From the NCBI RefSeq assembly GCF_013170845.1, contig NZ_CP033367.1:4775001-4839000 (forward strand): a stretch of DNA of 64,000 bases, given 5' to 3'. Below the pieces are notes generated by a model. That model was not told the origin of the DNA. It saw nothing but the letters and a program-made list of their open reading frames with translations, and did no database searches. Shown piece by piece: positions 1 to 64,000 of the stretch. Source of the DNA: Mesorhizobium loti R88b (GTDB taxonomy: Bacteria; Pseudomonadota; Alphaproteobacteria; Rhizobiales; Rhizobiaceae). The stretch's first letter is position 1. The number at the start of each line of letters is the position of its first letter. A program made the translations under genes and the position numbers.

Positions 1-1059
1 TGCCTTCGGCAACCATTCCAGCAGGCGCCAACCGGCCGACATCGAGTTATGCGGATCGCACATAATATCGGGTCGGACGTAGCTGAACGGACTGCCTTTT
101 CTCTGGACGCCCCAAGCCAACTGGTTGACGGTCTTGGTGTCGACGGCCAAGCCGTGCTTCACCGCTTCGTCGATCATCCAGATCAATGGAAATTTCGAAA
201 GACCGCTCTCTTGCTCCGGATAGCCTCCCCCGATATCGGCGTGAACGCCTGAAAACCAGACTTGCTTTGCGTCCTGCGGTTCCGAATTGTTCGTCGCGCT
301 GAACCTATTGTGCATAAACGTTTGGGGTTCATCCCAGGTATCCAGCCTGAACATTCTCCTTCGTTCATCGATCGCAATCGCCTGGCGAAAAACGCGAACG
401 CTGGGATTGTCTCTGGTGTTGGCAAGCGTCTGCAGGCTGAACGTGTAGAACCTATCCGGGCGCGGGACGATTACGCTCGCGACCGTGTCCCATACTCCAA
501 CGAATTTGATCGTCGGCCATCTCGAAGAGACAATCCGGGCGAACTGCGAGGCGCGATCGTCCTTCGTCGATGGAGCAGGCTGGCCACCTGCTTCTCCGGG
601 TTCAGATGCCCCTGTCATTGCAGGCGAAGCCGTATCGATCGTCGTCTGTTTGTACGCGGTCAATGCAGCACCGGCGAGATTCCACTGATGCGGCGAAAGC
701 AGTCCAATTCTATGAACAAGGCCCGCCAGAACGCGGACCGTGTAGGCGCCGCGACTGAAGCCGAAGAGATAGATTTCGTCACCGTCTTCGTACTGAGTCA
801 CCAGAAACTCATAGGCGGCAAGCACGTTGTCATCGAGGCCGTAACCTGTCGCCAAACCAAGCACCGCGATGGCATCTTGCCTGAACTTGGTCCATGGGTT
901 CGGTCTCGCGAGTGTTCCAACGCCCGGATCATAGAAAACCACTTGGGCCGGCTGGGTTTTTCCCGTTTTTCGAAGTACGCGGTAAAGCTTCAGGACGTTC
1001 GAGATGTTCTCACTGATCTCGTTTCCAGTTCCATCGGAACAGACAACTATGTTTTTCAT
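1..1059 (-). CDS. DUF2235 alpha/beta-hydrolase-fold protein (3' end cut by window edge)
   Basis: I translated this frame directly. It is open for 353 codons from the ATG at 1059 to base 1, with no stop, so the C-terminus lies outside the window. A strong ribosome site (GGGGAGGGG) sits about 5 nt before the ATG. The protein starts MKNIVVCSDGTGN, has a lipase-type nucleophile elbow GFSRG (residues 100-104, Ser102), a GVWDTVAS segment with a likely acidic catalytic residue, and a WFSGVHADIGGGY segment with the likely catalytic His. That layout is typical of DUF2235, the fold shared with Tle1-type phospholipase effectors of type VI secretion. No secretion partners are visible here, so effector status is not claimed; many DUF2235 proteins are stand-alone cytosolic hydrolases. 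GC looks a little lower than in neighbouring genes. Confidence 0.85.
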   Translation of the reverse strand, partial: MKNIVVCSDGTGNEISENISNVLKLYRVLRKTGKTQPAQVVFYDPGVGTLARPNPWTKFRQDAIAVLGLATGYGLDDNVLAAYEFLVTQYEDGDEIYLFGFSRGAYTVRVLAGLVHRIGLLSPHQWNLAGAALTAYKQTTIDTASPAMTGASEPGEAGGQPAPSTKDDRASQFARIVSSRWPTIKFVGVWDTVASVIVPRPDRFYTFSLQTLANTRDNPSVRVFRQAIAIDERRRMFRLDTWDEPQTFMHNRFSATNNSEPQDAKQVWFSGVHADIGGGYPEQESGLSKFPLIWMIDEAVKHGLAVDTKTVNQLAWGVQRKGSPFSYVRPDIMCDPHNSMSAGWRLLEWLPKA

Positions 1060-1205
1060 TTCGTCCCCTCCCCAGCTGCGCGTGCGGGTAAGTCTACCAC
1101 CAATCCTCGGCCACGGATGCACGCGCATTAGACTTCAACAGGAGATCCTTTTTCTGATTTCGCCCCCTATCCCGCCTGCAACACCCGCAGCGTCTGCTCA
1201 CGGCG

Positions 1206-1727
1206 CTAGTCATCGCTGCATCCTGTCAACGTGAAGGCATCCCATGCCGAGCCGTCCGGATTGGCGTTGGCGAAATCGGCCCATCCAGTGAAAGCCACGC
1301 CGAAATCGGGCAAGAGCAGCCCTTTCGGCGCCGGTGTCGCTTCGCGCGAGTTCAACTGCTCGGCGCCGCCTCCGGTCAGGGCGTAGACCTGACCATCCCA
1401 TATCCTGCACAGCCCGCTGCCATCCTGAAGGCCCGCCTCGCGATCGTCGTCGGTGCAGGTATGGCGGATGGTGCCGAGCGGGAACGAATTCCGGCCATTG
1501 GTCCAGGTGATGTCGGCCGGCAGGTTTTTTTCCGTGTTGGGCACGCTCAGCGAAAACACCTGCGCCGTCAGCGCCGCCGGCTCATTGTCGATCGGCCGAA
1601 ATTGCAGAACCGCGCCCGAGCGCGGCTCGCGGTAGGTGGCGTGGCTCAGCATGCATTCCCTGGCGCTCGCCACCTGCAAGGAACCGAGCAGTGCCAGGAT
1701 AAAAAAGACCGGTGTGCGGATGATCAT
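1206..1727 (-). CDS. Secreted hypothetical protein (173 aa)
   Basis: The start chosen is the ATG at 1727, preceded by GGAGACC; it opens with a classic signal peptide (MIIRTPVFFILALLGSLQVASA, cleavage likely after ASA). An upstream in-frame start would overlap the DUF3592 gene and add an Arg-rich leader, so it is rejected. The mature part is about 150 residues with four cysteines (ECMLS, HTCTDD, GLCRIW, TGCSDD), suggesting two disulfides in a periplasmic protein. It lies 35 bp downstream of the DUF3592 gene on the same strand and is probably cotranscribed. I do not recognise the family. Confidence 0.75.
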   Translation of the reverse strand: MIIRTPVFFILALLGSLQVASARECMLSHATYREPRSGAVLQFRPIDNEPAALTAQVFSLSVPNTEKNLPADITWTNGRNSFPLGTIRHTCTDDDREAGLQDGSGLCRIWDGQVYALTGGGAEQLNSREATPAPKGLLLPDFGVAFTGWADFANANPDGSAWDAFTLTGCSDD

Positions 1728-1762
1728 CTGAGGTCTCCGGAAAGCGTCATGAAAGCCCACGC

Positions 1763-2728
1763 TCACACCAGCCCAACCAGCAAAGCAGCGCCGCCGAGAA
1801 ATCCTGCCGAACAGACCCACAGCAGCCAGAGCCCGCGCACCCGGCATTCGAGCACGGCCGAGCCGGGGTTGGCGGGGTCATAGTGCACATCGACCTTGCT
1901 GCCCTCGGCGTAGCTTCGCGCCTGACCGCTGACGAGGCCGGGCAGCGAAGCCGTGACCGTGGCGCCGAAGCTGATGCGGTCGGAACTGTAGCGTTGGCCG
2001 GCAACGCCATAGCTGTAGACGATGCGGGCTTTGAAGACGGTGCGCCAGTGCCGATAGCCGCTATAGTTTCGCAGCGCCTGCAGGCCGGAGTTATCGATGC
2101 GGCCGGCGGTGACCGGCCATTTCGCCGCCTGCTCGGCGAGCGACTTCTGGGCGAAACCCATGCGCAGGATCATCAGGCCCATGAACAGCAACAACGCCGC
2201 CGCGCCGAGGTTCTGTGGCTTGGGCAGATGCGGCCGGATCGCCTCGAGCAAGCCGCCGACGGAAAACACCAGCACCAGCGCGCCGATCACCAACCCGGCC
2301 GAAAGCTGGAACATGAACTTGAAGGCGCCGTCCGGCATGGTGCGCTCGATCACGGCTTTGCTCGGATCGGCCGGATTGTAGAAGACCGTCACATCCGCCC
2401 CACGCGGAAACTGCGCCAGGGTCTCGGTGACTTCGAAATTCCCCAGATTTTCCTTCACGCTGTAGCGCGAGCTTTGAAATTTCTTGGCCCCCACCTTGTA
2501 TTCGAAGGTGATCGCCGGAAAATTGCGCATCTCGGTGGTATCGCTGCTGTCCGAGCCAACACCCGAGCTTCTGACCTCACGCGCCTCGACGCGCGACGAC
2601 ATGATCTTTCCCGGCGTCGGCAACCAGTGGCTGAGTGCCCGCACCTCGCGCCATTTCAGGAAGGTGATGAGCGACAACATGCCGGCGACCGCGCAGGCAA
2701 AGCCGACAAGCAGAATCTTGAGTTCCAC
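1763..2728 (-). CDS. DUF3592 domain membrane protein (321 aa)
   Basis: The N-terminal transmembrane segment (about residues 3-24) is followed by two beta-rich DUF3592 modules. Each ends in the family hallmark: VFYNPADPSKAVIE in the first half and VHYDPANPGSAVLE in the second. A central pair of hydrophobic helices (about residues 140-190) and a C-terminal helix separate and close the modules. The repeats are at the length expected for a tandem DUF3592 protein. Function in this family is unknown; an extracytoplasmic module anchored in the inner membrane is the likely arrangement. The small secreted protein at 1206-1727 follows it closely. Confidence 0.85.
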   Translation of the reverse strand: MELKILLVGFACAVAGMLSLITFLKWREVRALSHWLPTPGKIMSSRVEAREVRSSGVGSDSSDTTEMRNFPAITFEYKVGAKKFQSSRYSVKENLGNFEVTETLAQFPRGADVTVFYNPADPSKAVIERTMPDGAFKFMFQLSAGLVIGALVLVFSVGGLLEAIRPHLPKPQNLGAAALLLFMGLMILRMGFAQKSLAEQAAKWPVTAGRIDNSGLQALRNYSGYRHWRTVFKARIVYSYGVAGQRYSSDRISFGATVTASLPGLVSGQARSYAEGSKVDVHYDPANPGSAVLECRVRGLWLLWVCSAGFLGGAALLVGLV

Positions 2729-2855
2729 CCTGATCCCCCCGGAGTGCAGGAACCGGCACTAGACAGCACCGCGGTGGCAATGTCTCGCTTATTCGCAGAG
2801 CCACCGGAGTGAGCGGCCCCGCGAATCCAGATGGCTCGACGCTGCGAGCGGCGCT

Positions 2856-3299
2856 TTACTCATCGATCTCCATGACACGGACATACCCTTCCAGCAGAAG
2901 CGCACGATCCCGGATGACATTGGTCGCGTCGGCAGCCTGCATGGGCACGTACATCGTGCCTTGCCTTGTTTCATAGAGCGCGTCTCGTGCCTTCGCTTCG
3001 GCATCGCGAAAAGCCAGCCAGGCGCGCTGCGACAGACGCAGCTGTTGCGCTGCCTCGTGCGGCAATTTGTGCATCAGCGTCGCGTAGGCGGTATTCATGC
3101 GGTGATCATAATCATCCGTCGCCGTCGCCTCGCATTCGGTTTGGCCTGCGGTCGAGCCATGGTCTGGGTCGTTCAGGCAGCGGTCGAGTGTCTCCGCCGT
3201 GGGGTCTTTCAGACCCGAGGCCAACAGGGGCGCCGGCGACAGCGCCATCAACAAGCAGGCCAGCGCTCCGCTGATGAGCTTTCCGCCAACGTTGTGCAT
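2856..3299 (-). CDS. LprI-type (DUF1311) secreted protein
   Basis: The ATG at 3299 has a GGGGGAG site upstream and starts a signal peptide (hydrophobic stretch ISGALACLLMALSPAPLLASG). The mature domain shows the LprI N-terminal pattern: an early Cys (LDRCLND), a second Cys (QTECEATAT), then helices rich in charged residues (MNTAYATLMHKLP, RLSQRAWLAFRDAEAKA). Mycobacterial LprI is a lysozyme inhibitor, but most proteobacterial members are uncharacterised, so inhibition of lysozyme is only a possibility. Length (147 aa) fits the family. A longer upstream in-frame start overlaps the methyltransferase gene and lacks a ribosome site. Confidence 0.8.
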   Translation of the reverse strand: MHNVGGKLISGALACLLMALSPAPLLASGLKDPTAETLDRCLNDPDHGSTAGQTECEATATDDYDHRMNTAYATLMHKLPHEAAQQLRLSQRAWLAFRDAEAKARDALYETRQGTMYVPMQAADATNVIRDRALLLEGYVRVMEIDE

Positions 3300-3403
3300 T
3301 GCTCCCCCATAGATGACCCGACGCACGGGTGACGTTCGCGCACCAAGATCGTCTTCCGGCATTGTGGAGGCAATATGCCCGAACGCAAGTCGGCGTCGGG
3401 CCA

Positions 3404-4012
3404 TCAGGCCGGTCTCACAGCCAGGAAGGTGTTCCATTCTTCGTCGTTGCGGCCCAGGTTGAAGTCGTCTCTGAGAATGACCAGCCCGGCGGTTTCGAGA
3501 CGCGCCGCGAAGTCGTCCCGGCGCCAGTAGACCGTATGATATTCGCCCGATGTCTCGCCATCGCCATTGCGCATCGACACAAGGAAGGCGCCGCCCGGCC
3601 GCAGCGACGCGGCTATCTTGGCAAGCACCTGGTCGGTCTGGTCGCGCGGCACATGGATCAGGACGGCGAGCGCCAGGACCGCGTCATAGGGGCCGCCGAG
3701 ATCATCGGTGAGCAGCTCGAGAAGCTCACCGTGTTTGCCGCGCGCAGCCTGCAGCTCGAGAAACCGTTTTGTCGCGTCGGTGCGGCGAACTTGGACACCC
3801 AACCCCTCCAGAAAGTCCGCATCGTAGCCCGCTCCAGATCCGACTTCCAGAATCTGGCCGCTCGTTCCGGCGATCGCCAAAAGGCGCTTGAGCGATACCT
3901 GCTCTCTCTCGTTGGGGACATGCCGCACGATCGCATCGTAGCGTTCCGCATAGTCCTCGTATGCACCGATCGTTTGACGGCTCTTCGCCAATGCATCCGA
4001 TGACGCGTCCAT
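3404..4012 (-). CDS. Class I SAM-dependent methyltransferase
   Basis: The glycine-rich SAM-binding motif I is clear (QILEVGSGAGYDADF, about residues 53-67), followed by an acidic motif II region (RRTDATKRF) and a motif IV-like stretch (YDAVLALAVLIHVPRD). The start at 4012 is preceded by AGGGAGGG at good spacing. The alternative ATG at 4033 and the longer frame from 4126 would run into the DUF1127 gene at 4044-4205. The protein is about 202 aa. Substrate cannot be inferred. It lies directly downstream of the DUF1127 gene on the same strand. Confidence 0.82.
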   Translation of the reverse strand: MDASSDALAKSRQTIGAYEDYAERYDAIVRHVPNEREQVSLKRLLAIAGTSGQILEVGSGAGYDADFLEGLGVQVRRTDATKRFLELQAARGKHGELLELLTDDLGGPYDAVLALAVLIHVPRDQTDQVLAKIAASLRPGGAFLVSMRNGDGETSGEYHTVYWRRDDFAARLETAGLVILRDDFNLGRNDEEWNTFLAVRPA

Positions 4013-4043
4013 CGTTCCCTCCCTTGCATCCATCAAAGCTTCT

Positions 4044-4205
4044 TCAGCGGCTGGTGCCGGGAGGCACGTGTCCGTCGAGCACACCGATGTCACGCAGAAA
4101 ATGATCCGACAACGAACGGTGATCAAGCAGGCCGCGCCTGCGGGATCTGAACGGCGCGGCGAAGAAGTCGAGCATCGGACGACGAAGCGTGTTGTAGAGG
4201 GTCAT
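4044..4205 (-). CDS. DUF1127 (YjiS-like) small basic protein, 53 aa
   Basis: I translated this small frame by hand: MTLYNTLRRPML... to a C-terminal DHFLRDIGVLDGHVPPGTSR and TGA at 4044. The Arg-rich helix followed by LSDxxLRDIG is the DUF1127 signature. A GGAAGGA ribosome site precedes the ATG. It lies head-to-head with the LysR gene at 4310 across about 100 bp, which suggests control by that regulator. DUF1127 proteins of alphaproteobacteria have been linked to RNA binding, phosphate and carbon adaptation; the role here is unknown. Confidence 0.75.
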   Translation of the reverse strand: MTLYNTLRRPMLDFFAAPFRSRRRGLLDHRSLSDHFLRDIGVLDGHVPPGTSR

Positions 4206-4309
4206 TGCCGTGTCCTTCCAGGTTCGAGTTGATGATCAGAGAATGCCGTGTTCTGCCCTTGGTTTCCAATCGAACGTCGCGTAGCATGCATCAGGAGGAT
4301 TGATGCGTC

Positions 4310-5257
4310 ATGAGCTGGGACCTACCGCCACTGGGCGCTATCCGGGTGTTTGAAGCCGCGGCGCGGCTTGGCAGTTTCACCAAAGCCGCCGAAGAATTAG
4401 GGATGACCCAGTCAGCGGCCAGCTATCAGATCAAGGTGCTGGAGGAACGCGCCGGGACGCCGCTTTTCATAAGAAAAACAAGACAGATCGCTTTGACCGA
4501 GGCCGGGCAGCAATTGGCGCCACACGCCACAGGTGCGTTCTCGGCGCTGGCCGATGCCTGGGTCGCCACCAAGGGTGGCGCGAGCGGTGTGCTTTCCGTC
4601 ACGACCATGGCAACATTTGCATCGAACTGGCTGGCCGTGTGGCTTGGAACATTCCAGCTGATGCATCCAGACCTCGCCGTGAAGGTCGATACATCGTCCC
4701 GGCTGATCGATTTCGGGCGCGAGGGCATGGATATCGGGATCAGGACCGGCACCGGCAAATGGCCTGGCCTGACCGCCCACTATCTGTTCAAGGCGGACTA
4801 CACGCCGATGCTCAGCCCAAGATTGGCCGAGAGCGTCGGCGGCATCCGCCACCCCGAGGACCTCTACAAGGTGCCGCTCTGCGGCCCTGACGATCCCTGG
4901 TGGAAAGTCTGGTTCGAAGCAGCCGGCGTGCCCTTCGACCCCGGTCGTGTCATCGCGCGTCCGGCGCTTGGCGGACAGGCCTATGACGCCATGGCGGCAC
5001 TGACCGACCAGGGCGCTGCAATCCTCACGCAAAACCTCTACAGCGTGCTGTTGGCGAAGGGACAGCTGATAAAGCCTTTCGACATTGTCGGGTCCGATGG
5101 CGACGGCTACTGGCTGGTGCACCTGGAAAGCCGCCGCAACACACCCAAGATCAAGGTGTTCCGGGATTGGGTGCTTGCCCAGACGGCGGATATTCGAGAA
5201 CAGGAAGCGCGCCAGACGCAGGCTTCCAGGGCGCACGCGCAATTGAGGACAGAATGA
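4310..5257 (+). CDS. LysR-family transcriptional regulator, GcvA-like
   Basis: The N-terminus (LPPLGAIRVFEAAARLGS, then SFTKAAEELGMTQSAASYQIKVLEE) is the winged helix-turn-helix typical of GcvA-type LysR regulators, at residues 5-60. A periplasmic-binding-like effector domain follows to residue about 295. AGGAGG lies upstream of the ATG with slightly long spacing. The stop overlaps the ATG of the VOC gene (ATGA), so the two are translationally coupled. It is divergent from the DUF1127 gene at 4044-4205; the shared spacer (4206-4309) is the likely operator region. Length (315 aa) is normal. Confidence 0.9.
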   Translation: MSWDLPPLGAIRVFEAAARLGSFTKAAEELGMTQSAASYQIKVLEERAGTPLFIRKTRQIALTEAGQQLAPHATGAFSALADAWVATKGGASGVLSVTTMATFASNWLAVWLGTFQLMHPDLAVKVDTSSRLIDFGREGMDIGIRTGTGKWPGLTAHYLFKADYTPMLSPRLAESVGGIRHPEDLYKVPLCGPDDPWWKVWFEAAGVPFDPGRVIARPALGGQAYDAMAALTDQGAAILTQNLYSVLLAKGQLIKPFDIVGSDGDGYWLVHLESRRNTPKIKVFRDWVLAQTADIREQEARQTQASRAHAQLRTE

Positions 5258-5631
5258 TCGATCACATAACCATCGAAGTGAGTGACCTGGAGAAGAGCAA
5301 GCGCTTCTATGAACGCGCTTTCGCGCCGCTCGGATATCGCCTGTCCTTCGGCAAGGAAGGCGTGTTCTGGGCCTTCGATGTCGGCAATGGCTGCCTGTTC
5401 GAGATCCAGCGATCCGGCGAGACCTTGCCGCTCACCCATCTGCACGTTGCTTTCCGCGTCGGCAGCAAGGCAGAGGTCGATGCATTCCATCAGTCAGCGC
5501 TGGCGGCCGGCGCCAAGGACAATGGCGCACCTGGGCCGCGTCCCGACTATGCGCAGAATTACTACGCCTGCTTCGTCCTTGACCCCGATGGCTACAACAT
5601 CGAGGCGATGATCAACGAGCCTTCGGCCTGA
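5254..5631 (+). CDS. VOC (glyoxalase/bleomycin-resistance) family protein
   Basis: A 125-aa single-module-pair VOC protein starting MIDHITIEVSDLEKS. Expected metal-binding positions are present: His4, His64 (THLHVAF) and Glu117 (GYNIEAM). It ends LDPDGYNIEAMINEP, a common ending for this fold. The ATG overlaps the LysR stop by 4 bp, so it is cotranscribed with that gene. Substrate is unknown; small proteins like this include lactoylglutathione lyase-like and thiol-resistance enzymes. Confidence 0.88.
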   Translation: MIDHITIEVSDLEKSKRFYERAFAPLGYRLSFGKEGVFWAFDVGNGCLFEIQRSGETLPLTHLHVAFRVGSKAEVDAFHQSALAAGAKDNGAPGPRPDYAQNYYACFVLDPDGYNIEAMINEPSA

Positions 5632-5801
5632 TCTCACCTTTACCAGCCTCCGCTATTCATCGGCATGAGGTGAACATAAAGCCTTCCAACCGAATCGCGC
5701 AATCGGGCGCCGGCGCCCGCATCGGCCAGTCAGTTGATCGAGATCAATGCAGAAGCGTCGCCAGTGCTGTCTCCTCGGCTATCATTCCAAGGAGAGCGAA
5801 C

Positions 5802-5915
5802 ATGTCGACTTACGACCTCATGGTTATCACCGCGGTCCTGCTTAGTTTCGCGTCATTTTCCGGGGCACTGGCGTTTGCCACCTTCGACGAATCGCGTCGC
5901 CGTCACCGAAGATAG
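5802..5915 (+). CDS. Small single-span membrane peptide (37 aa)
   Basis: AAGGAGAG lies just before ATG 5802. The peptide is MSTYDLMVITAVLLSFASFS..., one hydrophobic helix (about residues 6-27) followed by a basic tail ending in RRRHRR. That is a positive-inside single-pass topology. An upstream in-frame ATG at 5670 adds 44 residues without a ribosome site and is rejected. Function unknown; support is the ribosome site and coherent topology only. Confidence 0.5.
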   Translation: MSTYDLMVITAVLLSFASFSGALAFATFDESRRRHRR

Positions 5916-6043
5916 GGTTTGGCGTTTCGACCGGATGGATGGGCGGTCCGGCGGCCATCCACACGACGAAGTGATACGGGTCCAATTTGACGATGGAACA
6001 GATCGAATGAGAACATCTGCAAGATAACAACCGGAAACGGGCC

Positions 6044-6232
6044 ATGAGCGACGAAGCCGACGACGATTACGACATCGTGAACCAGCTTGCCTATGTCAGG
6101 GCTGATCCAACCCAGCACGACACGCTGACGCTTCTGACCATGATCGATGCGGCACTTGCCGAGATCATGAGCTTGAGGGCGAGGCTGCGGCTGAGCGAGG
6201 AACGCAATGGCGGCAGCCGCCAGCTCCAATGA
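6044..6232 (+). CDS. Hypothetical 62-aa acidic coiled protein
   Basis: Short frame starting MSDEADDDYDIVNQL, with an acidic N-terminus and a Leu/Arg-rich amphipathic helix (about residues 28-52: LLTMIDAALAEIMSLRARLRL). No clear strong ribosome site (GGAAACGGGCC precedes the ATG). It could be a small regulatory or structural peptide. No family recognised. The repeat at 6246 follows immediately. Confidence 0.45.
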   Translation: MSDEADDDYDIVNQLAYVRADPTQHDTLTLLTMIDAALAEIMSLRARLRLSEERNGGSRQLQ

Positions 6233-6245
6233 GGATCAGCGGTCG

Positions 6246-6295
6246 GCGACACTTTTCCTAGGAAAGCCGTTTCACACTTTCCTGGAATTGCTCTT
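6246..6295. repeat. Partial copy of the GCAATTCC/GGAATTGC palindromic repeat
   Basis: The right half (CACACTTTCCTGGAATTGC, arm GGAATTGC at 6284-6291) matches the repeats at 24602-24668 and 36835-36878. The left arm is degenerate. It sits between the stop of the 62-aa gene and the end of the convergent lysozyme gene. Confidence 0.6.
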
Positions 6296-6298
6296 GGC

Positions 6299-7369
6299 CT
6301 AATCCACGTCAGCCATCATCTGCCGGCCACCGCCGCCGGCCCAGACGCGCCATTGCTGCTCATCGCCATGGAAGACGTTGAGATCGATGCGGCCGGTGAC
6401 GCCATGCGACAGGCCGGAGCCGGAATATTGCCAGAACAGCCATTTGCGGTCGGGATAGACCTTTGACGGATGCCGCGCCACCGCGCGCACCCAGAAGGGG
6501 TAATCCATGAAGGCGCCCTGGAGATTGTCGCGGTAGAAGTCAGGCGATGTGTAGATAATGGGCCGCTGGCCGTAGTGACGCTCCAGCCTGTCCATGAACA
6601 CCTGCATCTTCTCCAGCACCTTTTCGCGTGATGGGCGCCGCGTGCAGGAGGAGTCGCCGTTCCACTCGACATCGATCACCGGCGGCAGCGCGCCGTCGAC
6701 CTTCGGCACGTTGCGGATGAACCAGTCGGCCTGCTCGCTGGCGACTCGGCACCAATAGAAGAAATGGTAAGCGCCGCGCTTCAACCCGGCGGCGTCGGCA
6801 TTACGCCAGTTTTTCATGAACATCGGGTCGAGATGGTCGCCGCCATCGGTTGCCTTTATGTAAGCGAAGTTGGCGCCTTGGGCGCGCAGCTTCCCCCAGT
6901 TGACGTCGCCTTGCCAGCGCGACACGTCGACACCGTGGACGGCGAGATGCCTGGGTGAGGCTTTGCCGAAATTGATCGGCTTGGCGTCGCGAAAGCCGTA
7001 ACGCATGATCGACCCGGCAAACATGGGCGGCGAATTGCGGCTCAACAGCTTCGACGTCGAGACCAGCGCGGCCGCCCCGACCGGCGGCTCGGCACTGTCG
7101 GACGGTTCAGGTGTCGCGAGCATCACCGTTTCTTCTTCCGCCAGGCCAAAAGGTCGAGCAGGCTCATCCACGGGCGCTGCCTCGGCCCGCTTGCGTGCCT
7201 TGGCCTTGGCTACAGGGACCGATGCGATCGGCGCGCTTGGCCGCACCACCGAGCTGGTGGTCTCGTTCGACGGCTTTTGCACGTCAAGCGCGTCCATGCC
7301 CGATGTCGACGAACAGCCGGCAAGGCACAATGATGCGATCATGAAACTGACGACGCCTGGTAACCGCAT
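6299..7369 (-). CDS. GH25-family lysozyme, lipoprotein
   Basis: The start MRLPGVVSFMIASLCLAGC carries a lipobox (LAGC, Cys19), so it is a predicted lipoprotein. A low-complexity Pro/Ala/Ser-rich linker (about residues 25-135) leads to a GH25 muramidase domain: HGVDVSRWQGDVNW (Asp148), FAYIKATDGG, GAYHFFYW, PPVIDVEWNGD (Asp233 and Glu235, the catalytic DxE) and WQYSGSG near the end. GH25 enzymes cleave the MurNAc-GlcNAc bond of peptidoglycan. Membrane anchoring suggests a role in the organism's own wall turnover. A Cys pair (YWCR, SSCTR) may form a disulfide. Confidence 0.92.
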   Translation of the reverse strand: MRLPGVVSFMIASLCLAGCSSTSGMDALDVQKPSNETTSSVVRPSAPIASVPVAKAKARKRAEAAPVDEPARPFGLAEEETVMLATPEPSDSAEPPVGAAALVSTSKLLSRNSPPMFAGSIMRYGFRDAKPINFGKASPRHLAVHGVDVSRWQGDVNWGKLRAQGANFAYIKATDGGDHLDPMFMKNWRNADAAGLKRGAYHFFYWCRVASEQADWFIRNVPKVDGALPPVIDVEWNGDSSCTRRPSREKVLEKMQVFMDRLERHYGQRPIIYTSPDFYRDNLQGAFMDYPFWVRAVARHPSKVYPDRKWLFWQYSGSGLSHGVTGRIDLNVFHGDEQQWRVWAGGGGRQMMADVD

Positions 7370-7600
7370 CTGGACCTGTACTCAGAACACAACAGACCGA
7401 AGGCGACGGGCCGACGGACAACCAGCCCAGTTATGAACGAGAAATTACCAATAAAGTTTGAATCAAGTTTTTTACCATAGCTGTGGCTCGTTTAAGACAT
7501 CCGCCGCCAACGTCCGGCCAAGCCTTGACAGCGCCATGATGTGGCTGTTGAGACAATCTGCGGCCACCGACATTTTCCGCGATTTCCGAAAAGGCGCCCA

Positions 7601-8557
7601 ATGACTGCGTTGCAGCGGCTTCTCCTCATCCCCCTGCTCGCCGCCTTCTCCTGGAGCGGGACGGCGCAAGCCAGCGGGCTGGTCGTCGTTCCCCCCGGCA
7701 ATCGCTCGCAGACACAGCCGACGATCCCGGATGCATCGGCGACGCGAACCCGCGCGTTCAAGACCACCTACGCGGAGAAATACGAGAAGATCATTGCGCT
7801 CTTGAAGCGCGAGAAGAAACTGGTGGCGCATATCAAGCAGGTCGCCGCGGCTTACGATATCGATCCCATCCACATCGTCGGCGCGCTGGTCGGCGAACAT
7901 ACCTACAATGTGACAGCCGTCGGCTCGGTGCAGACCTATTATGTGAAGGCGCTGTCCTATTCCGGTCTCGATTTCTCCTTCCGCTACAAGGGCGTGCCGG
8001 TGCAGACCTTTGTCCAGCGGCCTGAATTCGCCGCCTGCGCGCAGGCCGGGGACAGTTCTGCCCTGTGGAGCTGCCGCGACCGGGTCTGGGTCGAGCATTT
8101 TCGTGGCAAGACGGTCGACGGCGTCACCTATGAAGCCCAGACCTTCCAGCAGGCGTTCTTCCAGCCCTTCTTCGCCGGCCAGACCTTCGGCCTCGGCCAG
8201 ATCAGCCCGTTGACCGCGCTCGAGGTCACCGACCTGGTCAACAGGGTGAGCGGCTACGACAAGCTGACACCGGATCATCCGCAGGCGATCTATCGTGACG
8301 TCATGGATCCGGACCGCAGCATCGTCTACATCGCCGCGATCGTGCGCGACGCCATCGACGCCTACAAGGAACAGGGCTTCGACATTTCAGGCAATCCGGG
8401 GATCACGGCCACGCTCTACAATGTCGGCCAGCCCCGGCAGCGGGCGGCAGCCCTCGCCAACGGCAAGGGCCGCAAGCTGCCGGTCGAGAATTATTACGGC
8501 TGGCTCGTCAACGACAAGCTCGACGACCTCAGAAGCCTGCTCGACAGCGGCAGCTGA
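7601..8557 (+). CDS. DUF1402 family secreted protein
   Basis: Start at the ATG of MTALQRLLLIPLLAAF, giving a signal peptide cleaved near TAQA-SG; the frame 60 bp upstream only adds a polar leader. The mature protein (about 290 aa) has AYDIDPIHIVGALVGEHTYN, a GLGQISPLTALEV segment and TLYNVGQPRQRAA. The Glu in GEHTYN followed by GLGQIS and TLYNVG resembles the active-site order of soluble lytic transglycosylases (Glu, GxxQ, Tyr-Asn), so a wall-active enzyme is plausible, though DUF1402 has no proven activity that I know of. Found mainly in Rhizobiales. DedA follows after 25 bp, probably cotranscribed. Confidence 0.85.
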   Translation: MTALQRLLLIPLLAAFSWSGTAQASGLVVVPPGNRSQTQPTIPDASATRTRAFKTTYAEKYEKIIALLKREKKLVAHIKQVAAAYDIDPIHIVGALVGEHTYNVTAVGSVQTYYVKALSYSGLDFSFRYKGVPVQTFVQRPEFAACAQAGDSSALWSCRDRVWVEHFRGKTVDGVTYEAQTFQQAFFQPFFAGQTFGLGQISPLTALEVTDLVNRVSGYDKLTPDHPQAIYRDVMDPDRSIVYIAAIVRDAIDAYKEQGFDISGNPGITATLYNVGQPRQRAAALANGKGRKLPVENYYGWLVNDKLDDLRSLLDSGS

Positions 8558-8582
8558 GAAACGCCTTTTATCAGGAGCCTGC

Positions 8583-9212
8583 GTGCAGTCGTTCATCGAC
8601 CAGAGCGTTTGTTTCATCGAGAACCATCAGGCCTGGGCCGGCCTCGTGGTCGGGCTGCTGGCATTCGGCGAGTCGCTTGTGCTGGTCGGCATCCTCTTGC
8701 CCGGCACCACAGTGCTCATCATCGTCGGCGGCCTGGTGGGGGCCGGCATCGTGCAGCCTTTGCCAGTCCTTCTGGCGGCGATGATCGGGGCAGCACTCGG
8801 CGACACCATCTCCTATTTTCTCGGCAGATGGCTGGGCCGTGGTGTCGTTCACAAATGGCCGCTCAACCGTTACCGCCGCGAGGTCGCCAGGGCGCGGCTG
8901 TTCTTCCACCGTTACGGTTTTTGGGCCGTTTTCATCGGCCGCTTCTTCGGCCCGGTCCGTGCCACCGTGCCGCTGGTCGCGGGCATGATGGGCATGCACC
9001 GGCGCCGCTTCCAGATCGCCAACATCCTGTCGGCGATCATCTGGGCCCCGGTCGTGCTGTCGCCTGGGTGGTTGGTGGCCAAGGGCGCCGGCAGCTTCCC
9101 GGAGCTCGATGTGACCAGCCTGTTTGGGATAGCGGCGATGGCCTCAATCGCCTTGATCATCATAGCGGTGATCGCTTTTAGGCTGCGGGGCAAGCGAACG
9201 TCCCGAGCCTAA
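8583..9212 (+). CDS. DedA family membrane protein (GTG start)
   Basis: No ATG fits; GTG at 8583 has AGGAG upstream (AGGAGCCTGC GTG). The protein has the DedA/SNARE-associated hallmarks: FGESLVLVGILLPGTTVLIIVGGLVG near residues 25-50, GAALGDTISYFLGRWLG, and the FIGRFFGPVRATVPLVAGMMGM motif. Four or more membrane segments follow the family pattern, and length (209 aa) is normal. DedA proteins include undecaprenyl-phosphate or other lipid flippases. The stop codon lies inside the left arm of the repeat at 9209. Confidence 0.92.
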   Translation: MQSFIDQSVCFIENHQAWAGLVVGLLAFGESLVLVGILLPGTTVLIIVGGLVGAGIVQPLPVLLAAMIGAALGDTISYFLGRWLGRGVVHKWPLNRYRREVARARLFFHRYGFWAVFIGRFFGPVRATVPLVAGMMGMHRRRFQIANILSAIIWAPVVLSPGWLVAKGAGSFPELDVTSLFGIAAMASIALIIIAVIAFRLRGKRTSRA

Positions 9213-9310
9213 AGCGCGTCGCGTCGAAACGGATTCATCCGACGCGCTTTAGGTCCTTGTTCTTATGCATGTCGTCTTCCCAAAACCGAGGTCACTTTTG
9301 GGCGACATGC
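9209..9310. repeat. Two-hairpin palindromic intergenic element
   Basis: First hairpin: CTAAAGCGCGTCG (9209-9221) pairs perfectly with CGACGCGCTTTAG (9240-9252). Second: GCATGTCG (9267-9274) pairs with CGACATGC (9303-9310), with an inner CCCAAAA/TTTTGGG pair. It exactly fills the space between two convergent genes and supplies the dedA stop codon. From memory this sequence is a common dispersed repeat in Mesorhizobium genomes. It may also end transcription from both sides. Confidence 0.8.
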
Positions 9311-9311
9311 C

Positions 9312-10103
9312 CTAGCCGCGCTTCCTGAACACCCCGATCATCGGGCCCAGGTTCCAGTAATCTTCGTTGCGGCCGATTGCAGGCGCCAGCAGGCTTGAAA
9401 TCGAGCCATCGAGAAACAGCGCATTGTCGCAGCCGAGCGCATCACGGAACAGGCGGGCGAATGCATGGAAATTCACCGTGCCATTTGAAATGGCGAAAAC
9501 GGCTACCCCATCCTTGCGCACGCCGACCCCGTCTCGGGTCTTGAGCGACGTGCCGTCGGCCTGGAATTTCGGATGCAGCTTGCCGTCGATCACCAGCATC
9601 GGCCCGGATTGCGTGGCATAGTCGGTGTGTGGACGCTTCCTGACGAAATCCCTGGTCGCCCGCACACTGGCCTTGCCGTTGCTGATGTAGAAGATGCCAT
9701 TCGGCTGCAGCGAGAAATTGCCGGTTCCCGATCCTGTCTTCACATCAGCCATTTCCTGGCCACGTTCGACATACAGCCCAACCGGCCTGAGATCGGGATG
9801 ATACATGCCGGCGTTGATGGCAAACAGCATGGTGCGGCCAGCGGCGCGCTGGGCGTCATCGAGATTGTGAAGCGACTGGAAAGGCTTGCCGGCCTGATCC
9901 TTCCAGAACAGTTCGATCGAATAGAGCTTCGGGTCGACCTCGCAGACCAGATAGCTGGTCGCTTCGAAGGCAAAGTCGCGGCACGGCGGCACCGAGGCGA
10001 ACCATTGGCTGAATGCCATCGTGGTGGCGACCGCCTGCGGCAGTGCGGCCTTGACCAAGGTCGACAGCAGAGGCGCCGCGTTGAGAAGTGTCAGAAAATC
10101 CAT
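9312..10103 (-). CDS. Phosphodiester glycosidase (NAGPA/DUF2233) family protein
   Basis: Core family segments are visible: TMLFAINAGMYHPDLRPVGLYVERGQ, NGIFYISNGKASV, ATQSGPMLVIDGK, RDGVGVRKDGVAVFAIS and CDNALFLDGSISSLL. This matches the NAGPA-type fold, whose characterised members hydrolyse GlcNAc-1-phosphodiesters and, in bacteria, act on surface polymers. The N-terminal stretch (residues 1-35) is hydrophobic enough to be an export or anchoring signal. Length 263 aa fits. Specific substrate unknown. Confidence 0.85.
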   Translation of the reverse strand: MDFLTLLNAAPLLSTLVKAALPQAVATTMAFSQWFASVPPCRDFAFEATSYLVCEVDPKLYSIELFWKDQAGKPFQSLHNLDDAQRAAGRTMLFAINAGMYHPDLRPVGLYVERGQEMADVKTGSGTGNFSLQPNGIFYISNGKASVRATRDFVRKRPHTDYATQSGPMLVIDGKLHPKFQADGTSLKTRDGVGVRKDGVAVFAISNGTVNFHAFARLFRDALGCDNALFLDGSISSLLAPAIGRNEDYWNLGPMIGVFRKRG

Positions 10104-10224
10104 GCATCTATCCGATTGTCAGCTCCAACGAGCGGCCGTGGATAGCACCGTCGACCGGCACTATGAAGGCCGGCCCGGGAGTATGGACAGTGTATGTGGG
10201 GCCGGCGCGGCAGCACCGACGAGA

Positions 10225-10851
10225 CTATTTGACCGAACTGACCAACTGTTCGTCGCCACCAAGGATGGAAACCCAGTGCCCGGTGTTGTCGCTCGCCTGC
10301 CGTTTCAGGTAGCGATAGCTCGTCTGGTTCCAGAGGCGGACCTTGTCGGTCAGATTGTCGAGGATGAAGTCGCCCTTGTCGGTGCGCACCGTCAGCACGG
10401 CATGGCCTTCGCCATCGGGCTTGCGAACCACGGTCATCAGCAGATTGGCGACCGGAACACCCAAGTTGCTGAGTTCGCGCCGCTTTTCCAGTGCGTAGTC
10501 CTCGCAGTCACCAAAACCATTGTCCGGATACGCCCACCACTCGTCCTTGCCGTAATTGTCCATGTCGCTCATCGGCTTGACGCGCTTGTTGACCGAGAGA
10601 TTTACCGCCGAGATATCATGCAGCAGCTTGCTGCTCATGTGTTCCGGCACGCTGTTGGGCGAGCGGATAGAGCATTCGGCGGCATGTATCTTGCAAAAAT
10701 CATAATGGCCGATCGGCTGGGAAGTCGAGCCGCCGACAACCATGGAAACAGGCGCGGCATAGGCGGAACCCGCCACCACACAGAAAGCGGACAGCGCAAA
10801 CGCCAGCCCCAGCCCCTTCGCCTTGCGGCGCCAACCCATCGAGGATGCCAT
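10225..10851 (-). CDS. Bacterial transglutaminase-like cysteine proteinase (peptidase C93)
   Basis: A signal peptide (hydrophobic core GLGLAFALSAFCVVAGSAYA) precedes a domain with the catalytic triad of the C93/BTLCP family: Cys116 in GDCEDYALEKRREL, His150 in GEGHAVLTV and Asp165 in FILDN. Length (208 aa) is typical. In LapG, a relative, the enzyme cleaves large surface adhesins under cyclic-di-GMP control through LapD. No lapD-like or adhesin gene is visible here, so the target is unknown. The preceding spacer (10852-10986) holds no gene I can support. Confidence 0.9.
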   Translation of the reverse strand: MASSMGWRRKAKGLGLAFALSAFCVVAGSAYAAPVSMVVGGSTSQPIGHYDFCKIHAAECSIRSPNSVPEHMSSKLLHDISAVNLSVNKRVKPMSDMDNYGKDEWWAYPDNGFGDCEDYALEKRRELSNLGVPVANLLMTVVRKPDGEGHAVLTVRTDKGDFILDNLTDKVRLWNQTSYRYLKRQASDNTGHWVSILGGDEQLVSSVK

Positions 10852-10986
10852 CCGGCCCCACCCATCTGTTTTGTTAACAGAACGTTAAGGGCTGTTACAT
10901 TCCGAAGTCAATGAATGCGTTTGATCACATCTGCGAGTGGCGACTCATCAGTCCAAGGGGTTGCGCGCGCGCAACACTGGCCTGGT

Positions 10987-11859
10987 TTAAGCCAGCCATC
11001 CCATCGCCACGGCCAGCAGGAGGACGACGCCGAGCAGTCCACGATAGATGACGAAAGGCCAGGCGGAGAACCGCTCCAGCACGCGCATCAGGCCCCAGAT
11101 GGCGAAGAAAGCGGAAATCGAGGCGACAACCAGCCCGGTGGCAAGAACCGACCAGCCATGGGCGTCGAGATGAACCTTGTGCAGTTCCCACAACTCCTTG
11201 AGGCCGGCAAGCGCGATCGCGGGCAGCCCAAGCAGGAACGAGAAGCGCGCCGCTTCGGCCCGCTTGAAGCCGAGCCCAAGTGCAGCCGTCAAGGTCGAGC
11301 CGGAGCGCGAGACGCCAGGGATCAGCGCGCCGATCTGGGCAACGCCGACGAGCAGCGCGTCGGCCAGCGAGGCTTCGCCGATGGTGCGCTTGTGGCGGGC
11401 GAAAATCTCGGCCAGAGCCAGCAGGATCGCCATGGCGATGCAGGCCCAGCCGATCACGCTCAGGCTGCGCAGCGGCGAATTGCAGGCGTTGAGCACGCCC
11501 GACAGCGCGACGCCGGCAATGACGATCGGGATCGTCGCCAGCACGATCCAGGAAGCCAGCTGGAAATGCCGGTCGGCAAAATCGCGCCGCGCGAGAGCGT
11601 CGAGCGAGCCGAACAGGAGATCCCTGACATCGCTCCAGAAATAGCTGATCACGGCGGCAAGGGCGGCAAGCTGCATGGCGGCGGAGAAGGCGGAACCCGG
11701 ATCCTGCCAGCCGAGCACCGCCGGCACAATGCGCATATGGGCGGTCGAGGAAATCGGCAGCAATTCGGTGATGCCTTGCACCAGGCCAAGGAATGCGACC
11801 TTGGCATATCCCAGGCCGACAAAGCCGGTGTCCACGCCCTGGGTGCAGATGTCAGCCAT
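10987..11859 (-). CDS. uppP: Undecaprenyl-diphosphate phosphatase (UppP/BacA)
   Basis: Both UppP signature regions are present: AFLGLVQGITELLPISSTAHM at about residues 22-42 (Glu, Pro and Ser active-site residues) and GALIPGVSRSGSTLTAAL at about 183-200. The rest is a polytopic membrane protein with about eight hydrophobic segments. It recycles undecaprenyl pyrophosphate to the monophosphate carrier used for peptidoglycan and polysaccharide export, acting on the periplasmic face. Length 290 aa is slightly above the usual 265-275 because of an N-terminal extension. A nearer start could be used. Confidence 0.93.
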   Translation of the reverse strand: MADICTQGVDTGFVGLGYAKVAFLGLVQGITELLPISSTAHMRIVPAVLGWQDPGSAFSAAMQLAALAAVISYFWSDVRDLLFGSLDALARRDFADRHFQLASWIVLATIPIVIAGVALSGVLNACNSPLRSLSVIGWACIAMAILLALAEIFARHKRTIGEASLADALLVGVAQIGALIPGVSRSGSTLTAALGLGFKRAEAARFSFLLGLPAIALAGLKELWELHKVHLDAHGWSVLATGLVVASISAFFAIWGLMRVLERFSAWPFVIYRGLLGVVLLLAVAMGWLA

Positions 11860-11999
11860 GTCGGGTTCCGTGTGTGAGAGATCGAACTTGCGCTGGTGGA
11901 CCGGTGTTGGTCAGTCCCGGGCAAGCCATACCGTCATGGGGTGGATAATCAATTTACGGATTTGTAATCTGGCGCCGCTGCGCCGAATGCGCAAGGCTC

Positions 12000-12020
12000 A
12001 AAACCGGCCCAAGCGGCCGG
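12000..12020 (-). terminator. Intrinsic terminator for the 64-aa gene
   Basis: Read on the minus strand: CCGGCC, 5-nt loop GCTTG, GGCCGG, then TTTT (12003-12000). It lies 34 bp after the stop of the gene at 12054-12251. The stem is short but all G-C. Confidence 0.55.
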
Positions 12021-12053
12021 CCTGTGTCCTCATGGGGAAAAACGGCAAAGCGA

Positions 12054-12251
12054 TTACGGGCACAGCCAGAGTTTCTGGCAAGTCCTGGCAATCACATGCG
12101 CCGGCGGAACGACAGGTTCTTCGGCCGAAGGGCGGCGCGCCCGTTCGAGCAGCATGCGTACCTGTTCGGGGCGCACGCGATCGCGCTCCATGACAAGCAG
12201 AACCATCGGATCGCTCAAGAGCTCGTCCAGGGTGCTGATGCTGTGGTCCAT
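12054..12251 (-). CDS. Conserved small hypothetical protein (65 aa)
   Basis: ATG 12251 has AGGAG eight bases upstream. The protein begins MDHSISTLDELLSDPMVLLVMERDRV and continues RPEQVRMLLERARR, a helical, amphipathic small protein. I recall proteins with this LDELLSDP-VMERDRV pattern in Mesorhizobium, but with no function assigned. Longer frame starts upstream add an Arg-rich leader without support. The terminator at 12000-12020 follows. Confidence 0.65.
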   Translation of the reverse strand: MDHSISTLDELLSDPMVLLVMERDRVRPEQVRMLLERARRPSAEEPVVPPAHVIARTCQKLWLCP

Positions 12252-12400
12252 CCGTCGTCTCCTCGAATGCCGGCCCGCGCTGCATAGATAGGAAGACAAT
12301 GATGGCCCGCCAATGACGATTTGCCGGCTATCGCGTGGTGATTTGGATTAAATTTTGGTCATGGTCGCGCATGTCCTTCTCCTCCAGCAGAAGGACAGAC

Positions 12401-12799
12401 CTAGCCCGGCGGCGGTCCGGCCTCATACTGTGGCAGCCCGTCATCGAGCACCACCCAAGGCTGCCTTGAGGCTGTGAAAATGTGCATCTGTGGCCTGAAG
12501 AGCGTGGGATCGTCGAGCGAACCAGTTGTGACGCCGATGATGCCTGCGGAATCACGACGCGAAAACATCGTCGTGCCGCAGCTTGGGCAAAAACCGCGCT
12601 TGAGATCGGGCGAAGTGTTCACCGTCGCCAGCGGCCCTTCGATCGTCACCTCGTCGATGCGAAACAGCACGCGCGCGTTGAAGGCGGCGCCGATCGCCTT
12701 CTGGCAAAGCCGGCAGTGGCAGATGCGCTCGTTGATGGGATCGACGTCAGCGCGATAGCGAACCGCCCCACACAAACATCCGCCCTGATATCTTGCCAT
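12401..12799 (-). CDS. GFA family (Mss4-like zinc) protein
   Basis: Start at the ATG of MARYQGGCLCGAVRY; the longer frame adds 29 unconserved residues. All GFA zinc ligands are visible: Cys8 and Cys10 (GGCLCGAV), Cys27, Cys29 and Cys32 (ICHCRLCQK), and Cys71 and Cys74 (GFCPSCGT). The fold binds zinc and was first named for glutathione-dependent formaldehyde activation; most members, including this one, have no proven substrate. Length 132 aa is standard. Divergent from the oxygenase gene at 12916. Confidence 0.9.
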   Translation of the reverse strand: MARYQGGCLCGAVRYRADVDPINERICHCRLCQKAIGAAFNARVLFRIDEVTIEGPLATVNTSPDLKRGFCPSCGTTMFSRRDSAGIIGVTTGSLDDPTLFRPQMHIFTASRQPWVVLDDGLPQYEAGPPPG

Positions 12800-12915
12800 G
12801 GCCTTGATCCAGAAATCGAGAGAATAGGCGTCAAGGTTAGTCGCGCGACCGACAGGGTCAATTGAAAAGCTTAGATACAAAGCCATCGATAACCGTGATG
12901 CGGGTGAGGCTCGTC

Positions 12916-13944
12916 ATGACGCAAGACATCGAAACCATCGGCATCGCGGATCTGTTCGGGCCGCCCTCGGCCGCCCGCGACCGCGCTGACGCCAGGATCA
13001 TGGCCGCTGCCTCCGGAATAGGCTTCATGGCGGTTCGCGATTTTCCTGGCGATGCCTGGCTGACGCCGGACAGAAGAGCGCAATTGCTGCGCATCTTTGC
13101 TCTTCCCGGCAGCGAGAAGCAGAAATTGCTGCGCTGGAATTTCGACCAGACGAACAAGAACGTCTATCGCGGCTGGTTCCCGCTGCAGCCGACAGCCGTT
13201 TCCTACAAGGAAGGCATCGACATGGGGCCGGACCTCGCCGATACAGCAGGGGTTTCGGCATCCGACGATCCGCTGTGCGAGACGACGCCATTACCAGCCG
13301 AAGAGACCTTGCCCGGTTGGCGCGCGGCCGCGGCGGACTACTACCGCGCGATGGGGACGGTCGGCAACGCGCTGATGCGGTCGATCGCGCGCGGGCTTGG
13401 CCTGCCGGAAACGATCTTCGATCCGTATTTCGAGGATGGCATCTCGACACTGCGCCTGATCCGCTATCCCTTGCGCGACGCCACTGCCGGTGTTGACACC
13501 AGCGGGCCTGAGTTCTCGGTGGTTCACAAGGGCGAGAAACGCACCGTCATCGGCCGCGAGCATGCCGATTCCGGTTTCGTCACCTTGCTGGCGCAGGACG
13601 GCGTCGAGGGCTTGCAGGCAAAAACCCTCGCCGGCGAATGGATCGACGTGCCGCCGGCCAATGGCACGCTGGCGGTCAATTTCGGCCAATTGCTGGAGCG
13701 CTGGACCGGTGGGCGCGTCCGGGCGACGCGACACCGGGTGATTGCGCCGAAGACGGCGCGGTTCTCGATCCCGTTCTTCTATGAACCGCGTGTCGACGCC
13801 GAGATCGCGCCCTTGCCGTTGAGCGGCACCGAACCTTTCCTGCCGTTTCTCTATGGCGACTATCTCTGGGAATCGGCGACGAACTTCGTCGAGATGAGCG
13901 GCATCAAGCATTTGCGTGAGCCACGCCGCGCCAGGGCTTCCTGA
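12916..13944 (+). CDS. 2-oxoglutarate/Fe(II) oxygenase, isopenicillin-N-synthase-like
   Basis: Iron ligands are visible: His216 and Asp218 in REHADSGFVTLL and His273 in RATRHRV, with the 2-oxoglutarate-binding ARFSIPFF (Arg282, Ser284). The N-terminal DIOX_N domain (about residues 5-120) has GFMAVRDF and the YRGWFPLQ stretch common to this family. The ATG at 12916 follows GGTGAGG; upstream starts at 12862 and 12898 are less supported. Length 342 aa is typical. Substrate is unknown; homologues include ethylene-forming-like and various hydroxylating enzymes. Confidence 0.87.
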   Translation: MTQDIETIGIADLFGPPSAARDRADARIMAAASGIGFMAVRDFPGDAWLTPDRRAQLLRIFALPGSEKQKLLRWNFDQTNKNVYRGWFPLQPTAVSYKEGIDMGPDLADTAGVSASDDPLCETTPLPAEETLPGWRAAAADYYRAMGTVGNALMRSIARGLGLPETIFDPYFEDGISTLRLIRYPLRDATAGVDTSGPEFSVVHKGEKRTVIGREHADSGFVTLLAQDGVEGLQAKTLAGEWIDVPPANGTLAVNFGQLLERWTGGRVRATRHRVIAPKTARFSIPFFYEPRVDAEIAPLPLSGTEPFLPFLYGDYLWESATNFVEMSGIKHLREPRRARAS

Positions 13945-13977
13945 GCCTGGCGCGGTTGTCGTGGAGGCAGCCCTGTA

Positions 13978-14463
13978 TCAGAGCGTCCTGGCGAGTTCCT
14001 CGAGTTGGTCGGTGCACTGGCCCCAGCCGACGTGAAAACCCATCGCCTCGTGCTGTTCGCGGCCGGCGACACTCCAGTGCCGGACGCGTGCGGTGTAGAG
14101 GGTCTTGCCCTCGCCTTCGTCCTCGAAGGTCAGCACGCCGGTCATGAACGGCTTTTCCGATGGCTCCCAGGCCTTTGTATAGGCATCGGTGAAGACGATC
14201 TTCTTGCCGGGAATGACTTCCAGGAAGACGCCGGGGTTGGGAAACTCATTGCCGTCAGGGCCAGCCATGATGACCAGGCTCGAGCCGCCCGTGCGCACGT
14301 CCATCTCGGCGCGTGGTGTCGTCCACGGCTTTGGTGCGAACCATTGCGTGATCAGTTTCGGGTCGCTCCAGCAACGATAGACGTTCTCGCGCGGCGCATC
14401 GATGATGCGGGCAACAACCAGTTCACGGTCATTGGCGGGGGCGATGTCGAGCTTTGTGGTCAC
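13978..14463 (-). CDS. SRPBCC / AHSA1-type domain protein
   Basis: The sequence has the classic AHSA1 pattern: RIIDAPRENVYRCWSDPKLITQWFAP near residues 19-44, a strand-rich middle, and HEAMGFHVGWGQCTDQLEELA at the end. This fold makes a hydrophobic ligand cavity; many members sit with ArsR-type regulators, but none is present here. Length 161 aa fits. GGAGA precedes the start. Ligand unknown. Confidence 0.9.
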   Translation of the reverse strand: MTTKLDIAPANDRELVVARIIDAPRENVYRCWSDPKLITQWFAPKPWTTPRAEMDVRTGGSSLVIMAGPDGNEFPNPGVFLEVIPGKKIVFTDAYTKAWEPSEKPFMTGVLTFEDEGEGKTLYTARVRHWSVAGREQHEAMGFHVGWGQCTDQLEELARTL

Positions 14464-14596
14464 GGAGGTCTCCTCAGGTTTGATCTTGGCTTCCGTGCCG
14501 AGGACGAGCAGATCAAACGCAAGCCGACACTTTCAGCGAAAAATTCTGGCAGTGAAAAATTCTGGAACCGCCCGCATTGCGACAAGGCGGGCAGAG

Positions 14597-14845
14597 TCAG
14601 TGGCGCTTGGCTTGCACCAGATAGGCGTCGATTTCGGTCTCGCCGAGCCACCTTGCCGCCTCCAGCCGATGCAGGCCTTCGACGAGGACATGACGCTTGC
14701 CGTCGTGGCGGACCTGGATCGGCGTCTTCATGCCATTCTCGAGAATGTCCTCGGCGAGACTGCGCACGGTCTCTGGGTGCAGCGTCTTCTTGCGCGCCGT
14801 CGGCACGTAGATATCGTCGAGCTTGACCTTTTGCACTCTGAGCAT
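14597..14845 (-). CDS. ParB/Srx-type N-terminal domain protein, stand-alone (82 aa)
   Basis: The ATG at 14845 has GGGAG upstream; a start at 14908 is possible but unsupported. The domain contains VKLDDIYVP, TVRSLAEDILENGMKTPIQVR and HVLVEGLHRLEAARWLGETEIDA, the ParB/sulfiredoxin-like fold with its G-hydrophobic-HR box (VEGLHRLEAA). Canonical ParB has GxxRxxA for CTP binding; here it is GLHRLEA, which matches. There is no HTH or C-terminal domain, so this is not the chromosome-partition ParB. It may be a stand-alone nucleotide-binding or regulatory module. Confidence 0.78.
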   Translation of the reverse strand: MLRVQKVKLDDIYVPTARKKTLHPETVRSLAEDILENGMKTPIQVRHDGKRHVLVEGLHRLEAARWLGETEIDAYLVQAKRH

Positions 14846-15000
14846 ACTGGCTCCCGAGGCGGAAAATACCGCCTTGCCTGAGATAGTCGCTTTGCCGGGT
14901 GCGGCCAAGAGCGGCTAAGCAAATGCTGGCCCGATCGTTTCCATTTGACGCTTGGTGGGCAGATGGCCGAAATGGCGGCCTTCGATCCTTTCCGGTGTTC

Positions 15001-16644
15001 ATGACCCATCTGCCTACCGAATTCCCCGATTTCGGGTTGACGCCCGAGCAGCGCCGCCACGCGGTGCGCGGCCACTATTACGAATGGCCAGGCATGGATG
15101 GCGAGCGCGGCGAGATCTGGTGCTACAGCGACCGCTTTTCCTATCGCGCCGGGGAGACGGTAATGCTGCATGTCAGCTCGACCGCCCCAGCCTTCAACAT
15201 GGCGATCGTTCGTGACGGCGGCACCGAGACGAAAGTGTTCGAGATATCAGGCATCGCGGCGGTCTGGCAGGACACTTCAGACCAATGTTCCGCCGAGGGT
15301 TGCGGCTGGGAAGTCGCGTTCGAATTCCGTGTCGGCAACGACTGGCCGTCCGGTGCCTATCGGATAACGCTGACTGCCGCTGGCCATGACGGCAAACAGA
15401 TCCAATCCCATCATCTCTTCATCGTCAGCCCCCGGCCCGGCAAGAAGCCCGGCCGCGTGCTGCAGGTGGCGGCGACGGGCACCTGGCTTGCCTACAACAC
15501 CTGGGGTGGCTCGAACCACTACCAAGGCATTACCGGGCCTGACCGCAACCAGTACTCGCCTATTGTGTCGACGCAGCGCCCTTGGTGCCGTGGCTTCGTC
15601 GTGCTGCCCAAGGATGCGCCGCGCGTGCCGCTGGAAGTGGCCGTCCCGCCGAAGACAATACCGCGCTATCCCCACATGGAGTGGGCGCTGGCTACCGGAC
15701 ATTCGAAGAAATACGCCTCATCGGGCTGGGCGAGCTATGACAGTCATATGTTCCGCTTCGCCGAGCGGGCCGGCTATGACATCGACCTAGTGAGCCAGCA
15801 CGATCTGCATTTTTCGCCTGACATTCTCGACGGTTACGATTGCGCGGTCTTCGTCGGCCATGACGAGTACTGGACCTGGGAAATGCGCGACGCGGTCGAC
15901 ACCTATGTCGAGCGCGGCGGCCATGCGGCGCGCTTTGCCGGCAATTTTATGTGGCAGACACGGCTGGAAGACGAGGGCCGCCGGCAGGTCTGCTATAAAT
16001 ACCGCGCGCGCGCCGAGGACCCAGCCTATCTCGGTGGCAGCGACGTTACCCGTGCCACAAATTCCTGGGAAGCGCCGGAAATCGGCCGACCGGGTTCGGC
16101 GACCTTCGGGCTCAACGCGACACGCGGGGTGTATGCCGGTTGGGGCGGCTGCGCGCCGCGCGGCGTGCGCGGTTTCCCGGTCTACCGGCCCGAACACTGG
16201 GCCTTTGCCGGCACCGGCATCTATTATGGTGACCTGCTCGGCGCCGACAGCCATGTTTATGGTTATGAGGTCGATGGGCTCGACTTCGAGATCCGCGGCG
16301 GCCTGCCCTACCCCACATCAGACAGCGGCGCGCCGGATGGCTTGCAGGTTCTCGCGGTCGGCATGGCCAGCCAGGTTGAGGAAAGCGCCGACATCCCGAT
16401 CGAGGACCAGTTCCTCACCGACGAGGATGGCCGCTTCACCGCCGAAACCCTGTTTGGCGAAGCGAGCGACGCCAATCTCGAAAAGGTCAAACGCGGCAAT
16501 GGCATGATCGTCAATTTCCCGCGTGGCAAGGGTGAGGTGTTCCACGCCGGAAGCTGCGAATGGGTGGCCGGCCTGCTGAGACAAGACCCGATGGTCGAAC
16601 GCGTTACCCGCAATGTCCTTGATCGCTACCTTGGAAAGTCCTGA
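15001..16644 (+). CDS. N,N-dimethylformamidase large-subunit-like protein
   Basis: Start at MTHLPTEFPDFGLTP; the frame opens earlier but that part overlaps the ParB-like gene region. The N-terminal half has a beta-sandwich look (GEIWCYSDRFSYRAGETVMLHVSS). The C-terminal half has the segments typical of the dimethylformamidase beta-subunit-like family: TWLAYNTWGGSNHYQG, VGHDEYWTWEMRDAVDTYV, RGGHAARFAGNFMWQ and GKGEVFHAGSCEWV. The true DMFase splits formamides with an iron site and needs a small alpha subunit, which is not visible here. It is the first of six tightly packed genes, which suggests amide hydrolysis as the entry step. Substrate unknown. Confidence 0.8.
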   Translation: MTHLPTEFPDFGLTPEQRRHAVRGHYYEWPGMDGERGEIWCYSDRFSYRAGETVMLHVSSTAPAFNMAIVRDGGTETKVFEISGIAAVWQDTSDQCSAEGCGWEVAFEFRVGNDWPSGAYRITLTAAGHDGKQIQSHHLFIVSPRPGKKPGRVLQVAATGTWLAYNTWGGSNHYQGITGPDRNQYSPIVSTQRPWCRGFVVLPKDAPRVPLEVAVPPKTIPRYPHMEWALATGHSKKYASSGWASYDSHMFRFAERAGYDIDLVSQHDLHFSPDILDGYDCAVFVGHDEYWTWEMRDAVDTYVERGGHAARFAGNFMWQTRLEDEGRRQVCYKYRARAEDPAYLGGSDVTRATNSWEAPEIGRPGSATFGLNATRGVYAGWGGCAPRGVRGFPVYRPEHWAFAGTGIYYGDLLGADSHVYGYEVDGLDFEIRGGLPYPTSDSGAPDGLQVLAVGMASQVEESADIPIEDQFLTDEDGRFTAETLFGEASDANLEKVKRGNGMIVNFPRGKGEVFHAGSCEWVAGLLRQDPMVERVTRNVLDRYLGKS

Positions 16645-16645
16645 C

Positions 16646-18031
16646 ATGTCGAAGACCCAGACCGCCGCTCAAGACACCGAGGCCCGGCGAGAATCGCATC
16701 TGTTCTATCTGTCCAGCCTGCGCCGGCCGCTGATCGACCGTGCCGAAGGCATTTACATGTGGACCCAGGATGGCAGGCGTTTCATCGATGGCTCGAGCGG
16801 GCCGATGGTCGCCAATATCGGCCATTCCAACCGCAATGTGCTCGATGCCATGAAGCGGCAAATGGACCGCGCCACCTTCGCCTACCGGCTGCATTTCGAG
16901 AACGAGCCGGCGGAAGAACTGGCGCGTGAGCTGGCCGGCAAGCTGCCGGAGGGCATGGATCGCATCTTCTTCGTCTCTGGCGGCTCGGAGGCGACGGAAT
17001 CCTGCATCAAGCTGGCGCGGCAATGGGCTGTCGCCACCGACCAGGCTAGCCGCTGGAAGGTGATCACGCGTTTCCCCTCCTATCATGGCGGTACGCTGGG
17101 TTCGCTGTCGATCACCGGCGACGACGCTCTGGCCGAAACCTTCGAGCCGATGATGCGGGTGATGCCGACCGTGCCGGCACCGACCGCCTGGCGCGACCGC
17201 GACAATCTTTCGATGGAGCAGCGTGGCGTCCGCTATGCCGACATGCTGGAAGACAAGATCCTCGCCGAAGGTCCGGAGAGCGTCGTTGCCTTCATCATGG
17301 AGCCAATCGGCGGTGCGGCGACAGCGGCTCTGGTGGCGCCAGACAGCTACTATGCGCGCATCCGCGAAATCTGCGACCGCTACGGCATCCTGCTGATCCA
17401 CGACGAAGTGATGAGCGGCGCCGGTCGCACCGGCAAATTCCTCGGCGGCGACCACTGGAACTGCAAACCCGACATCGTCGCGCTGTCGAAGGGGCTGGGC
17501 TCGGGCTACGCGCCGCTTGGCGCGCTGGCGGCGCCCATGCGGCTGGTGCAGCCGCTGCTCGCTTCCGGCGGTTTCCAGCACGGCCACACCTATGCTGGCA
17601 ATCCGCTGGCCTGTGCTGCCGGCCTTGCCGTGCTGGGCGAAATGGACCGGCTCGACCTGATCGCCAATGCGGCTGCGATGGGCGACGTGCTGATGGAGGG
17701 ACTGAAAGCGCTGGCCAAGCGCTTTCCCTTCATCGCCGACGTGCGCGGCAAGGGCCTGCTCACCGGCGCCGAGATGGTTGCCGATCCCGAGACGCTGCGT
17801 CCGATCGACCAAAACAAAAAAGCCACGCAGCGGCTGCTCGACCTCGCTTATGAGCGTGGTCTGATCATCTATGGCCGCAGGGTCAAGGGTGGCGTCGAAG
17901 GCGACAATTTCATGGTCGCGCCGCCGATGATCGTCACATCAGAACAGGTCGGCGAGATCATCTCCATCATCGGTGACTCGCTGGAGGTGCTGGCCGCCGA
18001 GCTCGACCTGCCAGTCGAAGGCCAGGGCTAA
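16646..18031 (+). CDS. Class III pyridoxal-phosphate aminotransferase
   Basis: Fold type I landmarks are clear: SGGSEATESCIKLAR (about residues 111-125), SYHGGTLGSLS, IMEPIGG, LLIHDEVMSGAGRTGKF (Asp253) and PDIVALSKGLGSGYAPLGA with the PLP lysine at Lys282. Class III enzymes of this type transfer amino groups from omega-amino acids or polyamines to pyruvate or 2-oxoglutarate. GGAAAG precedes the ATG, and the gene starts one base after the stop of its upstream neighbour. Length 461 aa is normal. Confidence 0.92.
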   Translation: MSKTQTAAQDTEARRESHLFYLSSLRRPLIDRAEGIYMWTQDGRRFIDGSSGPMVANIGHSNRNVLDAMKRQMDRATFAYRLHFENEPAEELARELAGKLPEGMDRIFFVSGGSEATESCIKLARQWAVATDQASRWKVITRFPSYHGGTLGSLSITGDDALAETFEPMMRVMPTVPAPTAWRDRDNLSMEQRGVRYADMLEDKILAEGPESVVAFIMEPIGGAATAALVAPDSYYARIREICDRYGILLIHDEVMSGAGRTGKFLGGDHWNCKPDIVALSKGLGSGYAPLGALAAPMRLVQPLLASGGFQHGHTYAGNPLACAAGLAVLGEMDRLDLIANAAAMGDVLMEGLKALAKRFPFIADVRGKGLLTGAEMVADPETLRPIDQNKKATQRLLDLAYERGLIIYGRRVKGGVEGDNFMVAPPMIVTSEQVGEIISIIGDSLEVLAAELDLPVEGQG

Positions 18032-18035
18032 AAAG

Positions 18036-18965
18036 ATGGCGCCGCGAAAAGTCATCGTCACCTGCGCCGTCACCGGCTCTGTGCATACACCGTCGATGTC
18101 GCCCTATCTGCCTGTGACGCCGGACCAGATCGCGGCCGATGCGATCGCGGCGGCGGAAGCCGGCGCCTCGATCCTGCATCTGCACGCCCGCGACCCCAGG
18201 GACGGACGGCCGACCGCCGATCCGGACGTGTTCATGCAATTCCTGCCGCGCATCAAGCAGGCGACCGATGCGGTGATCAACATCACCACCGGCGGGTCGT
18301 CGCTGATGACCCTGGACCAGCGACTGGCGGCACCCTTGCGCGCCGAGCCCGAAATGTGCTCGCTCAACATGGGTTCGATGAATTTCGCCCTGTTCCCGAT
18401 GCTCGACAAGCCGCGCGAATGGCAGCACGAGTGGGAGCCGAAGCTGCTCGAAGCCACCCGCGACACCATTTTCAAGAACACCTTCGCCGACATGGAAAGC
18501 GTTCTCGAAAGGCTGGGCAAAGGCTGCGGCACACGCTTCGAATTCGAGTGCTACGATGTCGGCCATCTCTATTCGCTGGCGCATTTCCGCGACCGGGGCC
18601 TGGTGTCGGGGCCGCTGTTCATCCAGTTCGTGCTGGGTATTCTCGGCGGCATCGGCGCCGATCCGGACAATCTCATCCATATGAAGCGGATCGCCGACAA
18701 GCTGTTCGGCGACAGCTACCAGTTCTCGGTGCTGGCCGCCGGCCGCCAGCAGATGCCGCTGATCTCGATCGCCGCGGCGATGGGTGGCAATGTCCGTGTC
18801 GGCCTGGAAGACAGTCTCTACGATGGCCGTCAGCTGGCGAAATCCAACGCCGACCAGGTGCGCCGCATCCGTGGCATTCTCGACGGGTTGTCGCTGGAGG
18901 TTGCAACGCCGGCCGAGGCGCGCGAAATGCTGGCGCTGAAAGGTGGCGATCGGGTCGCTTTCTAG
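18036..18965 (+). CDS. BKACE (beta-keto acid cleavage enzyme, DUF849)
   Basis: The zinc-binding motif HLHARDP (His48, His50) sits at the end of the second strand, and INITTGGSSLMTLDQRL follows at about residues 85-102, both typical of this TIM-barrel family. Other family segments are FECYDVGHLYSLAHF, IQFVLGILGGIGA and MGGNVRVGLEDSLY. BKACE enzymes condense a beta-keto acid with acetyl-CoA and release acetoacetate, as 3-keto-5-aminohexanoate cleavage enzyme does in lysine fermentation. Coming 4 bp after the aminotransferase, it likely acts on an amino-keto acid from the same pathway. Length 309 aa. Confidence 0.92.
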   Translation: MAPRKVIVTCAVTGSVHTPSMSPYLPVTPDQIAADAIAAAEAGASILHLHARDPRDGRPTADPDVFMQFLPRIKQATDAVINITTGGSSLMTLDQRLAAPLRAEPEMCSLNMGSMNFALFPMLDKPREWQHEWEPKLLEATRDTIFKNTFADMESVLERLGKGCGTRFEFECYDVGHLYSLAHFRDRGLVSGPLFIQFVLGILGGIGADPDNLIHMKRIADKLFGDSYQFSVLAAGRQQMPLISIAAAMGGNVRVGLEDSLYDGRQLAKSNADQVRRIRGILDGLSLEVATPAEAREMLALKGGDRVAF

Positions 18966-18984
18966 GGGCCAGGGAGGAGCTGAC

Positions 18985-19488
18985 ATGGAAAGGGTTCTCG
19001 TCTCCGCCTGCCTGCTCGGCAGTCACGTCCGCTACAACGGCTCCTACCGGCTCAACAACCATCCGGTCCTGATGCGCTGGCAAGCGGAAGGGCGGGTCGT
19101 GCAACTCTGCCCTGAGGTTGCCGCGGGTTTCTCCACGCCGCGTCCCGCTGCAGAAATTCACGGCTCAGCCGATGCTGTGCTTCGCGGCCAGGGTCGAGTG
19201 ATCGAGCAGACGGGAAATGATGTGACCGCACTTTATCTCGAAGCCGGGCAAATTGCGCTCGACCTCGCCCGAGAAACGGGATGTCGCTACGCGGTTCTTA
19301 CCGACGGCAGTCCGTCCTGCGGCAGCAGCTTCGTTTATGACGGCAGCTTTTCAAGCAGGCGCGTAGCCGGTCGCGGCACGACCACCGCTCTGCTGGAAGC
19401 CAATGGCATTCGGGTCTTTTCGGAAGACAGTATCGGCGACCTTGACGATCTCCTAAAGAAGTCCGGTTCAGCCGAAACCGCGGCCTGA
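18985..19488 (+). CDS. DUF523 / TudS-like iron-sulfur desulfidase
   Basis: GGGAGGAGC precedes the ATG. Conserved DUF523 motifs are VSACLLGSHVRYNGSY (Cys9), VQLCPEVAAGFSTPR (Cys42) and LTDGSPSCGSSF (Cys112), with another Cys at 100. In TudS-type enzymes, three such cysteines hold a [4Fe-4S] cluster that removes sulfur from thiouracil-like compounds. Here it is the fourth gene of the operon; whether it processes a sulfur-containing substrate of this pathway or repairs thiolated bases is unknown. Length 167 aa fits. Confidence 0.88.
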   Translation: MERVLVSACLLGSHVRYNGSYRLNNHPVLMRWQAEGRVVQLCPEVAAGFSTPRPAAEIHGSADAVLRGQGRVIEQTGNDVTALYLEAGQIALDLARETGCRYAVLTDGSPSCGSSFVYDGSFSSRRVAGRGTTTALLEANGIRVFSEDSIGDLDDLLKKSGSAETAA

Positions 19489-19491
19489 TTC

Positions 19492-20019
19492 ATGTCAGAC
19501 AAGATCCAGCCCCCGACCAGCGACACCGTCATCCGCCCCGGCACCATCGACGACGCCGAGACCATCCACGCCGCGCTTCTCAAACTTGGCACCCATATCG
19601 GCGCGCATCAGGAGATCGTATCCACTGTTGACGATCTCCGCGCCTATGGCTTCGGCGAAAAGCCCGCCTTCTCTACCCTGATCGCCGAAGTCGGCGGCGA
19701 ATTCGCCGGCCTCTGCCTGCATTTCCCGATCTTCTCTACCTGGATGGGCCGGCCTGGGGTCTATGTGCAGGATCTCTATGTCGAGGACCGGTTTCGCGGC
19801 CGCAAGATCGGCGAGCGCCTGCTGCGGCGTGTCGCTGCGGAATGCCGGAAAGAGGGCGGCGTGTATCTGCGGCTGTCCGTCGACACCGACAATGAAGGCG
19901 CGAAGGCCTTTTATGAAAGGCTGGGCATTGCCTGGTCGAGTTACGAACAGACGCAGAAGATCATCGGCGAGGCCTTTTTCACCTTTGCCGACGCACCGGA
20001 AAATGGGGATCAGGAATGA
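19492..20019 (+). CDS. GNAT family N-acetyltransferase
   Basis: The acetyl-CoA-binding motif A is visible as VQDLYVEDRFRGRKIGERLL (about residues 92-111), followed by the helix RRVAAECRKEG and the strand-helix LSVDTDNEGAKAFYERLG typical of diamine-type GNATs. It resembles spermidine/spermine-type acetyltransferases in its IRPGTIDDAETI start. The gene starts 3 bp after the DUF523 stop and overlaps the next gene by 4 bp. Amine acetylation paired with the downstream deacetylase-like gene is a reasonable guess. Confidence 0.9.
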   Translation: MSDKIQPPTSDTVIRPGTIDDAETIHAALLKLGTHIGAHQEIVSTVDDLRAYGFGEKPAFSTLIAEVGGEFAGLCLHFPIFSTWMGRPGVYVQDLYVEDRFRGRKIGERLLRRVAAECRKEGGVYLRLSVDTDNEGAKAFYERLGIAWSSYEQTQKIIGEAFFTFADAPENGDQE

Positions 20020-21044
20020 AAGCCTTTTATGCGCAGGAGCAGAAGCGACACGACCCCAAGGCCTTTCTTTCGAGTGGTGCCGCTCAGCCCAATCCGGAAA
20101 AGCCGGAGCGCGTTGAGAGATTGTTAGCCGGCGCAAAATCTGCCGGCTGCACGACCGAACGGCCCCGGAATCACGGACTTGGACCGGTAGCGGCGGTCCA
20201 TACGCCGGAGTATCTCGACTTCCTCGAACACATCTTCGAACGCTGGCAGCGCATCGAAGGCGCGTCGGCGGAGGTGATCCCCAACATCCACCCGATCGCC
20301 CGCAACGGCTCTTATCCGGCCTCCGCCGTTGGCCAAGCTGGATATCACATGGCCGACACGGCCTGCCCGATCTCGGGCGAGACCTGGCAAAGCGCACTAT
20401 GGAGCGCCTGGAGTGCGGTCGAAGCCGCCGAAACGGTGATAGCTGGCGCGCCGGCCGCCTATGCGCTGTGCCGCCCGCCCGGCCACCACGCCTTTGCCGA
20501 CGTCGCCGGCGGCTTCTGCTTCATCAACAATTCGGCTGTCGCGGCGCAGGTGCTGCGCAAGCAGGCGGCGCGCGTCGCCATCCTCGATGTCGACCTGCAC
20601 CACGGCAATGGCACGCAAGGCATTTTCTATGCACGGCCTGACGTGCTCACTGTCTCGCTGCACGCCGATCCGGTGCGCTTTTACCCCTTCTTCTGGGGTC
20701 ATGCCGACGAACGCGGTGAAGGTCCGGGCCTCGGTTACAATTTCAACCTGCCCCTGCCGCGCAAATCCGCCGACGCGGCGTTTCTGGAGGCGCTCGAGGC
20801 GGCCCTCCAGCGCATCCGCGCCTTCTCGCCCGATGCGCTGGTCGTGGCGCTCGGCCTCGACGCCTTCGAGGGCGATCCGTTCGGCGGGCTTTCGGTGACG
20901 ACGCCAGGCTTCTCGCGCATCGGCGAGGCGATCGCCAAGCTTGGCCTGCCGACGGTCATCGTCCAGGAAGGCGGCTATCTCTGCGACGCGCTCGGCGACA
21001 ACCTTACCGCCTTCCTCACCGGATTCGGCGGCAAGGCGCGGTAA
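20016..21044 (+). CDS. Histone-deacetylase-family amidohydrolase (acetylpolyamine aminohydrolase-like)
   Basis: All catalytic residues of the zinc HDAC fold are present: His157 and His158 (RPPGHHAF), zinc ligands Asp193, His195 (ILDVDLHHGNGTQ) and Asp282 (GLDAFEGDP), and the transition-state Tyr321 (EGGY). Length 342 aa and the MKAFYAQEQKRHDP start match bacterial acetylpolyamine aminohydrolases, which release acetate from N-acetylated amines. It overlaps the GNAT stop by 4 bp (ATGA), the last gene of the operon. Confidence 0.92.
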   Translation: MKAFYAQEQKRHDPKAFLSSGAAQPNPEKPERVERLLAGAKSAGCTTERPRNHGLGPVAAVHTPEYLDFLEHIFERWQRIEGASAEVIPNIHPIARNGSYPASAVGQAGYHMADTACPISGETWQSALWSAWSAVEAAETVIAGAPAAYALCRPPGHHAFADVAGGFCFINNSAVAAQVLRKQAARVAILDVDLHHGNGTQGIFYARPDVLTVSLHADPVRFYPFFWGHADERGEGPGLGYNFNLPLPRKSADAAFLEALEAALQRIRAFSPDALVVALGLDAFEGDPFGGLSVTTPGFSRIGEAIAKLGLPTVIVQEGGYLCDALGDNLTAFLTGFGGKAR

Positions 21045-21060
21045 CAATTCAAGCTCCGCG

Positions 21061-22329
21061 TCAGGACCGCTGCTGCCTGAGCATGGCAATGACCCGATGT
21101 ACGCTTTCCAGCGTCTCGTCGATCTCAGCCATCGTATTGTAATGCGCGATGCCGATGCGCACGACGCCTTGTTCGGCCGGAATACCGAGCTGGTGGACAA
21201 TCTCCCAGGCGTAGTTGTGGCCGGACCACAGGAAGATGTTTTCGCTATTCATCTGCCGCACGATCGTTTCCGGCACGATGCCTTCAACGGTAAAGGAGAC
21301 CGTCGGCACACGATCGACGAGCAGGTTCGGATCGGTGATGCCATGGATGGTCAGGCCCGAAATGTCGGACAGGCCGTCGATCAGCCTTTGCGCCAACGGG
21401 TTTTCATAGGCGATGGACACTTCGAACGCCTTGGCAATCTTCTGCCTGCGCGAACCGCCCTCGCCTGCCGCAGCGCCAAGGTCAGCAAAATAGTCGACCG
21501 CCGCCGTCAGGCCGGCCATGAGTTCGATCTGCGGCGTGCCGAGTTCGAACCGCTCCGGCAGGCCATTGGACGAACAACGACATTTGTAGGGCTTCAGGCC
21601 TTCGACAACGTCACGCCGCCCCCACAAAATGCCCATATGCGGCCCGAAAAACTTGTAGGCCGAGCAAATGAGGAAATCGCAGCCGAGATCGCTGACGTCG
21701 ATCAGGCCATGCGGCGCGAACTGGACGGCATCGACATAGACTAGCGCGCCGGCCTGTTTTGCAATGGCAGTCAGGGACTTAACCCGGTTGATCGAACCGG
21801 TCAGGTTCGAGGCATAATTCAACGCGACCAGCCGTGTCTTGTCACACAAGAGATCAGCCAGCGTCGCCTCTTCGACCTGCCAGCTCTTTTCATCGAATGG
21901 CAGCCAGCGCACGACGAGGCCGAGGTCCTCGGCCAGTTGCAGCCAGGGCGAGACATTGCCCTCATGGTCCATGCGGGTGAGGATGATCTCGTCACCGGGT
22001 TTGAAGCCGCGGCCAAGCGTGCGCGACATGTGATAGGTCAGCGTCGTCATGTTGGCGCCGATGATGATCTCTTTGGGGCTCGCCGCACCGAGGAAATCAG
22101 CCATCGCCTGGTGCGCGTCGTCGACGACAGCTTGAGCGGCGATCGTCGTTTCGAAATAGCCGCCGAGATTGGCATTGGTGGTCAGCAGGCAGCGCGATAC
22201 CGCATCGGCCACCGCCTGCGGCACCTGCGTGCCGGCGGGGTTGTCGAGATAGATGCGCCGGCGCCCCTTGTCGGTCAGGGAAAGCGCCGGAAATTTTCCA
22301 CGCACGGCCTCGATTGGAAAGCCCACCAT
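21061..22329 (-). CDS. Cysteine-desulfurase-like class V aminotransferase
   Basis: ATG 22329 (MVGFPIEAVRGKFPAL) has GGAG upstream and is preferred over the 17-residue longer start. Features: IYLDNPAGTQVP, a PLP-ring Asp200 in VYVDAVQFAPHG, and the Schiff-base lysine Lys226 in ICSAYKFFGPHMG. The substrate loop region YKCRCSSNGLPERFELGT follows. This is the 'cysteine desulfurase-like protein' subfamily (about 420 aa), distinct from IscS and SufS, with no known biological partner. Transcribed just after the aldo/keto reductase gene (47 bp gap). Confidence 0.88.
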   Translation of the reverse strand: MVGFPIEAVRGKFPALSLTDKGRRRIYLDNPAGTQVPQAVADAVSRCLLTTNANLGGYFETTIAAQAVVDDAHQAMADFLGAASPKEIIIGANMTTLTYHMSRTLGRGFKPGDEIILTRMDHEGNVSPWLQLAEDLGLVVRWLPFDEKSWQVEEATLADLLCDKTRLVALNYASNLTGSINRVKSLTAIAKQAGALVYVDAVQFAPHGLIDVSDLGCDFLICSAYKFFGPHMGILWGRRDVVEGLKPYKCRCSSNGLPERFELGTPQIELMAGLTAAVDYFADLGAAAGEGGSRRQKIAKAFEVSIAYENPLAQRLIDGLSDISGLTIHGITDPNLLVDRVPTVSFTVEGIVPETIVRQMNSENIFLWSGHNYAWEIVHQLGIPAEQGVVRIGIAHYNTMAEIDETLESVHRVIAMLRQQRS

Positions 22330-22376
22330 TGTCTCCACCCCTCTGCTATTTCCGATAATTCCGTACCCCGCGCCAA

Positions 22377-23444
22377 TCAAGGACAGGGATTGCCGACCCG
22401 CTGATGGATTGCATCCACCGCCTTCTGCATCTCTTCGGTCCAGACGACATCCACCGACGACAGCGCCATTTCGAGCTGCGGAATGGTTGTCGCGCCGATG
22501 ATATTCGAGGTGACGAAGGGCCGGCTCGATACATAGGCATTGGCAAACAGCGCCGGCTCCAGGCCAAAGGAGCGTGCCAGTTCATTGTATTCGAGCTGCG
22601 CTTCAGCTGCATTGAGCGTCTCATAACGCTGACCTCGATTGAACAACTGCGAGCGTGACCCCTGCGGGCGCGCGCCATGGTCGTATTTGCCGGTCAAATA
22701 GCCCTGCGCCAGCGGCGAATAGGGCAGCAACGAAACCTGCTCGCGCTCGCAGACCTCGGCGAGGTTCACCTCGAAGGTGCGGTTGACGAGGTTGTAGGCG
22801 TTCTGGATCGAAGCGACGCGCGGGCCGATCCCTTTGTCGGCCTCGGCAAGGAACCGCATGACGCCCCAGGAGCTTTCGTTCGATAGGCCGAAATGGCGGA
22901 TTTTTCCCGCCTTTACCAGTTCCTCGAACACTGCAAGCGTTTCGGCGATCGGCGTTTCGTCCGTCGGAGCGCCTACTGCATCGGCGCGCCGCGCTACAGC
23001 GCCGACACGTGTCGGATTGGCACCCCAGGGGATGTCCCGTTCCGGCCAGTGGATCTGATAGAGATCGAGATAGTCGGTGCCGAGCTTGGCCAGCGATTTG
23101 TCGATGGCGTCAAAAATATCGGCGCGCACCAGTTGCGAAGGCCTGTCGCCGCGAAACCAGGTGTTGGCGGTGCGGCCGACGACCTTGGAGGCAAGGATCA
23201 CCTTGTCGCGGTTGCCCTTGGCCTTCATCCATCTGCCGATGATCTTTTCGGTCCGCCCTTGCGTCTCTGCCTTGGGCGGGATCGGGTAGAGTTCAGCGGT
23301 GTCGATGAAATTGACGCCGCGCGAAAAGGCCAGGTCCATCTGGGCGTGCCCCTCTGCCTCGGTGTTCTGCTGGCCCCAGGTCATCGAACCCAGGCAGATC
23401 TGGGTAACAAGAAGATCGGTCCGACCAAGACGGCGTTTGTGCAT
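22377..23444 (-). CDS. Aldo/keto reductase (Tas-like)
   Basis: The start is the ATG of MHKRRLGRTDLLVTQ. The catalytic tetrad is visible: Asp48 and Tyr53 (NFIDTAELYP), Lys87 (ILASKVVG) and His132 (LYQIHWPER). NADPH-binding segments LLPYSPLAQGYLTGKY and TSNIIGATTIPQLEMAL are present. The pattern with WGQQNTEAEGHAQMD matches the Tas/YajO-like AKR group. Substrate unknown. Likely cotranscribed with the downstream cysteine-desulfurase-like gene. Confidence 0.92.
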   Translation of the reverse strand: MHKRRLGRTDLLVTQICLGSMTWGQQNTEAEGHAQMDLAFSRGVNFIDTAELYPIPPKAETQGRTEKIIGRWMKAKGNRDKVILASKVVGRTANTWFRGDRPSQLVRADIFDAIDKSLAKLGTDYLDLYQIHWPERDIPWGANPTRVGAVARRADAVGAPTDETPIAETLAVFEELVKAGKIRHFGLSNESSWGVMRFLAEADKGIGPRVASIQNAYNLVNRTFEVNLAEVCEREQVSLLPYSPLAQGYLTGKYDHGARPQGSRSQLFNRGQRYETLNAAEAQLEYNELARSFGLEPALFANAYVSSRPFVTSNIIGATTIPQLEMALSSVDVVWTEEMQKAVDAIHQRVGNPCP

Positions 23445-23563
23445 GGAATTCAGCTCCGGAGAGATAGGCTGGCGCGGTCGCGCGGGAGGAAGCCGCATCT
23501 ATAGGGAAAGCAGCGGCGCTCTCCAAGCCTCGCCAGGCCGACTTTTGCGTGAACCAGCGGTGT

Positions 23564-24025
23564 TTAGCGGCGAACGCCGGCCACGGCGCGGCGCTTGGCC
23601 TCGTCGATCAGCATGTTGGCGATCTGCATGCGGATCATGGCGCGCTGGCGCAGATGCGGGGCGACGCGGTCGGGATGATTTGCGAAGGCAAAGCTGCGGC
23701 GCATGCGGCTGAAATCGGCAACCTGCTTGGACTGATCGAGGCCGAGTTCGGCTGCGATCGAGTCAGGATCGATCGGTGGCAGTTTCTCCTCGGGCTTCGG
23801 CACTTCGCCCGCCAGAGCCAGCTTGGCGTGGTCGAGCAAGGCTGCGAATTCGCTCGCCAGATCGGTACCTGCCTCGCGATACTCGGCGGCGGATACCTTG
23901 ATGCGCCCGGAATGAAGCTCGTCGGCGACCGAGAGATAGTCGAACGGAATGGACGGACGCGCACCCGTCTCGTCGCCCTCGATGCCGTCGACCTTGTCGG
24001 AGGCAACAAAGAGGTCGTCGAGCAA
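23564..24025 (-). CDS. J-domain-like protein with HPD motif; start uncertain (possible ATC at 24058)
   Basis: The C-terminal third (RMRRSFAFANHPDRVAPHLRQRAMIRMQIANML) contains the HPD tripeptide and following helix of a J-domain, so it may be a DnaK co-chaperone-like protein. The N-terminal part is helical with no recognised domain. No ATG or GTG exists between the upstream in-frame stop and the conserved part. TTG 24025 has no ribosome site, while a strong GGGGGAGG (24064-24071) lies 5 nt before an ATC codon at 24058-24056, which would give 11 more residues beginning (M)ATSAKRDFAS. The coordinates given use the TTG. Confidence 0.72.
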   Translation of the reverse strand: MLDDLFVASDKVDGIEGDETGARPSIPFDYLSVADELHSGRIKVSAAEYREAGTDLASEFAALLDHAKLALAGEVPKPEEKLPPIDPDSIAAELGLDQSKQVADFSRMRRSFAFANHPDRVAPHLRQRAMIRMQIANMLIDEAKRRAVAGVRR

Positions 24026-24421
24026 CGACGCGAAATCGCGCTTGGCGCTGGTAGCGATGTCAGCCTCCCCCTTGCCCGACTGTCCAGGCTACAGAGCATA
24101 GAACCGGCTCGTTAAAAATACATGCCACCGATCTTAACGAATTTAGCCGTTGCGAGGATTGCCGCCCGGGTACCAAGGCCCCTCCAACAAAAAGCCGGAC
24201 CGCATTTTCATGCAGTCCGGAAATTCGCCAGGAGTGGCGAGGAAAAACTGGCCATGTGCCAGCATCGAAGCCTACGGTTCGTGCGGCACAGAAGTTTCAC
24301 CGGGTCGAAAAAAATTTTATGAAAATCATCCGGACATAGCAGGCATGCAAATGCTGCACTGCACAATTGTCACGATTCACCTATATTGGCTGGCGTGGAG
24401 GACCAACCAGGAGCCTGAATC
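24026..24421. other. Gene-free spacer with hairpin cluster and short AT-rich stretch
   Basis: This 396-bp spacer holds the possible ATC start region of the J-domain-like gene (24056-24071), a three-hairpin cluster at 24189-24262 (see the ncRNA entry) and an AT-rich stretch at 24305-24325. A CTATAT box (24381-24386) lies about 35 bp before the DUF1127 start. Short frames here have no ribosome site or recognisable product. Confidence 0.5.
24189..24262 (-). ncRNA. Candidate small RNA 3' region: three hairpins and a U-run
   Basis: Read on the minus strand there are three hairpins in a row. The first is CTGGC/GCCAG (24262-24248). The second is TCGCCA-CTCC-TGGCGA (24240-24225), with the loop exposing CUCC. 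The third is CCGGACTGCAT-GAAA-ATGCGGTCCGG (24220-24195), with one mismatch and followed by C and TTTTT (24193-24189). The last is a good intrinsic terminator, yet no minus-strand gene ends here. The 5' end and promoter were not identified. A loop with CUCC is common in alphaproteobacterial trans-acting sRNAs that pair with ribosome sites. Confidence 0.4.
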
Positions 24422-24586
24422 ATGGGTTTCTTCACTGAAATGTTCGCCCGGCCACGCCCAAAAGAACATCTGAGATACCGGGCGGCGCTCGCACTGCTCC
24501 ACTCAATGAGCAATGCCGACCGTGCCGACATCGGTATCAAGCCCGCCGATTTTCCACGCATCGCCCGCGAAATGTCCATTGGGTAG
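24422..24586 (+). CDS. DUF1127-like small protein (54 aa)
   Basis: Hand-translated frame from ATG 24422 (AGGAG ten bases upstream) to TAG at 24586: MGFFTEMFARPRPKEHLRYRA..., then LHSMSNADRADIGIKPADFPRI. The helix followed by ADIGI-PADFPRIARE resembles the long form of DUF1127. A CTATAT box lies about 35 bp upstream. The repeat at 24602 follows directly. Confidence 0.65.
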   Translation: MGFFTEMFARPRPKEHLRYRAALALLHSMSNADRADIGIKPADFPRIAREMSIG

Positions 24587-24601
24587 ACTCTTTGTTTTGG
24601 C

Positions 24602-24668
24602 GCAATTCCCAAGGGAAAGCGCTATCCGCTTTTCCCGGAAAAACCGCCGACACTTTTTCTGGAATTGC
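24602..24668. repeat. GCAATTCC/GGAATTGC palindromic repeat, full copy
   Basis: Outer arms GCAATTCC (24602-24609) and GGAATTGC (24661-24668) are perfect complements. The inner part has GGGAAAGCG followed by CGCTTTTCCC-like bases that form a second stem. Related copies are at 6246, 36835 and 42917. Confidence 0.75.
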
Positions 24669-24724
24669 TCAGAGCAGTAGCCAGATGTCCCGGGTCGCTC
24701 CGGGACATCTCAAAGCCTGATTTC

Positions 24725-25231
24725 TCAGCGCGCTCCGAGGAATGTCGCCTTGCCCAGCGGCACGCCATTGTGGCGAAGGATGTCGTAGGCTGTGGTGAGG
24801 TGGAAATAGAAATTGGGCATGGCCAGATGCAGCAGATACTGCATGCCGCCCAGCGTCGTTTCGCGTCCGCCGAGTTTCAACTCGATCACCTTGTCGTCGG
24901 ATCCATCGATATCGGCAGCCGAAAAAGTCGCCAGAAGCGCGAGTGTCTTGGCGATCCGCGCCTCCAGATCGGCGAAAGTCGCCTCGTTGTCTTCATATTT
25001 CGGCACCTCGCGGCCGGCCAGCCGCGATGGCGCCCCCTTGGCATGATCGGTCGCGATCTGCACCTGCCGGGTCAGGGCGTACATGTCGGGTGCCAGTCTC
25101 GAGGTCAGAAACACCTGCGGGTCGATCTTGCGGTCAAGCGCATTCTGTTCGGCTGCCGCCAGCACACTGGAAAGTGCTTTCAGCCTGGCTGAAAACACGG
25201 GCACGGATGCCTCATACATCGATATCGTCAC
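24725..25231 (-). CDS. DUF1993 family protein (GTG start)
   Basis: The GTG at 25231 (AGGAG upstream, 7 nt spacing) gives the family's usual start (M)TISMYEASVPVFSARL; the longer ATG-like frame adds 22 residues with no support. Length 168 aa matches the family. Conserved segments include LAPDMYALTRQVQIATDHAKGAPSRLAG and MPNFYFHLTTAYDILRHNGVPLGK. The fold resembles DinB-like four-helix bundles; function unknown. Confidence 0.85.
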   Translation of the reverse strand: MTISMYEASVPVFSARLKALSSVLAAAEQNALDRKIDPQVFLTSRLAPDMYALTRQVQIATDHAKGAPSRLAGREVPKYEDNEATFADLEARIAKTLALLATFSAADIDGSDDKVIELKLGGRETTLGGMQYLLHLAMPNFYFHLTTAYDILRHNGVPLGKATFLGAR

Positions 25232-25372
25232 GTCAAATCTCCTATCCGGCCCGAACGCCGGCTGGGGGACGTAGCGCCTGTGCGCACGATTCTTCAAGCG
25301 CCGTAAGGCACCGCGTCACCACGTCGCCGCAATCGCCGTGGTAGAATTTCCGGTATCGAGCGGAGATTCCCG

Positions 25373-26425
25373 ATGAGACGCGTCCTTCTCGCAGCGACAG
25401 CCCTTCTCTCCCTTGCCGCCATGGGCCATGCGGCACGTGCCGCCGACGACGCGCCCGAAGCACCCTATGTCGACGACCGGTCGAGCGCCGAGGCGGTCAT
25501 CCGCTCGCTCTACAGCGCCATCAATCGCCACGAATTCACCCGTGCCTGGGGGTATTATGGCGATGCGAAGCCGGCTAAGGATTTCGACAGTTTTGTCAAA
25601 GGCTATGACGGTACCGACAAGGTGGAAGTCGCGACCGGCGCCGTTTCAGACGAGGGTGCCGCCGGCAGCATCTTCTACAACGTGCCTGTCGCCATCCGCG
25701 CCACGGACAAGAGCGGCGACGCAAAAGTATTTGCAGGCTGCTACACACTGCGCCAGGTGAACGCCCAAATCCAGGCGGCGCCGCCCTTCGATCCGATCCA
25801 CATCGAAAAAGGCGCACTGAAACCTTCGACCGCCGATCTCGAGGAGGCTGTGCCGCCAAGCTGTGGCGACGGACCACCACCGCCGAAGAAGGATACGGCA
25901 CTTGAGCAGGCCAAGAAGGCCTTTCTGGCGACCTATGGCGGCCAATGCGACAACGACCTTCTGGCCACTGAGCCGGATGTCTTTTCGATCAAGTACAAGG
26001 ACAAGAATGGCCAGCCCGGTGATCCGGACAAGGAAACGCGGCTGTTCCATTTCTCCTGTGCGGCCGCCGCCTACAATGAAAGCTCGGTCTACTACATGAC
26101 GGATGAGGTCGACGGCGTGCGGCAATTGCAGTTTGCCGAACCGGAGACCGATATCCGCTACCAAAACAACGACAGTGACGGCAAGCTGTTGAGCGTGACG
26201 GTGATCGGCTTCCAGACCACGGGATGGGCCACCAACTCCGACTATGACCCGGACGCCCATACGATCACCACTTTCAACAAATGGCGAGGCATCGGCGATG
26301 CCTCCGACTCCGGCACATATTTGTTCCGTAACGGTGATTTTTCGCTGGTTCAGTATGACGTCGACGCGTCCTATGATGGTGAAGAAAATCCGCAGACGAT
26401 TGTCGACTACAACACCGCACCCTGA
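25373..26425 (+). CDS. Secreted DUF1176-like protein (350 aa)
   Basis: A signal peptide (MRRVLLAATALLSLAAMGHAARA) is followed by an N-terminal domain with SAEAVIRSLYSAINRHEFTRAWGYYG, an NTF2-like start, up to about residue 140. The C-terminal half (about 185-350) has the DUF1176 pattern: CDNDLLATEPDVFSIKYK, LFHFSCAAAAYNESSVYY, LQFAEPETDI and ITTFNKWRGIGDASDSGTY. Paired cysteines suggest a disulfide. Periplasmic, function unknown. The stop codon lies within a palindrome (26423-26441). Confidence 0.78.
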   Translation: MRRVLLAATALLSLAAMGHAARAADDAPEAPYVDDRSSAEAVIRSLYSAINRHEFTRAWGYYGDAKPAKDFDSFVKGYDGTDKVEVATGAVSDEGAAGSIFYNVPVAIRATDKSGDAKVFAGCYTLRQVNAQIQAAPPFDPIHIEKGALKPSTADLEEAVPPSCGDGPPPPKKDTALEQAKKAFLATYGGQCDNDLLATEPDVFSIKYKDKNGQPGDPDKETRLFHFSCAAAAYNESSVYYMTDEVDGVRQLQFAEPETDIRYQNNDSDGKLLSVTVIGFQTTGWATNSDYDPDAHTITTFNKWRGIGDASDSGTYLFRNGDFSLVQYDVDASYDGEENPQTIVDYNTAP

Positions 26426-26441
26426 AGCGCGATGCGCTTCA
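26423..26441. terminator. Short palindrome between convergent genes
   Basis: TGAAGCGC (26423-26430) and GCGCTTCA (26434-26441) form a perfect 8-bp stem with a 3-nt loop, followed on the plus strand by AGGTTTTG. It overlaps the stop codon of the DUF1176 gene and precedes the convergent hydrolase. It looks like a trimmed copy of the element at 9209 and could end transcription weakly. Confidence 0.45.
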
Positions 26442-26459
26442 AGGTTTTGTCCTTCCGTA

Positions 26460-27353
26460 TCAAGGCGCCTTCGACAGCATCCAGTTGAGCGTGCCGCGCC
26501 AGTCGATCATGCGGATGGGCGTGCCATGTGTGCCGGTCTCGAAGCGGACGAAACGGGTCGGATACGTCTTTGATCTGGCGAGGATCGAACGGAAGAAGGC
26601 TTCCTGGTTCGCTATGGGAAAGACGACATCGTGGCTTCCCTGACCGAAGAAAACCGGTACGCGGCGTTTGAAGGCAGGGCTGGCCAAAAAGCTCTCGTCC
26701 CAAAGTGAGCCGAGCAGCAGCAACCCATTGATGCGGCCACCGGTGTCCTTGCGTCCGGCAAGCTTCCAGCACAACGCGCCGCCCATCGAGCCACAGGCGA
26801 CGAAGATTTTAGCGCCCGGCGACTGTGCGGCGTAGTGCTCGACCAGGGCGGCGACCTGAGCCGCACCTTTGTCGCCGAAATCGGTAAAGTCCGGGGTGAG
26901 ATAGAGGCCGCCATTGCCGGCCATCAAATTCTTGATGCGGTTGAAATTCCCGCCGAAAGTAAAGTCGTCGACACCCTGCTTGCGGCTGCCTCCCTGCCCA
27001 TGCAGGTAAAGCACGATGATGCCGGCGCCTTGCGTCTTGCCGACGGCGACGTGCCTGACATCGCCGGCATCGGTCTTCAGCAGCAGGTCCTGCTGCACCT
27101 TGCGAACGCTGGTGTCGGTATATTGCGGATGCACGCGCTTTTCCGGCACCTCGTCGCGCTGGTTGATGTCGCGCATCTCGCGGTAATCGAGGACCGTGTA
27201 GACGCCGTTGGTGTCGGATGACAGCGCGGCCGGGTAGGCGAAGAGATCGTCCCTGAAGGGTTTTAGTTCGAGCGCATCGGCATGGCCGGCAACGCAAAGA
27301 ACAAATGTTGCGAAGAGAAAGCCGTGAAGAGGGGAAAGGAAAGGAAACGCCAT
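26460..27353 (-). CDS. Secreted alpha/beta hydrolase
   Basis: The N-terminus has a signal peptide (FLFATFVLCVAGHADA). The fold core shows VLYLHGQGGSRKQG, a nucleophile Ser189 in ACGSMGGALCW, an acidic residue in GQGSHDVVFP and a His in ETGTHGTPIRM, the expected triad order. Periplasmic esterase or phospholipase/carboxylesterase-like enzyme, exact substrate unknown. Length 297 aa. Confidence 0.82.
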   Translation of the reverse strand: MAFPFLSPLHGFLFATFVLCVAGHADALELKPFRDDLFAYPAALSSDTNGVYTVLDYREMRDINQRDEVPEKRVHPQYTDTSVRKVQQDLLLKTDAGDVRHVAVGKTQGAGIIVLYLHGQGGSRKQGVDDFTFGGNFNRIKNLMAGNGGLYLTPDFTDFGDKGAAQVAALVEHYAAQSPGAKIFVACGSMGGALCWKLAGRKDTGGRINGLLLLGSLWDESFLASPAFKRRVPVFFGQGSHDVVFPIANQEAFFRSILARSKTYPTRFVRFETGTHGTPIRMIDWRGTLNWMLSKAP

Positions 27354-27385
27354 ACCGCAGGCTTGCGTAATTCAGCCTGGGTTTG

Positions 27386-28996
27386 TCAATCCTGCAGCAC
27401 GCCGCCGGCGCCTTCGAGCGCCTCGCGGGTGTCAACATCGACAGACGCGCCCTCGCCAATCTCGACATCGACGACATCGAGCCCTTCGGCCTCGACCAGA
27501 TGGCGCGCGCCGGTGTCGCCTTCGAGATGGGCGATGGCCGGGAACAGCGAGCGCGGCAGGAGCACCGGGTTGCCGCGCTTGCCCTCATGCGAAGCGCGGA
27601 CCACCGAATTGCCTCCGGCTTTGCGGAACGCATCGATCAGCCGGTCGAGATCGGCGGACGCGACGCCCGGCATGTCTCCCAGAACGATCATCGCACCGGC
27701 GATGTCCTCAGGCAGATAGGCGATACCGGCCTTCAGCGAGGTGGACAGGCCGTCGGCAAAATCGGGATTGTCGGCGAAGGTGACGTCGAGGCCCGACAAA
27801 GCCGCGCGCACGCGCTCGCGCTGATGGCCGGTTACGACGATCGTACCCGAAGCCTTCGAGGCGAGTGCACGCTCGGCCGTGCGGCGCACCAGCGATTGAC
27901 CGTTAAACAGGGCCAGCAGCTTGTTCGGCCCGCCCATGCGGCTCGACCGGCCAGCCGCCAGAAGCACGATCCCGACCTTCAGCTGGCTCTTGGCCGGCAG
28001 CGGTTCGCGCGGCTGCGGCCGCGTCGGGATTTCCATCAACAGCCCGCCGACCCCCATGCCGGCGATGTCCTTGGCAGTAACGTCGAGCCCTGCGACCAGC
28101 CGGTCCAGCACCCAGTCAAAGCCGTTTTCCTTGGGGCTGCGGGCGCAGCCGGGCGCACCGATGATGCGTTTGCCGGCAAGTGTGCCGAGCACCAGCAGAT
28201 TGCCGGGATCGACCGGCATGCCCGCGCGGATGACAGTACCCCCCGCCATTTCGATCGCCGCCGGAACGACATCGGCGAAATCGCTCATCGCCGAAGCGCC
28301 AAAAATCACCACCATGTCGTTGTCGCGCGCCAGCGACGCGGCAGCCTCCGCCACGGCCGTGATCTCATGCGCCGTGCGGCGCTCGGCCGTCAGCCTGCCG
28401 CCCGAGCGCGCCAGCCGCGCTTCAGTGACGCGCAAGGTCTTGTCGAGCACGCCGGGCTTGATGCCCGGCAGAACGGTCTGGATGACGCCGACGCGCACCG
28501 GTTGATAGGCGTTGACGGCAAAGATCTCGCCGCCGACGCAGATTTTCATGGCGGCATCGACCAGCGCGGAACTGACCGCGAAAGGAATGATCTTCACCGT
28601 CGCCACCATTTGGCCCCTCTCGACCGGCGCATGTTGCGCCAGCGTGGCGATGGTGATGGCCGGATCGATGGCGTTAATGGCGTCGATCATCCCGGCGTTG
28701 ACGGTGAAGATGCCCGCCGCACCAGCATGGAGGTTGACCCGCCCGGTCGCAGCCGGCCTGGCCTCGATGCCGCGAAACGCCATGCTCTGCGCGATCTTTT
28801 GCGCCGCGGCATCCTCGCTGAGATCGTCCGAGGCCAGCACGGCGGCAACGACCTGCGAAATTCCGGCACTCTTGAGTATGGAGACGTCCTCGGCGCTCAG
28901 TCGGTGCGCCTTGCGAAAGCGCTTTTCGCCAGCGGTCGTAGCATGCGCCAGCACCGCGCCTTCGGCCGTTTCAACCGGAATGGGCCCGAATTTCAC
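27386..28996 (-). CDS. Molybdopterin-binding / NTP-transferase fusion (MoeA-like plus MobA/MocA-like)
   Basis: GTG 28996 overlaps the XdhC stop (GTGA), so I start there; a longer frame is antisense-like Arg-rich sequence. Residues 1 to about 335 contain the MoCF-biosynthesis fold (VNAYQPVRVGVIQTVLPG, DMVVIFGASAMSDFADVVP, GMPVDPGNLLVLG, KRIIGAPGCARSP). From about 343 the MobA-like domain starts with LLAAGRSSRMGGPNKLL and has GDMPGVASADLD and GNPVLLPRSLFPAI. Such proteins attach a nucleotide to molybdopterin for hydroxylases of the xanthine/CO dehydrogenase family. Last gene of a six-gene operon. Length 536 aa is normal for this fusion. Confidence 0.88.
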   Translation of the reverse strand: MKFGPIPVETAEGAVLAHATTAGEKRFRKAHRLSAEDVSILKSAGISQVVAAVLASDDLSEDAAAQKIAQSMAFRGIEARPAATGRVNLHAGAAGIFTVNAGMIDAINAIDPAITIATLAQHAPVERGQMVATVKIIPFAVSSALVDAAMKICVGGEIFAVNAYQPVRVGVIQTVLPGIKPGVLDKTLRVTEARLARSGGRLTAERRTAHEITAVAEAAASLARDNDMVVIFGASAMSDFADVVPAAIEMAGGTVIRAGMPVDPGNLLVLGTLAGKRIIGAPGCARSPKENGFDWVLDRLVAGLDVTAKDIAGMGVGGLLMEIPTRPQPREPLPAKSQLKVGIVLLAAGRSSRMGGPNKLLALFNGQSLVRRTAERALASKASGTIVVTGHQRERVRAALSGLDVTFADNPDFADGLSTSLKAGIAYLPEDIAGAMIVLGDMPGVASADLDRLIDAFRKAGGNSVVRASHEGKRGNPVLLPRSLFPAIAHLEGDTGARHLVEAEGLDVVDVEIGEGASVDVDTREALEGAGGVLQD

Positions 28997-29697
28997 GCGG
29001 CTACGCCCTTGGCATCGAGGCCGCGCGAGCGGAAGGCGTGGACGACTTGCGCCAGCACCGCCACGGCGATCTCGGCGGGGCTCGCGGCACCGATGTCGAG
29101 CCCGATCGGCGCATGGATGCGGGCGATCTGGTCCGCACTCGCGCCTAGCGCCAGCAGGCGTTCGACGCGCTTGGCGTGCGTCTTGCGGCTGCCAAGCGCT
29201 CCGACATAAAAGCAATTGGCGTCAAGCGCCGCCTTCAGCGCGAAATCGTCGATCTTCGGGTCATGGGTGACGGCGGCGAGCGCCGTATAGCTGTCGAGCG
29301 GCTGGCGCTTCAGCACATCTTCCGGCCATTCGGCATGCAGCGCGACATCGGGAAAGCGATCCGGTGTCGCAAAGGCAGTCCGCGGATCGATGATTTCGAG
29401 GGGGTAGCCGGCGATTTTCGCCATCGGCGCCAGCGCCTGGCTGATGTGGACCGCACCGATCACCACCAGGCGCGGCTGCGGCAGATGCGCGTTGAGAAAG
29501 AAGGTCCGCCCTTCCGCCTCGACGGAACCGGAATTGCCCGACCGAAACGCCTTGGCGATCGCGGCTCCGAGGTCCCCGGCAACCTGGTCGCCCTCGCGCA
29601 CGATGCGATCACGGCCGTCACCGAGGTCGGTGACCAGGATCGCCGCGCGGCGGGCGCGGCGCTCGGCGTTGAGCGTTTTCAGTGCATAAGGATCCAT
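28993..29697 (-). CDS. XdhC-like protein, Rossmann (C-terminal) part
   Basis: XdhC C-terminal signatures are present: PRLVVIGAVHISQAL, YVGALGSRKTHAKRVERL and IHAPIGLDIGAASPAEIAVAVLAQV. XdhC proteins bind the molybdenum cofactor and help sulfurate and insert it into xanthine dehydrogenase-type enzymes. The N-terminal XdhC/CoxI domain is a separate gene (29702-30040), so the usual two-domain protein is split here. The stop overlaps the next gene by 4 bp. Confidence 0.88.
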   Translation of the reverse strand: MDPYALKTLNAERRARRAAILVTDLGDGRDRIVREGDQVAGDLGAAIAKAFRSGNSGSVEAEGRTFFLNAHLPQPRLVVIGAVHISQALAPMAKIAGYPLEIIDPRTAFATPDRFPDVALHAEWPEDVLKRQPLDSYTALAAVTHDPKIDDFALKAALDANCFYVGALGSRKTHAKRVERLLALGASADQIARIHAPIGLDIGAASPAEIAVAVLAQVVHAFRSRGLDAKGVAA

Positions 29698-29701
29698 TGG
29701 A

Positions 29702-30040
29702 TCAGCCTAGTCTCTCAACATAAACCTTGATGCGGCCGCCGCAGGACAGGCCAACCTGCCAGGCGGCCTCGTCGGCGACACCGAACTCCAACATTTTCGC
29801 CTTGCCCGTATCGATGACGTCGATCGCCTCGGTCACGACAGCCCCTTCGACACAACCGCCTGAGACGGAACCGTGAAAATTGCCATCCGCATCGATGACA
29901 AGATGGCTGCCCACCGGGCGTGGCGCCGAACCCCAGGTCTCGACCACGGTCGCGATAGCGACATCCTTGCCGTCCTTCATCCAGCCTTCCGCGATGATCA
30001 GCGGATCGCGGGCTTCATCGAGATAAATGTTGTCGCTCAT
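29702..30040 (-). CDS. XdhC/CoxI N-terminal domain protein (112 aa)
   Basis: Start at MSDNIYLDEARDPLI (ATG 30040). Contains VAIATVVETWGSAPRPVGSHL, GSVSGGCVEGAVV and VGLSCGGRIKVYVE, the XdhC/CoxI N-terminal domain with its two conserved Cys (GGCVEG, LSCGG). Separated by 4 bp from the Rossmann half encoded next, so the two probably assemble. In the CO dehydrogenase cluster of Oligotropha, CoxF and CoxI belong to this family. Confidence 0.87.
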   Translation of the reverse strand: MSDNIYLDEARDPLIIAEGWMKDGKDVAIATVVETWGSAPRPVGSHLVIDADGNFHGSVSGGCVEGAVVTEAIDVIDTGKAKMLEFGVADEAAWQVGLSCGGRIKVYVERLG

Positions 30041-30088
30041 CGTTGCTTCTCTCAGGGTCTGTTTTTCCAAGGAGCCGGAAACATATGG

Positions 30089-31354
30089 CTATGCGGCGTG
30101 CCTCGCGCCAGCGTCCATCCATCGCCGCGGATCGACTGAAAGCGCCGACTTCTTGTCCAGCGAGGCGCAGAGGTCGGCGAGCGCGTCGAGATTGTGCACC
30201 GAGCGGAATTCGTCGACATGCGGCAGCATCGCCTTGACGCCGCGGGCTCGCGCCTGAAAACCGTCGAAGCGTAGCAACGGGTTGAGCCAGATCAGCCGCC
30301 GGCAGGATTTGTGCAGCCGTTCCATTTCCTCCGAGAGGCCGGCGACATCGTCACGCTCCAGCCCGTCGGTGATCAGAAGCACGACCGCGCCCTGCCCCAG
30401 CACACGGCGCGACCACAGCTTGTTGAACTCGGCCAGCGTATCGCCGATGCGCGTGCCCCCTGACCAGTCCTTGACCGCCGCCGAACAGTCGGCAAGGGCG
30501 GCATCGGGATCACGATGGCGCATCTGCCGGGTCAGGTTGGTCAGCCGGGTGCCGAAGACGAAGGTGTGCACGCGGCGGCGCTTTTCCGTCAGCGCATGCA
30601 GGAAATGCAGGAAGATGCGCGTGTACTGGCTCATCGAACCGGAAATGTCGGCCAGCACCACCAGCGGCGGGTGGACTTCGCGGGCAGAGCGGAATTTCGG
30701 CAGGATCAGTTCGCCGCCGGTGCGCGCGGCCGAGCGCATCATGGCGCGCGGGTCGATGCGGCGGCCATGCGCATCGGCCTTGAAGCGCCGGGTCCGCACC
30801 ATGTCGACAGGCAGTCGCAGCGCTGCGATCGCCTTCCTGGCATCGGCCATCTCGGCGGCGTTCATCTGGGCGAAATCCTTGGCCCGCAGCACCTCGTTGC
30901 CGGAAAAGGTGAAACGGGCATCGACCTCGATCTCAGGGATTTCCTGCGCTGGCTGGTTCTTCTGGTGGCCTTCGAACATCGCCTGGCTGACGCGGTTCTC
31001 GGCTGCGCGCGGCTTCTGCTTCTCCCTGGCGTCAGGCGCCACCGGCGAAAACATCGCCAGCATCTTCTCGATCAGTTCGTGCGACTTCCAGAACAGCCGG
31101 AAGGCTTCGTCGAAGATCGGGTGATCCTCGTGCCTGGACACCAGCACGGCGTGCAGCGTCCAGTAGAAATCGTCGCGCGAGCCGATGCCGGCGGCCAGCA
31201 CCGCCTCGATCGCATCCTTGACCGAGGCCGGCCCGACCCGCATGCCGGCCTTGCGCAAGGTGCGGGCAAAATAGACGATGTTGTCGGCGATGCGTCCGTC
31301 CACCGTCGCCTCTCTGGGGTCGGCCTCTTTGGGGTAAGCACCCGGCGCCTTCAT
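30089..31354 (-). CDS. VWA domain protein, CoxE-like
   Basis: A 421-aa protein with a von Willebrand factor A domain carrying a MIDAS metal site: LADISGSMSQY (Asp236, Ser238, Ser240), with DTLAEF and LLITDGLERDD further on. The N-terminal helical region (1-225) matches CoxE, which works with the AAA+ CoxD to mature CO dehydrogenase-type active sites. It starts 5 bp after the MoxR/CoxD-like gene. Confidence 0.88.
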   Translation of the reverse strand: MKAPGAYPKEADPREATVDGRIADNIVYFARTLRKAGMRVGPASVKDAIEAVLAAGIGSRDDFYWTLHAVLVSRHEDHPIFDEAFRLFWKSHELIEKMLAMFSPVAPDAREKQKPRAAENRVSQAMFEGHQKNQPAQEIPEIEVDARFTFSGNEVLRAKDFAQMNAAEMADARKAIAALRLPVDMVRTRRFKADAHGRRIDPRAMMRSAARTGGELILPKFRSAREVHPPLVVLADISGSMSQYTRIFLHFLHALTEKRRRVHTFVFGTRLTNLTRQMRHRDPDAALADCSAAVKDWSGGTRIGDTLAEFNKLWSRRVLGQGAVVLLITDGLERDDVAGLSEEMERLHKSCRRLIWLNPLLRFDGFQARARGVKAMLPHVDEFRSVHNLDALADLCASLDKKSALSVDPRRWMDAGARHAA

Positions 31355-31359
31355 TGCCG

Positions 31360-32289
31360 CTACTCCGCCGCCGCGAGCTCGGCCTTGACCTCGTCGAGGA
31401 TGCGCCGGCCCTCGCCCGCGCCGATGCGGGCAATGTCGTCCTGGTATTTCAACAGCACGCCGATCGTGTCGGACACGGTTTCGGGATCGAGTGCCACCTT
31501 GTCGAGTTCGGTCAGCGCGCCGGCCCAGTCTATGGTCTCGGCGACGCCCGGCACCTTGAACAGTTCGATCTGGCGCAGCTTCTGGATGAAGGAGACGACC
31601 TCGGCCGAAAGCCGCTGGTTGGCCTGCGGCACCTTGCGGCGCACGATCTCCAATTCCCGCTCGGCATTGGGATAGTCGACCCAGTGATAGAGGCAGCGCC
31701 GCTTCAGCGCGTCGTGGATCTCACGAGTGCGATTGGTGGTGATGATGACGATCGGCGGCTCTTCCGCCTTGATGGTGCCGAGCTCAGGCACTGTTACCTG
31801 GAAGTCGGACAGGATTTCGAGCAGGAAGGCCTCGAAGGCCTCGTCGGTGCGGTCAAGCTCGTCGATCAGGAAGACCGGCGCCGCACCCGCCTTGCCGGTC
31901 AGCGCATCGAGCACCGGGCGGCGGACCAGGTATTTTTCGGAGAAGACGTTGCGCTCCATGGCGGAGCGATCGACCTTGCCGGCCGCCTCCTCCATGCGGA
32001 TTTCGATCATCTGCGCGGCGTAATTCCACTCATAGACGGCCGAGGAGACATCGAGCCCCTCATAGCATTGCAGGCGGATCAGCCGGCGGCCGAGCGCCTG
32101 CGCCAACACCTTGGCGATCTCGGTCTTGCCGACGCCGGCCTCGCCCTCAAGGAACAGCGGCCGGTTCATGCGCAGCGACAGGAAAAGCACGGTCGCCAGC
32201 GACCGGTCCGCCACATAGTCCGCGCCGGTCAGGAGATCGAGTGTCTCGTCGATCGTCCGCGGCACGGGGCGCGGGTTCAGTTCGGTCAT
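31360..32289 (-). CDS. MoxR-type AAA+ ATPase, CoxD-like
   Basis: Walker A is GEAGVGKT (residues 49-56), Walker B is PVFLIDELDR, and sensor 1 is VIITTNRTREIHDALKRRCLYHW. The pairing with a CoxE-like VWA protein and XdhC genes identifies the CoxD branch of MoxR ATPases, reported to act as chaperones that build the Cu-S-Mo site of CO dehydrogenase. The stop of the upstream flavin reductase overlaps its start by 4 bp. Length 309 aa. Confidence 0.9.
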   Translation of the reverse strand: MTELNPRPVPRTIDETLDLLTGADYVADRSLATVLFLSLRMNRPLFLEGEAGVGKTEIAKVLAQALGRRLIRLQCYEGLDVSSAVYEWNYAAQMIEIRMEEAAGKVDRSAMERNVFSEKYLVRRPVLDALTGKAGAAPVFLIDELDRTDEAFEAFLLEILSDFQVTVPELGTIKAEEPPIVIITTNRTREIHDALKRRCLYHWVDYPNAERELEIVRRKVPQANQRLSAEVVSFIQKLRQIELFKVPGVAETIDWAGALTELDKVALDPETVSDTIGVLLKYQDDIARIGAGEGRRILDEVKAELAAAE

Positions 32290-32846
32290 TCTTTCTCCGT
32301 GAACGCCGCCACTCCGCTGTCCAGGACGTGGTAGCCGCGGGCGTGGTAGATCAGCGGACGCAAATTATCGCCCATGCGCAGACCTGTCACCTTGCCAAAA
32401 AGCACACGATGGGTGGCCAGATCCTTGGTGTCGATCAATTCGCAGTCGAACACGGCGAGCGCGCCCTTCAGCGTCGGCGCACCTGTGGAAATCACATCCC
32501 ACTCACCGAGCGCGAAACGCTCTTCCAGCGACAGGTTGGTGATGCCAGAAAAGCCGACCGACAGCGGCTCCTGGTGCGAGGCCAGTGTGTTCAAGGCAAA
32601 GCGGCCGTTTTTCACGAACAGCTCGTTCTTGGGATTTTCGCGGTTGAGACAGACCAGAATGGTCGGCGGTGTGTCCGACACCGAACAGGCAGCGATCACC
32701 GTCGTGCCGCGCTTGCCAGCCGGCCCATCCGTTGTAACCACGTGGACGTGACCGGCAAAATGGCTCATCGCATCGCGATAGGCCTGCGGTCCAATATCGT
32801 TCTTCTTCAGCACCGGGAATATTCCATGGCCAGCATCTCCTGACAT
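32286..32846 (-). CDS. Flavin reductase-like (HpaC-type) protein
   Basis: FMN-binding split-barrel features are visible: FAGHVHVVTTDGPAGKRGTTVIAACSVSDTPPTILVCLNR, NPKNELFVKNGRFALN and GKVTGLRMGDNLRPLIYHARGYHVL. Members reduce FMN or FAD with NADH for partner monooxygenases. Start is uncertain: ATG 32846 is given, but GTG 32813 gives (M)LKKNDIGPQAYRDAM, closer to homologues I recall. First gene of the cox-like operon. Divergent from the ABC binding protein. Confidence 0.86.
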   Translation of the reverse strand: MSGDAGHGIFPVLKKNDIGPQAYRDAMSHFAGHVHVVTTDGPAGKRGTTVIAACSVSDTPPTILVCLNRENPKNELFVKNGRFALNTLASHQEPLSVGFSGITNLSLEERFALGEWDVISTGAPTLKGALAVFDCELIDTKDLATHRVLFGKVTGLRMGDNLRPLIYHARGYHVLDSGVAAFTEKE

Positions 32847-32992
32847 ATATGGCCAGACATGACACGCCACAAGCGAAGTGGCTGAAGCGTATCCCGAAAT
32901 TCGCGTGTTGCGCCAAAGCCGGGCAGCCTTTAGGTCTTGGCGGCAAATCGTGCCAAGAGCATAAGACCGGCACAAAGGACGCCATCGCTCGA

Positions 32993-34063
32993 ATGCGACC
33001 CGGGACAAGAACAATAACGGCGCTGTTCTGGCTGTTTGCGGCCGGCGGGGCGCATGCCGAGACGCTGCTGGTCGGGGTCGCCGCGCCCTTGTCTGGACCT
33101 TCAGCCATCCTCGGCAAACAGATCGAGCTTGGCACCGGCCTGGCGGCGCAAGCCAACGGCATCGAACTCAAGACCGTGGACGACGCCTGCACCGCCGATG
33201 GGGGTGCTGCCGCGGCCAGGGATTTTGCCGCAGCCAAGGTCAATGTCGTGGTCGGCTTCCTCTGCACCGACGCCATCGAGGCGGCGATGCCGATCCTGAA
33301 GGACGCCAATATCCCGGTCATCACAGTCGGCGTGCGCACCGAAAGCCTGACCGACCGCCGCGCCAAGACCGGCTGGCCGGTCTATCGGCTCGGGCCGCGT
33401 GGCGACGACGAGCGCAACGCGGTGGCGGCCAGCCTCACCCGACTGTGGCAGAACGAACTGTTCGCCATCATCGACGACGGCACCATCTACGGCCGCGAGA
33501 TGGCCGAGACATTTCGCGCGGCGGCCGAGCAGGCAGCGCTGAAACCCGTCTTCGTCGACACGTTCAGGCCGCAGCTCGATAACCAGATCGGCCTGGTCGG
33601 TCGGCTGAAAAAGGCCGGCGCCACACATGTCTTTGCCGGGGGCGACGGCGACGACATCGCCATTATGGGCCGCGATGCCGCGCAGCTCCAGGCCGGCATC
33701 GTCTTTGCCGGCGGCGAGAACCTGCGCACGCCGCCCGGCGACGTACCTTATGCCTTGGGCACGTTGATGATCGCACCGCCTGAATGGGCCGACATCGCCG
33801 ATCCAAAAGTGCTGGAAAGCTTCTCCGCCCAGAAGATCGCGCCGGACGGTTACACGCTGCCGGCCTATGCGGCGATCGAGATTGCCAAGGCGGCGGCGCT
33901 GTCCGAGAGTTCCGGCAAGCCGTTGACCGAGGCGTTGACCGGGCAGGATTTCAGCACCGCGATCGGGCCGGTCCGCTTCGACGCCAAGGGTGACCTCAGC
34001 CAGAGCCCGTACCGTGTCTTCCGCTTCGACGGCACGCGCTTCGTGCCCGCAGAAAGCAATTGA
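32993..34063 (+). CDS. ABC transporter substrate-binding protein (branched-chain amino acid type)
   Basis: Start at MRPGTRTITALFW, giving a signal peptide cleaved after AHA-ET. The mature domain has the Leu/Ile/Val-binding-protein fold: LLVGVAAPLSGPSAILGKQIELG, NVVVGFLCTDAIEAAMPIL, VYRLGPRGDDERNAVAASL and AGATHVFAGGDGDDIA. No permease or ATPase genes adjoin, so it is an orphan binding protein. The stop overlaps the P1 peptidase start (TGATG), so the two are coupled. About 356 aa. Confidence 0.87.
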   Translation: MRPGTRTITALFWLFAAGGAHAETLLVGVAAPLSGPSAILGKQIELGTGLAAQANGIELKTVDDACTADGGAAAARDFAAAKVNVVVGFLCTDAIEAAMPILKDANIPVITVGVRTESLTDRRAKTGWPVYRLGPRGDDERNAVAASLTRLWQNELFAIIDDGTIYGREMAETFRAAAEQAALKPVFVDTFRPQLDNQIGLVGRLKKAGATHVFAGGDGDDIAIMGRDAAQLQAGIVFAGGENLRTPPGDVPYALGTLMIAPPEWADIADPKVLESFSAQKIAPDGYTLPAYAAIEIAKAAALSESSGKPLTEALTGQDFSTAIGPVRFDAKGDLSQSPYRVFRFDGTRFVPAESN

Positions 34064-35085
34064 TGTTCCGCACCGGGCCGCGCAACCTGATCACCGACGT
34101 TGCCGGCCTGCGCGTTGGCAATGCTTCCGATGCCAGGCTGAAGTCCGGCGTGACATCAGTGCTTTGCGACCAGCCGGCCGTAGCCGGGGTCCAGATCCTG
34201 GGCGGCGCGCCCGGCACCCGCGAGACCGACCTGCTCGAACCGCACAATTCCGTCGAGGCAGTGCACGCCGTCGTGCTCTCAGGCGGTTCAGCCTTCGGCC
34301 TCGATGCCGCGTCCGGGGTGCAGGCGGCGCTGCGCGAGCGCGGCATCGGGCTGGAGGTGGGCGGTTTTCGTGTGCCGATCGTGCCGACAGCAATCCTCTT
34401 CGATCTGCGCAACGGCGGCGACAAGGACTGGGGCCGCTACCCGCCCTACCGCGATCTCGGCTATGAGGCAGTGCAAGATGCCGGGCTCGATTTCCAGCTC
34501 GGCACGATCGGCGCCGGCACCGGTGCGCTGACCTCAGGGCTCGTAGGGGGTCTCGGCTCGGCCTCGACGCTGCTCGACAGTGGCGTCACCATCGGCGCGC
34601 TGGCAGCCGTCAATCCGACCGGCTCGGTGACCGTGGGGCGAACCCGCCATTTCTGGGCGGCGCCTTTCGAGATTGGTGATGAATTTGGCGGGCTCGGCTA
34701 TCCCTCGCCAATGCCGGACGATGCAAAACGCATTTTGTTGAAGTATCGCGACAAGCGCGTCGCCGCGAAGACGGAGACCGGCGGCAACACAACCATCGCC
34801 GTCATCGCCACGGACGCGGTTCTTACCAAGGCCGCGGCCAAACGCCTGGCGATATCGGCGCATGACGGCTTCGTGCGAGCCATCTGGCCAACGCATACGC
34901 CGGCCGATGGCGACCTGGTGTTTGCGCTGGCGACCGGCACGAGTGGCATCGAACTGACGGCCGACGCGGCAATCGACCTCTATGCCGCAGCCGGAGCCAC
35001 GATGGCGCGCGCCATCAGTCGAGGCGTGTTTGCCGCGACGCCAGCCGACAACGATCTGTTTCCGGTCTGGTCGTCGCGTCGCTAG
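34063..35085 (+). CDS. P1 family peptidase (DmpA/BapA-like aminopeptidase)
   Basis: The protein opens GPRNLITDVAGLRVGNASD and has HAVVLSGGSAFGLDAASGV and the autoprocessing site ETGGNTTIAVIATDA, where cleavage before Thr243 would free the N-terminal nucleophile. P1 peptidases process themselves into two chains and cut N-terminal residues from D- or beta-peptides. It is coupled to the upstream binding protein, which suggests peptide or amide uptake followed by hydrolysis. Length 340 aa. Confidence 0.9.
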   Translation: MFRTGPRNLITDVAGLRVGNASDARLKSGVTSVLCDQPAVAGVQILGGAPGTRETDLLEPHNSVEAVHAVVLSGGSAFGLDAASGVQAALRERGIGLEVGGFRVPIVPTAILFDLRNGGDKDWGRYPPYRDLGYEAVQDAGLDFQLGTIGAGTGALTSGLVGGLGSASTLLDSGVTIGALAAVNPTGSVTVGRTRHFWAAPFEIGDEFGGLGYPSPMPDDAKRILLKYRDKRVAAKTETGGNTTIAVIATDAVLTKAAAKRLAISAHDGFVRAIWPTHTPADGDLVFALATGTSGIELTADAAIDLYAAAGATMARAISRGVFAATPADNDLFPVWSSRR

Positions 35086-35097
35086 CCAAACCGCCGA

Positions 35098-35352
35098 TCA
35101 GACCGGATCGGATTTTTCTTCTTCGAACGTCACCGCGACATCGGAATTCGCCGACAGCCACACCTTCTTGCCATCGACCTCGGCAACCAGAGCCAGAGGA
35201 ATGTAGTGGTGATGACCCTTGTGGGCGCCCTCGCCGCTGTCGGCCTTGGTCAGCTTGATGCGCTCACCGTCGACCTTGTCGACAGTGCCGACATGCACGC
35301 CATCGGCGCCAACGACTTCCATATGTTCACGAATTTTGCTGGTGTCGGTCAT
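35098..35352 (-). CDS. DUF2171 protein (84 aa)
   Basis: ATG 35352 has GGAGAA upstream. MTDTSKIREHMEVVGADGVHVGTVDKVDGERIKLTKADSG is the typical DUF2171 start, and HHHYIPLALVAEVDGKKVWLSANSD follows. The fold resembles a small PRC-barrel. Function unknown; members often appear among stress-induced proteins in Rhizobiales, but I see no EcfG promoter here. Confidence 0.85.
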   Translation of the reverse strand: MTDTSKIREHMEVVGADGVHVGTVDKVDGERIKLTKADSGEGAHKGHHHYIPLALVAEVDGKKVWLSANSDVAVTFEEEKSDPV

Positions 35353-35485
35353 GGTGGTTCTCCATTGGGGACTGCCGACAATAACAAATGACGAGCCGAT
35401 TGGATGCATCGGCTTTTGACCCGCACGACGTTTTGATTCGGCCGTGCTAGGGATTGAACGATTGCTGTGGCGCGAGTGAAAAACG

Positions 35486-36223
35486 ATGCGAATGCTTTTC
35501 CTGTTTGCCGTTTCCCTGGCCGCTTCCTTGGCCGCACAGTTTGCGGCGTCGATCGGCGCCCGGGCCGGCGATGTCGCCGAGCTTGAAATCCTTGGCTTCA
35601 CAAAGGACGGCGGCGTTTTCGCCTTCGAGGAATATGGCGTCCAGGACGGGTCGGGTTTTCCCTATGCCAACCGCTATTACATCGACACGAGGAATGACAG
35701 CTTCCTCCAGGGCACGCCGATCAGGGTCCGGCTCGACGACGAGAATGCCAAACTGGACGCTGCCCGCCTCCAGGCCCGGCAGAAAGGCGAGGCCATTGTC
35801 AGCCAGGCTGAGTTGAGCGCCAACCGCGGCATCACCGCCGGCTTCAACCCGGTGACCGAGCTTTCGGCCGATCCGCACCGCATAGTGGTCAATCCGCGGC
35901 CGATCTTTTCTCCGGTCGACCAGCCTCTCGAGTTCCGGCTGGACGAAATCGGCATGAACAATACCGAAGGCTGCGAGAGCCAGGGCGAGATCAACGGCTT
36001 CCGGCTGCTGCGCATCGAGGCGCAGGATGGCGGTGCCACCAAGTTGCTGCACGAGGACAAGTCGATTCCCAAGAGCCGGGGCTGCCCGAACGGCTATCGC
36101 ATCGGTGCGGTCCAGACATTCTCCATGGACAGCCTCAGCGCCTATGCCGTCCTGATCGCGGTGCGCCTATATGGCTTCGAGGGGCCGGACTATCGCTGGA
36201 TCGCCGTGACCGGCCGCCTGTGA
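35486..36223 (+). CDS. Predicted secreted DUF2259 protein
   Basis: A signal peptide (MRMLFLFAVSLAASLAAQFAASIGARA) precedes a domain with AELEILGFTKDGGVFAFEEYGVQDGSGFPYA and YYIDTRNDSFLQGTPIRV, the DUF2259 pattern. Two cysteines (EGCESQ, RGCPNG) are likely paired. Periplasmic. Its stop overlaps the GTG of the next gene (GTGA), so the pair is cotranscribed. Function unknown. Confidence 0.82.
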   Translation: MRMLFLFAVSLAASLAAQFAASIGARAGDVAELEILGFTKDGGVFAFEEYGVQDGSGFPYANRYYIDTRNDSFLQGTPIRVRLDDENAKLDAARLQARQKGEAIVSQAELSANRGITAGFNPVTELSADPHRIVVNPRPIFSPVDQPLEFRLDEIGMNNTEGCESQGEINGFRLLRIEAQDGGATKLLHEDKSIPKSRGCPNGYRIGAVQTFSMDSLSAYAVLIAVRLYGFEGPDYRWIAVTGRL

Positions 36224-36744
36224 CAGCGCTCGTTCAACCCGCCAGGCGCAATCGTGCCCTGCGCCGCCTGCGCCACGCGATGCCAACACTGCGCGAAGCG
36301 CTTCTCGGTGCCGTGCTGTGGGCCGCCACGATGGGTGCCAGCGCGCTCGTCAACCTGTTGCTGGACAATTGGGTGACACCGGACAAGATCCGCACCGTAT
36401 CGCTGCTGTTTGCGGGCGGCGGCGCCCTGGCCATTCCGGTTGGCCTGTTCGCCGCACGGCTGGTCTCGCTCGGAAGGGGCTGGGAGGTTGCCTTCGCAGC
36501 GACATTGGTGGGCCTCGCCGCCGCAACGATCGGCCTGACCGCCGGCCTGTACGCACTGCAATACCGGTCATACTACGCCGAATGGCATGCACCCGCCTTC
36601 ACCCTGGAATGGGGGTTCCAACTCGTCTTCACCATGGCGGTGGCGTTCTACCAGTTCGTGGTGCTGGGTATCAGGCTCTATTTTCCACTGGGTTTCGTCG
36701 CCTTGTTTGCCGCGAGCCTCTGGTTTGCGCGGCGGCAACGTTGA
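36220..36744 (+). CDS. Integral membrane protein (GTG start, 174 aa)
   Basis: GTG 36220 overlaps the DUF2259 stop. A basic N-terminus (RRNRALRRLRHAM) leads to four membrane segments: about residues 25-48, 59-83, 91-114 and 132-168 (the last may be two). I recognise no family. Translational coupling suggests a shared role with the DUF2259 protein. Confidence 0.78.
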   Translation: MTALVQPARRNRALRRLRHAMPTLREALLGAVLWAATMGASALVNLLLDNWVTPDKIRTVSLLFAGGGALAIPVGLFAARLVSLGRGWEVAFAATLVGLAAATIGLTAGLYALQYRSYYAEWHAPAFTLEWGFQLVFTMAVAFYQFVVLGIRLYFPLGFVALFAASLWFARRQR

Positions 36745-36781
36745 GCATTTTGTCCGCCTCTGTTAGGACGCGGGCTAACCC

Positions 36782-36878
36782 AGAGCGGTTCGGCGTTTGG
36801 CAGAACCGCCGACCCGCTCTAATTCCTTCTCCTCGCAATTCCCGTGGGAAAACCGCTGCACATTTTTCCTGGAATTGC
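36782..36878. repeat. Composite palindromic repeat upstream of purB
   Basis: Two elements sit side by side. AGAGCGG (36782-36788) pairs with CCGCTCT (36814-36820), with an inner CGGTTC/GAACCG pair. GCAATTCC (36835-36842) pairs with GGAATTGC (36871-36878), the family also at 6246, 24602 and 42917. The purB ATG is 24 bp downstream. Confidence 0.7.
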
Positions 36879-36901
36879 TCTAGATAAATCAGGACTGACC
36901 G

Positions 36902-38209
36902 ATGATCCCTCGCTATTCCCGGCCGGAAATGGTCGCCATCTGGTCGCCCGAAACCCGGTTTCGCATCTGGTTCGAAATCGAGGCCCATGCCTGCGATGCA
37001 CTGGCCGAACTCGGCGTTATCCCTAAAGCGGCCGCGAAAACCATCTGGGAAAAGGGCAGCGCGGCGAAATTCGACGTCGACAAGATCGACGAGATCGAGC
37101 GCGTAACCAAGCATGACGTCATCGCCTTCCTGACCCATCTCGCCGAATTCGTCGGACCCGACGCACGCTTCATCCACCAGGGCATGACCTCTTCGGATGT
37201 TCTGGACACCTGCTTTGCCGTCCAGCTCACCCGCGCCAGCGACATCCTGCTGGGTGACATTGACGGCCTGCTTGCCGCCCTCAAGCGCCGCGCCTTCGAG
37301 CACAAGGACACCGTCACCATCGGCCGCAGCCACGGCATCCACGCCGAACCGACAACCTTCGGCATCAAGCTGGCGCAGGCCTATGCCGAGTTCTCGCGCT
37401 GCCGCGAGCGGCTGGTGCACGCACGCGAGGACATCGCAACCTGCGCGATTTCAGGCGCCGTCGGCACGTTCGCCAACATCGAGCCCTATGTCGAAGAGCA
37501 TGTCGCGGCAAAGCTAGGGCTTAAGCCGGAGCCGGTGTCGACGCAGGTCATCCCACGCGATCGCCATGCGATGTTCTTTGCCACGCTCGGCGTCATCGCC
37601 TCGTCGATGGAGCGGCTGGCGACCGAGATCCGCCATCTGCAGCGCACCGAGGTGCTGGAAGCGGAAGAGTATTTTTCGCCGGGCCAGAAAGGCTCGTCGG
37701 CAATGCCGCACAAGCGCAACCCGGTGCTGACGGAAAACCTCACCGGCCTTGCCCGCATGGTGCGCTCCATGGCGTTGCCGGCGATGGAGGATGTCGCGCT
37801 CTGGCACGAGCGCGATATCTCGCATTCCTCGGTCGAGCGCATGATCGGTCCGGACGCCACGGTGACGCTCGATTTCGCACTGTCGCGGTTGACCGGCGTC
37901 ATCGACAAGCTGGTCGTCTATCCCGAGAACATGCTGAAGAACATGAACAAGTTCAGGGGTCTCGTGCATTCGCAGCGCGTGATGCTGGCGCTGACGCAGG
38001 CCGGCCTATCGCGCGAGGACTCCTACCGGCTGGTGCAGCGCAACGCCATGAGGGTGTGGGAACAAGGTGCTGATTTTCTTGAAGAACTTCTGGCCGACAA
38101 GGAAGTGACCGCGGCATTGCCCGAGGCGGAGATTCGCGAGAAATTCGACCTGGGCTATCACACCAAGCATGTCGATACGATTTTCAGGCGGGTTTTTGGG
38201 GAGGCCTGA
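36902..38209 (+). CDS. purB: Adenylosuccinate lyase
   Basis: Fumarase/aspartase superfamily signatures: FIHQGMTSSDVLDT, TIGRSHGIHAEPTTFG (catalytic His), and the signature loop KGSSAMPHKRNPVLTENL with its catalytic Ser. The enzyme makes AICAR plus fumarate from SAICAR, and AMP from adenylosuccinate, in purine synthesis. Length 435 aa and the MIPRYSRPEMVAIWSPETRF start are typical of the PurB type. The composite repeat at 36782 precedes it. Confidence 0.96.
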   Translation: MIPRYSRPEMVAIWSPETRFRIWFEIEAHACDALAELGVIPKAAAKTIWEKGSAAKFDVDKIDEIERVTKHDVIAFLTHLAEFVGPDARFIHQGMTSSDVLDTCFAVQLTRASDILLGDIDGLLAALKRRAFEHKDTVTIGRSHGIHAEPTTFGIKLAQAYAEFSRCRERLVHAREDIATCAISGAVGTFANIEPYVEEHVAAKLGLKPEPVSTQVIPRDRHAMFFATLGVIASSMERLATEIRHLQRTEVLEAEEYFSPGQKGSSAMPHKRNPVLTENLTGLARMVRSMALPAMEDVALWHERDISHSSVERMIGPDATVTLDFALSRLTGVIDKLVVYPENMLKNMNKFRGLVHSQRVMLALTQAGLSREDSYRLVQRNAMRVWEQGADFLEELLADKEVTAALPEAEIREKFDLGYHTKHVDTIFRRVFGEA

Positions 38210-38237
38210 CAAGCTTCGTGCCGGAGCGATCTGAACG

Positions 38238-38585
38238 ATGGGTGTGATCGTCATTGGTGAAGGCATCGAGGACTTTGGCACCGCATCTTGGTTTGCGCGG
38301 TGGGTGATCCGCTATTGTATCGGCGAAGTCGGGGAAAGACCTTACCTCGTCAACTTCAAAAACCAATATGATTGGGGCTACAATTGCATCTATGTGGATC
38401 AGCTCGCCTCAGCTGATCTCGCTGAATTTGCTGGTTTGCTGCACAAGTTTGTACTCGATTTCGAACTCGACGCTCCGAGCTACGATCGCGAGAAATTTCT
38501 TGCGCATGCGCAACACCTATCCGCGCTTGTCGACACCTACGTCGAGAAGCGTAAGGCTCTAGGGTCCACTGGAGCCGCCGAATAG
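38238..38585 (+). CDS. Orphan hypothetical protein (115 aa), lower GC
   Basis: A clean frame MGVIVIGEGIEDFGTASWFARWVIRYC..., ending KALGSTGAAE. By eye its GC is near 53%, clearly below neighbouring genes. The WFARWVIRY and YDWGYNCIYVDQL segments recall small alpha/beta immunity-like proteins, but I recognise no family. No strong ribosome site. It sits between purB and the VOC gene; the composition suggests recent acquisition. Confidence 0.6.
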   Translation: MGVIVIGEGIEDFGTASWFARWVIRYCIGEVGERPYLVNFKNQYDWGYNCIYVDQLASADLAEFAGLLHKFVLDFELDAPSYDREKFLAHAQHLSALVDTYVEKRKALGSTGAAE

Positions 38586-38588
38586 GGC

Positions 38589-39494
38589 TTAACTGCCAGC
38601 CTTTCCAGGAACAGTCCTGATCACCGTGCCCCACGGGTCCTCACGGCTGCTCTCGCTGGCCACATTGTCTGAACGCATCTCGACCCAGGCAAGCCCCGAC
38701 CGGCTGGGATCACGGCGGCCGGCGCCGGGACTCTGCCAGGCGTTCGCGCCGATATGGTGGTGATAACCGCCCGACGACAGGAAAACCGCCTGGCCGCCAT
38801 ATTTCGCCACCGTGTCGAAGCCGAACTCCTTGTTCCACCAAGTCTCTGCCTCTTCCGGCCTGCCGACGCGCAAATGGACATGACCGACAATGCTGTTTTC
38901 GGGCGCACCTTGCCAACCGGCATCGCCGGCCGGCACGCTGCCAACGACCGCAGGAATGTTCATGCGTTCCGTTGCCATCGCCACCTTGTCGCCGTTCCAC
39001 TTCCAGTCCTGCGGACGGCGGTCGGCATAGATTTCGATGCCATTGCCCTCGGGGTCGGTCAGGTACAGGGCTTCGCTGACCAGATGGTCCGAAGCACCCT
39101 CGATGGCGATCTTGGCTGATATGGCATGGTTGATCCAGCGGCCGAGATCGGCGCGGCTGGGCAGCAGGAAAGCGGTGTGGAACAGGCCGGCGCTGCGCGG
39201 ATCGTCCGGCTTGGCCGAAGGATCAGCCTCGATGACCAGCAGTGGGCGGCTGCCGGCGCCGAGCGTGATGGCGCCATCGGCACGGCTCAACTCCTGCAGC
39301 CCAACGACTCTGCGGTAGTAGGCCGCGAGGCTTTCGGCATCGCGTGCCTTGAGCCCGACGCGGGCAACGCTCACCGGCGTGGTGGCGGCAAATGGCAGTT
39401 CGCTCATCATTGTCTCCGTTGCGGCAACGCTTGATGGAACTCCAAAAGCCAGGAACCCGGCGCCGCCGATCAATGTACGTCGTGTCAGCGCCAA
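38589..39494 (-). CDS. VOC family (catechol 2,3-dioxygenase-like) protein, possible Tat signal
   Basis: Two VOC modules: VARVGLKARDAESLAAYYRRVVGLQEL and VGHVHLRVGRPEEAETWWNKEFGFD, with AGLFHTAFLLPSRADLG, LTDPEGNGIEIYADRRP and FLSSGGYHHHIGANAW supplying His/Glu metal ligands. The gene is given from TTG 39494, which encodes a twin-arginine signal-like start (LTRRTLIGGAGFLAFG). However, ATG 39410 (MMSELPFAATTP) has the better ribosome site (GGAGACA ATG) and is the safer start for a cytosolic enzyme. Confidence 0.82.
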   Translation of the reverse strand: MALTRRTLIGGAGFLAFGVPSSVAATETMMSELPFAATTPVSVARVGLKARDAESLAAYYRRVVGLQELSRADGAITLGAGSRPLLVIEADPSAKPDDPRSAGLFHTAFLLPSRADLGRWINHAISAKIAIEGASDHLVSEALYLTDPEGNGIEIYADRRPQDWKWNGDKVAMATERMNIPAVVGSVPAGDAGWQGAPENSIVGHVHLRVGRPEEAETWWNKEFGFDTVAKYGGQAVFLSSGGYHHHIGANAWQSPGAGRRDPSRSGLAWVEMRSDNVASESSREDPWGTVIRTVPGKAGS

Positions 39495-39650
39495 AATCCG
39501 GCCCCCACGGCTGTTTCTCTCCCGACGACAGATCGTCTATCGCAATCGTTCACACAAGACAGCGAAAAGCGAACATGGTGTTCACCATTCCGAGCAGGAG
39601 CATGCCCTTCAACGGTTGCATGAGGCAATCGGGCTCGCTATCTCAGCGCC

Positions 39651-40205
39651 ATGAAAGTCAAAGACGCAGATATCCTGATCGTGCCGGGCTACACCAATTC
39701 CGGGCCTGAGCATTGGCAGACCCGTTGGCAATCGAAACTGTCGACGGCGCGCCGTGTCGAACAGGCGGAATGGTCGAAACCGGTGCGCGAGGATTGGACG
39801 GCGAGCGTGGCCAAGGCGGTCAACGAAGCCGAGAGGCCGGTCGTCATCGTCGCGCATTCGCTGGGGGTCGCCGCCGCGGTACAGGCCGTTCCGCGATTCG
39901 TGAGGCCAGTTGCCGGAGCCTTCTTCGTGGCACCGCCCGATGTCGCCAATCCCAAGATCAAGCCGAAGCACCTGATGACCTTCGGCCCCTATCCGCGCGA
40001 GCCGCTGCCTTTTCCGTCGATCGTGATTGCCAGCCGCAACGACCCGTTCTGCGCCTTCGATGTCGCCGAGGACATTGCCGGGGCCTGGGGCTCGCTGTTC
40101 ATCGACGCCGGCGAGACCGGCCACCTCAATGCGGATTCGGGCTTCGGCCCGTGGCCCGAAGGATCCATGACCTTCGCCAAGTTCCTCACCGATCTGAAGG
40201 CGTAG
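39651..40205 (+). CDS. RBBP9/YdeN family alpha/beta hydrolase
   Basis: Typical features: DADILIVPGYTNSGPEHWQTRW near the start, nucleophile Ser70 in VIVAHSLGVAAA, an acidic residue in ASRNDPFC and the His in GETGHLNADSGFG. Length 184 aa matches the family of small serine hydrolases of unknown physiological substrate. Confidence 0.9.
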   Translation: MKVKDADILIVPGYTNSGPEHWQTRWQSKLSTARRVEQAEWSKPVREDWTASVAKAVNEAERPVVIVAHSLGVAAAVQAVPRFVRPVAGAFFVAPPDVANPKIKPKHLMTFGPYPREPLPFPSIVIASRNDPFCAFDVAEDIAGAWGSLFIDAGETGHLNADSGFGPWPEGSMTFAKFLTDLKA

Positions 40206-40222
40206 TTTCTTCGGGCGCCTCG

Positions 40223-40996
40223 TCAGGCGCCGATCGAATCCTTGATGCCCTTCAGCAGGGTCTTTGCCCCCAGCGAAATCACCGCATGCTCGGACCCGGT
40301 GGCCAGCAGACGATAACCCATCGCCACGACACGGCCGGCAATTGCTGGTTCGACGACATAAATAGCGGCATGTTTACCGGCCTTGCGGGTGCGCTCGGCG
40401 ACCGATGCTATCGTCTCCATCATGCTTTCCAGCGTCGAATTGACGGTCGTGCCGTTGCTCCAGGCGATCGAGAAATCCGACGGTCCCAGGAAAATGCCGT
40501 CAATGCCCGGCGTGTCGAGAATGCCGTCGAGCGCGTCAAGCGCGGCACGCGTCTCGACCATGGCGAAGGCCATGGTGCGCTGGTTGGTGTCGCGCAGCCA
40601 TTCGGCATAGTCGCCCTTGCCATGGCGTGGAAAGGCGTAGGTGGGGCCCCAGGAGCGCTCGCCGAGCGGCGGATATTTCATCGCCGCGGCAAACAGCTTT
40701 GCATCGGCGACCGAGTTCACCATCGGCGCGATGACCGCTTCGGCGCCGAAATCGAGTGCCCGGCTTGCCATGTCGAAACGGCCGACGGGAATGCGCACCA
40801 GCGCTGGCTTGTTTGCCGCAAGTACCGGCACGAGACCGCGCAGCACGCTGTCCTCATGATGGCCGCCATGCTGCATGTCGAGCGTCACCGCATCGAAGCC
40901 CTGCTTGGCGAGGATTTCGACGGTCAGGGCGTCCGGCACGCCCGACCAGGCGGTGATCAGCGTTTCATCGGCGGCAAGGCGGGACTTCAGGGACAT
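40223..40996 (-). CDS. HpcH/HpaI family aldolase
   Basis: ATG 40996 begins MSLKSRLAADETLITAWSGVPDAL. Family segments are FDAVTLDMQHGGHHED (base His), PALVRIPVG, GAEAVIAPMVNSVADAK, ERSWGPTYAF, MVETRAALDALDGIL (metal Glu) and GIFLGPSDFSIAWS (metal Asp). Class II pyruvate aldolases of this group cleave 4-hydroxy-2-oxo acids. Substrate unknown. About 257 aa, normal. Confidence 0.9.
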   Translation of the reverse strand: MSLKSRLAADETLITAWSGVPDALTVEILAKQGFDAVTLDMQHGGHHEDSVLRGLVPVLAANKPALVRIPVGRFDMASRALDFGAEAVIAPMVNSVADAKLFAAAMKYPPLGERSWGPTYAFPRHGKGDYAEWLRDTNQRTMAFAMVETRAALDALDGILDTPGIDGIFLGPSDFSIAWSNGTTVNSTLESMMETIASVAERTRKAGKHAAIYVVEPAIAGRVVAMGYRLLATGSEHAVISLGAKTLLKGIKDSIGA

Positions 40997-41054
40997 CAAT
41001 CTCTTTCCTCGTTAACTCTGGGAGTTTCAGCCGGAAACGGCGGCAAAGGCAAAG

Positions 41055-41081
41055 AAAAACCGCCCGGCTTGGCCGAGCGGT
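41055..41081 (-). terminator. Intrinsic terminator downstream of the zeta-subunit gene
   Basis: Minus strand: ACCGCTCGGC, a 3-nt loop, then GCCGGGCGGT with one mismatch, followed by a T-run (41059-41055). It lies beyond the tandem repeat at 41104 and is oriented to end transcripts from 41223-41543. Confidence 0.65.
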
Positions 41082-41103
41082 CGATTGGTCCAGTCATTCC
41101 TGT

Positions 41104-41212
41104 CTGTCGCAGGCTCTGTCGCAAAACCGTGGGACACTTTTGCGGAACCTGCTTCCTTCCAACTGTCGCAGGTTCTGTCGCAAGGCCGTGGGACACTTTT
41201 GCGGAACCTGCT
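41104..41212. repeat. Two tandem 50-bp palindromic repeats
   Basis: Copies at 41104-41153 and 41163-41212 differ at three positions and are spaced 59 bp apart. In the second copy GCAGGTTC (41168-41175) and GAACCTGC (41204-41211) are perfect inverted arms; the first copy has one mismatch. They lie between the zeta-subunit gene and its terminator. Confidence 0.85.
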
Positions 41213-41222
41213 CCGGCCTTGA

Positions 41223-41543
41223 TCAGGTGTTCTTGATCTGCTCGATCGCCTGCGCCATCAGTTCGTCCATGGTGCGGCGGATCTGGTGGTCCGACTGTTC
41301 GACGCCAGCGGCATCGAAATCCCGGCGGATCTTGCGGAACACGTCATGGTCGCCAGCTTCCTCGATGTCGGACACGACCACTTCCTTGGCATAGGCATCA
41401 GCATCCGCCCCCGACTTTCCGAGCTTTTCGGCGGCCCACAGGCCAAGCGCCTTGTTGCGGCGCGCCGAGGCCTTGAACCGAAGCTCCTCGTCGAAAGCAA
41501 ATTTGCGCTCGAAGCCTTCTTCGCGGTCTTTCATGCTGCTCAT
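41223..41543 (-). CDS. DUF1476 / F1-ATPase zeta subunit
   Basis: GGAGGG precedes ATG 41543. The 106-aa protein MSSMKDREEGFERKFAFDEELRFKASARRNKALGLWAAEKLG is the alphaproteobacterial zeta-subunit pattern. In Paracoccus this protein inhibits F1FO-ATPase from its N-terminal region; in other lineages the inhibitory role is reduced. Divergent from purC, a placement I recall in other Rhizobiales. Confidence 0.92.
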   Translation of the reverse strand: MSSMKDREEGFERKFAFDEELRFKASARRNKALGLWAAEKLGKSGADADAYAKEVVVSDIEEAGDHDVFRKIRRDFDAAGVEQSDHQIRRTMDELMAQAIEQIKNT

Positions 41544-41820
41544 GGCGTCCCTCCGGGTCAAATTCGATTCGTTTGCAAAAGGATATGTGTGTTGCCAAAG
41601 CACAAACCAAAAGGTCGCGAGCCGGTCAATATGCTTCATCGCATGCTGCGCTGCGGCATTTCAGTCCCGAAAGCGGTTGGTTGAAAGGATTTGCCGATTG
41701 AGCAAACGATGTGATTGGGATAGACCCGGCATTGAACCCAACCGTCGCCACAACTAATTTAGGCAGACGGACAGGAACTGGTCGCTTGCCGCCTGCCCGC
41801 AAATCCAGAGAAAAATTCAG

Positions 41821-42615
41821 ATGAAAAATCGCCGCCGCATTTATGAAGGCAAGGCCAAGATCCTCTATGAGGGACCTGAACCCGGCACGCTGATCCAGTT
41901 CTTCAAGGACGACGCCACCGCGTTCAACAAGAAGAAACACGAGGTCATCGACGGCAAGGGTGTGCTCAACAACCGCATTTCCGAGTACATTTTCAACCAC
42001 TTGAACCGCATGGGCATCCCGACCCACTTCATCCGCCGGCTCAACATGCGTGAGCAGTTGATCAAGGAAGTCGAGATCATCCCGCTTGAAGTGGTGGTGC
42101 GCAACGTCGCCGCCGGCTCGCTGTCCAAGCGCCTCGGCATCGAGGAAGGCACCGTTTTGCCGCGCTCGATCATCGAATTCTATTACAAGGCCGACGCGCT
42201 CGACGATCCGATGGTGTCGGAAGAGCACATCACGGCGTTCGGATGGGCGAGCCCGCAGGAAATCGACGATGTCATGGCGCTGGCCATTCGCGTCAACGAC
42301 TTCCTCTCCGGCCTGTTCATGGGCGTCGGCATCCAGCTCGTCGACTTCAAGATCGAGTGCGGCCGCCTGTTCGAGGGCGACATGATGCGCATCGTCGTCG
42401 CCGACGAGATTTCGCCGGACTCCTGCCGCCTGTGGGACGTGGCAACGCAGGACAAGCTCGACAAGGACCGTTTCCGCCGCGACATGGGTGGCCTCGTCGA
42501 AGCCTATCAGGAAGTTGCCCGTCGCCTCGGCATCATGAACGAGAACGAGCCGCCGCGCCCGACCGGCCCAGTGCTTGTCGCCTCGACCGACGGCGTCAAA
42601 GGCAAGCCGCACTGA
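41821..42615 (+). CDS. purC: Phosphoribosylaminoimidazole-succinocarboxamide synthase
   Basis: SAICAR synthetase features: [69 protein letters not shown] and [34 protein letters not shown], which hold the ATP- and CAIR-binding residues. It joins aspartate to CAIR in purine synthesis. Length 264 aa is typical. purS follows after 44 bp. Confidence 0.97.
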
Positions 42616-42659
42616 TCGCGGCTTGCAAACCCGATACTTAGAACAGGAGCATGTCCAGC

Positions 42660-42902
42660 GTGATCAAGGCCCGCATTACCGTCACCCTCAAGAACGGTGT
42701 TCTCGACCCCCAAGGCAAGGCGATCGAACATGCATTGTCAGGCCTGGGCTTCGGCGGGGTCGGCGCGGTGCGGCAAGGCAAGGTGTTCGATGTCGAACTG
42801 GCAGAAAGCGACAAGGCCAAGGCCGAGGCCGATCTCAAGGCCATGTGCGACAAGCTGCTGGCGAATACGGTGATCGAGAACTACAGCGTAACGCTGGGCT
42901 AA
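42660..42902 (+). CDS. purS: Phosphoribosylformylglycinamidine synthase subunit PurS
   Basis: The protein (M)IKARITVTLKNGVLDPQGKAIEHAL, then GFGGVGAVRQGKVFDVEL, is standard PurS (about 80 aa). AGGAG sits 1 nt before ATG 42651 but 10 nt before GTG 42660, so GTG is preferred and gives the canonical start. PurS bridges PurL and PurQ in the three-part FGAM synthase. Unusually, purQ does not follow directly. Confidence 0.94.
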   Translation: MIKARITVTLKNGVLDPQGKAIEHALSGLGFGGVGAVRQGKVFDVELAESDKAKAEADLKAMCDKLLANTVIENYSVTLG

Positions 42903-42916
42903 CTCCCTGTTTCAAT

Positions 42917-42980
42917 GCAATTTCCCAGGGAAAGCGTTATGCGCTTTCCCTGGGAACCATTTTGCACTTTCCTTGAGTTG
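42917..42980. repeat. Palindromic repeat at the purS junction
   Basis: TTCCCAGGGAAAGCG (42922-42936) and CGCTTTCCCTGGGAA (42942-42956) form a perfect 15-bp hairpin with a 5-nt loop. It resembles the GCAATTCC repeat family (GCAATTTCC at 42917, CACTTTCC near 42965). It starts 14 bp after the purS stop and may end the purC-purS transcript. Confidence 0.75.
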
Positions 42981-43025
42981 GCCTTACGCCGACAACGCCC
43001 GGTTGCCGGCGCGCGATGACCCGGC

Positions 43026-44198
43026 CTAGATGGCTCGTAGATTCTGCGGCTTGCGGACCCACAAATAATAGATCGCGACGGCGCCCGCGATGATCATGAG
43101 CAGCTTGTAGAACATTCGTTTGACATCGCCGCCATCGAAAATCTTGTCGATTCCTTCGAAGCTGGCAGGATTGCGCAGCACTTCTATCCTGGCACCGACC
43201 GATGTCGGGAAATTCACATAAAAATCTCCTTCGACGTCGAACGAGTATTGGCCACCGTCCGGAGCGCGATAGGCAAGCTTTGCGGTCGGGATTTTCGTGA
43301 TGCGCCAAGCACCCGCGCCCGGTGCCGGCGTTGAAGGGACTGGTTCAACCTCCGGAGAGCAATCGGTGCGGGACTGCTCAACCCAGCTCCGCCTGACTTT
43401 GATTTCGAGCACACATTGCATTCCCGTCTCAACCACATTCGCCTCCTGCCGCTCCCAGGTGAAGGTGTGAATGAAGCGGACGACGGCAGGCTTGATTGAC
43501 CATGCTCCCATAAAGAAAAGCGCAGCTGCCAGGATGGTCGCCATTAGCCTGAACACGAATCGTCCAACTGCCATGCGGCGCTGAGACCATTTCAGGGCTT
43601 GCAACTGGATTTTCCTGACCCGCGGATCGTCGGAAAGCTCACCCGGATCTCGCCCGTCAATGATTGCGCGCCGCAGGATCGTCAACACCATCATGCTGGC
43701 CCAACCCAGGATGACGACGATGAGAAGCTGCCAGTATAGTCTGTAGAAAGTGGTGTAGTGGCTGGCGACGCAGGCGTTCGCGAGATCGATCCGCGACATA
43801 CCGTGACGGCCGCCCGCATACCATCCACCGTTTTTTGAAATAAGCGGCACCAGCAACAATACCGTAAGGACCGCCCCTGCCAGGAAAAGCCTGCGGTAAA
43901 CGCGAAAGTCTCTCTTGTAGCTGAAAACGTCAATCAGATCCGAGACGACCAGCCCTGCGGAAATGACACCAAGACCGACTGAAATGATTGCGGTTGCCAG
44001 CAGTAAGCGTGTGAACGAGACAGCGCATGCTCCCAGGTCCGTATCGAGAGAAAGCCAGGTTGAAAAAAGCGTTCCGGTAGAGGGGTTAACGTCCCACATC
44101 AGCATGAACGCAAACGCGCAAAGCGATGCTATGATCGTTGCCGAGACCCACATGCTGCGCCGAACATTTTCGCGCTCTTTGATCTTGTTGCTGTCCAC
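43026..44198 (-). CDS. Orphan membrane protein (390 aa) inserted between purS and purQ
   Basis: Five or more hydrophobic helices (about residues 17-37, 60-88, 106-122, 153-175, 212-235) and a C-terminal one (about 362-380). Between the last two is a beta-rich stretch with CVLEIKVRR, YSFDVEGDFYVNFPTSVGARIEVLRNPASFE, which recalls DUF3592-type modules though the family match is weak. Transcribed against the pur genes. GC appears lower than the neighbours. Function unknown; signs of acquisition. Confidence 0.78.
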   Translation of the reverse strand: MDSNKIKERENVRRSMWVSATIIASLCAFAFMLMWDVNPSTGTLFSTWLSLDTDLGACAVSFTRLLLATAIISVGLGVISAGLVVSDLIDVFSYKRDFRVYRRLFLAGAVLTVLLLVPLISKNGGWYAGGRHGMSRIDLANACVASHYTTFYRLYWQLLIVVILGWASMMVLTILRRAIIDGRDPGELSDDPRVRKIQLQALKWSQRRMAVGRFVFRLMATILAAALFFMGAWSIKPAVVRFIHTFTWERQEANVVETGMQCVLEIKVRRSWVEQSRTDCSPEVEPVPSTPAPGAGAWRITKIPTAKLAYRAPDGGQYSFDVEGDFYVNFPTSVGARIEVLRNPASFEGIDKIFDGGDVKRMFYKLLMIIAGAVAIYYLWVRKPQNLRAI

Positions 44199-44482
44199 TC
44201 GAGCCCCAGTCCTTTGTATGTAAATTCATCTTGCGAGTAGAAGCGTTAACGCCGGGATTCATGCTGTATAAAATCTTCGATATGGTCTCTCAAAGCCCAC
44301 AGACATGGGCGTAGACTTAATCGACAGTAACCGCCTGAAACCTTCGTGGACGCTTTTCAGCAAGAACTCTTGGCCTGGGCGATTTGACCGGCGGGCTCCC
44401 ACTGGTTAGACCGGCAAGCGATATCTCAGATGGACGGACCGGAATTAACCCTCCAAAACACCGTGGCGCGATCGCTTCTCAC

Positions 44483-45034
44483 ATGCCCAACGACACGCAA
44501 GTCTCGAAATTCATGAGCCTGGTCCTGCGGCACGCGCCGCAAGAGGCTGGATTGTCGCTTGACGAAAACGGCTGGGCCGATTTTGACGCGCTTTGTGCGG
44601 TCATCCGGACGAAGTTCGGCGCATCGGCCGCCGACGTTTTGCGCATCGTCGAAGAGAATCCGAAAAAGCGCTTTGCCGTCGATGGCAATCGCATCCGTGC
44701 CGTGCAGGGCCACAGCGTCGATGTCGATCTCGGCCTGCCGCCGTCGGTGCCGCCTGATTTGCTCTATCACGGCACCAAGGAAGAGTTTCTCCCCAGCATT
44801 CTGCGCGAAGGCCTGACCAGCCAGTCACGCCAGCACGTTCACTTGTCAAAGGATGTGGAAACGGCTCTGATCGTGGCGCGGCGCCGTGCCGGGAAAAGTG
44901 CTATCCTGCAAATCGACTCGGCATCCATGACCAAGGACGGGGTGTCATTCTTTCTCTCCGATAACGGTGTCTGGTTGACCAACCACGTTTCACCCCGGTA
45001 TCTCACTCAGATGCTCGAACGGGAATTGCCATGA
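44483..45034 (+). CDS. kptA: RNA 2'-phosphotransferase (KptA/Tpt1)
   Basis: Start at [20 protein letters not shown] (ATG 44483); earlier starts add unconserved sequence. The catalytic tetrad of Tpt1 is visible: Arg16 and His17 (LRHAP), Arg72 (IRAVQGHS) and Arg116 (QSRQHVHLS). [19 protein letters not shown] and [12 protein letters not shown] also match. Tpt1 removes a 2'-phosphate from RNA using NAD; its bacterial role is unclear. The stop overlaps the purQ ATG by 4 bp, so the two are coupled. 183 aa. Confidence 0.94.
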
Positions 45035-45699
45035 AATCCGCCGTCGTCCTCCTGCCTGGCCTCAACCGCGACCGCGACATGATTGCGGCGCTGACCAAGA
45101 TTTCCGGCAAGCCGCCCGTCACCGTCTGGCAGACCGATACCGAAATCCCCGATGTCGACCTGATCGCCATTCCGGGCGGCTTTTCCTTCGGCGACTATCT
45201 GCGCTGCGGCGCCATTGCCGCGCGCATGCCGGTGATGCGGGCCGTCGCCGAAAAGGCGGCCAAGGGCGTCACCGTCATCGGCGTCTGCAACGGCTTTCAG
45301 ATTCTGGTCGAGGCGGGCCTATTGCCGGGCGCCTTGATGCGCAACACTTCGCTGAAGTTCGTCTGCCGGCAGGTGAAGCTTGAGATCACCAATGCCAACA
45401 CGATGTTCACCCGCCGCTATCAGCCCGGCCAGATCATCCGAACGCCGGTCGCGCACCATGACGGCAATTATTTCGCCGACGCCGACACGCTTGCCCGCCT
45501 CGAAGGCGAAGGCCAGGTCGTGTTCCGTTATGCCGAGGGTACCAACCCCAACGGCTCGATCAACGACATTGCCGGCATCATCAACGAACAAGGCAATGTG
45601 CTCGGCTTGATGCCGCATCCCGAAAACCTGATCGAAGCAGCCCATGGCGGCAGCGACGGTCGCGGACTGTTCGAAAGTGCGCTCGGCATTGCCGCATGA
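45031..45699 (+). CDS. purQ: Phosphoribosylformylglycinamidine synthase subunit PurQ
   Basis: Glutamine amidotransferase class I with its triad: Cys86 (GVCNGFQ), His196 and Glu198 (MPHPEN). It supplies ammonia to PurL. Length 222 aa matches the small PurQ type. The ATG overlaps the kptA stop. purQ normally abuts purS; here about 2.1 kb separates them. Confidence 0.97.
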
Positions 45700-45768
45700 T
45701 ATCACCAAGGCGCATGCCTTGAAAAACAGCCGGACATCAAGTCCGCGTCACATGGGAGAGAGACGGTC

Positions 45769-46434
45769 ATGAAACTCTATTCGCGGCCGTTGTCGCCCTA
45801 CTCATCGATCGTGCGGGCGCTGGCCTACATCAAGGACGTGCCGCTCAAGATCATTGCGCCGCCGCCGGGTTTTCCGATCCCGGAAGAATTTCGCGCCATT
45901 TCGCCGATGAATCGGATTCCGGTGCTGATCACCGGCTCTGGCGAAACCATCGTCGAATCGGTGGTCATCGCCGAATATCTCGAGGAGCGGTTTCCGGAAC
46001 CGGCATTGCTGCCGCCTGACTCCAAGGACCGCGCGCTGGTGCGCATGTTCGCCCGCATCACCGATCTCGACGTGCTGACGCCGACAATGAAGCTTTTCGA
46101 GCTGCATTTCGTCCAGAAGCGAAACAATGCCGAGATCGACGCCCAGTTCGCCCGCTTGCATCACGGGCTGGCGGCGATCGAGGCACGCATGGCGCAAGGC
46201 CCCTTTGCGCTCGGCGACGACATCAGCTTCGCGGATGCCTGGCTGACGCCGACGCGCTTCATCTTCAACAATTTCCGGGCCATGACGGGACATCACGACC
46301 TGCTCGCCGCCTATCCCAAATTCGACGCCTATGAGCAGATCGCTTCGCAGCATCCGGCACTGTCGCGGGTGTGGGGCGAGATGACGGACGGCCAGAAGAT
46401 CTTCCTGTCCGAACTTGAGATGGGTGCCGCTTGA
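45769..46434 (+). CDS. Glutathione S-transferase family protein
   Basis: GST N-terminal thioredoxin-like domain (MKLYSRPLSPYSSIVRALAYIKDVPLKII), with NRIPVLITGSGETIVESVVIAEYLEERFPEP (the glutathione-binding ES motif), then an all-helical C-terminal domain from about residue 90. Ser at the active-site region (SPYSS) suggests a Ser-type class. GGGAGAGA precedes the ATG. The stop overlaps the next frame's TTG. Confidence 0.9.
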   Translation: MKLYSRPLSPYSSIVRALAYIKDVPLKIIAPPPGFPIPEEFRAISPMNRIPVLITGSGETIVESVVIAEYLEERFPEPALLPPDSKDRALVRMFARITDLDVLTPTMKLFELHFVQKRNNAEIDAQFARLHHGLAAIEARMAQGPFALGDDISFADAWLTPTRFIFNNFRAMTGHHDLLAAYPKFDAYEQIASQHPALSRVWGEMTDGQKIFLSELEMGAA

Positions 46435-46838
46435 TCAAGGTGAAGACAATCGCGCTCGTTGCCGCGACAGGCTTTGCCTTGGCATCGTGCCAATCGACTC
46501 CGAAAAGCACGCCTGTCCCGTCGGGCAAGAGTGCGTCGCTGCTGGCCATGGAGCAGGTGGCGATATCCGCCCACAAATGCTGGATCGCCAGCAAGGATCC
46601 GGCCTTCAAGCAATATCAGATGGCCAACGAACTGAACTCGTTCAGCGGTACGCCACGCTTCCTGCTGGTGCCGGCGAAGCAGTATGGCGGCAAGCCGCTG
46701 CTGGTGGTGCAGGCGCAAGGCAATTCGAACCGCGTCGACGCGTTCGGGCCGCTGATGAACGATCCGATCGGCGCGCGCATCAGCTCCGACATTGCCCGCT
46801 GGCAGGCCGGCAATCCGGCCTGCGCCGCAACCGCATAG
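46431..46838 (+). CDS. Small lipoprotein (135 aa)
   Basis: The lipobox is LASC (ALVAATGFALASCQS), so the mature protein would be lipid-anchored. Start choice is between TTG 46431, overlapping the GST stop (TTGA), and GTG 46440. Two more Cys (HKCWIAS, PACAATA) may pair. It follows the GST gene directly and precedes the Pr6Pr gene. Family unknown. Confidence 0.75.
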   Translation: MIKVKTIALVAATGFALASCQSTPKSTPVPSGKSASLLAMEQVAISAHKCWIASKDPAFKQYQMANELNSFSGTPRFLLVPAKQYGGKPLLVVQAQGNSNRVDAFGPLMNDPIGARISSDIARWQAGNPACAATA

Positions 46839-46840
46839 CC

Positions 46841-47482
46841 ATGGGCCGCTTTCTGCAGGTCGCGGGTCTGGTCATAGGTCTGGCCGGGCTCGTCCTGCAG
46901 TTCTGCATCACCATTCCAGCGTCGATGGAAGCCGGCCGCAGCCTGCTTGGCTCGATTGTCTTCTATTTCAGTTTCTTCACTATCCTGACCAACATCAGCG
47001 CCGTGCTGATCTACACCTCGCTGCTGTCATCCAGCTTCTATGCGTGGCTGCCGGCCTTCGCCGGGCCGCGAATGCGCGGAGGGGTCGCTGTTTCGATCAC
47101 GCTGGTCTTCATCGTCTATGCCACGGTTCTGGCGCGGCTCTGGCAGCCGCAGGGCCTGTTCCTGCTCTGCGATGTGCTGCTGCACTATGTGACGCCGGTC
47201 CTGTTCGTGCTGTGGTGGCTGGTCGCGGGTGCCGACGGCAGGACACGTCTGCGCGACGTGTCCTGGTGGGTGCTCTACCCCATCGCGTATCTGGTCTATG
47301 CGCTGGCGCGGGCGCCGTTTGCCGGCGAAGTGCCCTACCCCTTCCTCGACGTCGCCAAGAACGGCGCAACCAGTGTCGCTCTGGCGGCACTGTCCATCAC
47401 GGCGCTGTTTCTGGTGATATGCGTCGTCGCCGTTTTTATCGATCGCGGCATAGGCCATCGCGGGGCCAAACGCGTCCGCTAA
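46841..47482 (+). CDS. Pr6Pr family membrane protein
   Basis: Six membrane segments with the Pr6Pr/FAR-17a-like pattern: FYFSFFTILTNISAVLIY near residues 44-61, LLHYVTPVLFVLWWLVAG and WVLYPIAYLVYALARAPFAGEVPYPFLDV. A weak ribosome site precedes ATG 46841; the gene lies 2 bp after the lipoprotein stop. Function of the bacterial family is unknown. 213 aa. Confidence 0.88.
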   Translation: MGRFLQVAGLVIGLAGLVLQFCITIPASMEAGRSLLGSIVFYFSFFTILTNISAVLIYTSLLSSSFYAWLPAFAGPRMRGGVAVSITLVFIVYATVLARLWQPQGLFLLCDVLLHYVTPVLFVLWWLVAGADGRTRLRDVSWWVLYPIAYLVYALARAPFAGEVPYPFLDVAKNGATSVALAALSITALFLVICVVAVFIDRGIGHRGAKRVR

Positions 47483-47512
47483 TGCATGCCGCGACGCGCC
47501 TTAGGTTGGCCG

Positions 47513-47764
47513 CTATTCCCAGAAAGGCCTGACGCCCTCGCGATGGGCATCGCAGCGGGAAAGGCCGATGTCCTTCAGTTGATCGTCGGTCATCTCAAGC
47601 AATGCCAGCCGGCTGCGCCGACGATCAAGCAAATGGTCGATCCATTTCGCCAGCGAGATCACCACCCACACCAGACGGCTGACAAAGCCGGGACGACCTG
47701 ACGGGCGGCGCGTTTGGCTGGGAAGCGCGGCTCTTGAATGACTGATTGTCGCGATTGTATCCAT
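47513..47764 (-). CDS. DUF1127 protein (83 aa), divergent from MocR gene
   Basis: The C-terminal half HLLDRRRSRLALLEMTDDQLKDIGLSRCDAHREG is a clear DUF1127 domain; the N-terminal part has a basic, Ser-rich segment and a short hydrophobic stretch (VSRLVWVVISLAKWI). GAAAG precedes the ATG. It is head-to-head with the MocR-type regulator gene, with inverted half-sites in the shared spacer. Confidence 0.88.
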   Translation of the reverse strand: MDTIATISHSRAALPSQTRRPSGRPGFVSRLVWVVISLAKWIDHLLDRRRSRLALLEMTDDQLKDIGLSRCDAHREGVRPFWE

Positions 47765-47786
47765 TTTCTTTCTGCCAAAACTCTCA

Positions 47787-47841
47787 ATTGCACCCTTTTT
47801 GGTGCGCGACTGATATGTATTGACTCACAATCCGGTGCAAT
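47787..47841. promoter_or_regulatory. Candidate MocR operator: inverted half-sites
   Basis: ATTGCACC (47787-47794) and GGTGCAAT (47834-47841) are perfect inverted copies 40 bp apart (centre to centre about 47 bp), with an additional GGTGC (47801-47805) forming a close hairpin with the first. They lie between the divergent DUF1127 and MocR genes, and TTGACT (47820) could be a -35 box. MocR regulators bind paired half-sites of this kind. Confidence 0.6.
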
Positions 47842-47857
47842 ATAGAAAATTGTCACC

Positions 47858-49267
47858 ATGACAAATTGGCTTCCAGACCTCACCGGCTCCGGCCCGCTGT
47901 ATCAGCGCCTTGCCGACTCCATTGAGACGGACATCGATCGGGGTGTGATCGATGCCGGCGCAAAGCTGCCGCCGCAGCGGGACCTCGCCTACGATATCGG
48001 CGCCACGGTCGGCACGGTCGGCCGGGCCTATCAATTGCTGCGCGAGCGCGGGCTGGTGAGCGGCGAAGTCGGGCGCGGAACCTATGTGCTGGGACAGCGC
48101 GCCGGAAATGCGAAACCGGAAGCTCCCGATGTCAGCGTGGAAGGCACGCGGTATGTCGATGCGCCCAGGGACAAATTGCGTTTCGACAGCACGGCGGCAC
48201 CCGATATCGGCCAGGGCGCCATTGTCGCCGATGCGCTATCGCGCGTGGCGCAAGACCATCCGCACGAGATTTCAAGCTATACGCGCGATTTCCCCGACCG
48301 CTGGTATGAGGCTGGCGCCCGCTGGCTGTCGCGAAATTCCTTCCGTCCGGCTGCCGATACAATCGTTCCGACGCTCGGCACACATGCAGCGGTGATGGCG
48401 GCGATCGCAGCACTGACCACGCCCGGCGATTATGTTGCCTTCGAGCACCTCACCTACTCGCAGATCTCGCGCAGCGCCGGGCTGATCGGCCGGCGCACGG
48501 CGTTGGTGGCATCGGATGACGAAGGCCTCGACCCGGCCGATTTCGAGCGTGTCTGCGCGCAAAAACATCCCAGGATGATCTTCCTGATGCCGACGGCGCA
48601 AAATCCCACCCTGGTGACCTTGTCGCCGGCGCGTCGCGAGGCGATTGCGCGGGTCGCGCGTGAATACAATGTCATTCTCATCGAAGACGATCTCTACGGC
48701 CACCTGACCGATGACCCGACACCGTTGCTCGCCGAATATGCTCCGGAGAGAACCATTATCGCCGGCGGTCTGTCGAAGTCGGTCGCGGCCGGCATGCGCG
48801 GTGGTTGGCTCTCCTGCCCGCCTGCCTATCGCCACCGTATCCGCGTCGCCCACAAGATGATGACCGGCGGCATGCCCTTCCTGTTGGCAGAGGTGAATGC
48901 CCGGCTGGTGCTTTCCGGCCAGGCCAGCGATATCCGCAAGCGCAGCATCGCCGAAATCAGCGCCCGAATCGCGATCGTGCGTGAGACTCTGGCCGGTTTC
49001 GCCTTCCAGTCTCACGACAGGGTACCCTTCGTCTGGCTGACTTTGCCCGACCCCTGGCTTTCCGGCACCTTCAAGAACGCCTGCCTGGAACACGGCGTGC
49101 TGATCGACGATGAGGACGAGTTCAAGGCCGGCCGCTCCGAACAGGTCTTTCACGGTATCCGCTTCGGCGTTTCGCAGCCCAGACAGCGCGGGGATGTCGC
49201 CGACGGCGTTGCGGTCCTGCGGCGCCTCCTCGATGAGGGCCGCGCCGGCTACGACAGCTTCTCCTGA
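47858..49267 (+). CDS. MocR-type (GntR/aminotransferase) transcriptional regulator
   Basis: An N-terminal GntR winged helix (residues 12-77: LYQRLADSIETDIDRGVI, LPPQRDLAYDIGATVGTVGRAYQLLRERGLV) is fused to a fold-type-I aminotransferase domain with the PLP lysine Lys307 in GGLSKSVAAGMRGGWL. MocR proteins sense PLP or amino compounds. The divergent partner is DUF1127. Full length (469 aa). Confidence 0.92.
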   Translation: MTNWLPDLTGSGPLYQRLADSIETDIDRGVIDAGAKLPPQRDLAYDIGATVGTVGRAYQLLRERGLVSGEVGRGTYVLGQRAGNAKPEAPDVSVEGTRYVDAPRDKLRFDSTAAPDIGQGAIVADALSRVAQDHPHEISSYTRDFPDRWYEAGARWLSRNSFRPAADTIVPTLGTHAAVMAAIAALTTPGDYVAFEHLTYSQISRSAGLIGRRTALVASDDEGLDPADFERVCAQKHPRMIFLMPTAQNPTLVTLSPARREAIARVAREYNVILIEDDLYGHLTDDPTPLLAEYAPERTIIAGGLSKSVAAGMRGGWLSCPPAYRHRIRVAHKMMTGGMPFLLAEVNARLVLSGQASDIRKRSIAEISARIAIVRETLAGFAFQSHDRVPFVWLTLPDPWLSGTFKNACLEHGVLIDDEDEFKAGRSEQVFHGIRFGVSQPRQRGDVADGVAVLRRLLDEGRAGYDSFS

Positions 49268-49283
49268 CGGAGCCAGGCCCGGA

Positions 49284-49448
49284 TCAGCCTTCGGCCTTGA
49301 AGTTCCTGGCTTCCTTTTCGGCCTTGTCCTTGCCGTGCTTTTCAGCCAGTTCCTTGGCCTGTCCAGGCGAAACGTCTGTCGTTTCCGCGATATGCATGGC
49401 CTCCTTGTCCGAGAGGCGATTGTCTTTCTTGCCTTGCTTGGTAGCCAT
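49284..49448 (-). CDS. Small hydrophilic protein (54 aa), EcfG-dependent
   Basis: ATG 49448 has AGGAG upstream. The protein is MATKQGKKDNRLSDKEAMHIAETTDVSPGQAKELAEKHGKDKAEKEA..., highly charged, with a DVSPGQAKELAEKHG segment like those of small DUF3606-type stress proteins. A consensus EcfG promoter lies 29 bp upstream (49477-49501). General-stress protein by inference; activity unknown. Confidence 0.75.
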   Translation of the reverse strand: MATKQGKKDNRLSDKEAMHIAETTDVSPGQAKELAEKHGKDKAEKEARNFKAEG

Positions 49449-49476
49449 GGTCCAGTCTCCTGAGTGGTTGAGACCT

Positions 49477-49501
49477 AACGGCCGGCACATCGTAGCGTTC
49501 C
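49477..49501 (-). promoter_or_regulatory. EcfG-type promoter for the 54-aa gene
   Basis: Minus strand: GGAAC (49501-49497), 16 bases, CGTT (49480-49477). This matches the alphaproteobacterial general-stress sigma consensus GGAAC-N16/17-CGTT exactly. Confidence 0.75.
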
Positions 49502-49650
49502 ATTCGGCCTAGCGTTCCTCGCTGTGAAGGCCATCACGGTCGTCACCTTGTCCTTTCTGTCTTTTTCCTCGATCGACGGGTGTATCGGCCGCAAAGCTTG
49601 CGATATGAGGGGACTCAGAATCCCGCTCCCATGGACATAAATCGCCGCCC

Positions 49651-51882
49651 ATGACCATTTCCAATTCCGTGCCGATCACCCCAGAACTCATTGCCGCGCA
49701 CGGGCTGAAGCCCGACGAATACCAGCGCATCCTCGACCTGGTCGGCCGCGAGCCGAGCTTCACCGAGCTCGGCATTTTCTCGGCGATGTGGAACGAGCAC
49801 TGCTCCTACAAATCCTCGAAGAAATGGCTGCGCACGCTGCCGACCACCGGGCCGCAGGTCATCCAGGGGCCGGGCGAGAATGCGGGTGTGGTCGACATCG
49901 GCGATGGCGACTGCGTCGTCTTCAAGATGGAAAGCCACAACCATCCCTCCTTCATCGAGCCCTATCAGGGTGCGGCAACCGGCGTCGGCGGCATCTTGCG
50001 CGACGTCTTCACCATGGGCGCGCGGCCTATCGCGGCGATGAATGCGCTGCGCTTTGGCGCACCGGACCATCCCAAGACGCGGCATCTCGTATCAGGCGTG
50101 GTTTCCGGCGTTGGCGGTTACGGCAACGCCTTCGGCGTGCCGACGGTCGGCGGAGAGGTCAATTTCGATGCTCGCTACAACGGCAACATCCTGGTCAATG
50201 CCTTTGCCGCAGGCCTTGCCAAGACCGACGCGATCTTCCTGTCCGAAGCCAAGGGCGTCGGCCTGCCGGTCGTCTATCTCGGCGCCAAGACCGGCCGCGA
50301 CGGCGTCGGCGGCGCCACCATGGCCTCGGCCGAGTTCGACGACAAGATCGACGAGAAACGGCCGACCGTGCAGGTTGGCGATCCCTTCACCGAAAAGTGC
50401 CTGCTCGAAGCCTGCCTCGAATTGATGGCCTCGGGCGCCGTCATCGCCATCCAGGACATGGGCGCGGCCGGCCTCACCTGCTCGGCGGTCGAGATGGGCG
50501 CCAAGGGCGACCTCGGCATCGAGCTTCACCTCGACAAAGTGCCGGTGCGCGAAGAGCGCATGAGTGCTTATGAGATGATGCTATCGGAAAGCCAGGAGCG
50601 CATGCTGATGGTGCTGCGCCCGGAGAAAGAAAAGGAAGCCGAGGCGATCTTCCACAAATGGGGCCTCGACTTCGCCATCGTCGGCAAGACCACCGACGAT
50701 CTGCGCTTTCGTGTCATCCACCAGGGCGACGAGGTCGCCAATCTGCCGATCAAGGACCTTGGCGACAAGGCGCCGGAATATGATCGCCCATGGGTCGAGC
50801 CGAAAAAGCCGGCGGCACTGGCGGCCGGCGATGCACCGAAGGCCGATGTCGCCGATGCCCTCTTGAAACTGCTCGGCGGGCCGGACCTGTCGTCGCGCCG
50901 CTGGGTGTGGGAGCAGTATGACACACTCATCCAGGGCAATTCGCTGCAGCTTCCCGGCGGCGACGCCGGCGTGGTGCGCGTCGAAGGGCATGCGACCAAG
51001 GCGCTCGCCTTCTCGTCGGACGTGACGCCGCGCTATTGCGAGGCCGACCCGTATGAGGGCGGCAAGCAGGCGGTGGCCGAATGCTGGCGCAATCTCACCG
51101 CCACCGGCGCGTTGCCGCTGGCGGCGACCGACAACCTCAATTTCGGCAATCCGGAACGGCCGGAGATCATGGGCCAGCTGGTCGGCGCGGTGAAGGGCAT
51201 CGGCGATGCCTGCCGGGCGCTCGACTTCCCGATCGTGTCCGGCAATGTCTCGCTCTACAACGAAACCAACGGCCAGGGCATCCTGCCGACGCCCACCATC
51301 GGCGGCGTTGGCTTGATATCAGACTGGTCGAAGATGGCGCGCATCGGCTTTGCCGCCGAAGACCAGATGATCCTGCTGGTCGGCGCTCCGGCGACATGGG
51401 GCAGCCATCTCGGCCAGTCCGCCTATTTCAGAGACATTCATGGCCGTACCGACGGCCCGCCGCCGCCTGTCGACCTCGCGCATGAAAAGCGCGTCGGCGA
51501 CCATGTGCGCGCGCTGATCGCGTCGGGCGTGGTGACGGCGGCGCATGACCTTTCCGATGGCGGCCTTGCCGTGGCCCTGGCCGAAATGGCGATGGCATCC
51601 GGCATTGGCGCCACCGTTCCGGGTCTTGCCGGCACCGACCCGATCCCGGTCTGGTTCGGCGAGGACCAGGGCCGCTATCTCCTGACGTTGTCGGTCGATC
51701 CGCAAAGCAAGGAATGGGATGCCATCCGCGAGGAGCAGAGCAAGCTCGGCATCTTCGCGCCATGGATCGGCTCGACCGGCGGAACTGAGCTGAAGCTCGG
51801 CGACGCCAGGGCAATCCCGGTCAGCGACTTGACCGCAGCCCATGAAGGCTGGTTCCCGCGCTTCATGGATCAGGCCAGTTGA
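49651..51882 (+). CDS. purL: Phosphoribosylformylglycinamidine synthase subunit PurL
   Basis: Small-type PurL of 743 aa. Landmarks: [22 protein letters not shown] (catalytic His), [24 protein letters not shown], a long glycine-rich ATP/FGAR region, [25 protein letters not shown] and [19 protein letters not shown]. It forms the synthase with PurS and PurQ. The stop is followed at once by a palindromic repeat. Confidence 0.97.
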
Positions 51883-51885
51883 CCG

Positions 51886-51935
51886 GAGCATGATCCCGAA
51901 AAGTGGAACCTGGTTTTTCGGAAAAGATCATGCTC
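51886..51935. repeat. GAGCATGATC palindromic element after purL
   Basis: GAGCATGATC (51886-51895) and GATCATGCTC (51926-51935) are perfect inverted arms; between them CCGAAAAGTGGAACC and GGTTTTTCGG form a second imperfect stem. This resembles a well-known rhizobial intergenic repeat. The right arm contains the start codon of the next gene (51930). Confidence 0.85.
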
Positions 51936-52463
51936 AATCACGGGAAACTGGCCACGCGGGCGCTGCTTGCAGTCGTTTTCTGGCCGTCGCTGTTCTTCTT
52001 CTGGTTCCTCGGGCCGTTCGTCTTCTTCCTGCTGTCAACGACCTCGAGCGAGGTTTGTCCGCTGCTGGAAAGGCGTGAGCAATTCCTGGCCTCGGCCAAT
52101 GGCACGCTGCCGATGCTGGTTCTGCAGAACCTGATCTATGCGGTTCCCATCGTCTGCCTGGTGCTTTGGAGCCGACTTCTGCCGGAGCCTGCGCGGGCCA
52201 GGCAGATCGTCATCTGCATCAAGCTTTTCGCCATTGCGGCCATCCTGGGGGCGCTATGGGAATATGGTTCGTCGCTGGTCTGCGATGGCTACGGGCAACC
52301 GTTCTTCTCGCCTGTCTGGCAGATCACCAGCTATCTGCCGATCGCCAACATAGTCGTCAACATTCCTCTCTATGTGCTGGTCTTCAGCCTAGGCCGTGCC
52401 TTTTCAACGCGCGAAGATGATCCCACGGAAGATACAGCCCGGCCGGACGGGACCGTCTCGTAA
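51930..52463 (+). CDS. Hypothetical membrane protein (177 aa)
   Basis: Start at ATG 51930 (MLNHGKLATRALLAVVFWPS), inside the repeat arm; an earlier start at 51903 would translate the repeat itself. Four hydrophobic helices are seen, about residues 10-36 (FFFWFLGPFVFFLL), 62-78, 88-110 and 135-160. No family recognised. GGAAAAG in the repeat may serve as its ribosome site. Confidence 0.72.
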   Translation: MLNHGKLATRALLAVVFWPSLFFFWFLGPFVFFLLSTTSSEVCPLLERREQFLASANGTLPMLVLQNLIYAVPIVCLVLWSRLLPEPARARQIVICIKLFAIAAILGALWEYGSSLVCDGYGQPFFSPVWQITSYLPIANIVVNIPLYVLVFSLGRAFSTREDDPTEDTARPDGTVS

Positions 52464-52584
52464 AGCTCAATTACCCTCAACCGGATGGAAGCGCTTCAAT
52501 CGCGGCCAGAAACGCTTTAGGCTCATCGCGACTCTCATCGCATGGGCAGCCACGCTGCCGCCCGCCCGAAACAGGAATTCTGCC

Positions 52585-52818
52585 ATGGCAATGGATGCCC
52601 ACGACATCGAAAAACTGATCAAGGACGGCATTCCGGACGCCAAGGTGACGATCCGCGATCTGGCCGGCGACGGCGACCATTATGCCGCCGAAGTCGTGGC
52701 CGAAAGCTTTCGCGGAAAAAGCCGCGTCCAGCAGCACCAGATGGTCTACGACGCGCTGAAGGGCAATATGGGCGGCGTGCTGCATGCGTTGGCGCTGCAG
52801 ACCAGCGTGCCTGACTAG
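52585..52818 (+). CDS. bolA: BolA family protein
   Basis: MAMDAHDIEKLIKDGIPDAKVTIRDLAGDGDHYAAEVVAESFRGKSRVQQHQMVYDALKG is a canonical short BolA, with the conserved His in GDHYAAEV and the RVQQHQMVYDAL helix. BolA pairs with CGFS glutaredoxins to carry [2Fe-2S] clusters; grxD lies about 420 bp downstream, supporting this pairing. Confidence 0.95.
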   Translation: MAMDAHDIEKLIKDGIPDAKVTIRDLAGDGDHYAAEVVAESFRGKSRVQQHQMVYDALKGNMGGVLHALALQTSVPD

Positions 52819-53238
52819 GTAGTCTATGACCTGGATCCCAGATCTCCTCTTTTCCATGTTGTTCAGGCGCATTGGAGGAGATCGGGCGATTCAGCTGATT
52901 TTGACAGCGGCATGGAAGGGTATCGTTTTCGTGGCGCGATCCTTTGTTGATCTGGCGCTTCGGCTCATCCCTCCGGCCCCAATACGCCCCGCGCCTCCAG
53001 CGTTTGGTGATGAGCGTTATCGCGGTCTTTCTCTTCGCCGGCCTCGCAAGCACGCCGCCGCTGGCCAGCAGAATGTCTAGATCCGCCGCATAGGGCCGTC
53101 ACCTGGTTTGGCCCAAGCCGTGCCAACTCTTGCGCCATTTCAGCGCCGGCACGGCTAATGTCTTGTTTCGGGCAATCGATGGGTTTATTTGATAGGAATG
53201 CTTCGAGCCTGACTCCCACGGGCATGAAAGGATATTCC

Positions 53239-53574
53239 ATGAGCGGTATCAACGACTACATCGACAATGAAGTGAAGGGCAACGACGTCGTCCTTTTCAT
53301 GAAGGGCACGCCCGGTTTCCCGCAGTGCGGATTTTCCGGCCAGGTGGTCCAGATCCTCGACTATATCGGCGCCGACTACAAAGGCGTGAACGTTCTGGAC
53401 TCCGCCGAATTGCGCCAGGGCATCAAGGAATATTCCAACTGGCCAACGATCCCGCAGCTCTATGTAAAGGGTGAGTTCGTCGGCGGCTGCGACATTATCC
53501 GCGAGATGTTCCAGGCAGGCGAACTGCAGACGTTCCTCGTCGACAAGGGCGTGAGCGTAAAAGCCACCGCCTGA
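53239..53574 (+). CDS. grxD: Monothiol glutaredoxin, Grx4 (CGFS) type
   Basis: AAGGA precedes ATG 53239. The active site is QCGFSGQ (Cys30), with [20 protein letters not shown] binding glutathione. Such glutaredoxins hold [2Fe-2S] clusters with BolA (52585-52818) and pass them on. 111 aa, normal. A strong terminator lies at 53650-53679. Confidence 0.96.
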
Positions 53575-53649
53575 CACGCACCGAGCACCGGGGCAGCCTA
53601 ACCTCGGCAATTAACGTGTCCCTGATATCGGGGGCCAAGACGAGCCAAT

Positions 53650-53679
53650 GCGCCGGCCCGCCGGCGCGTTTTCGTTTTT
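53650..53679 (+). terminator. Intrinsic terminator of grxD
   Basis: GCGCCGGC (53650-53657), a 2-nt spacer, GCCGGCGC (53660-53667), then GTTTTCGTTTTT. A strong G-C stem with a T-run, 76 bp after the grxD stop. It overlaps the ATG at 53648 and argues against that ATG as the MFS start. Confidence 0.85.
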
Positions 53680-53695
53680 AGAGATCGGACTTGCC

Positions 53696-54964
53696 GTGGA
53701 CCAGCATTCGACAGCGCCGCAATTGGCAGGCAAACTGCCCATTCCGCGCTGGGAATTCATTGCGCTCTGTGCCGCTTTGATGGCGCTCAACTCGCTGGCC
53801 ATCGACATCATGCTGCCGGCGCTGCAGCAGATCGGCGCCTCGCTCGGCGTCGAAAATGAAAACCACCGGCAATATGTGGTCACCGCCTACATTCTGGGTT
53901 TTGGTGGCGGCCAGCTGTTCTTCGGACCGATCTCCGACCGATTCGGACGCCGCGCACCTCTCGTCGTCGGTCTGATCATCTACGTGGCTGCCGTCGCCGC
54001 CGCCGCCATCGCGCCGAGTTTTGACGCGCTTCTCCTTTGCCGAGCCGTGCAAGGCATCGGGGCAGCCGCCACGCGTGTCATCGCGGTTTCGATCGTGCGC
54101 GATACATTCGAAGGCCGGCGTATGGCCGAGGTGATGTCGCTGATCTTCATGGTGTTCATGGCGATACCGGTCATCGCGCCCGGTGTCGGCCAGTTCATCA
54201 TGCTTTTCGCGACCTGGCATTGGATCTTTATCACCATGGCCATCGGAGCGGTGCTTGTCTCGGCATGGTCGCTGCTGCGCCTGCCTGAAACGTTGCGTCC
54301 CGAACATCGTCGGCCGCTGACGGTATCTTCCATCCTTGGCGGTTTCCGCATCGTGCTCACCAACCGCATTGCGATTTGCTATGCCTTCGCCAGCACCTTC
54401 GTCTTCGCCGCCATGTTCGGCTTCATAGCCTCCGCGCAGCAGATCTATGTCGACATATTCAACGTTGGTGAGATGTTCCCGGTCATCTTCGCCGGGGTCG
54501 CCGGCGTGCTCGCCTTCTCCAATTTTCTGAATTCACGCCTCGTCGGTCGCATCGGCATGCGCCGGCTCTCGCAGAGCGCGCTGCTGCTGTTCTTGACCAT
54601 CAGTCTCGCCTGGCTGGTCGTCTCGCTGGAAATGAAGATGCCGCTTTGGCTGTTCGTCACCTTCTTCGCCAGCGCCATGCTTCCATTCGGTGCACTCGGC
54701 GCCAATTTCAACGCGCTGGCCATGGAGCCGCTTGGCCAACTGGCTGGTACGGCCTCTTCCATCCTGGGTTTCATGCAGACGTTTCTTGGCGGCATCCTCG
54801 GTACGCTGATCGGCCAGGCTTTCAACGGCACGGTGACGCCATTGGCCGCCGGCTTCTGCAGCGTTTCGGTCGCTACCCTGCTGATGATCCTGCTCGCCGA
54901 GCGCGGCAGGATGTTCCAGCCGCACAACCCACCGGTTTTAGGCCACGTCACCGACCTGCACTGA
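53696..54964 (+). CDS. Bcr/CflA-type multidrug MFS transporter
   Basis: GTG 53696 is preferred over ATG 53648, which sits in the grxD terminator. Twelve membrane segments are visible. Family signatures: MALNSLAIDIMLPALQQIG in TM1, FGGGQLFFGPISDRFGRRAPLVVG (the MFS motif A) and LCRAVQGIGAAATRVIAVSIVRD. Exports drugs such as bicyclomycin or chloramphenicol in relatives; substrate here unknown. 422 aa. Confidence 0.9.
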   Translation: MDQHSTAPQLAGKLPIPRWEFIALCAALMALNSLAIDIMLPALQQIGASLGVENENHRQYVVTAYILGFGGGQLFFGPISDRFGRRAPLVVGLIIYVAAVAAAAIAPSFDALLLCRAVQGIGAAATRVIAVSIVRDTFEGRRMAEVMSLIFMVFMAIPVIAPGVGQFIMLFATWHWIFITMAIGAVLVSAWSLLRLPETLRPEHRRPLTVSSILGGFRIVLTNRIAICYAFASTFVFAAMFGFIASAQQIYVDIFNVGEMFPVIFAGVAGVLAFSNFLNSRLVGRIGMRRLSQSALLLFLTISLAWLVVSLEMKMPLWLFVTFFASAMLPFGALGANFNALAMEPLGQLAGTASSILGFMQTFLGGILGTLIGQAFNGTVTPLAAGFCSVSVATLLMILLAERGRMFQPHNPPVLGHVTDLH

Positions 54965-55012
54965 TTGTTGTTTGTCGGCCGACAGATTGGCGCTTTAAAT
55001 GCCGCGCAGGAA

Positions 55013-55840
55013 TTATTCTGCCCACAGTTCGCGGCGCAACTCCTGCCAGCTTTCGCGGTCGGGAGCGACGAGCAAACCGCCGCCGACATGCGACGGCAGG
55101 TAGGCTGTGCCATCGAACCGCGCGGCGTGGCCGCCAGCCTCGGCATGGATCAGCACGCCCGCGAGATGATCCCAAGGCATCAGCTTGTTGTAGACGACGA
55201 AATGGCCATGGCCGCTGGCCAGCAAGCGGTATTCGTGGGCGGCACAGCGGTAGTTGAACTGCGACAGCGTCTTGGTCTGGTTACAGGCCAGCCGCGTGCG
55301 GTCTGGCTCGGCCATGTATTGCCAGGACACCGCACCGGTCATCTGAGAAATCGGCGCGCGCGCGGCAACCCGCACTTTCTCCAGCGTACCATACGCGTGG
55401 CGGATATGGCTGCCGGCACCTATGCCACCGATCAGCCAGTCCTTGCCGACCGGATCGTGAATGATGCCGGCAACGGTTTCGCCCTTGACCACGGACGCCA
55501 GCATAACGCCGAACAGGGGCACGCCGGAGGCAAAGTTGAACGTGCCGTCGACCGGGTCGATGACGAAGGCCAGATCGGCGTCGCCCAGACCGTTGAGCAG
55601 CGCCGGATTGTCGGAACAGGCCTCCTCGCCCACAACCATCGCCGAGGGATAGCGATCGCGCAGCCGCGCCGTGATCAGCCGCTCGGCGTTGACATCGGCC
55701 TCCGTCACCAGATCGGCGGCGGAGGTCTTCTGTCTGATGTCGCCATCACCCAGCCGGCGAAAGCGGGGCATGATTTCGGTGTCGGCCGCCTCGGCCAGCA
55801 GGCTGGCCAGCCAGTCGATCGCATTGTCGTCAAATATCAT
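55013..55840 (-). CDS. Inositol monophosphatase family protein
   Basis: The metal-dependent phosphatase motifs are present: [23 protein letters not shown] (Glu72), [11 protein letters not shown] (Asp95, Asp98) and [17 protein letters not shown]. These build the Mg-binding site of inositol-1-phosphatase, histidinol-phosphatase or nucleotidase relatives; the exact substrate is not readable. Its start overlaps the ttcA stop by 11 bp. 275 aa. Confidence 0.9.
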
Positions 55841-56717
55841 TGGAAGCGTCTTGTCCTGTCATGAGGGCCTGGTTCAGGGCGGCGAAATCGAACAGCTTTC
55901 GATCGAGCAGATGCGACGGCCTGGTGTTGGACAGCGCACGCAGCATCGTGTCCTTGCGGCCAGGCATGCGCTTTTCCAGATCGTCCAGCATCGCCTTCAT
56001 GGCGTTGCGCTGCAGGCCTTCCTGGCTGCCGCAGAGATCGCAAGGGATGATCGGGAAGCGCATCGCGGCGGCAAATTTTTCAAGGTCGATTTCGGCGCAA
56101 TAGCTCAGCGGCCGCAGCACCATGACATCGCCTTCGTCGTTGAGCAGCTTTGGCGGCATGGCCGCGAGACGGCCGCCATGGAACAGGTTCATGAAGAAGG
56201 TTTCGAGAATGTCCTCGCGGTGGTGGCCGAGAACCAGCGCCGAGCACCCCTCCTCGCGCGCGATGCGGTAGAGATGGCCGCGCCGTAGCCGCGAGCAGAG
56301 CGAGCAATAGGTGCTGCCCTGCGGCAGCTTGTCTGTGACGATGGAATAAGTGTCCTGATACTCGATGCGGTGTGCAATGCCGTTGGCGTCGAGATAATCG
56401 GGCAGAATGTGTTTTGGGAAGTTCGGTTGGCCCTGATCAAGATTGCAGGCCAGCAGTTCGACCGGCAGCAGCCCGCGCCATTTGAGGTCCAGCAGCACGG
56501 CAAGCAAACCGTAGGAATCCTTGCCGCCCGACAGCGCGACCAGCCAGCGCTGGCCCGGCTCCACCATCGAAAAGTCCTCGATCGCCTGGCGGGTCAGCCG
56601 CAGCAGCCGCTTGCGCAGCTTGTTGAACTCGACCGAGGACGGCACATCGGCGAACAGCGGATGGAAACCACCCTCGGAGATCGGTTCAAGCGTTTCGATG
56701 TCTGGCAGCATGTTCAT
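55830..56717 (-). CDS. ttcA: tRNA 2-thiocytidine biosynthesis protein TtcA
   Basis: PP-loop ATPase: SGGKDS (residues 63-68). A CxxC pair ([12 protein letters not shown], Cys138 and Cys141) and a third Cys ([14 protein letters not shown]) hold the [4Fe-4S] cluster. It makes 2-thiocytidine at tRNA position 32. 295 aa, normal for TtcA. Stop overlaps the phosphatase start. Start at ATG 56717 with a weak ribosome site. Confidence 0.93.
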
Positions 56718-56803
56718 GGCGCGGTGGCCCCGGGGATGTAACGTCCGCCCGGATTAGCGCATCGGCCGGAAAATCGAAACGGCAAAGCCGATGCGCGAAA
56801 CAA

Positions 56804-56828
56804 AAAGGCCGCCTCGAGGGCGGCCTTT
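56804..56828 (-). terminator. Intrinsic terminator of rpsD
   Basis: GGCCGCC (56807-56813), loop TCGAG, GGCGGCC (56819-56825), flanked by A-runs and T-runs on either side, so it can act in both directions. It lies 25 bp beyond the rpsD stop, before ttcA. Confidence 0.8.
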
Positions 56829-56853
56829 CGATGATATGGCAGAAAACGTTCGC

Positions 56854-57471
56854 TTAGCGCGAATAGAATTCGACGACCAGGTTCGGTTCCATCTGCACGG
56901 CGAACGGAACGTCGGCCAGGCCGGGGATGCGCGAGAAGGTCGCGACCATCTTGTTGTGATCGGCTTCGATGTAGTCCGGCACGTCGCGCTCGGCGAGGCC
57001 AACCGATTCCAGAACGATGACCAGCTGCTTCGACTTTTCGCGCACTTCGATGACGTCGCCCGGCTTGCAGCGGTACGAACCGATGTTGACGCGCTTGCCG
57101 TTGACGTTGACGTGGCCGTGGTTGACGAACTGACGGGCCGCGAAAATGGTCGGCACGAACTTGGAGCGGTAGACGACCGCGTCGAGACGCGACTCGAGCA
57201 GACCGATCAGGTTCTCCGAGGTGTCGCCCTTGCGGCGGTCGGCCTCTTCATAGACCTTGCGGAACTGCTTTTCCGAAACGTCGCCATAGTGACCCTTCAG
57301 CTTCTGCTTGGCGCGCAGCTGCAGGCCGAAATCGGAAAGCTTGCCCTTGCGGCGCTGGCCGTGCTGGCCGGGACCGTATTCACGCTTGTTGACCGGGGAC
57401 TTCGGGCGGCCCCAGATATTTTCGCCGAGACGGCGGTCGATCTTGTACTTCGCGGATTCGCGCTTGCTCAT
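56854..57471 (-). CDS. rpsD: 30S ribosomal protein S4
   Basis: A 205-aa S4: [48 protein letters not shown], then [49 protein letters not shown], the S4 RNA-binding domain. Primary 16S rRNA-binding protein. It lacks the zinc-binding Cys of some bacteria. Transcribed alone with a structured leader (57472-57655). Confidence 0.97.
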
Positions 57472-57655
57472 CGCATTCCCTTTTCAAAACAACACACCCG
57501 GCACCTCATGGTCCGGGTGAAGGAAACGCGCCCTCCTCTGGCCTCCGTTTTCGAGACCTGACAGGGTTTTCCCACGCAACGCGGCGGAAAACCCACGGGA
57601 CACGTCATTTCAAACAAAACCAGAAACGATTAGGGTCACTGGTCTTGCGTATATA
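57472..57655 (-). promoter_or_regulatory. Structured leader and probable promoter of rpsD
   Basis: Two hairpins precede rpsD on the minus strand: CACCCGG/CCGGGTG (57495-57501 with 57513-57519) and GGGTTTTCC/GGAAAACCC (57564-57572 with 57586-57594). A TATATA box (57650-57655) could be the -10. S4 can repress its own mRNA in other bacteria, so this leader may be a regulatory target. No known motif recognised. Confidence 0.5.
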
Positions 57656-57849
57656 CAAAACAAACACCGGACATCGCTGCCCGGCGTTGGCGGCTGGTTA
57701 AACCGAGTTTTAACCGGTGTCAAGCTTTCGCCTGGCTCGGCATGGCGCAACCATATACCGTCGCCGACGTTATGCGATGCCGGATGTGGCGGGCGGTTTT
57801 GCGCCAACGGCACCAGGAAGGGATCTGGAGCTAGAGGAGTCCAATTAGC
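57656..57849. other. Gene-free spacer upstream of the small secreted protein
   Basis: Holds the presumed promoters of rpsD (leftward) and of the gene at 57850 (rightward). The short inverted repeat AAACC-GAGTT-TTAACC is weak. I see no gene here; minus-strand frames in it lack a ribosome site. Confidence 0.4.
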
Positions 57850-58047
57850 ATGAAGAAGTTCTTCCTTACCTTGGCAGGCGCCGCGGTGCTTGCAGGTTCG
57901 ATGGCGGTGGCGCCGGAACCGGCTATGGCGCGTCATTGGCACGGCCACAAACAGGTCTGCCGCGTCATCGTCAAGAAGCGGGTGGTGTGGCGGCACGGTC
58001 ATCGCAAGGTGATCGTGACAAAGGTAAGGCGCTGCCACCGCTGGTGA
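57850..58047 (+). CDS. Small secreted basic His/Cys protein (65 aa)
   Basis: Signal peptide (MKKFFLTLAGAAVLAGSMAV), then a mature basic peptide HWHGHKQVCRVIVKK ... VTKVRRCHRW with Cys37 and Cys62. It is a clear paralogue of the gene at 58257. Metal binding by its His residues or a disulfide is possible. AGGAG is distant (11 bp). A terminator follows at 58094. Confidence 0.7.
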   Translation: MKKFFLTLAGAAVLAGSMAVAPEPAMARHWHGHKQVCRVIVKKRVVWRHGHRKVIVTKVRRCHRW

Positions 58048-58093
58048 TACCGGCTTAGCCAGGGACAAGCTTCTCTTGGAAGAAATCGAAGGA

Positions 58094-58120
58094 GGGCCAG
58101 CGATCCGTCGCTGGCCCTTT
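58094..58120 (+). terminator. Intrinsic terminator after the 65-aa gene
   Basis: GGGCCAGCGA (58094-58103), loop TCCG, TCGCTGGCCC (58108-58117), then TTT. A perfect 10-bp stem 46 bp after the stop. Confidence 0.8.
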
Positions 58121-58256
58121 GGCATTGAATGGCTGTCAAATCCGGGAAAGCCCGTGGCTCCTCCCGTGGCCCAACCTCCTAACGTTCCCGACTTCGTGAT
58201 TGGGGATGATTGCCGCGATTCGCTAGAAATCGAATGTCAGGCAATGGAGAAGCCCT

Positions 58257-58445
58257 ATGAAGACCGCAACCCTGCTTCTGGTCGCGCTGCTTGCAGGCCC
58301 GACCCTACTCGCCTCGCCGGAACTCGCTGTGGCCGGTGGAAAAAACAACTGCCATTGGGTCAAAATCACCCGGCGTGTCTGGAGCAACGGGCATCCCCAC
58401 TGGGTCACAAAGAAAGTGAAGCGCTGCGACTACAACCATCATTGA
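58257..58445 (+). CDS. Small secreted basic protein, paralogue of 57850 gene (62 aa)
   Basis: Signal peptide (MKTATLLLVALLAGPTLLASPELAVA), then NNCHWVKITRRVWSNGHPH and VTKKVKRC, with Cys32 and Cys57. The Cys spacing (24 residues between) equals that of the upstream paralogue, and the VW-xx-GH-x-V-KV-RC pattern is shared. Function unknown. Convergent with and overlapping by 7 bp the DUF3008 gene. Confidence 0.7.
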   Translation: MKTATLLLVALLAGPTLLASPELAVAGGKNNCHWVKITRRVWSNGHPHWVTKKVKRCDYNHH

Positions 58446-58633
58446 TGGCTTGATGATTTCTTCTCGGGCAAGCCCTTGCGCTTGGTCTCGGCGAAGTCCT
58501 CAAGCTGCTTTTCGCTCATCGATTCGTACATCTCGCGCGACGCGCCTTTGAGTTCGCCCTTCTTGGTCTCGCCGCGCTTGGCGGAAAGTGCTGCGCCGGC
58601 GGCTTTTTGCTGAGCTTGTGATTTGGCAGGCAT
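58439..58633 (-). CDS. DUF3008 family protein (64 aa), EcfG-dependent
   Basis: ATG 58633 has GGGAG upstream. MPAKSQAQQKAAGAALSAKRGETKKGELKGASREMYESMSEKQLEDFAETKRKGLPEKK is the DUF3008 pattern, a small charged disordered-looking protein. An exact EcfG promoter lies upstream (58660-58684), so it belongs to the general-stress regulon by inference. Confidence 0.88.
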   Translation of the reverse strand: MPAKSQAQQKAAGAALSAKRGETKKGELKGASREMYESMSEKQLEDFAETKRKGLPEKKSSSHQ

Positions 58634-58659
58634 GATTTTTCTCCCTTGCTGTCTGGAGA

Positions 58660-58684
58660 AACGCCGCGCTTCGGCGACAGTTCC
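58660..58684 (-). promoter_or_regulatory. EcfG-type promoter for DUF3008 gene
   Basis: Minus strand: GGAAC (58684-58680), 16 bases, CGTT (58663-58660). This matches GGAAC-N16/17-CGTT exactly, 26 bp upstream of the ATG. Confidence 0.78.
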
Positions 58685-58786
58685 AGCGGCCCAGTTCTTC
58701 GTCCGGCTGCTGCCATTCCGGCGGCCGGCTTTGGCGAGTTCGTTGGCAGCCTTCCCGTGCCCGGAGCGCCGGTGTAGGACAGCCGA

Positions 58787-60169
58787 ATGAAGTCTCTGAC
58801 AGACCCCTCGCAAGCTCTCTCCACCGGCCTGGCGAAAATCCGCACCGAATTCCATGTGCCGGATGGATTTCCGGCTGACGTCATGGCTGCGGCGGAGGCG
58901 GCGGCCAAACGTGTGCCGAACCAGCATGCCGACCGGACAGCGATGCCCTTCGTTACACTCGATCCGGCAAGCTCCACCGATCTTGACCAGGCGTTCTCGA
59001 TCGAAGCCAGCGGTGGCGATCTTTTACTGCATTATGCCATTGCCGACGTGGCCTGGTTCGTCGAGGACGGCGACGCGATCGATCGCGAAGCCTGGACGCG
59101 GGGCGAGACGTTTTATCTGCCGGACGGCAAGGCCGGGCTCTACCCGCCGGCACTTGCCGAGGGCGCGGCCAGCTTGTTGCCGGATGGACCACGTCCGGCA
59201 ATCATCTTCACCGTTCGGGTCGCTGACGACGGCGCGGTGAAATTGGACGGCGCGGAGCGGGCAATCATTCAAAGCCGCGCGAAGCTCGCCTATGACAGTG
59301 TGCAGGCCGCCGACGTTCCGGCCGGCTTCGCGGAGCTGGCGCGGCGCGTGGCGGCAAACGAGGAGCGTCGAGGCGCTTCGCGCGTCGACCCGCCCGAGCA
59401 AGAGGTGGAAAAGCTCGCCGACGGCACATACCAGCTTTCGTTCAGGCCGATGCTACAATCCGAACAGGACAACGCCGCGCTTTCGCTGGCCGCCAACATG
59501 GCGATTGCCGACGCCATGCTGGCGCACAAGACCGGGTTGTTCCGGGTGATGTCGGACCCGGATGCGTTCAAGGTGCAAAGGCTGCGCAATTCAGCACAGG
59601 CGCTCGGACTGTCCTGGCCGGCCTCGACCAGCTTGCGCGACTATCAGCGGACCCTTGATCCGAGCAACAGGCAACAGGCGGCGCTGATGCTGGAAATCCG
59701 CCATGCCGGCTCTGGCGCGTCCTATCAGCCCTATCAGGAGGGCGTCGTCCCCTGGCATGAGGCGATGGCTGCGACCTACGCCCATGCAACCGCGCCGCTC
59801 AGGCGACTGGCCGACCGCTATGTCGTGCGCTGCGCGCTGGCTATATCAAACGGCCAGCCGGTGCCGCAGGCCGTCACCGATGCGTTTGCCAGGTTGCCGA
59901 AGGTGATGGGGCGTGGAGACAGCCGCGCTTCGCAGATCAACCATGCAGCGATCGACCTTGCCGAGGCGGTGATGCTCAGGGGGCGCGAGGGAGAAACGTT
60001 CAAAGCCGTTGTCACCGACCTAGTCGACCAAGGCGTGCGCGTCCAGCTTGCCGACATGGCTGTCGTTGCGACCGTAAAGGCCTCCGGGCTCGGACAGGGC
60101 GACAGCCTGACGCTAAGGCTGGTCTCGGCCGATCCGGATCAACGCAGCATCGTCTTCGAACCTGTTTGA
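58787..60169 (+). CDS. RNB-domain ribonuclease (RNase II/R-like), short form
   Basis: RNB signatures: [14 protein letters not shown] (residues 58-70, Asp59, Asp65, Asp67), [12 protein letters not shown], and [16 protein letters not shown] near the end. It lacks the cold-shock and full S1 domains of RNase R, and is 460 aa. The fourth Asp of the classic site (DxDD) is replaced by Gln (DLDQ), as in some stand-alone members. 3'-5' exoribonuclease by family. Its 3' end overlaps murI by 31 bp (convergent). Confidence 0.87.
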
Positions 60170-60966
60170 GCAGCGGCCGTTTCCGTCACCAGTCCAAAGC
60201 CCTGCATCAGCCGGCTGACGGCGAAATCGGCCTTGCCAGAGGTGAAGACGGCAATATCGGGCTCGCCTTGCGGCAGCGCCCCATCGACGGATGGCAGCAG
60301 CGAAAGGGCGCGCCTTGCGATCGCCTCGGCCGGATCGATCCAGTCGACCGGCCAGGGTGCGGTCTTGCGCATGCGGTTGACCAGAAAGGGGTAATGCGTG
60401 CAGGCCAGCACCACGATATCCGTCCGCATCCCGTCACGTTCGATGAAGCAGGGCGCGATCTCGGCGCGCACGGCTTCCTCGTCGACAAAGCCCTCGCGCA
60501 TATAGGCTTCGGCAAGTTGCGCCAGCCTGTCGCTGCCAACCAGCCGGACATGGCATTTCTGTGCCCATTTGCTGATCAGGTCACGCGTGTACTGCCGCTT
60601 CACCGTACCCGGCGTCGCCAGCACTGAGACCAGGCCCGAGCGGGTGCGCTCCGCCGCCGGCTTGACCGCCGGCACCGTGCCGACAAAGGGATGGCCGGGA
60701 AACGCGTCGCGCAACGCGTCGATCACCAGCGTCGATGCAGTATTGCAGGCGATGACCGAAATGACTGGTTCAAACCGGTCGAGCAGCTTGGCGAACAGCT
60801 CCAATATATGGGTCCGCAACGCCGGTTCTTCCCAGGCACCGAAAGGAAAGGCCGCGTCGTCGGCGACATAGATGAAGCGCCGGTCCGGCATCAGCACCCG
60901 CGCCTCGCGCAACACGGTCAGCCCGCCGACGCCGGAATCGAACATCAGGATCGGCCGCTCAGTCAT
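60139..60966 (-). CDS. murI: Glutamate racemase
   Basis: Both catalytic cysteines are in place: Cys74 (VIACNTAST) and Cys189 (VLACTHYPF), with the N-terminal [14 protein letters not shown]. Makes D-glutamate for peptidoglycan. 275 aa. Stop lies in the convergent RNB gene; start overlaps the trmJ stop by 8 bp. Confidence 0.95.
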
Positions 60967-61882
60967 TGTCGGTTCCCTTGCCGCCTAGCGGCGGCGTGTC
61001 GGTATCGTCGCCGTTGGCGTCCGGCACATGGCCGGCCGCATCCGCCTTGCGGGCGCGAGCGGCGGCCGCGGGCAGACGCCTCGGATCATCGCCCGGCGAA
61101 CCATCGCCGCGCGGCATAGCCGGCGAAAACCTATCGAGCGAGGAAATGATACCGCGCAGCACTTTGAGCTCCGGTTCGGCAAAGCCGGCGCGCGTCAGCA
61201 CGGCGCGCAGATTGTCGACCATCTTCGGCTTCTTCGGCGCCGGCCGGAAATAGCCGCGCGCTTCCAAGGCGCCCTCGAGATAGGCAAACAGGCCGTGCAA
61301 TTCTTCCTTGCTTGCCGGCTTCATGTCGGGGCCGGAAAAATTGGTCTTGGTTTCGTCCTCGAGGCCTGACTTCATCCACTCATAGGACATCAGCAAGGCG
61401 GCCTGCGCGATGTTGAGCGAGGAGAAATCGGGATCGACGGGAAAGGTGACGATCTCGTCGGCAAGACCGACCTCGTCATTGTAGAGGCCGAAGCGTTCGC
61501 GGCCGAACAGGATGCCGGTGCGCTGACCCATGCCGTGGCGGGCGCGAAGCACCCTGCCCGCTTCGACGGGACCGCGTACGGATTTGAAGCCGTCGCGCTG
61601 CCTGGCGGTGGTGGCGAAAACGAAATTCAAATCGGCAAGCGCCGAGGCCAGGTCGTCGAACACCTTCACCGCGTCGATGACATGGTCGGCACGGCTGGCG
61701 GCGGCGCGGGCCTTCTCGCTCGGCCAGCCGTCGCGCGGATTGACCAGGCGCAGTTCGGACAGACCGAAATTGGCCATGGCGCGTGCGACCATGCCGATGT
61801 TCTCGCCGAGCTGCGGTTCGACGAGAATGATGGCGGGGCCTGCGGCTGCGCTGTTGTCGGGATCGTTGGTGATGGGCATCAT
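60959..61882 (-). CDS. trmJ: SPOUT RNA methyltransferase, TrmJ-like
   Basis: TrmH/SpoU fold: [54 protein letters not shown] and [19 protein letters not shown] with the knotted SAM site. TrmJ methylates the ribose at tRNA position 32. A C-terminal helical and Ala/Arg-rich extension is present. ATG 61882 chosen over TTG 61888. Overlaps murI start. Confidence 0.9.
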
Positions 61883-62093
61883 TGTCAATGAACTGCTGTT
61901 TGCGGCATTTCAGCGTCCCCTGCCATATTCGGCCGCGAAAATGAAGCATTCGCAAATGATTGCGGTGACAGCCTCACATTCGTGACCGATCGCCGTTTGC
62001 GCGGCCAAAAGCGCTTTGATATACGGGCGGCATCCCCGGCCGAACGCCACGCGGGCAAGGCCGTCCCATATCCCAGCAACGAGGCATTCTTTC

Positions 62094-63305
62094 ATGGCGA
62101 AGATCAAGGTGGCGAACCCGGTCGTCGAACTCGACGGCGACGAGATGACCCGCATCATCTGGCAGTTCATCAAGGACAAGCTGATCCACCCTTATCTCGA
62201 CCTCAAGCTTGAATATTATGATCTTGGCATCGAGCATCGCGATGCCACCAACGACCAGGTGACGATCGATTCTGCCAACGCCATCAAGAAATACGGCGTC
62301 GGCGTGAAATGCGCGACGATCACCCCCGACGAGCAGCGCGTCGAGGAATTCAAGCTGAAGAAGATGTGGAAGTCGCCGAACGGCACCATCCGCAACATCC
62401 TCGGCGGCACGATCTTCCGCGAGCCGATCATCATGAAGAACGTGCCGCGGCTGGTGCCCGGCTGGACCAAGCCGATCATCGTCGGCCGTCACGCCTTCGG
62501 GGACCAGTACCGCGCCACCGATTTCCGCTTCCCCGGCAAGGGCAAGCTGACGATCAAGTTCGTCGGCGAGGACGGCCAGGTCATCGAGCATGACGTGTAC
62601 GACGCGCCCGGCGCCGGTGTCGCCATGGCCATGTACAATCTCGACGACTCGATCCGCGAGTTCGCTCGCGCCTCGCTGAACTACGGCCTGCTGCGCAACT
62701 ATCCGGTCTACCTGTCGACCAAGAACACCATCCTCAAGGCCTATGACGGCCGCTTCAAGGATATCTTTCAGGAAGTCTACGAGGCTGAGTTCGAGGCGGA
62801 ATTCAAGGCGAAGAAGCTGTGGTATGAGCACCGCCTCATCGACGACATGGTGGCGTCCGCCCTGAAATGGTCGGGCGGCTATGTCTGGGCCTGCAAGAAC
62901 TATGACGGCGACGTCCAGTCCGACACGGTGGCGCAGGGCTTTGGTTCGCTCGGCCTGATGACCTCGGTGCTGATGACGCCGGACGGCAAGACGGTGGAGG
63001 CGGAAGCAGCGCACGGCACCGTCACCCGCCACTATCGCCAGCATCAGAAGGGTGAGGAAACCTCGACCAATTCGATCGCCTCGATCTTCGCCTGGACGCG
63101 TGGCCTCGCCCACCGCGCCAAGCTCGACGACAATGCCGAATTGAAGCGGTTTGCCGACACGCTGGAGAAGGTCTGTATCCAGACGGTCGAGAGCGGCTTC
63201 ATGACCAAGGACCTGTCACTGCTGATCGGTCCCGACCAGCCTTGGCTGTCGACCACCGGCTTCCTCGACAAGATCGACGAGAATTTGCAGAAGGCGATGG
63301 CCTGA
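62094..63305 (+). CDS. icd: NADP-dependent isocitrate dehydrogenase
   Basis: Dimeric eukaryote-like type, 403 aa: [63 protein letters not shown] (substrate loop Ser/Asn) and [30 protein letters not shown] (NADP loop). It makes 2-oxoglutarate and NADPH in the TCA cycle. The terminator-like hairpin at 63312 follows. Confidence 0.97.
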
Positions 63306-63306
63306 T

Positions 63307-64000
63307 ATGAAGATGCGGACCTTGGCAGACAAGGTCCGCATCTGTGCGGCAAACAACGCCGATCTCTACGAAGCGGTGTTTCGGGCTCACGGGTTGAGGG
63401 AACACCGAAACTTGTTCCTGTGGTGGAGCGATACGCCGGCTCCACCATACTATTCAAATATGACAACGCTGGATCCTGATGCGATCGTGCTTCAGCTCGA
63501 AGCAGTCAAGCACTTGAGTTCGGTGCTTGACGGTCCCTTTGCGGTCAAGGACGGATTTTGTCGTCTCGACCTGGCCGACATCGGGTTCAAGGTTCTTTTC
63601 GACGCAAGCTGGATATGGGCCGATCCGGACAGCGCGATCGGAAGGACCGGCGGCGGCCGGGCTGCCGGATGGCGGCGCATCTGTGATCCCGACGCGCTCC
63701 ATGCCTGGGAGGATGCATGGGCGTCAGACAACCCAACCGACCGAGGGGGGTTCCCGCCGGCGATACTCGATAACCCAAACGTTGCATTTCTAGGGCGTGC
63801 TACAACCGCTGGCTTTGACGCCGGATGCATCGTTAACCGCTCGTCGGAGGCGATGGGCCTATCGAATGTCTTTGCAACGGGTGACGACGCAGAACCCGTC
63901 TATCAAGATGCAGCGAATGCCGCCCTTACCTACGCCAACGGTCTTCCGCTCGTGGGATATGAGCGCGGTGCTGCTTTGCGGGCGGCGCGTACAGCCGGCT
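63307..64000 (+). CDS. GNAT-like acetyltransferase domain protein (3' end cut)
   Basis: Translated by hand; open to the window end. From ATG 63307: MKMRTLADKVRICAANNADLYEAVFRAHG, then FLWWSDTPAPPYYSNMTTLDPDA. Near the end, CIVNRSSEAMGLSNVFATG and ALTYANGLPLVGYERG resemble the acetyl-CoA-binding part of GNAT proteins. The first codons overlap a perfect 13-bp hairpin (63312-63342), so the true start could be further downstream. Confidence 0.72.
   Translation, partial: MKMRTLADKVRICAANNADLYEAVFRAHGLREHRNLFLWWSDTPAPPYYSNMTTLDPDAIVLQLEAVKHLSSVLDGPFAVKDGFCRLDLADIGFKVLFDASWIWADPDSAIGRTGGGRAAGWRRICDPDALHAWEDAWASDNPTDRGGFPPAILDNPNVAFLGRATTAGFDAGCIVNRSSEAMGLSNVFATGDDAEPVYQDAANAALTYANGLPLVGYERGAALRAARTAG
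63312..63342 (+). terminator. Perfect 13-bp hairpin after icd
   Basis: GATGCGGACCTTG (63312-63324), loop GCAGA, CAAGGTCCGCATC (63330-63342). It lies 6 bp after the icd stop with no T-run. It likely ends or stabilises the icd mRNA and overlaps the start of the next frame. Confidence 0.55.

Follow-up and report, generated by a model that had tools for sequence, protein, structure and literature searches.

A six-gene row of Mesorhizobium loti R88b that probably encodes the second half of an aerobic catabolic route of the beta-lysine type

Aerobic degradation of beta-lysine in a Pseudomonas was reportedly described by Barker and colleagues in 1979-81, from enzyme work only. The route is said to run through N6-acetylation, transamination to 3-keto-6-acetamidohexanoate, cleavage, and a 4-acetamidobutyryl-CoA thioesterase/deacetylase to 4-aminobutyrate; two of its decades-old activities, N6-acetyl-beta-lysine transaminase and 4-acetamidobutyryl-CoA deacetylase, are not known to have assigned sequences. 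Related genes occur in the kam-type operon of Bacillaceae, which in Bacillus velezensis and Cytobacillus spongiae reads aminotransferase-CoTA-CoTB-peptidase (M20)-ablB-ablA, where ablB encodes a putative beta-lysine N-acetyltransferase and ablA lysine 2,3-aminomutase; kamA and yodT of B. subtilis belong to the same comparison. Here, we report a row of six genes in M. loti R88b that, judged by protein families, probably encodes the later steps, the downstream half, of an aerobic route for catabolism of beta-lysine-type compounds. Its chemistry is fairly well supported, and beta-lysine is the substrate that we infer. The original prediction, made from the DNA letters, knew of no described pathway with this set, and a literature search (openly licensed papers) returned nothing on it; nonetheless, the claim is unsupported, because the set fits the aerobic beta-lysine pathway and, in part, the kam-type operon.

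The window, that is, the whole stretch of DNA analysed, comprises 64,000 nucleotides (contig NZ_CP033367.1, forward strand, positions 4,775,001 to 4,839,000), and coordinates count from its first nucleotide. All six genes were on the plus strand, spaced by 1, 4, 19, and 3 bp and then overlapping by 4 bp, as originally predicted and as open reading frames and sequence bear out; Pfam likewise agreed with each of the six family labels. The row opens with a dimethylformamidase (DMFase) large-subunit-like amidohydrolase (DMFA; DMFA2_C, PF20254, 3.8e-69; 15001..16644), a proposed N-acyl-beta-amino-acid acylase, followed by a class III transaminase (AT3; PF00202 Aminotran_3, 5.2e-92; 16646..18031), a proposed N6-acetyl-beta-lysine (beta-amino acid) transaminase, and by BKACE (Pfam BKACE, 4.8e-107; 18036..18965), predicted to cleave a beta-keto acid with acetyl-CoA. 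The remaining genes encode a DUF523/TudS-like protein (PF04463 2-thiour_desulf, 3.8e-39; 18985..19488), a GNAT acetyltransferase (PF00583 Acetyltransf_1, 1.5e-15; 19492..20019), proposed as omega-N-acetyltransferase of a diamino acid, and an HDAC/acetylpolyamine amidohydrolase-type (APAH) deacetylase (PF00850 Hist_deacetyl, 9.6e-77; 20016..21044), proposed to deacetylate an omega-acetamido acid. With no gap above 19 bp and the neighbouring called genes at either end on the opposite strand, the unit holds no small DMFase subunit, again as predicted. A scan for sigma-70-type promoters found 1, on the other strand, against 1.3 in shuffles, and one for terminators found 8, against 5.0 in shuffles (sd, 2.0); neither was decisive, and an Rfam search of window positions 12000-24000 gave no match.

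Conservation within the genus was assessed on 38 hand-chosen loci, from which 2 without a DMFA orthologue and 2 cut by contig ends were set aside; a near-full DMFA match was present in 96/99 genus genomes. In all 34 untruncated loci, the DMFA gene and the transaminase stood at the start and APAH at the end, on one strand, which upholds the claim of a conserved row. APAH was present in 34/34 of these loci, GNAT in 33/34, BKACE in 26/34, and DUF523 in 4/34. All six genes together are therefore not the rule in the genus; when the genes were checked for being kept together, the core held (DMFase-like protein, class III transaminase, GNAT, and HDAC/APAH deacetylase, usually with BKACE), but DUF523 was not kept and BKACE only partly. 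DMFA relatives elsewhere in the order were rejected as pathway markers, as those in 11 genomes outside the genus (L057-L067; L062 lies at a contig end) lacked the other five genes nearby.

In the proposed route, the DMFase-like enzyme would hydrolyse an N-acyl or amide form to a beta-amino acid with a distal second amine (beta-lysine or a close analogue), GNAT would acetylate the distal amine and thereby keep the later keto acid from cyclising, and AT3 would turn the beta-amino group into a keto group, giving a beta-keto acid (3-keto-6-acetamidohexanoate from beta-lysine). From this, BKACE with acetyl-CoA would form acetoacetate plus an acetamidoacyl-CoA (for beta-lysine, 4-acetamidobutyryl-CoA). 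A thioesterase, which some relatives carry linked to the row and which in R88b is either unlinked or missing, would free the acid, and the HDAC-like deacetylase would remove the acetyl group to leave an omega-amino acid (4-aminobutyrate). The original prediction had already joined these activities, plausibly, into one route from amide cleavage through transamination and cleavage by BKACE to acetylation/deacetylation.

The initial release of the beta-amino acid by a DMFase-family acylase is proposed from a profile of DMFA-like proteins (A4), which matched dimethylformamidase (1.8e-21) and a solved relative, N-acetyl-(R)-beta-phenylalanine acylase (9.2e-19), in the PDB; the single DMFA-like sequence matched nothing there at 0.001. 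Residues Y165, H287, and E289, invariant across 31 alignment rows, align with DMFase Y399, H519, and E521; DMFase has a 2-Tyr-1-Glu iron site and an essential His, and the alignment does not reach its second iron-site tyrosine, Y440. For GNAT, no beta-lysine acetyltransferase model appeared among the matches listed. APAH matched PDB 3men (4.1e-105) and 9gkz (2.1e-88) and is, at the family level, a candidate N-deacetylase for 4-acetamidobutyrate or 4-acetamidobutyryl-CoA.

AT3, in which K282 and D253 were invariant across 21 rows, was the genome's only match to PRK06917 at ≤1e-90, with 418 bits, below the cut-off of 535. A tree was built from 97 of 147 surveyed transaminase loci, with 2 rows from Bacillaceae and 20 from the host, including the window's own, leaving out most rows ≥86% identical to one of three transaminase queries (also L187, L201, L202, L191, and L203), short rows, and rows with >3 stops. 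In this tree, for which the program flagged long branches, AT3 joined the Bacillaceae kam-type transaminases (SH-aLRT, 97) and was separated from the other 19 class III transaminases of the host; it was the best host match of the Bacillaceae proteins (295 versus 223 bits and 264 versus 199), at an identity of only 37-38%. An adjoining lysine 2,3-aminomutase in Alphaproteobacteria was sought and rejected: neither the aminomutase nor AblB was matched in the fetched neighbourhoods beyond the two Bacillaceae ones and L293 (fetched as KamA-like), and the highest-scoring match in the host, with 310.4 bits against a cut-off of 525.4, was distant from the operon. Beta-lysine would need to be supplied from outside, because KamA exceeded its cut-off in 0 of 398 genomes of the phylum (2 reach 1e-130).

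The 147 loci were distinct, repeated transaminase sequences having been removed. BKACE and/or APAH adjoined the transaminase in 121 (route A), a CoA-transferase and M20 deacylase replaced them in 16 (route B), M20 occurred with BKACE in 2, and 8 had none of the four marker genes, some being cut by contig ends (L098, L260, and L271). Two alternative putative cutters of the beta-keto acid adjoin the same transaminase, BKACE or the CoA-transferase/M20 set; BKACE and CoA transferase (CoTA) never co-occurred among the 147 loci, a thiolase was found in 10/16 route B loci, and BKACE was absent from 26 loci carrying APAH. A Zavarzinia locus is a clean hybrid, AT3-BKACE-GNAT-M20, with genes touching (L269). 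With the two mixed loci (M20 with BKACE) taken as route A, the route switched at least twice on the tree. Independent-pair sign tests (87/97 tree loci) gave nothing significant because independent events were few (2 changes for CoTA, 5 for DMFA). A 4HBT thioesterase, absent from the window operon, was found in 29/147 loci, all route A, and in 0/16 route B loci, with queries taken from route A loci; where it is absent, the route B CoA transferase could recycle CoA.

The absence of a regulator and transporter from the unit, as originally predicted, holds for R88b, but 11/34 genus loci carry LysR, a solute-binding protein, two permeases, and an ATPase directly upstream. Some relatives have a 4HBT thioesterase, LysR, and a polar-amino-acid-type ABC transporter (about 4.6 kb in L078, 4389-8844), and 14909..15000 of the window is the corresponding junction without this block; the best host match to the binding protein of L078, encoded there at 5917-6699, had 35% identity, with none >39%. 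Transporters of this type, with a family-3 binding protein, were linked in 46/147 loci (the ATPase being nearest to ectoine EhuA, 334.6 against a cut-off of 345.4), and an SBP_bac_8-type transporter, which we read as Pot-like, in 12/147. GNAT was undetected near the transaminase in 14/16 route B and 8/12 Pot-like loci; both GNAT and the thioesterase were sought with few query proteins, and diverged ones may therefore be missed.

BKACE scored 523.9 bits (cut-off, 430) with NF053538, a subfamily named for 3,5-dioxohexanoate, and its solved matches were PDB 3e49, 3e02, and, third-best, 8rio. The score above a curated cut-off makes it, at the family level, a candidate for the beta-keto acid cleavage enzyme of the aerobic beta-lysine pathway. 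Substrates reported for the enzyme of 8rio include beta-ketohexanoate and 3,5-dioxohexanoate, along with similar acids, and the study of a P. denitrificans relative states its physiological role as unknown. Both the subfamily name and the tested relative concern other beta-keto acids, KamA is neither nearby nor above cut-off in the phylum sample, and the type of linked transporter varies, all of which fits the same chemistry on a different beta-amino acid with a distal amine (3,5-diaminohexanoate, beta-ornithine, hydroxy-beta-lysine, or a natural-product N-acyl beta-amino acid); as the nearest outgroup of AT3 sits in a lysine 2,3-aminomutase operon, we consider this possible, though not the probable outcome.

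Catabolism of polyamines or omega-amino acids is distinctly unlikely. In that reading, AT3 would act on a terminal amine, for example turning beta-alanine into malonate semialdehyde for BKACE to act on, and acetylpolyamines would be handled by GNAT/APAH; among solved structures APAH is nearest to acetylpolyamine amidohydrolases, 12/147 loci have the transporter read as Pot-like, and BKACE15 accepts malonate semialdehyde in vitro. That reaction was, however, termed new-to-nature, the replacement of BKACE by a CoA transferase and thiolase would suit a longer beta-keto acid, and the transaminase is related to that of the kam-type operon.

The DUF523 protein matched TudS (6z92, 5.4e-33) and keeps its cysteine-bearing stretches, residues with a role in TudS. 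At the DUF523 position, relatives had either nothing or a palindromic repeat, complete or partial in 20 loci whose gap was inspected; decay of the gene was rejected, as genus-type loci without it held no remnant at E < 0.01. DUF523 is probably a sporadic insertion outside the core. A sulfur-containing or thioamide substrate for the row, hinted at in the original prediction and consistent with the kept cysteine stretches, is very improbable and the hint unsupported, because DUF523 occurs in 11/147 loci, its site is otherwise empty or filled by the repeat, and genus loci without it hold the remaining genes in order.

Returning to the beta-lysine-type route, we tentatively suggest, as a lesser possibility, that the row is a modular island for N-acylated beta-lysine-type soil compounds (e.g., N-acetyl-beta-lysine, an osmolyte, or antibiotics of the streptothricin type inactivated by acetylation), with the DMFase-family acylase as entry enzyme. 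At several of its steps unrelated enzymes would stand in for one another: a creatininase-type amidase for the DMFase-type one, CoA transferase with thiolase for BKACE, and M20 for the HDAC-type deacetylase, alongside two transporter types. If the route is correct, it provides candidate genes for N6-acetyl-beta-lysine transaminase and 4-acetamidobutyryl-CoA deacetylase, suggests what a BKACE subfamily, an APAH-type protein, and a branch of DMFase-like proteins may do physiologically, and accounts for how rhizobia and marine roseobacters could use beta-lysine-type compounds as food.

With DMFase and N-acetyl-(R)-beta-phenylalanine acylase, DMFA shares the C-terminal domain and aligns at one of the metal Tyr residues, at the Glu, and at the essential His; it differs in length (547 amino acids versus ~775 in the solved chains), the similarity is local only, and, unlike DMFase, it has no small-subunit gene in its unit. 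Kce is likewise a BKACE-family enzyme cutting a beta-keto acid derived from a beta-lysine derivative (PMC4922564), but is described as holding a free 5-amino group via Glu14 (PMC10470551), and the window BKACE scored 224.7 bits with the Kce model (cut-off, 382) against 523.9 with the dioxohexanoate model. The Bacillaceae kam-type operon resembles the window in its related transaminase, acetylation/deacetylation, and keto acid activation, and its aminotransferase, CoTA, CoTB, and M20 families are those of the route B loci; the window differs in having no aminomutase, BKACE in place of CoA transferase, APAH in place of M20, a GNAT without a match to AblB, and the extra DMFA-like gene. For the Pseudomonas route attributed to Barker, the window offers a candidate gene per step save the thioesterase, which 29/147 loci have; that route is known from enzymes, whereas here genes are proposed, with cleavage assigned to BKACE and deacetylation to an HDAC-type enzyme, and with an acylase of the DMFase type.

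The six genes lie on the plus strand at 15001 to 21044 of the window (4,775,001 to 4,839,000 of a 7.2-Mb single-contig genome), in the order DMFA-like protein, class III transaminase (AT3), BKACE, DUF523, GNAT, and HDAC/acetylpolyamine-type deacetylase (APAH). Gaps of 1, 4, 19, and 3 bp and then a 4-bp overlap separate them, as in the original prediction, and each family name given there was borne out by Pfam; the gene row is real, and most of the logic read into it stands. We favor, with moderate confidence, aerobic beta-lysine-type catabolism, in a variant with exchangeable parts, as the best description of the row. Downstream and convergent, the genes at 21061 to 23498 look like a PLP enzyme of the cysteine-desulfurase kind and an aldo/keto reductase; the pair also adjoins the operon in most examined genus loci and is probably a neighbor at genus level, outside the pathway.

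DMFA-like matches were found in 99 of 99 Mesorhizobium genomes and were near full length (best E ≤ 4.2e-297) in 96 (exceptions, genomes G006, G012, and G096). Genus neighborhoods were chosen by hand (n = 38), and 34 were counted (2 lacked a DMFA orthologue, and 2 were cut by contig ends). All 34 kept a one-strand order, with DMFA and transaminase first and deacetylase last. The expectation that six families stay together held for these three (34/34) and for GNAT (33/34), failed in part for BKACE (26/34), and failed for DUF523 (4/34). Between BKACE (or transaminase) and GNAT, where other strains hold DUF523, 20 loci with an inspected gap of ~140 to 280 bp (neighborhoods L079, L083, L084, L086, and 16 others) carry a complete or partial palindromic repeat with arms around CTCTGTCCTGCCGGACATCTCCCCC; this position within the operon resembles a hot spot for insertions.

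The family sample (199 genomes) gave matches to BKACE in 100 (E ≤ 1e-100) and to transaminase and deacetylase in 48 and 50 (E ≤ 1e-110), and DMFA was found at E ≤ 1e-60 in 18/249 genomes of the order sample. DMFA is a joiner, not a core member, of a wider system, because its relatives in 11 order genomes outside the genus (39 to 72% identity) lie apart from all five partner genes (one neighborhood, L062, stops at a contig end), and because DMFA is absent from 47/147 transaminase loci. Within the genus, neighborhood L075 holds a paralogous row at 8846 to 12992 (DMFA, 46%; transaminase, 39%; BKACE, 56%) with no GNAT or APAH match, which perhaps serves a simpler beta-amino acid.

The modules beside the transaminase were tabulated for 147 distinct loci. 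BKACE and/or the deacetylase (route A) appear as both in 93, deacetylase only in 26, and BKACE only in 2; CoA-transferase plus M20 deacylase (route B) appear in 16. Eight loci, some at contig ends, had none of these four markers, and two combined M20 with BKACE: L243, with M20 ~5 kb outside the cluster, and L269 (Zavarzinia), a clean AT3-BKACE-GNAT-M20 hybrid with genes touching. BKACE and CoA transferase never shared a locus (0/147). Route B loci included thiolase in 10/16, and all eight loci with a creatininase-family gene (Pfam on neighborhood L187) were route B, none of the 147 having it together with DMFA. GNAT was nearby in 95/100 DMFA-bearing loci versus 17/47 without DMFA. The transaminase tree requires two route switches; since there are few independent events and the sign tests all fell short of significance, the module associations rest on gene content, not statistics.

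Further variants were seen. A Sinorhizobium medicae plasmid (L115, 6187 to 19020) carries a DMFA orthologue (75%), transporter, CoA transferases, M20, thiolase, and GNAT, with AT3 replaced by a transaminase nearest glutamate-semialdehyde-aminomutase models. In the actinobacterium Leucobacter chromiireducens (L274), the transaminase of a route B cluster nests among alphaproteobacterial ones, which suggests horizontal transfer. In two neighborhoods lacking APAH (L164, 10786 to 11994; L165, 11013 to 12206), a ~400-amino-acid gene follows GNAT, in L165 a creatinase/prolidase-type M24 peptidase; it could be a substitute deacetylase or may be a mere neighbor, because L180 has a 397-amino-acid gene after APAH too.

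The claim that no regulator or transporter is present holds for the window operon and not for the genus, as 11/34 loci (L078 and 10 others) carry upstream a LysR gene together with an ABC transporter (family-3 solute-binding protein, two permeases, ATPase). We infer that this block is probably ancestral and was lost from the window strain, because it is also found ahead of the operon in Ensifer, Ochrobactrum, Nitratireductor, and Aliihoeflea; a host genome search with its binding protein gave a best match of 35% identity and none above 39%. The L078 block also holds a 4HBT thioesterase, a family found in 29/147 loci, every one route A, and placed in L158 after the deacetylase with a 4-bp overlap.

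Several observations weigh against the beta-lysine-type reading. Lysine 2,3-aminomutase was not found near the clusters (except L293, fetched for being KamA-like) or over the cut-off in any of 398 genomes of the phylum (2 reach 1e-130), so the substrate must be imported; relatives' transporters permit this, and the window operon has none linked. Among the model hits listed for the window GNAT, none was of the AblB type. No GNAT was found near the transaminase in 14/16 route B loci and 8/12 loci with a linked SBP_bac_8-type (Pot-like) transporter, and in these loci the substrate may come in with its acetyl group already on. The 26 deacetylase-only loci lack BKACE. Sequence leaves room for more than one exact substrate, and the same chemistry on a different diamino acid is a possible, if rather unlikely, alternative.

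The link to beta-lysine comes from two Bacillaceae records with one row, aminotransferase-CoA transferase A-CoA transferase B-peptidase (M20)-ablB-ablA, the last two a putative beta-lysine N-acetyltransferase and lysine 2,3-aminomutase. Passages of a Bacillus subtilis survey place kamA (BSU19690) and yodT (BSU19740) under SigE, have KamA converting lysine to beta-lysine in vitro, and there treat YodT as uncharacterised (PMC6522883); for Bacillus thuringiensis, a kam locus under sigma54 control is described (PMC4428206). The window transaminase is 37 to 38% identical to the two Bacillaceae aminotransferases and their best match among 20 host class III transaminases (295 versus 223 and 264 versus 199 bits), and they group with its family in the tree (SH-aLRT, 97, with long-branch warnings). 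It was the sole host match to PRK06917 at E ≤ 1e-90, below the model cut-off; among 14 control genomes, the model matched B. subtilis and Deinobacterium, with just one of these matches above the cut-off. Against route B proteins, the Bacillaceae CoA transferases are 43 to 53% and M20 32 to 34% identical.

In the proposed mechanism, the DMFA-like protein would act at entry as an N-acyl-beta-amino acid hydrolase, because its family profile matches two proteins of known structure, dimethylformamidase and N-acetyl-(R)-beta-phenylalanine acylase, and because its invariant Y165, E289, and H287 align to Y399, E521, and H519 (the alignment stops short of Y440). In the dimethylformamidase account, Y399, Y440, and E521 are iron ligands and H519 is essential (PMC7686228, in part). 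A beta-keto acid intermediate is suggested because two different cutters adjoin one transaminase. The third-best structural-database match of the window BKACE was 8rio (BKACE15), for which the relevant passage lists beta-ketohexanoate, 3,5-dioxohexanoate, and similar acids as substrates and there calls the physiological role unknown (PMC11961710). Substrate classes named in part of a family study include hydrophobic and non-charged polar (PMC4922564), and the lysine-fermentation enzyme is described in an excerpt as holding the free 5-amino group via Glu14 (PMC10470551). The window BKACE falls below that enzyme's model cut-off but above that of the dioxohexanoate model. GNAT and an HDAC-type or M20 deacetylase would form an acetyl on/off pair shielding the second amine, the same protect-and-remove logic that reportedly operates in the beta-lysine pathway of Barker's group.
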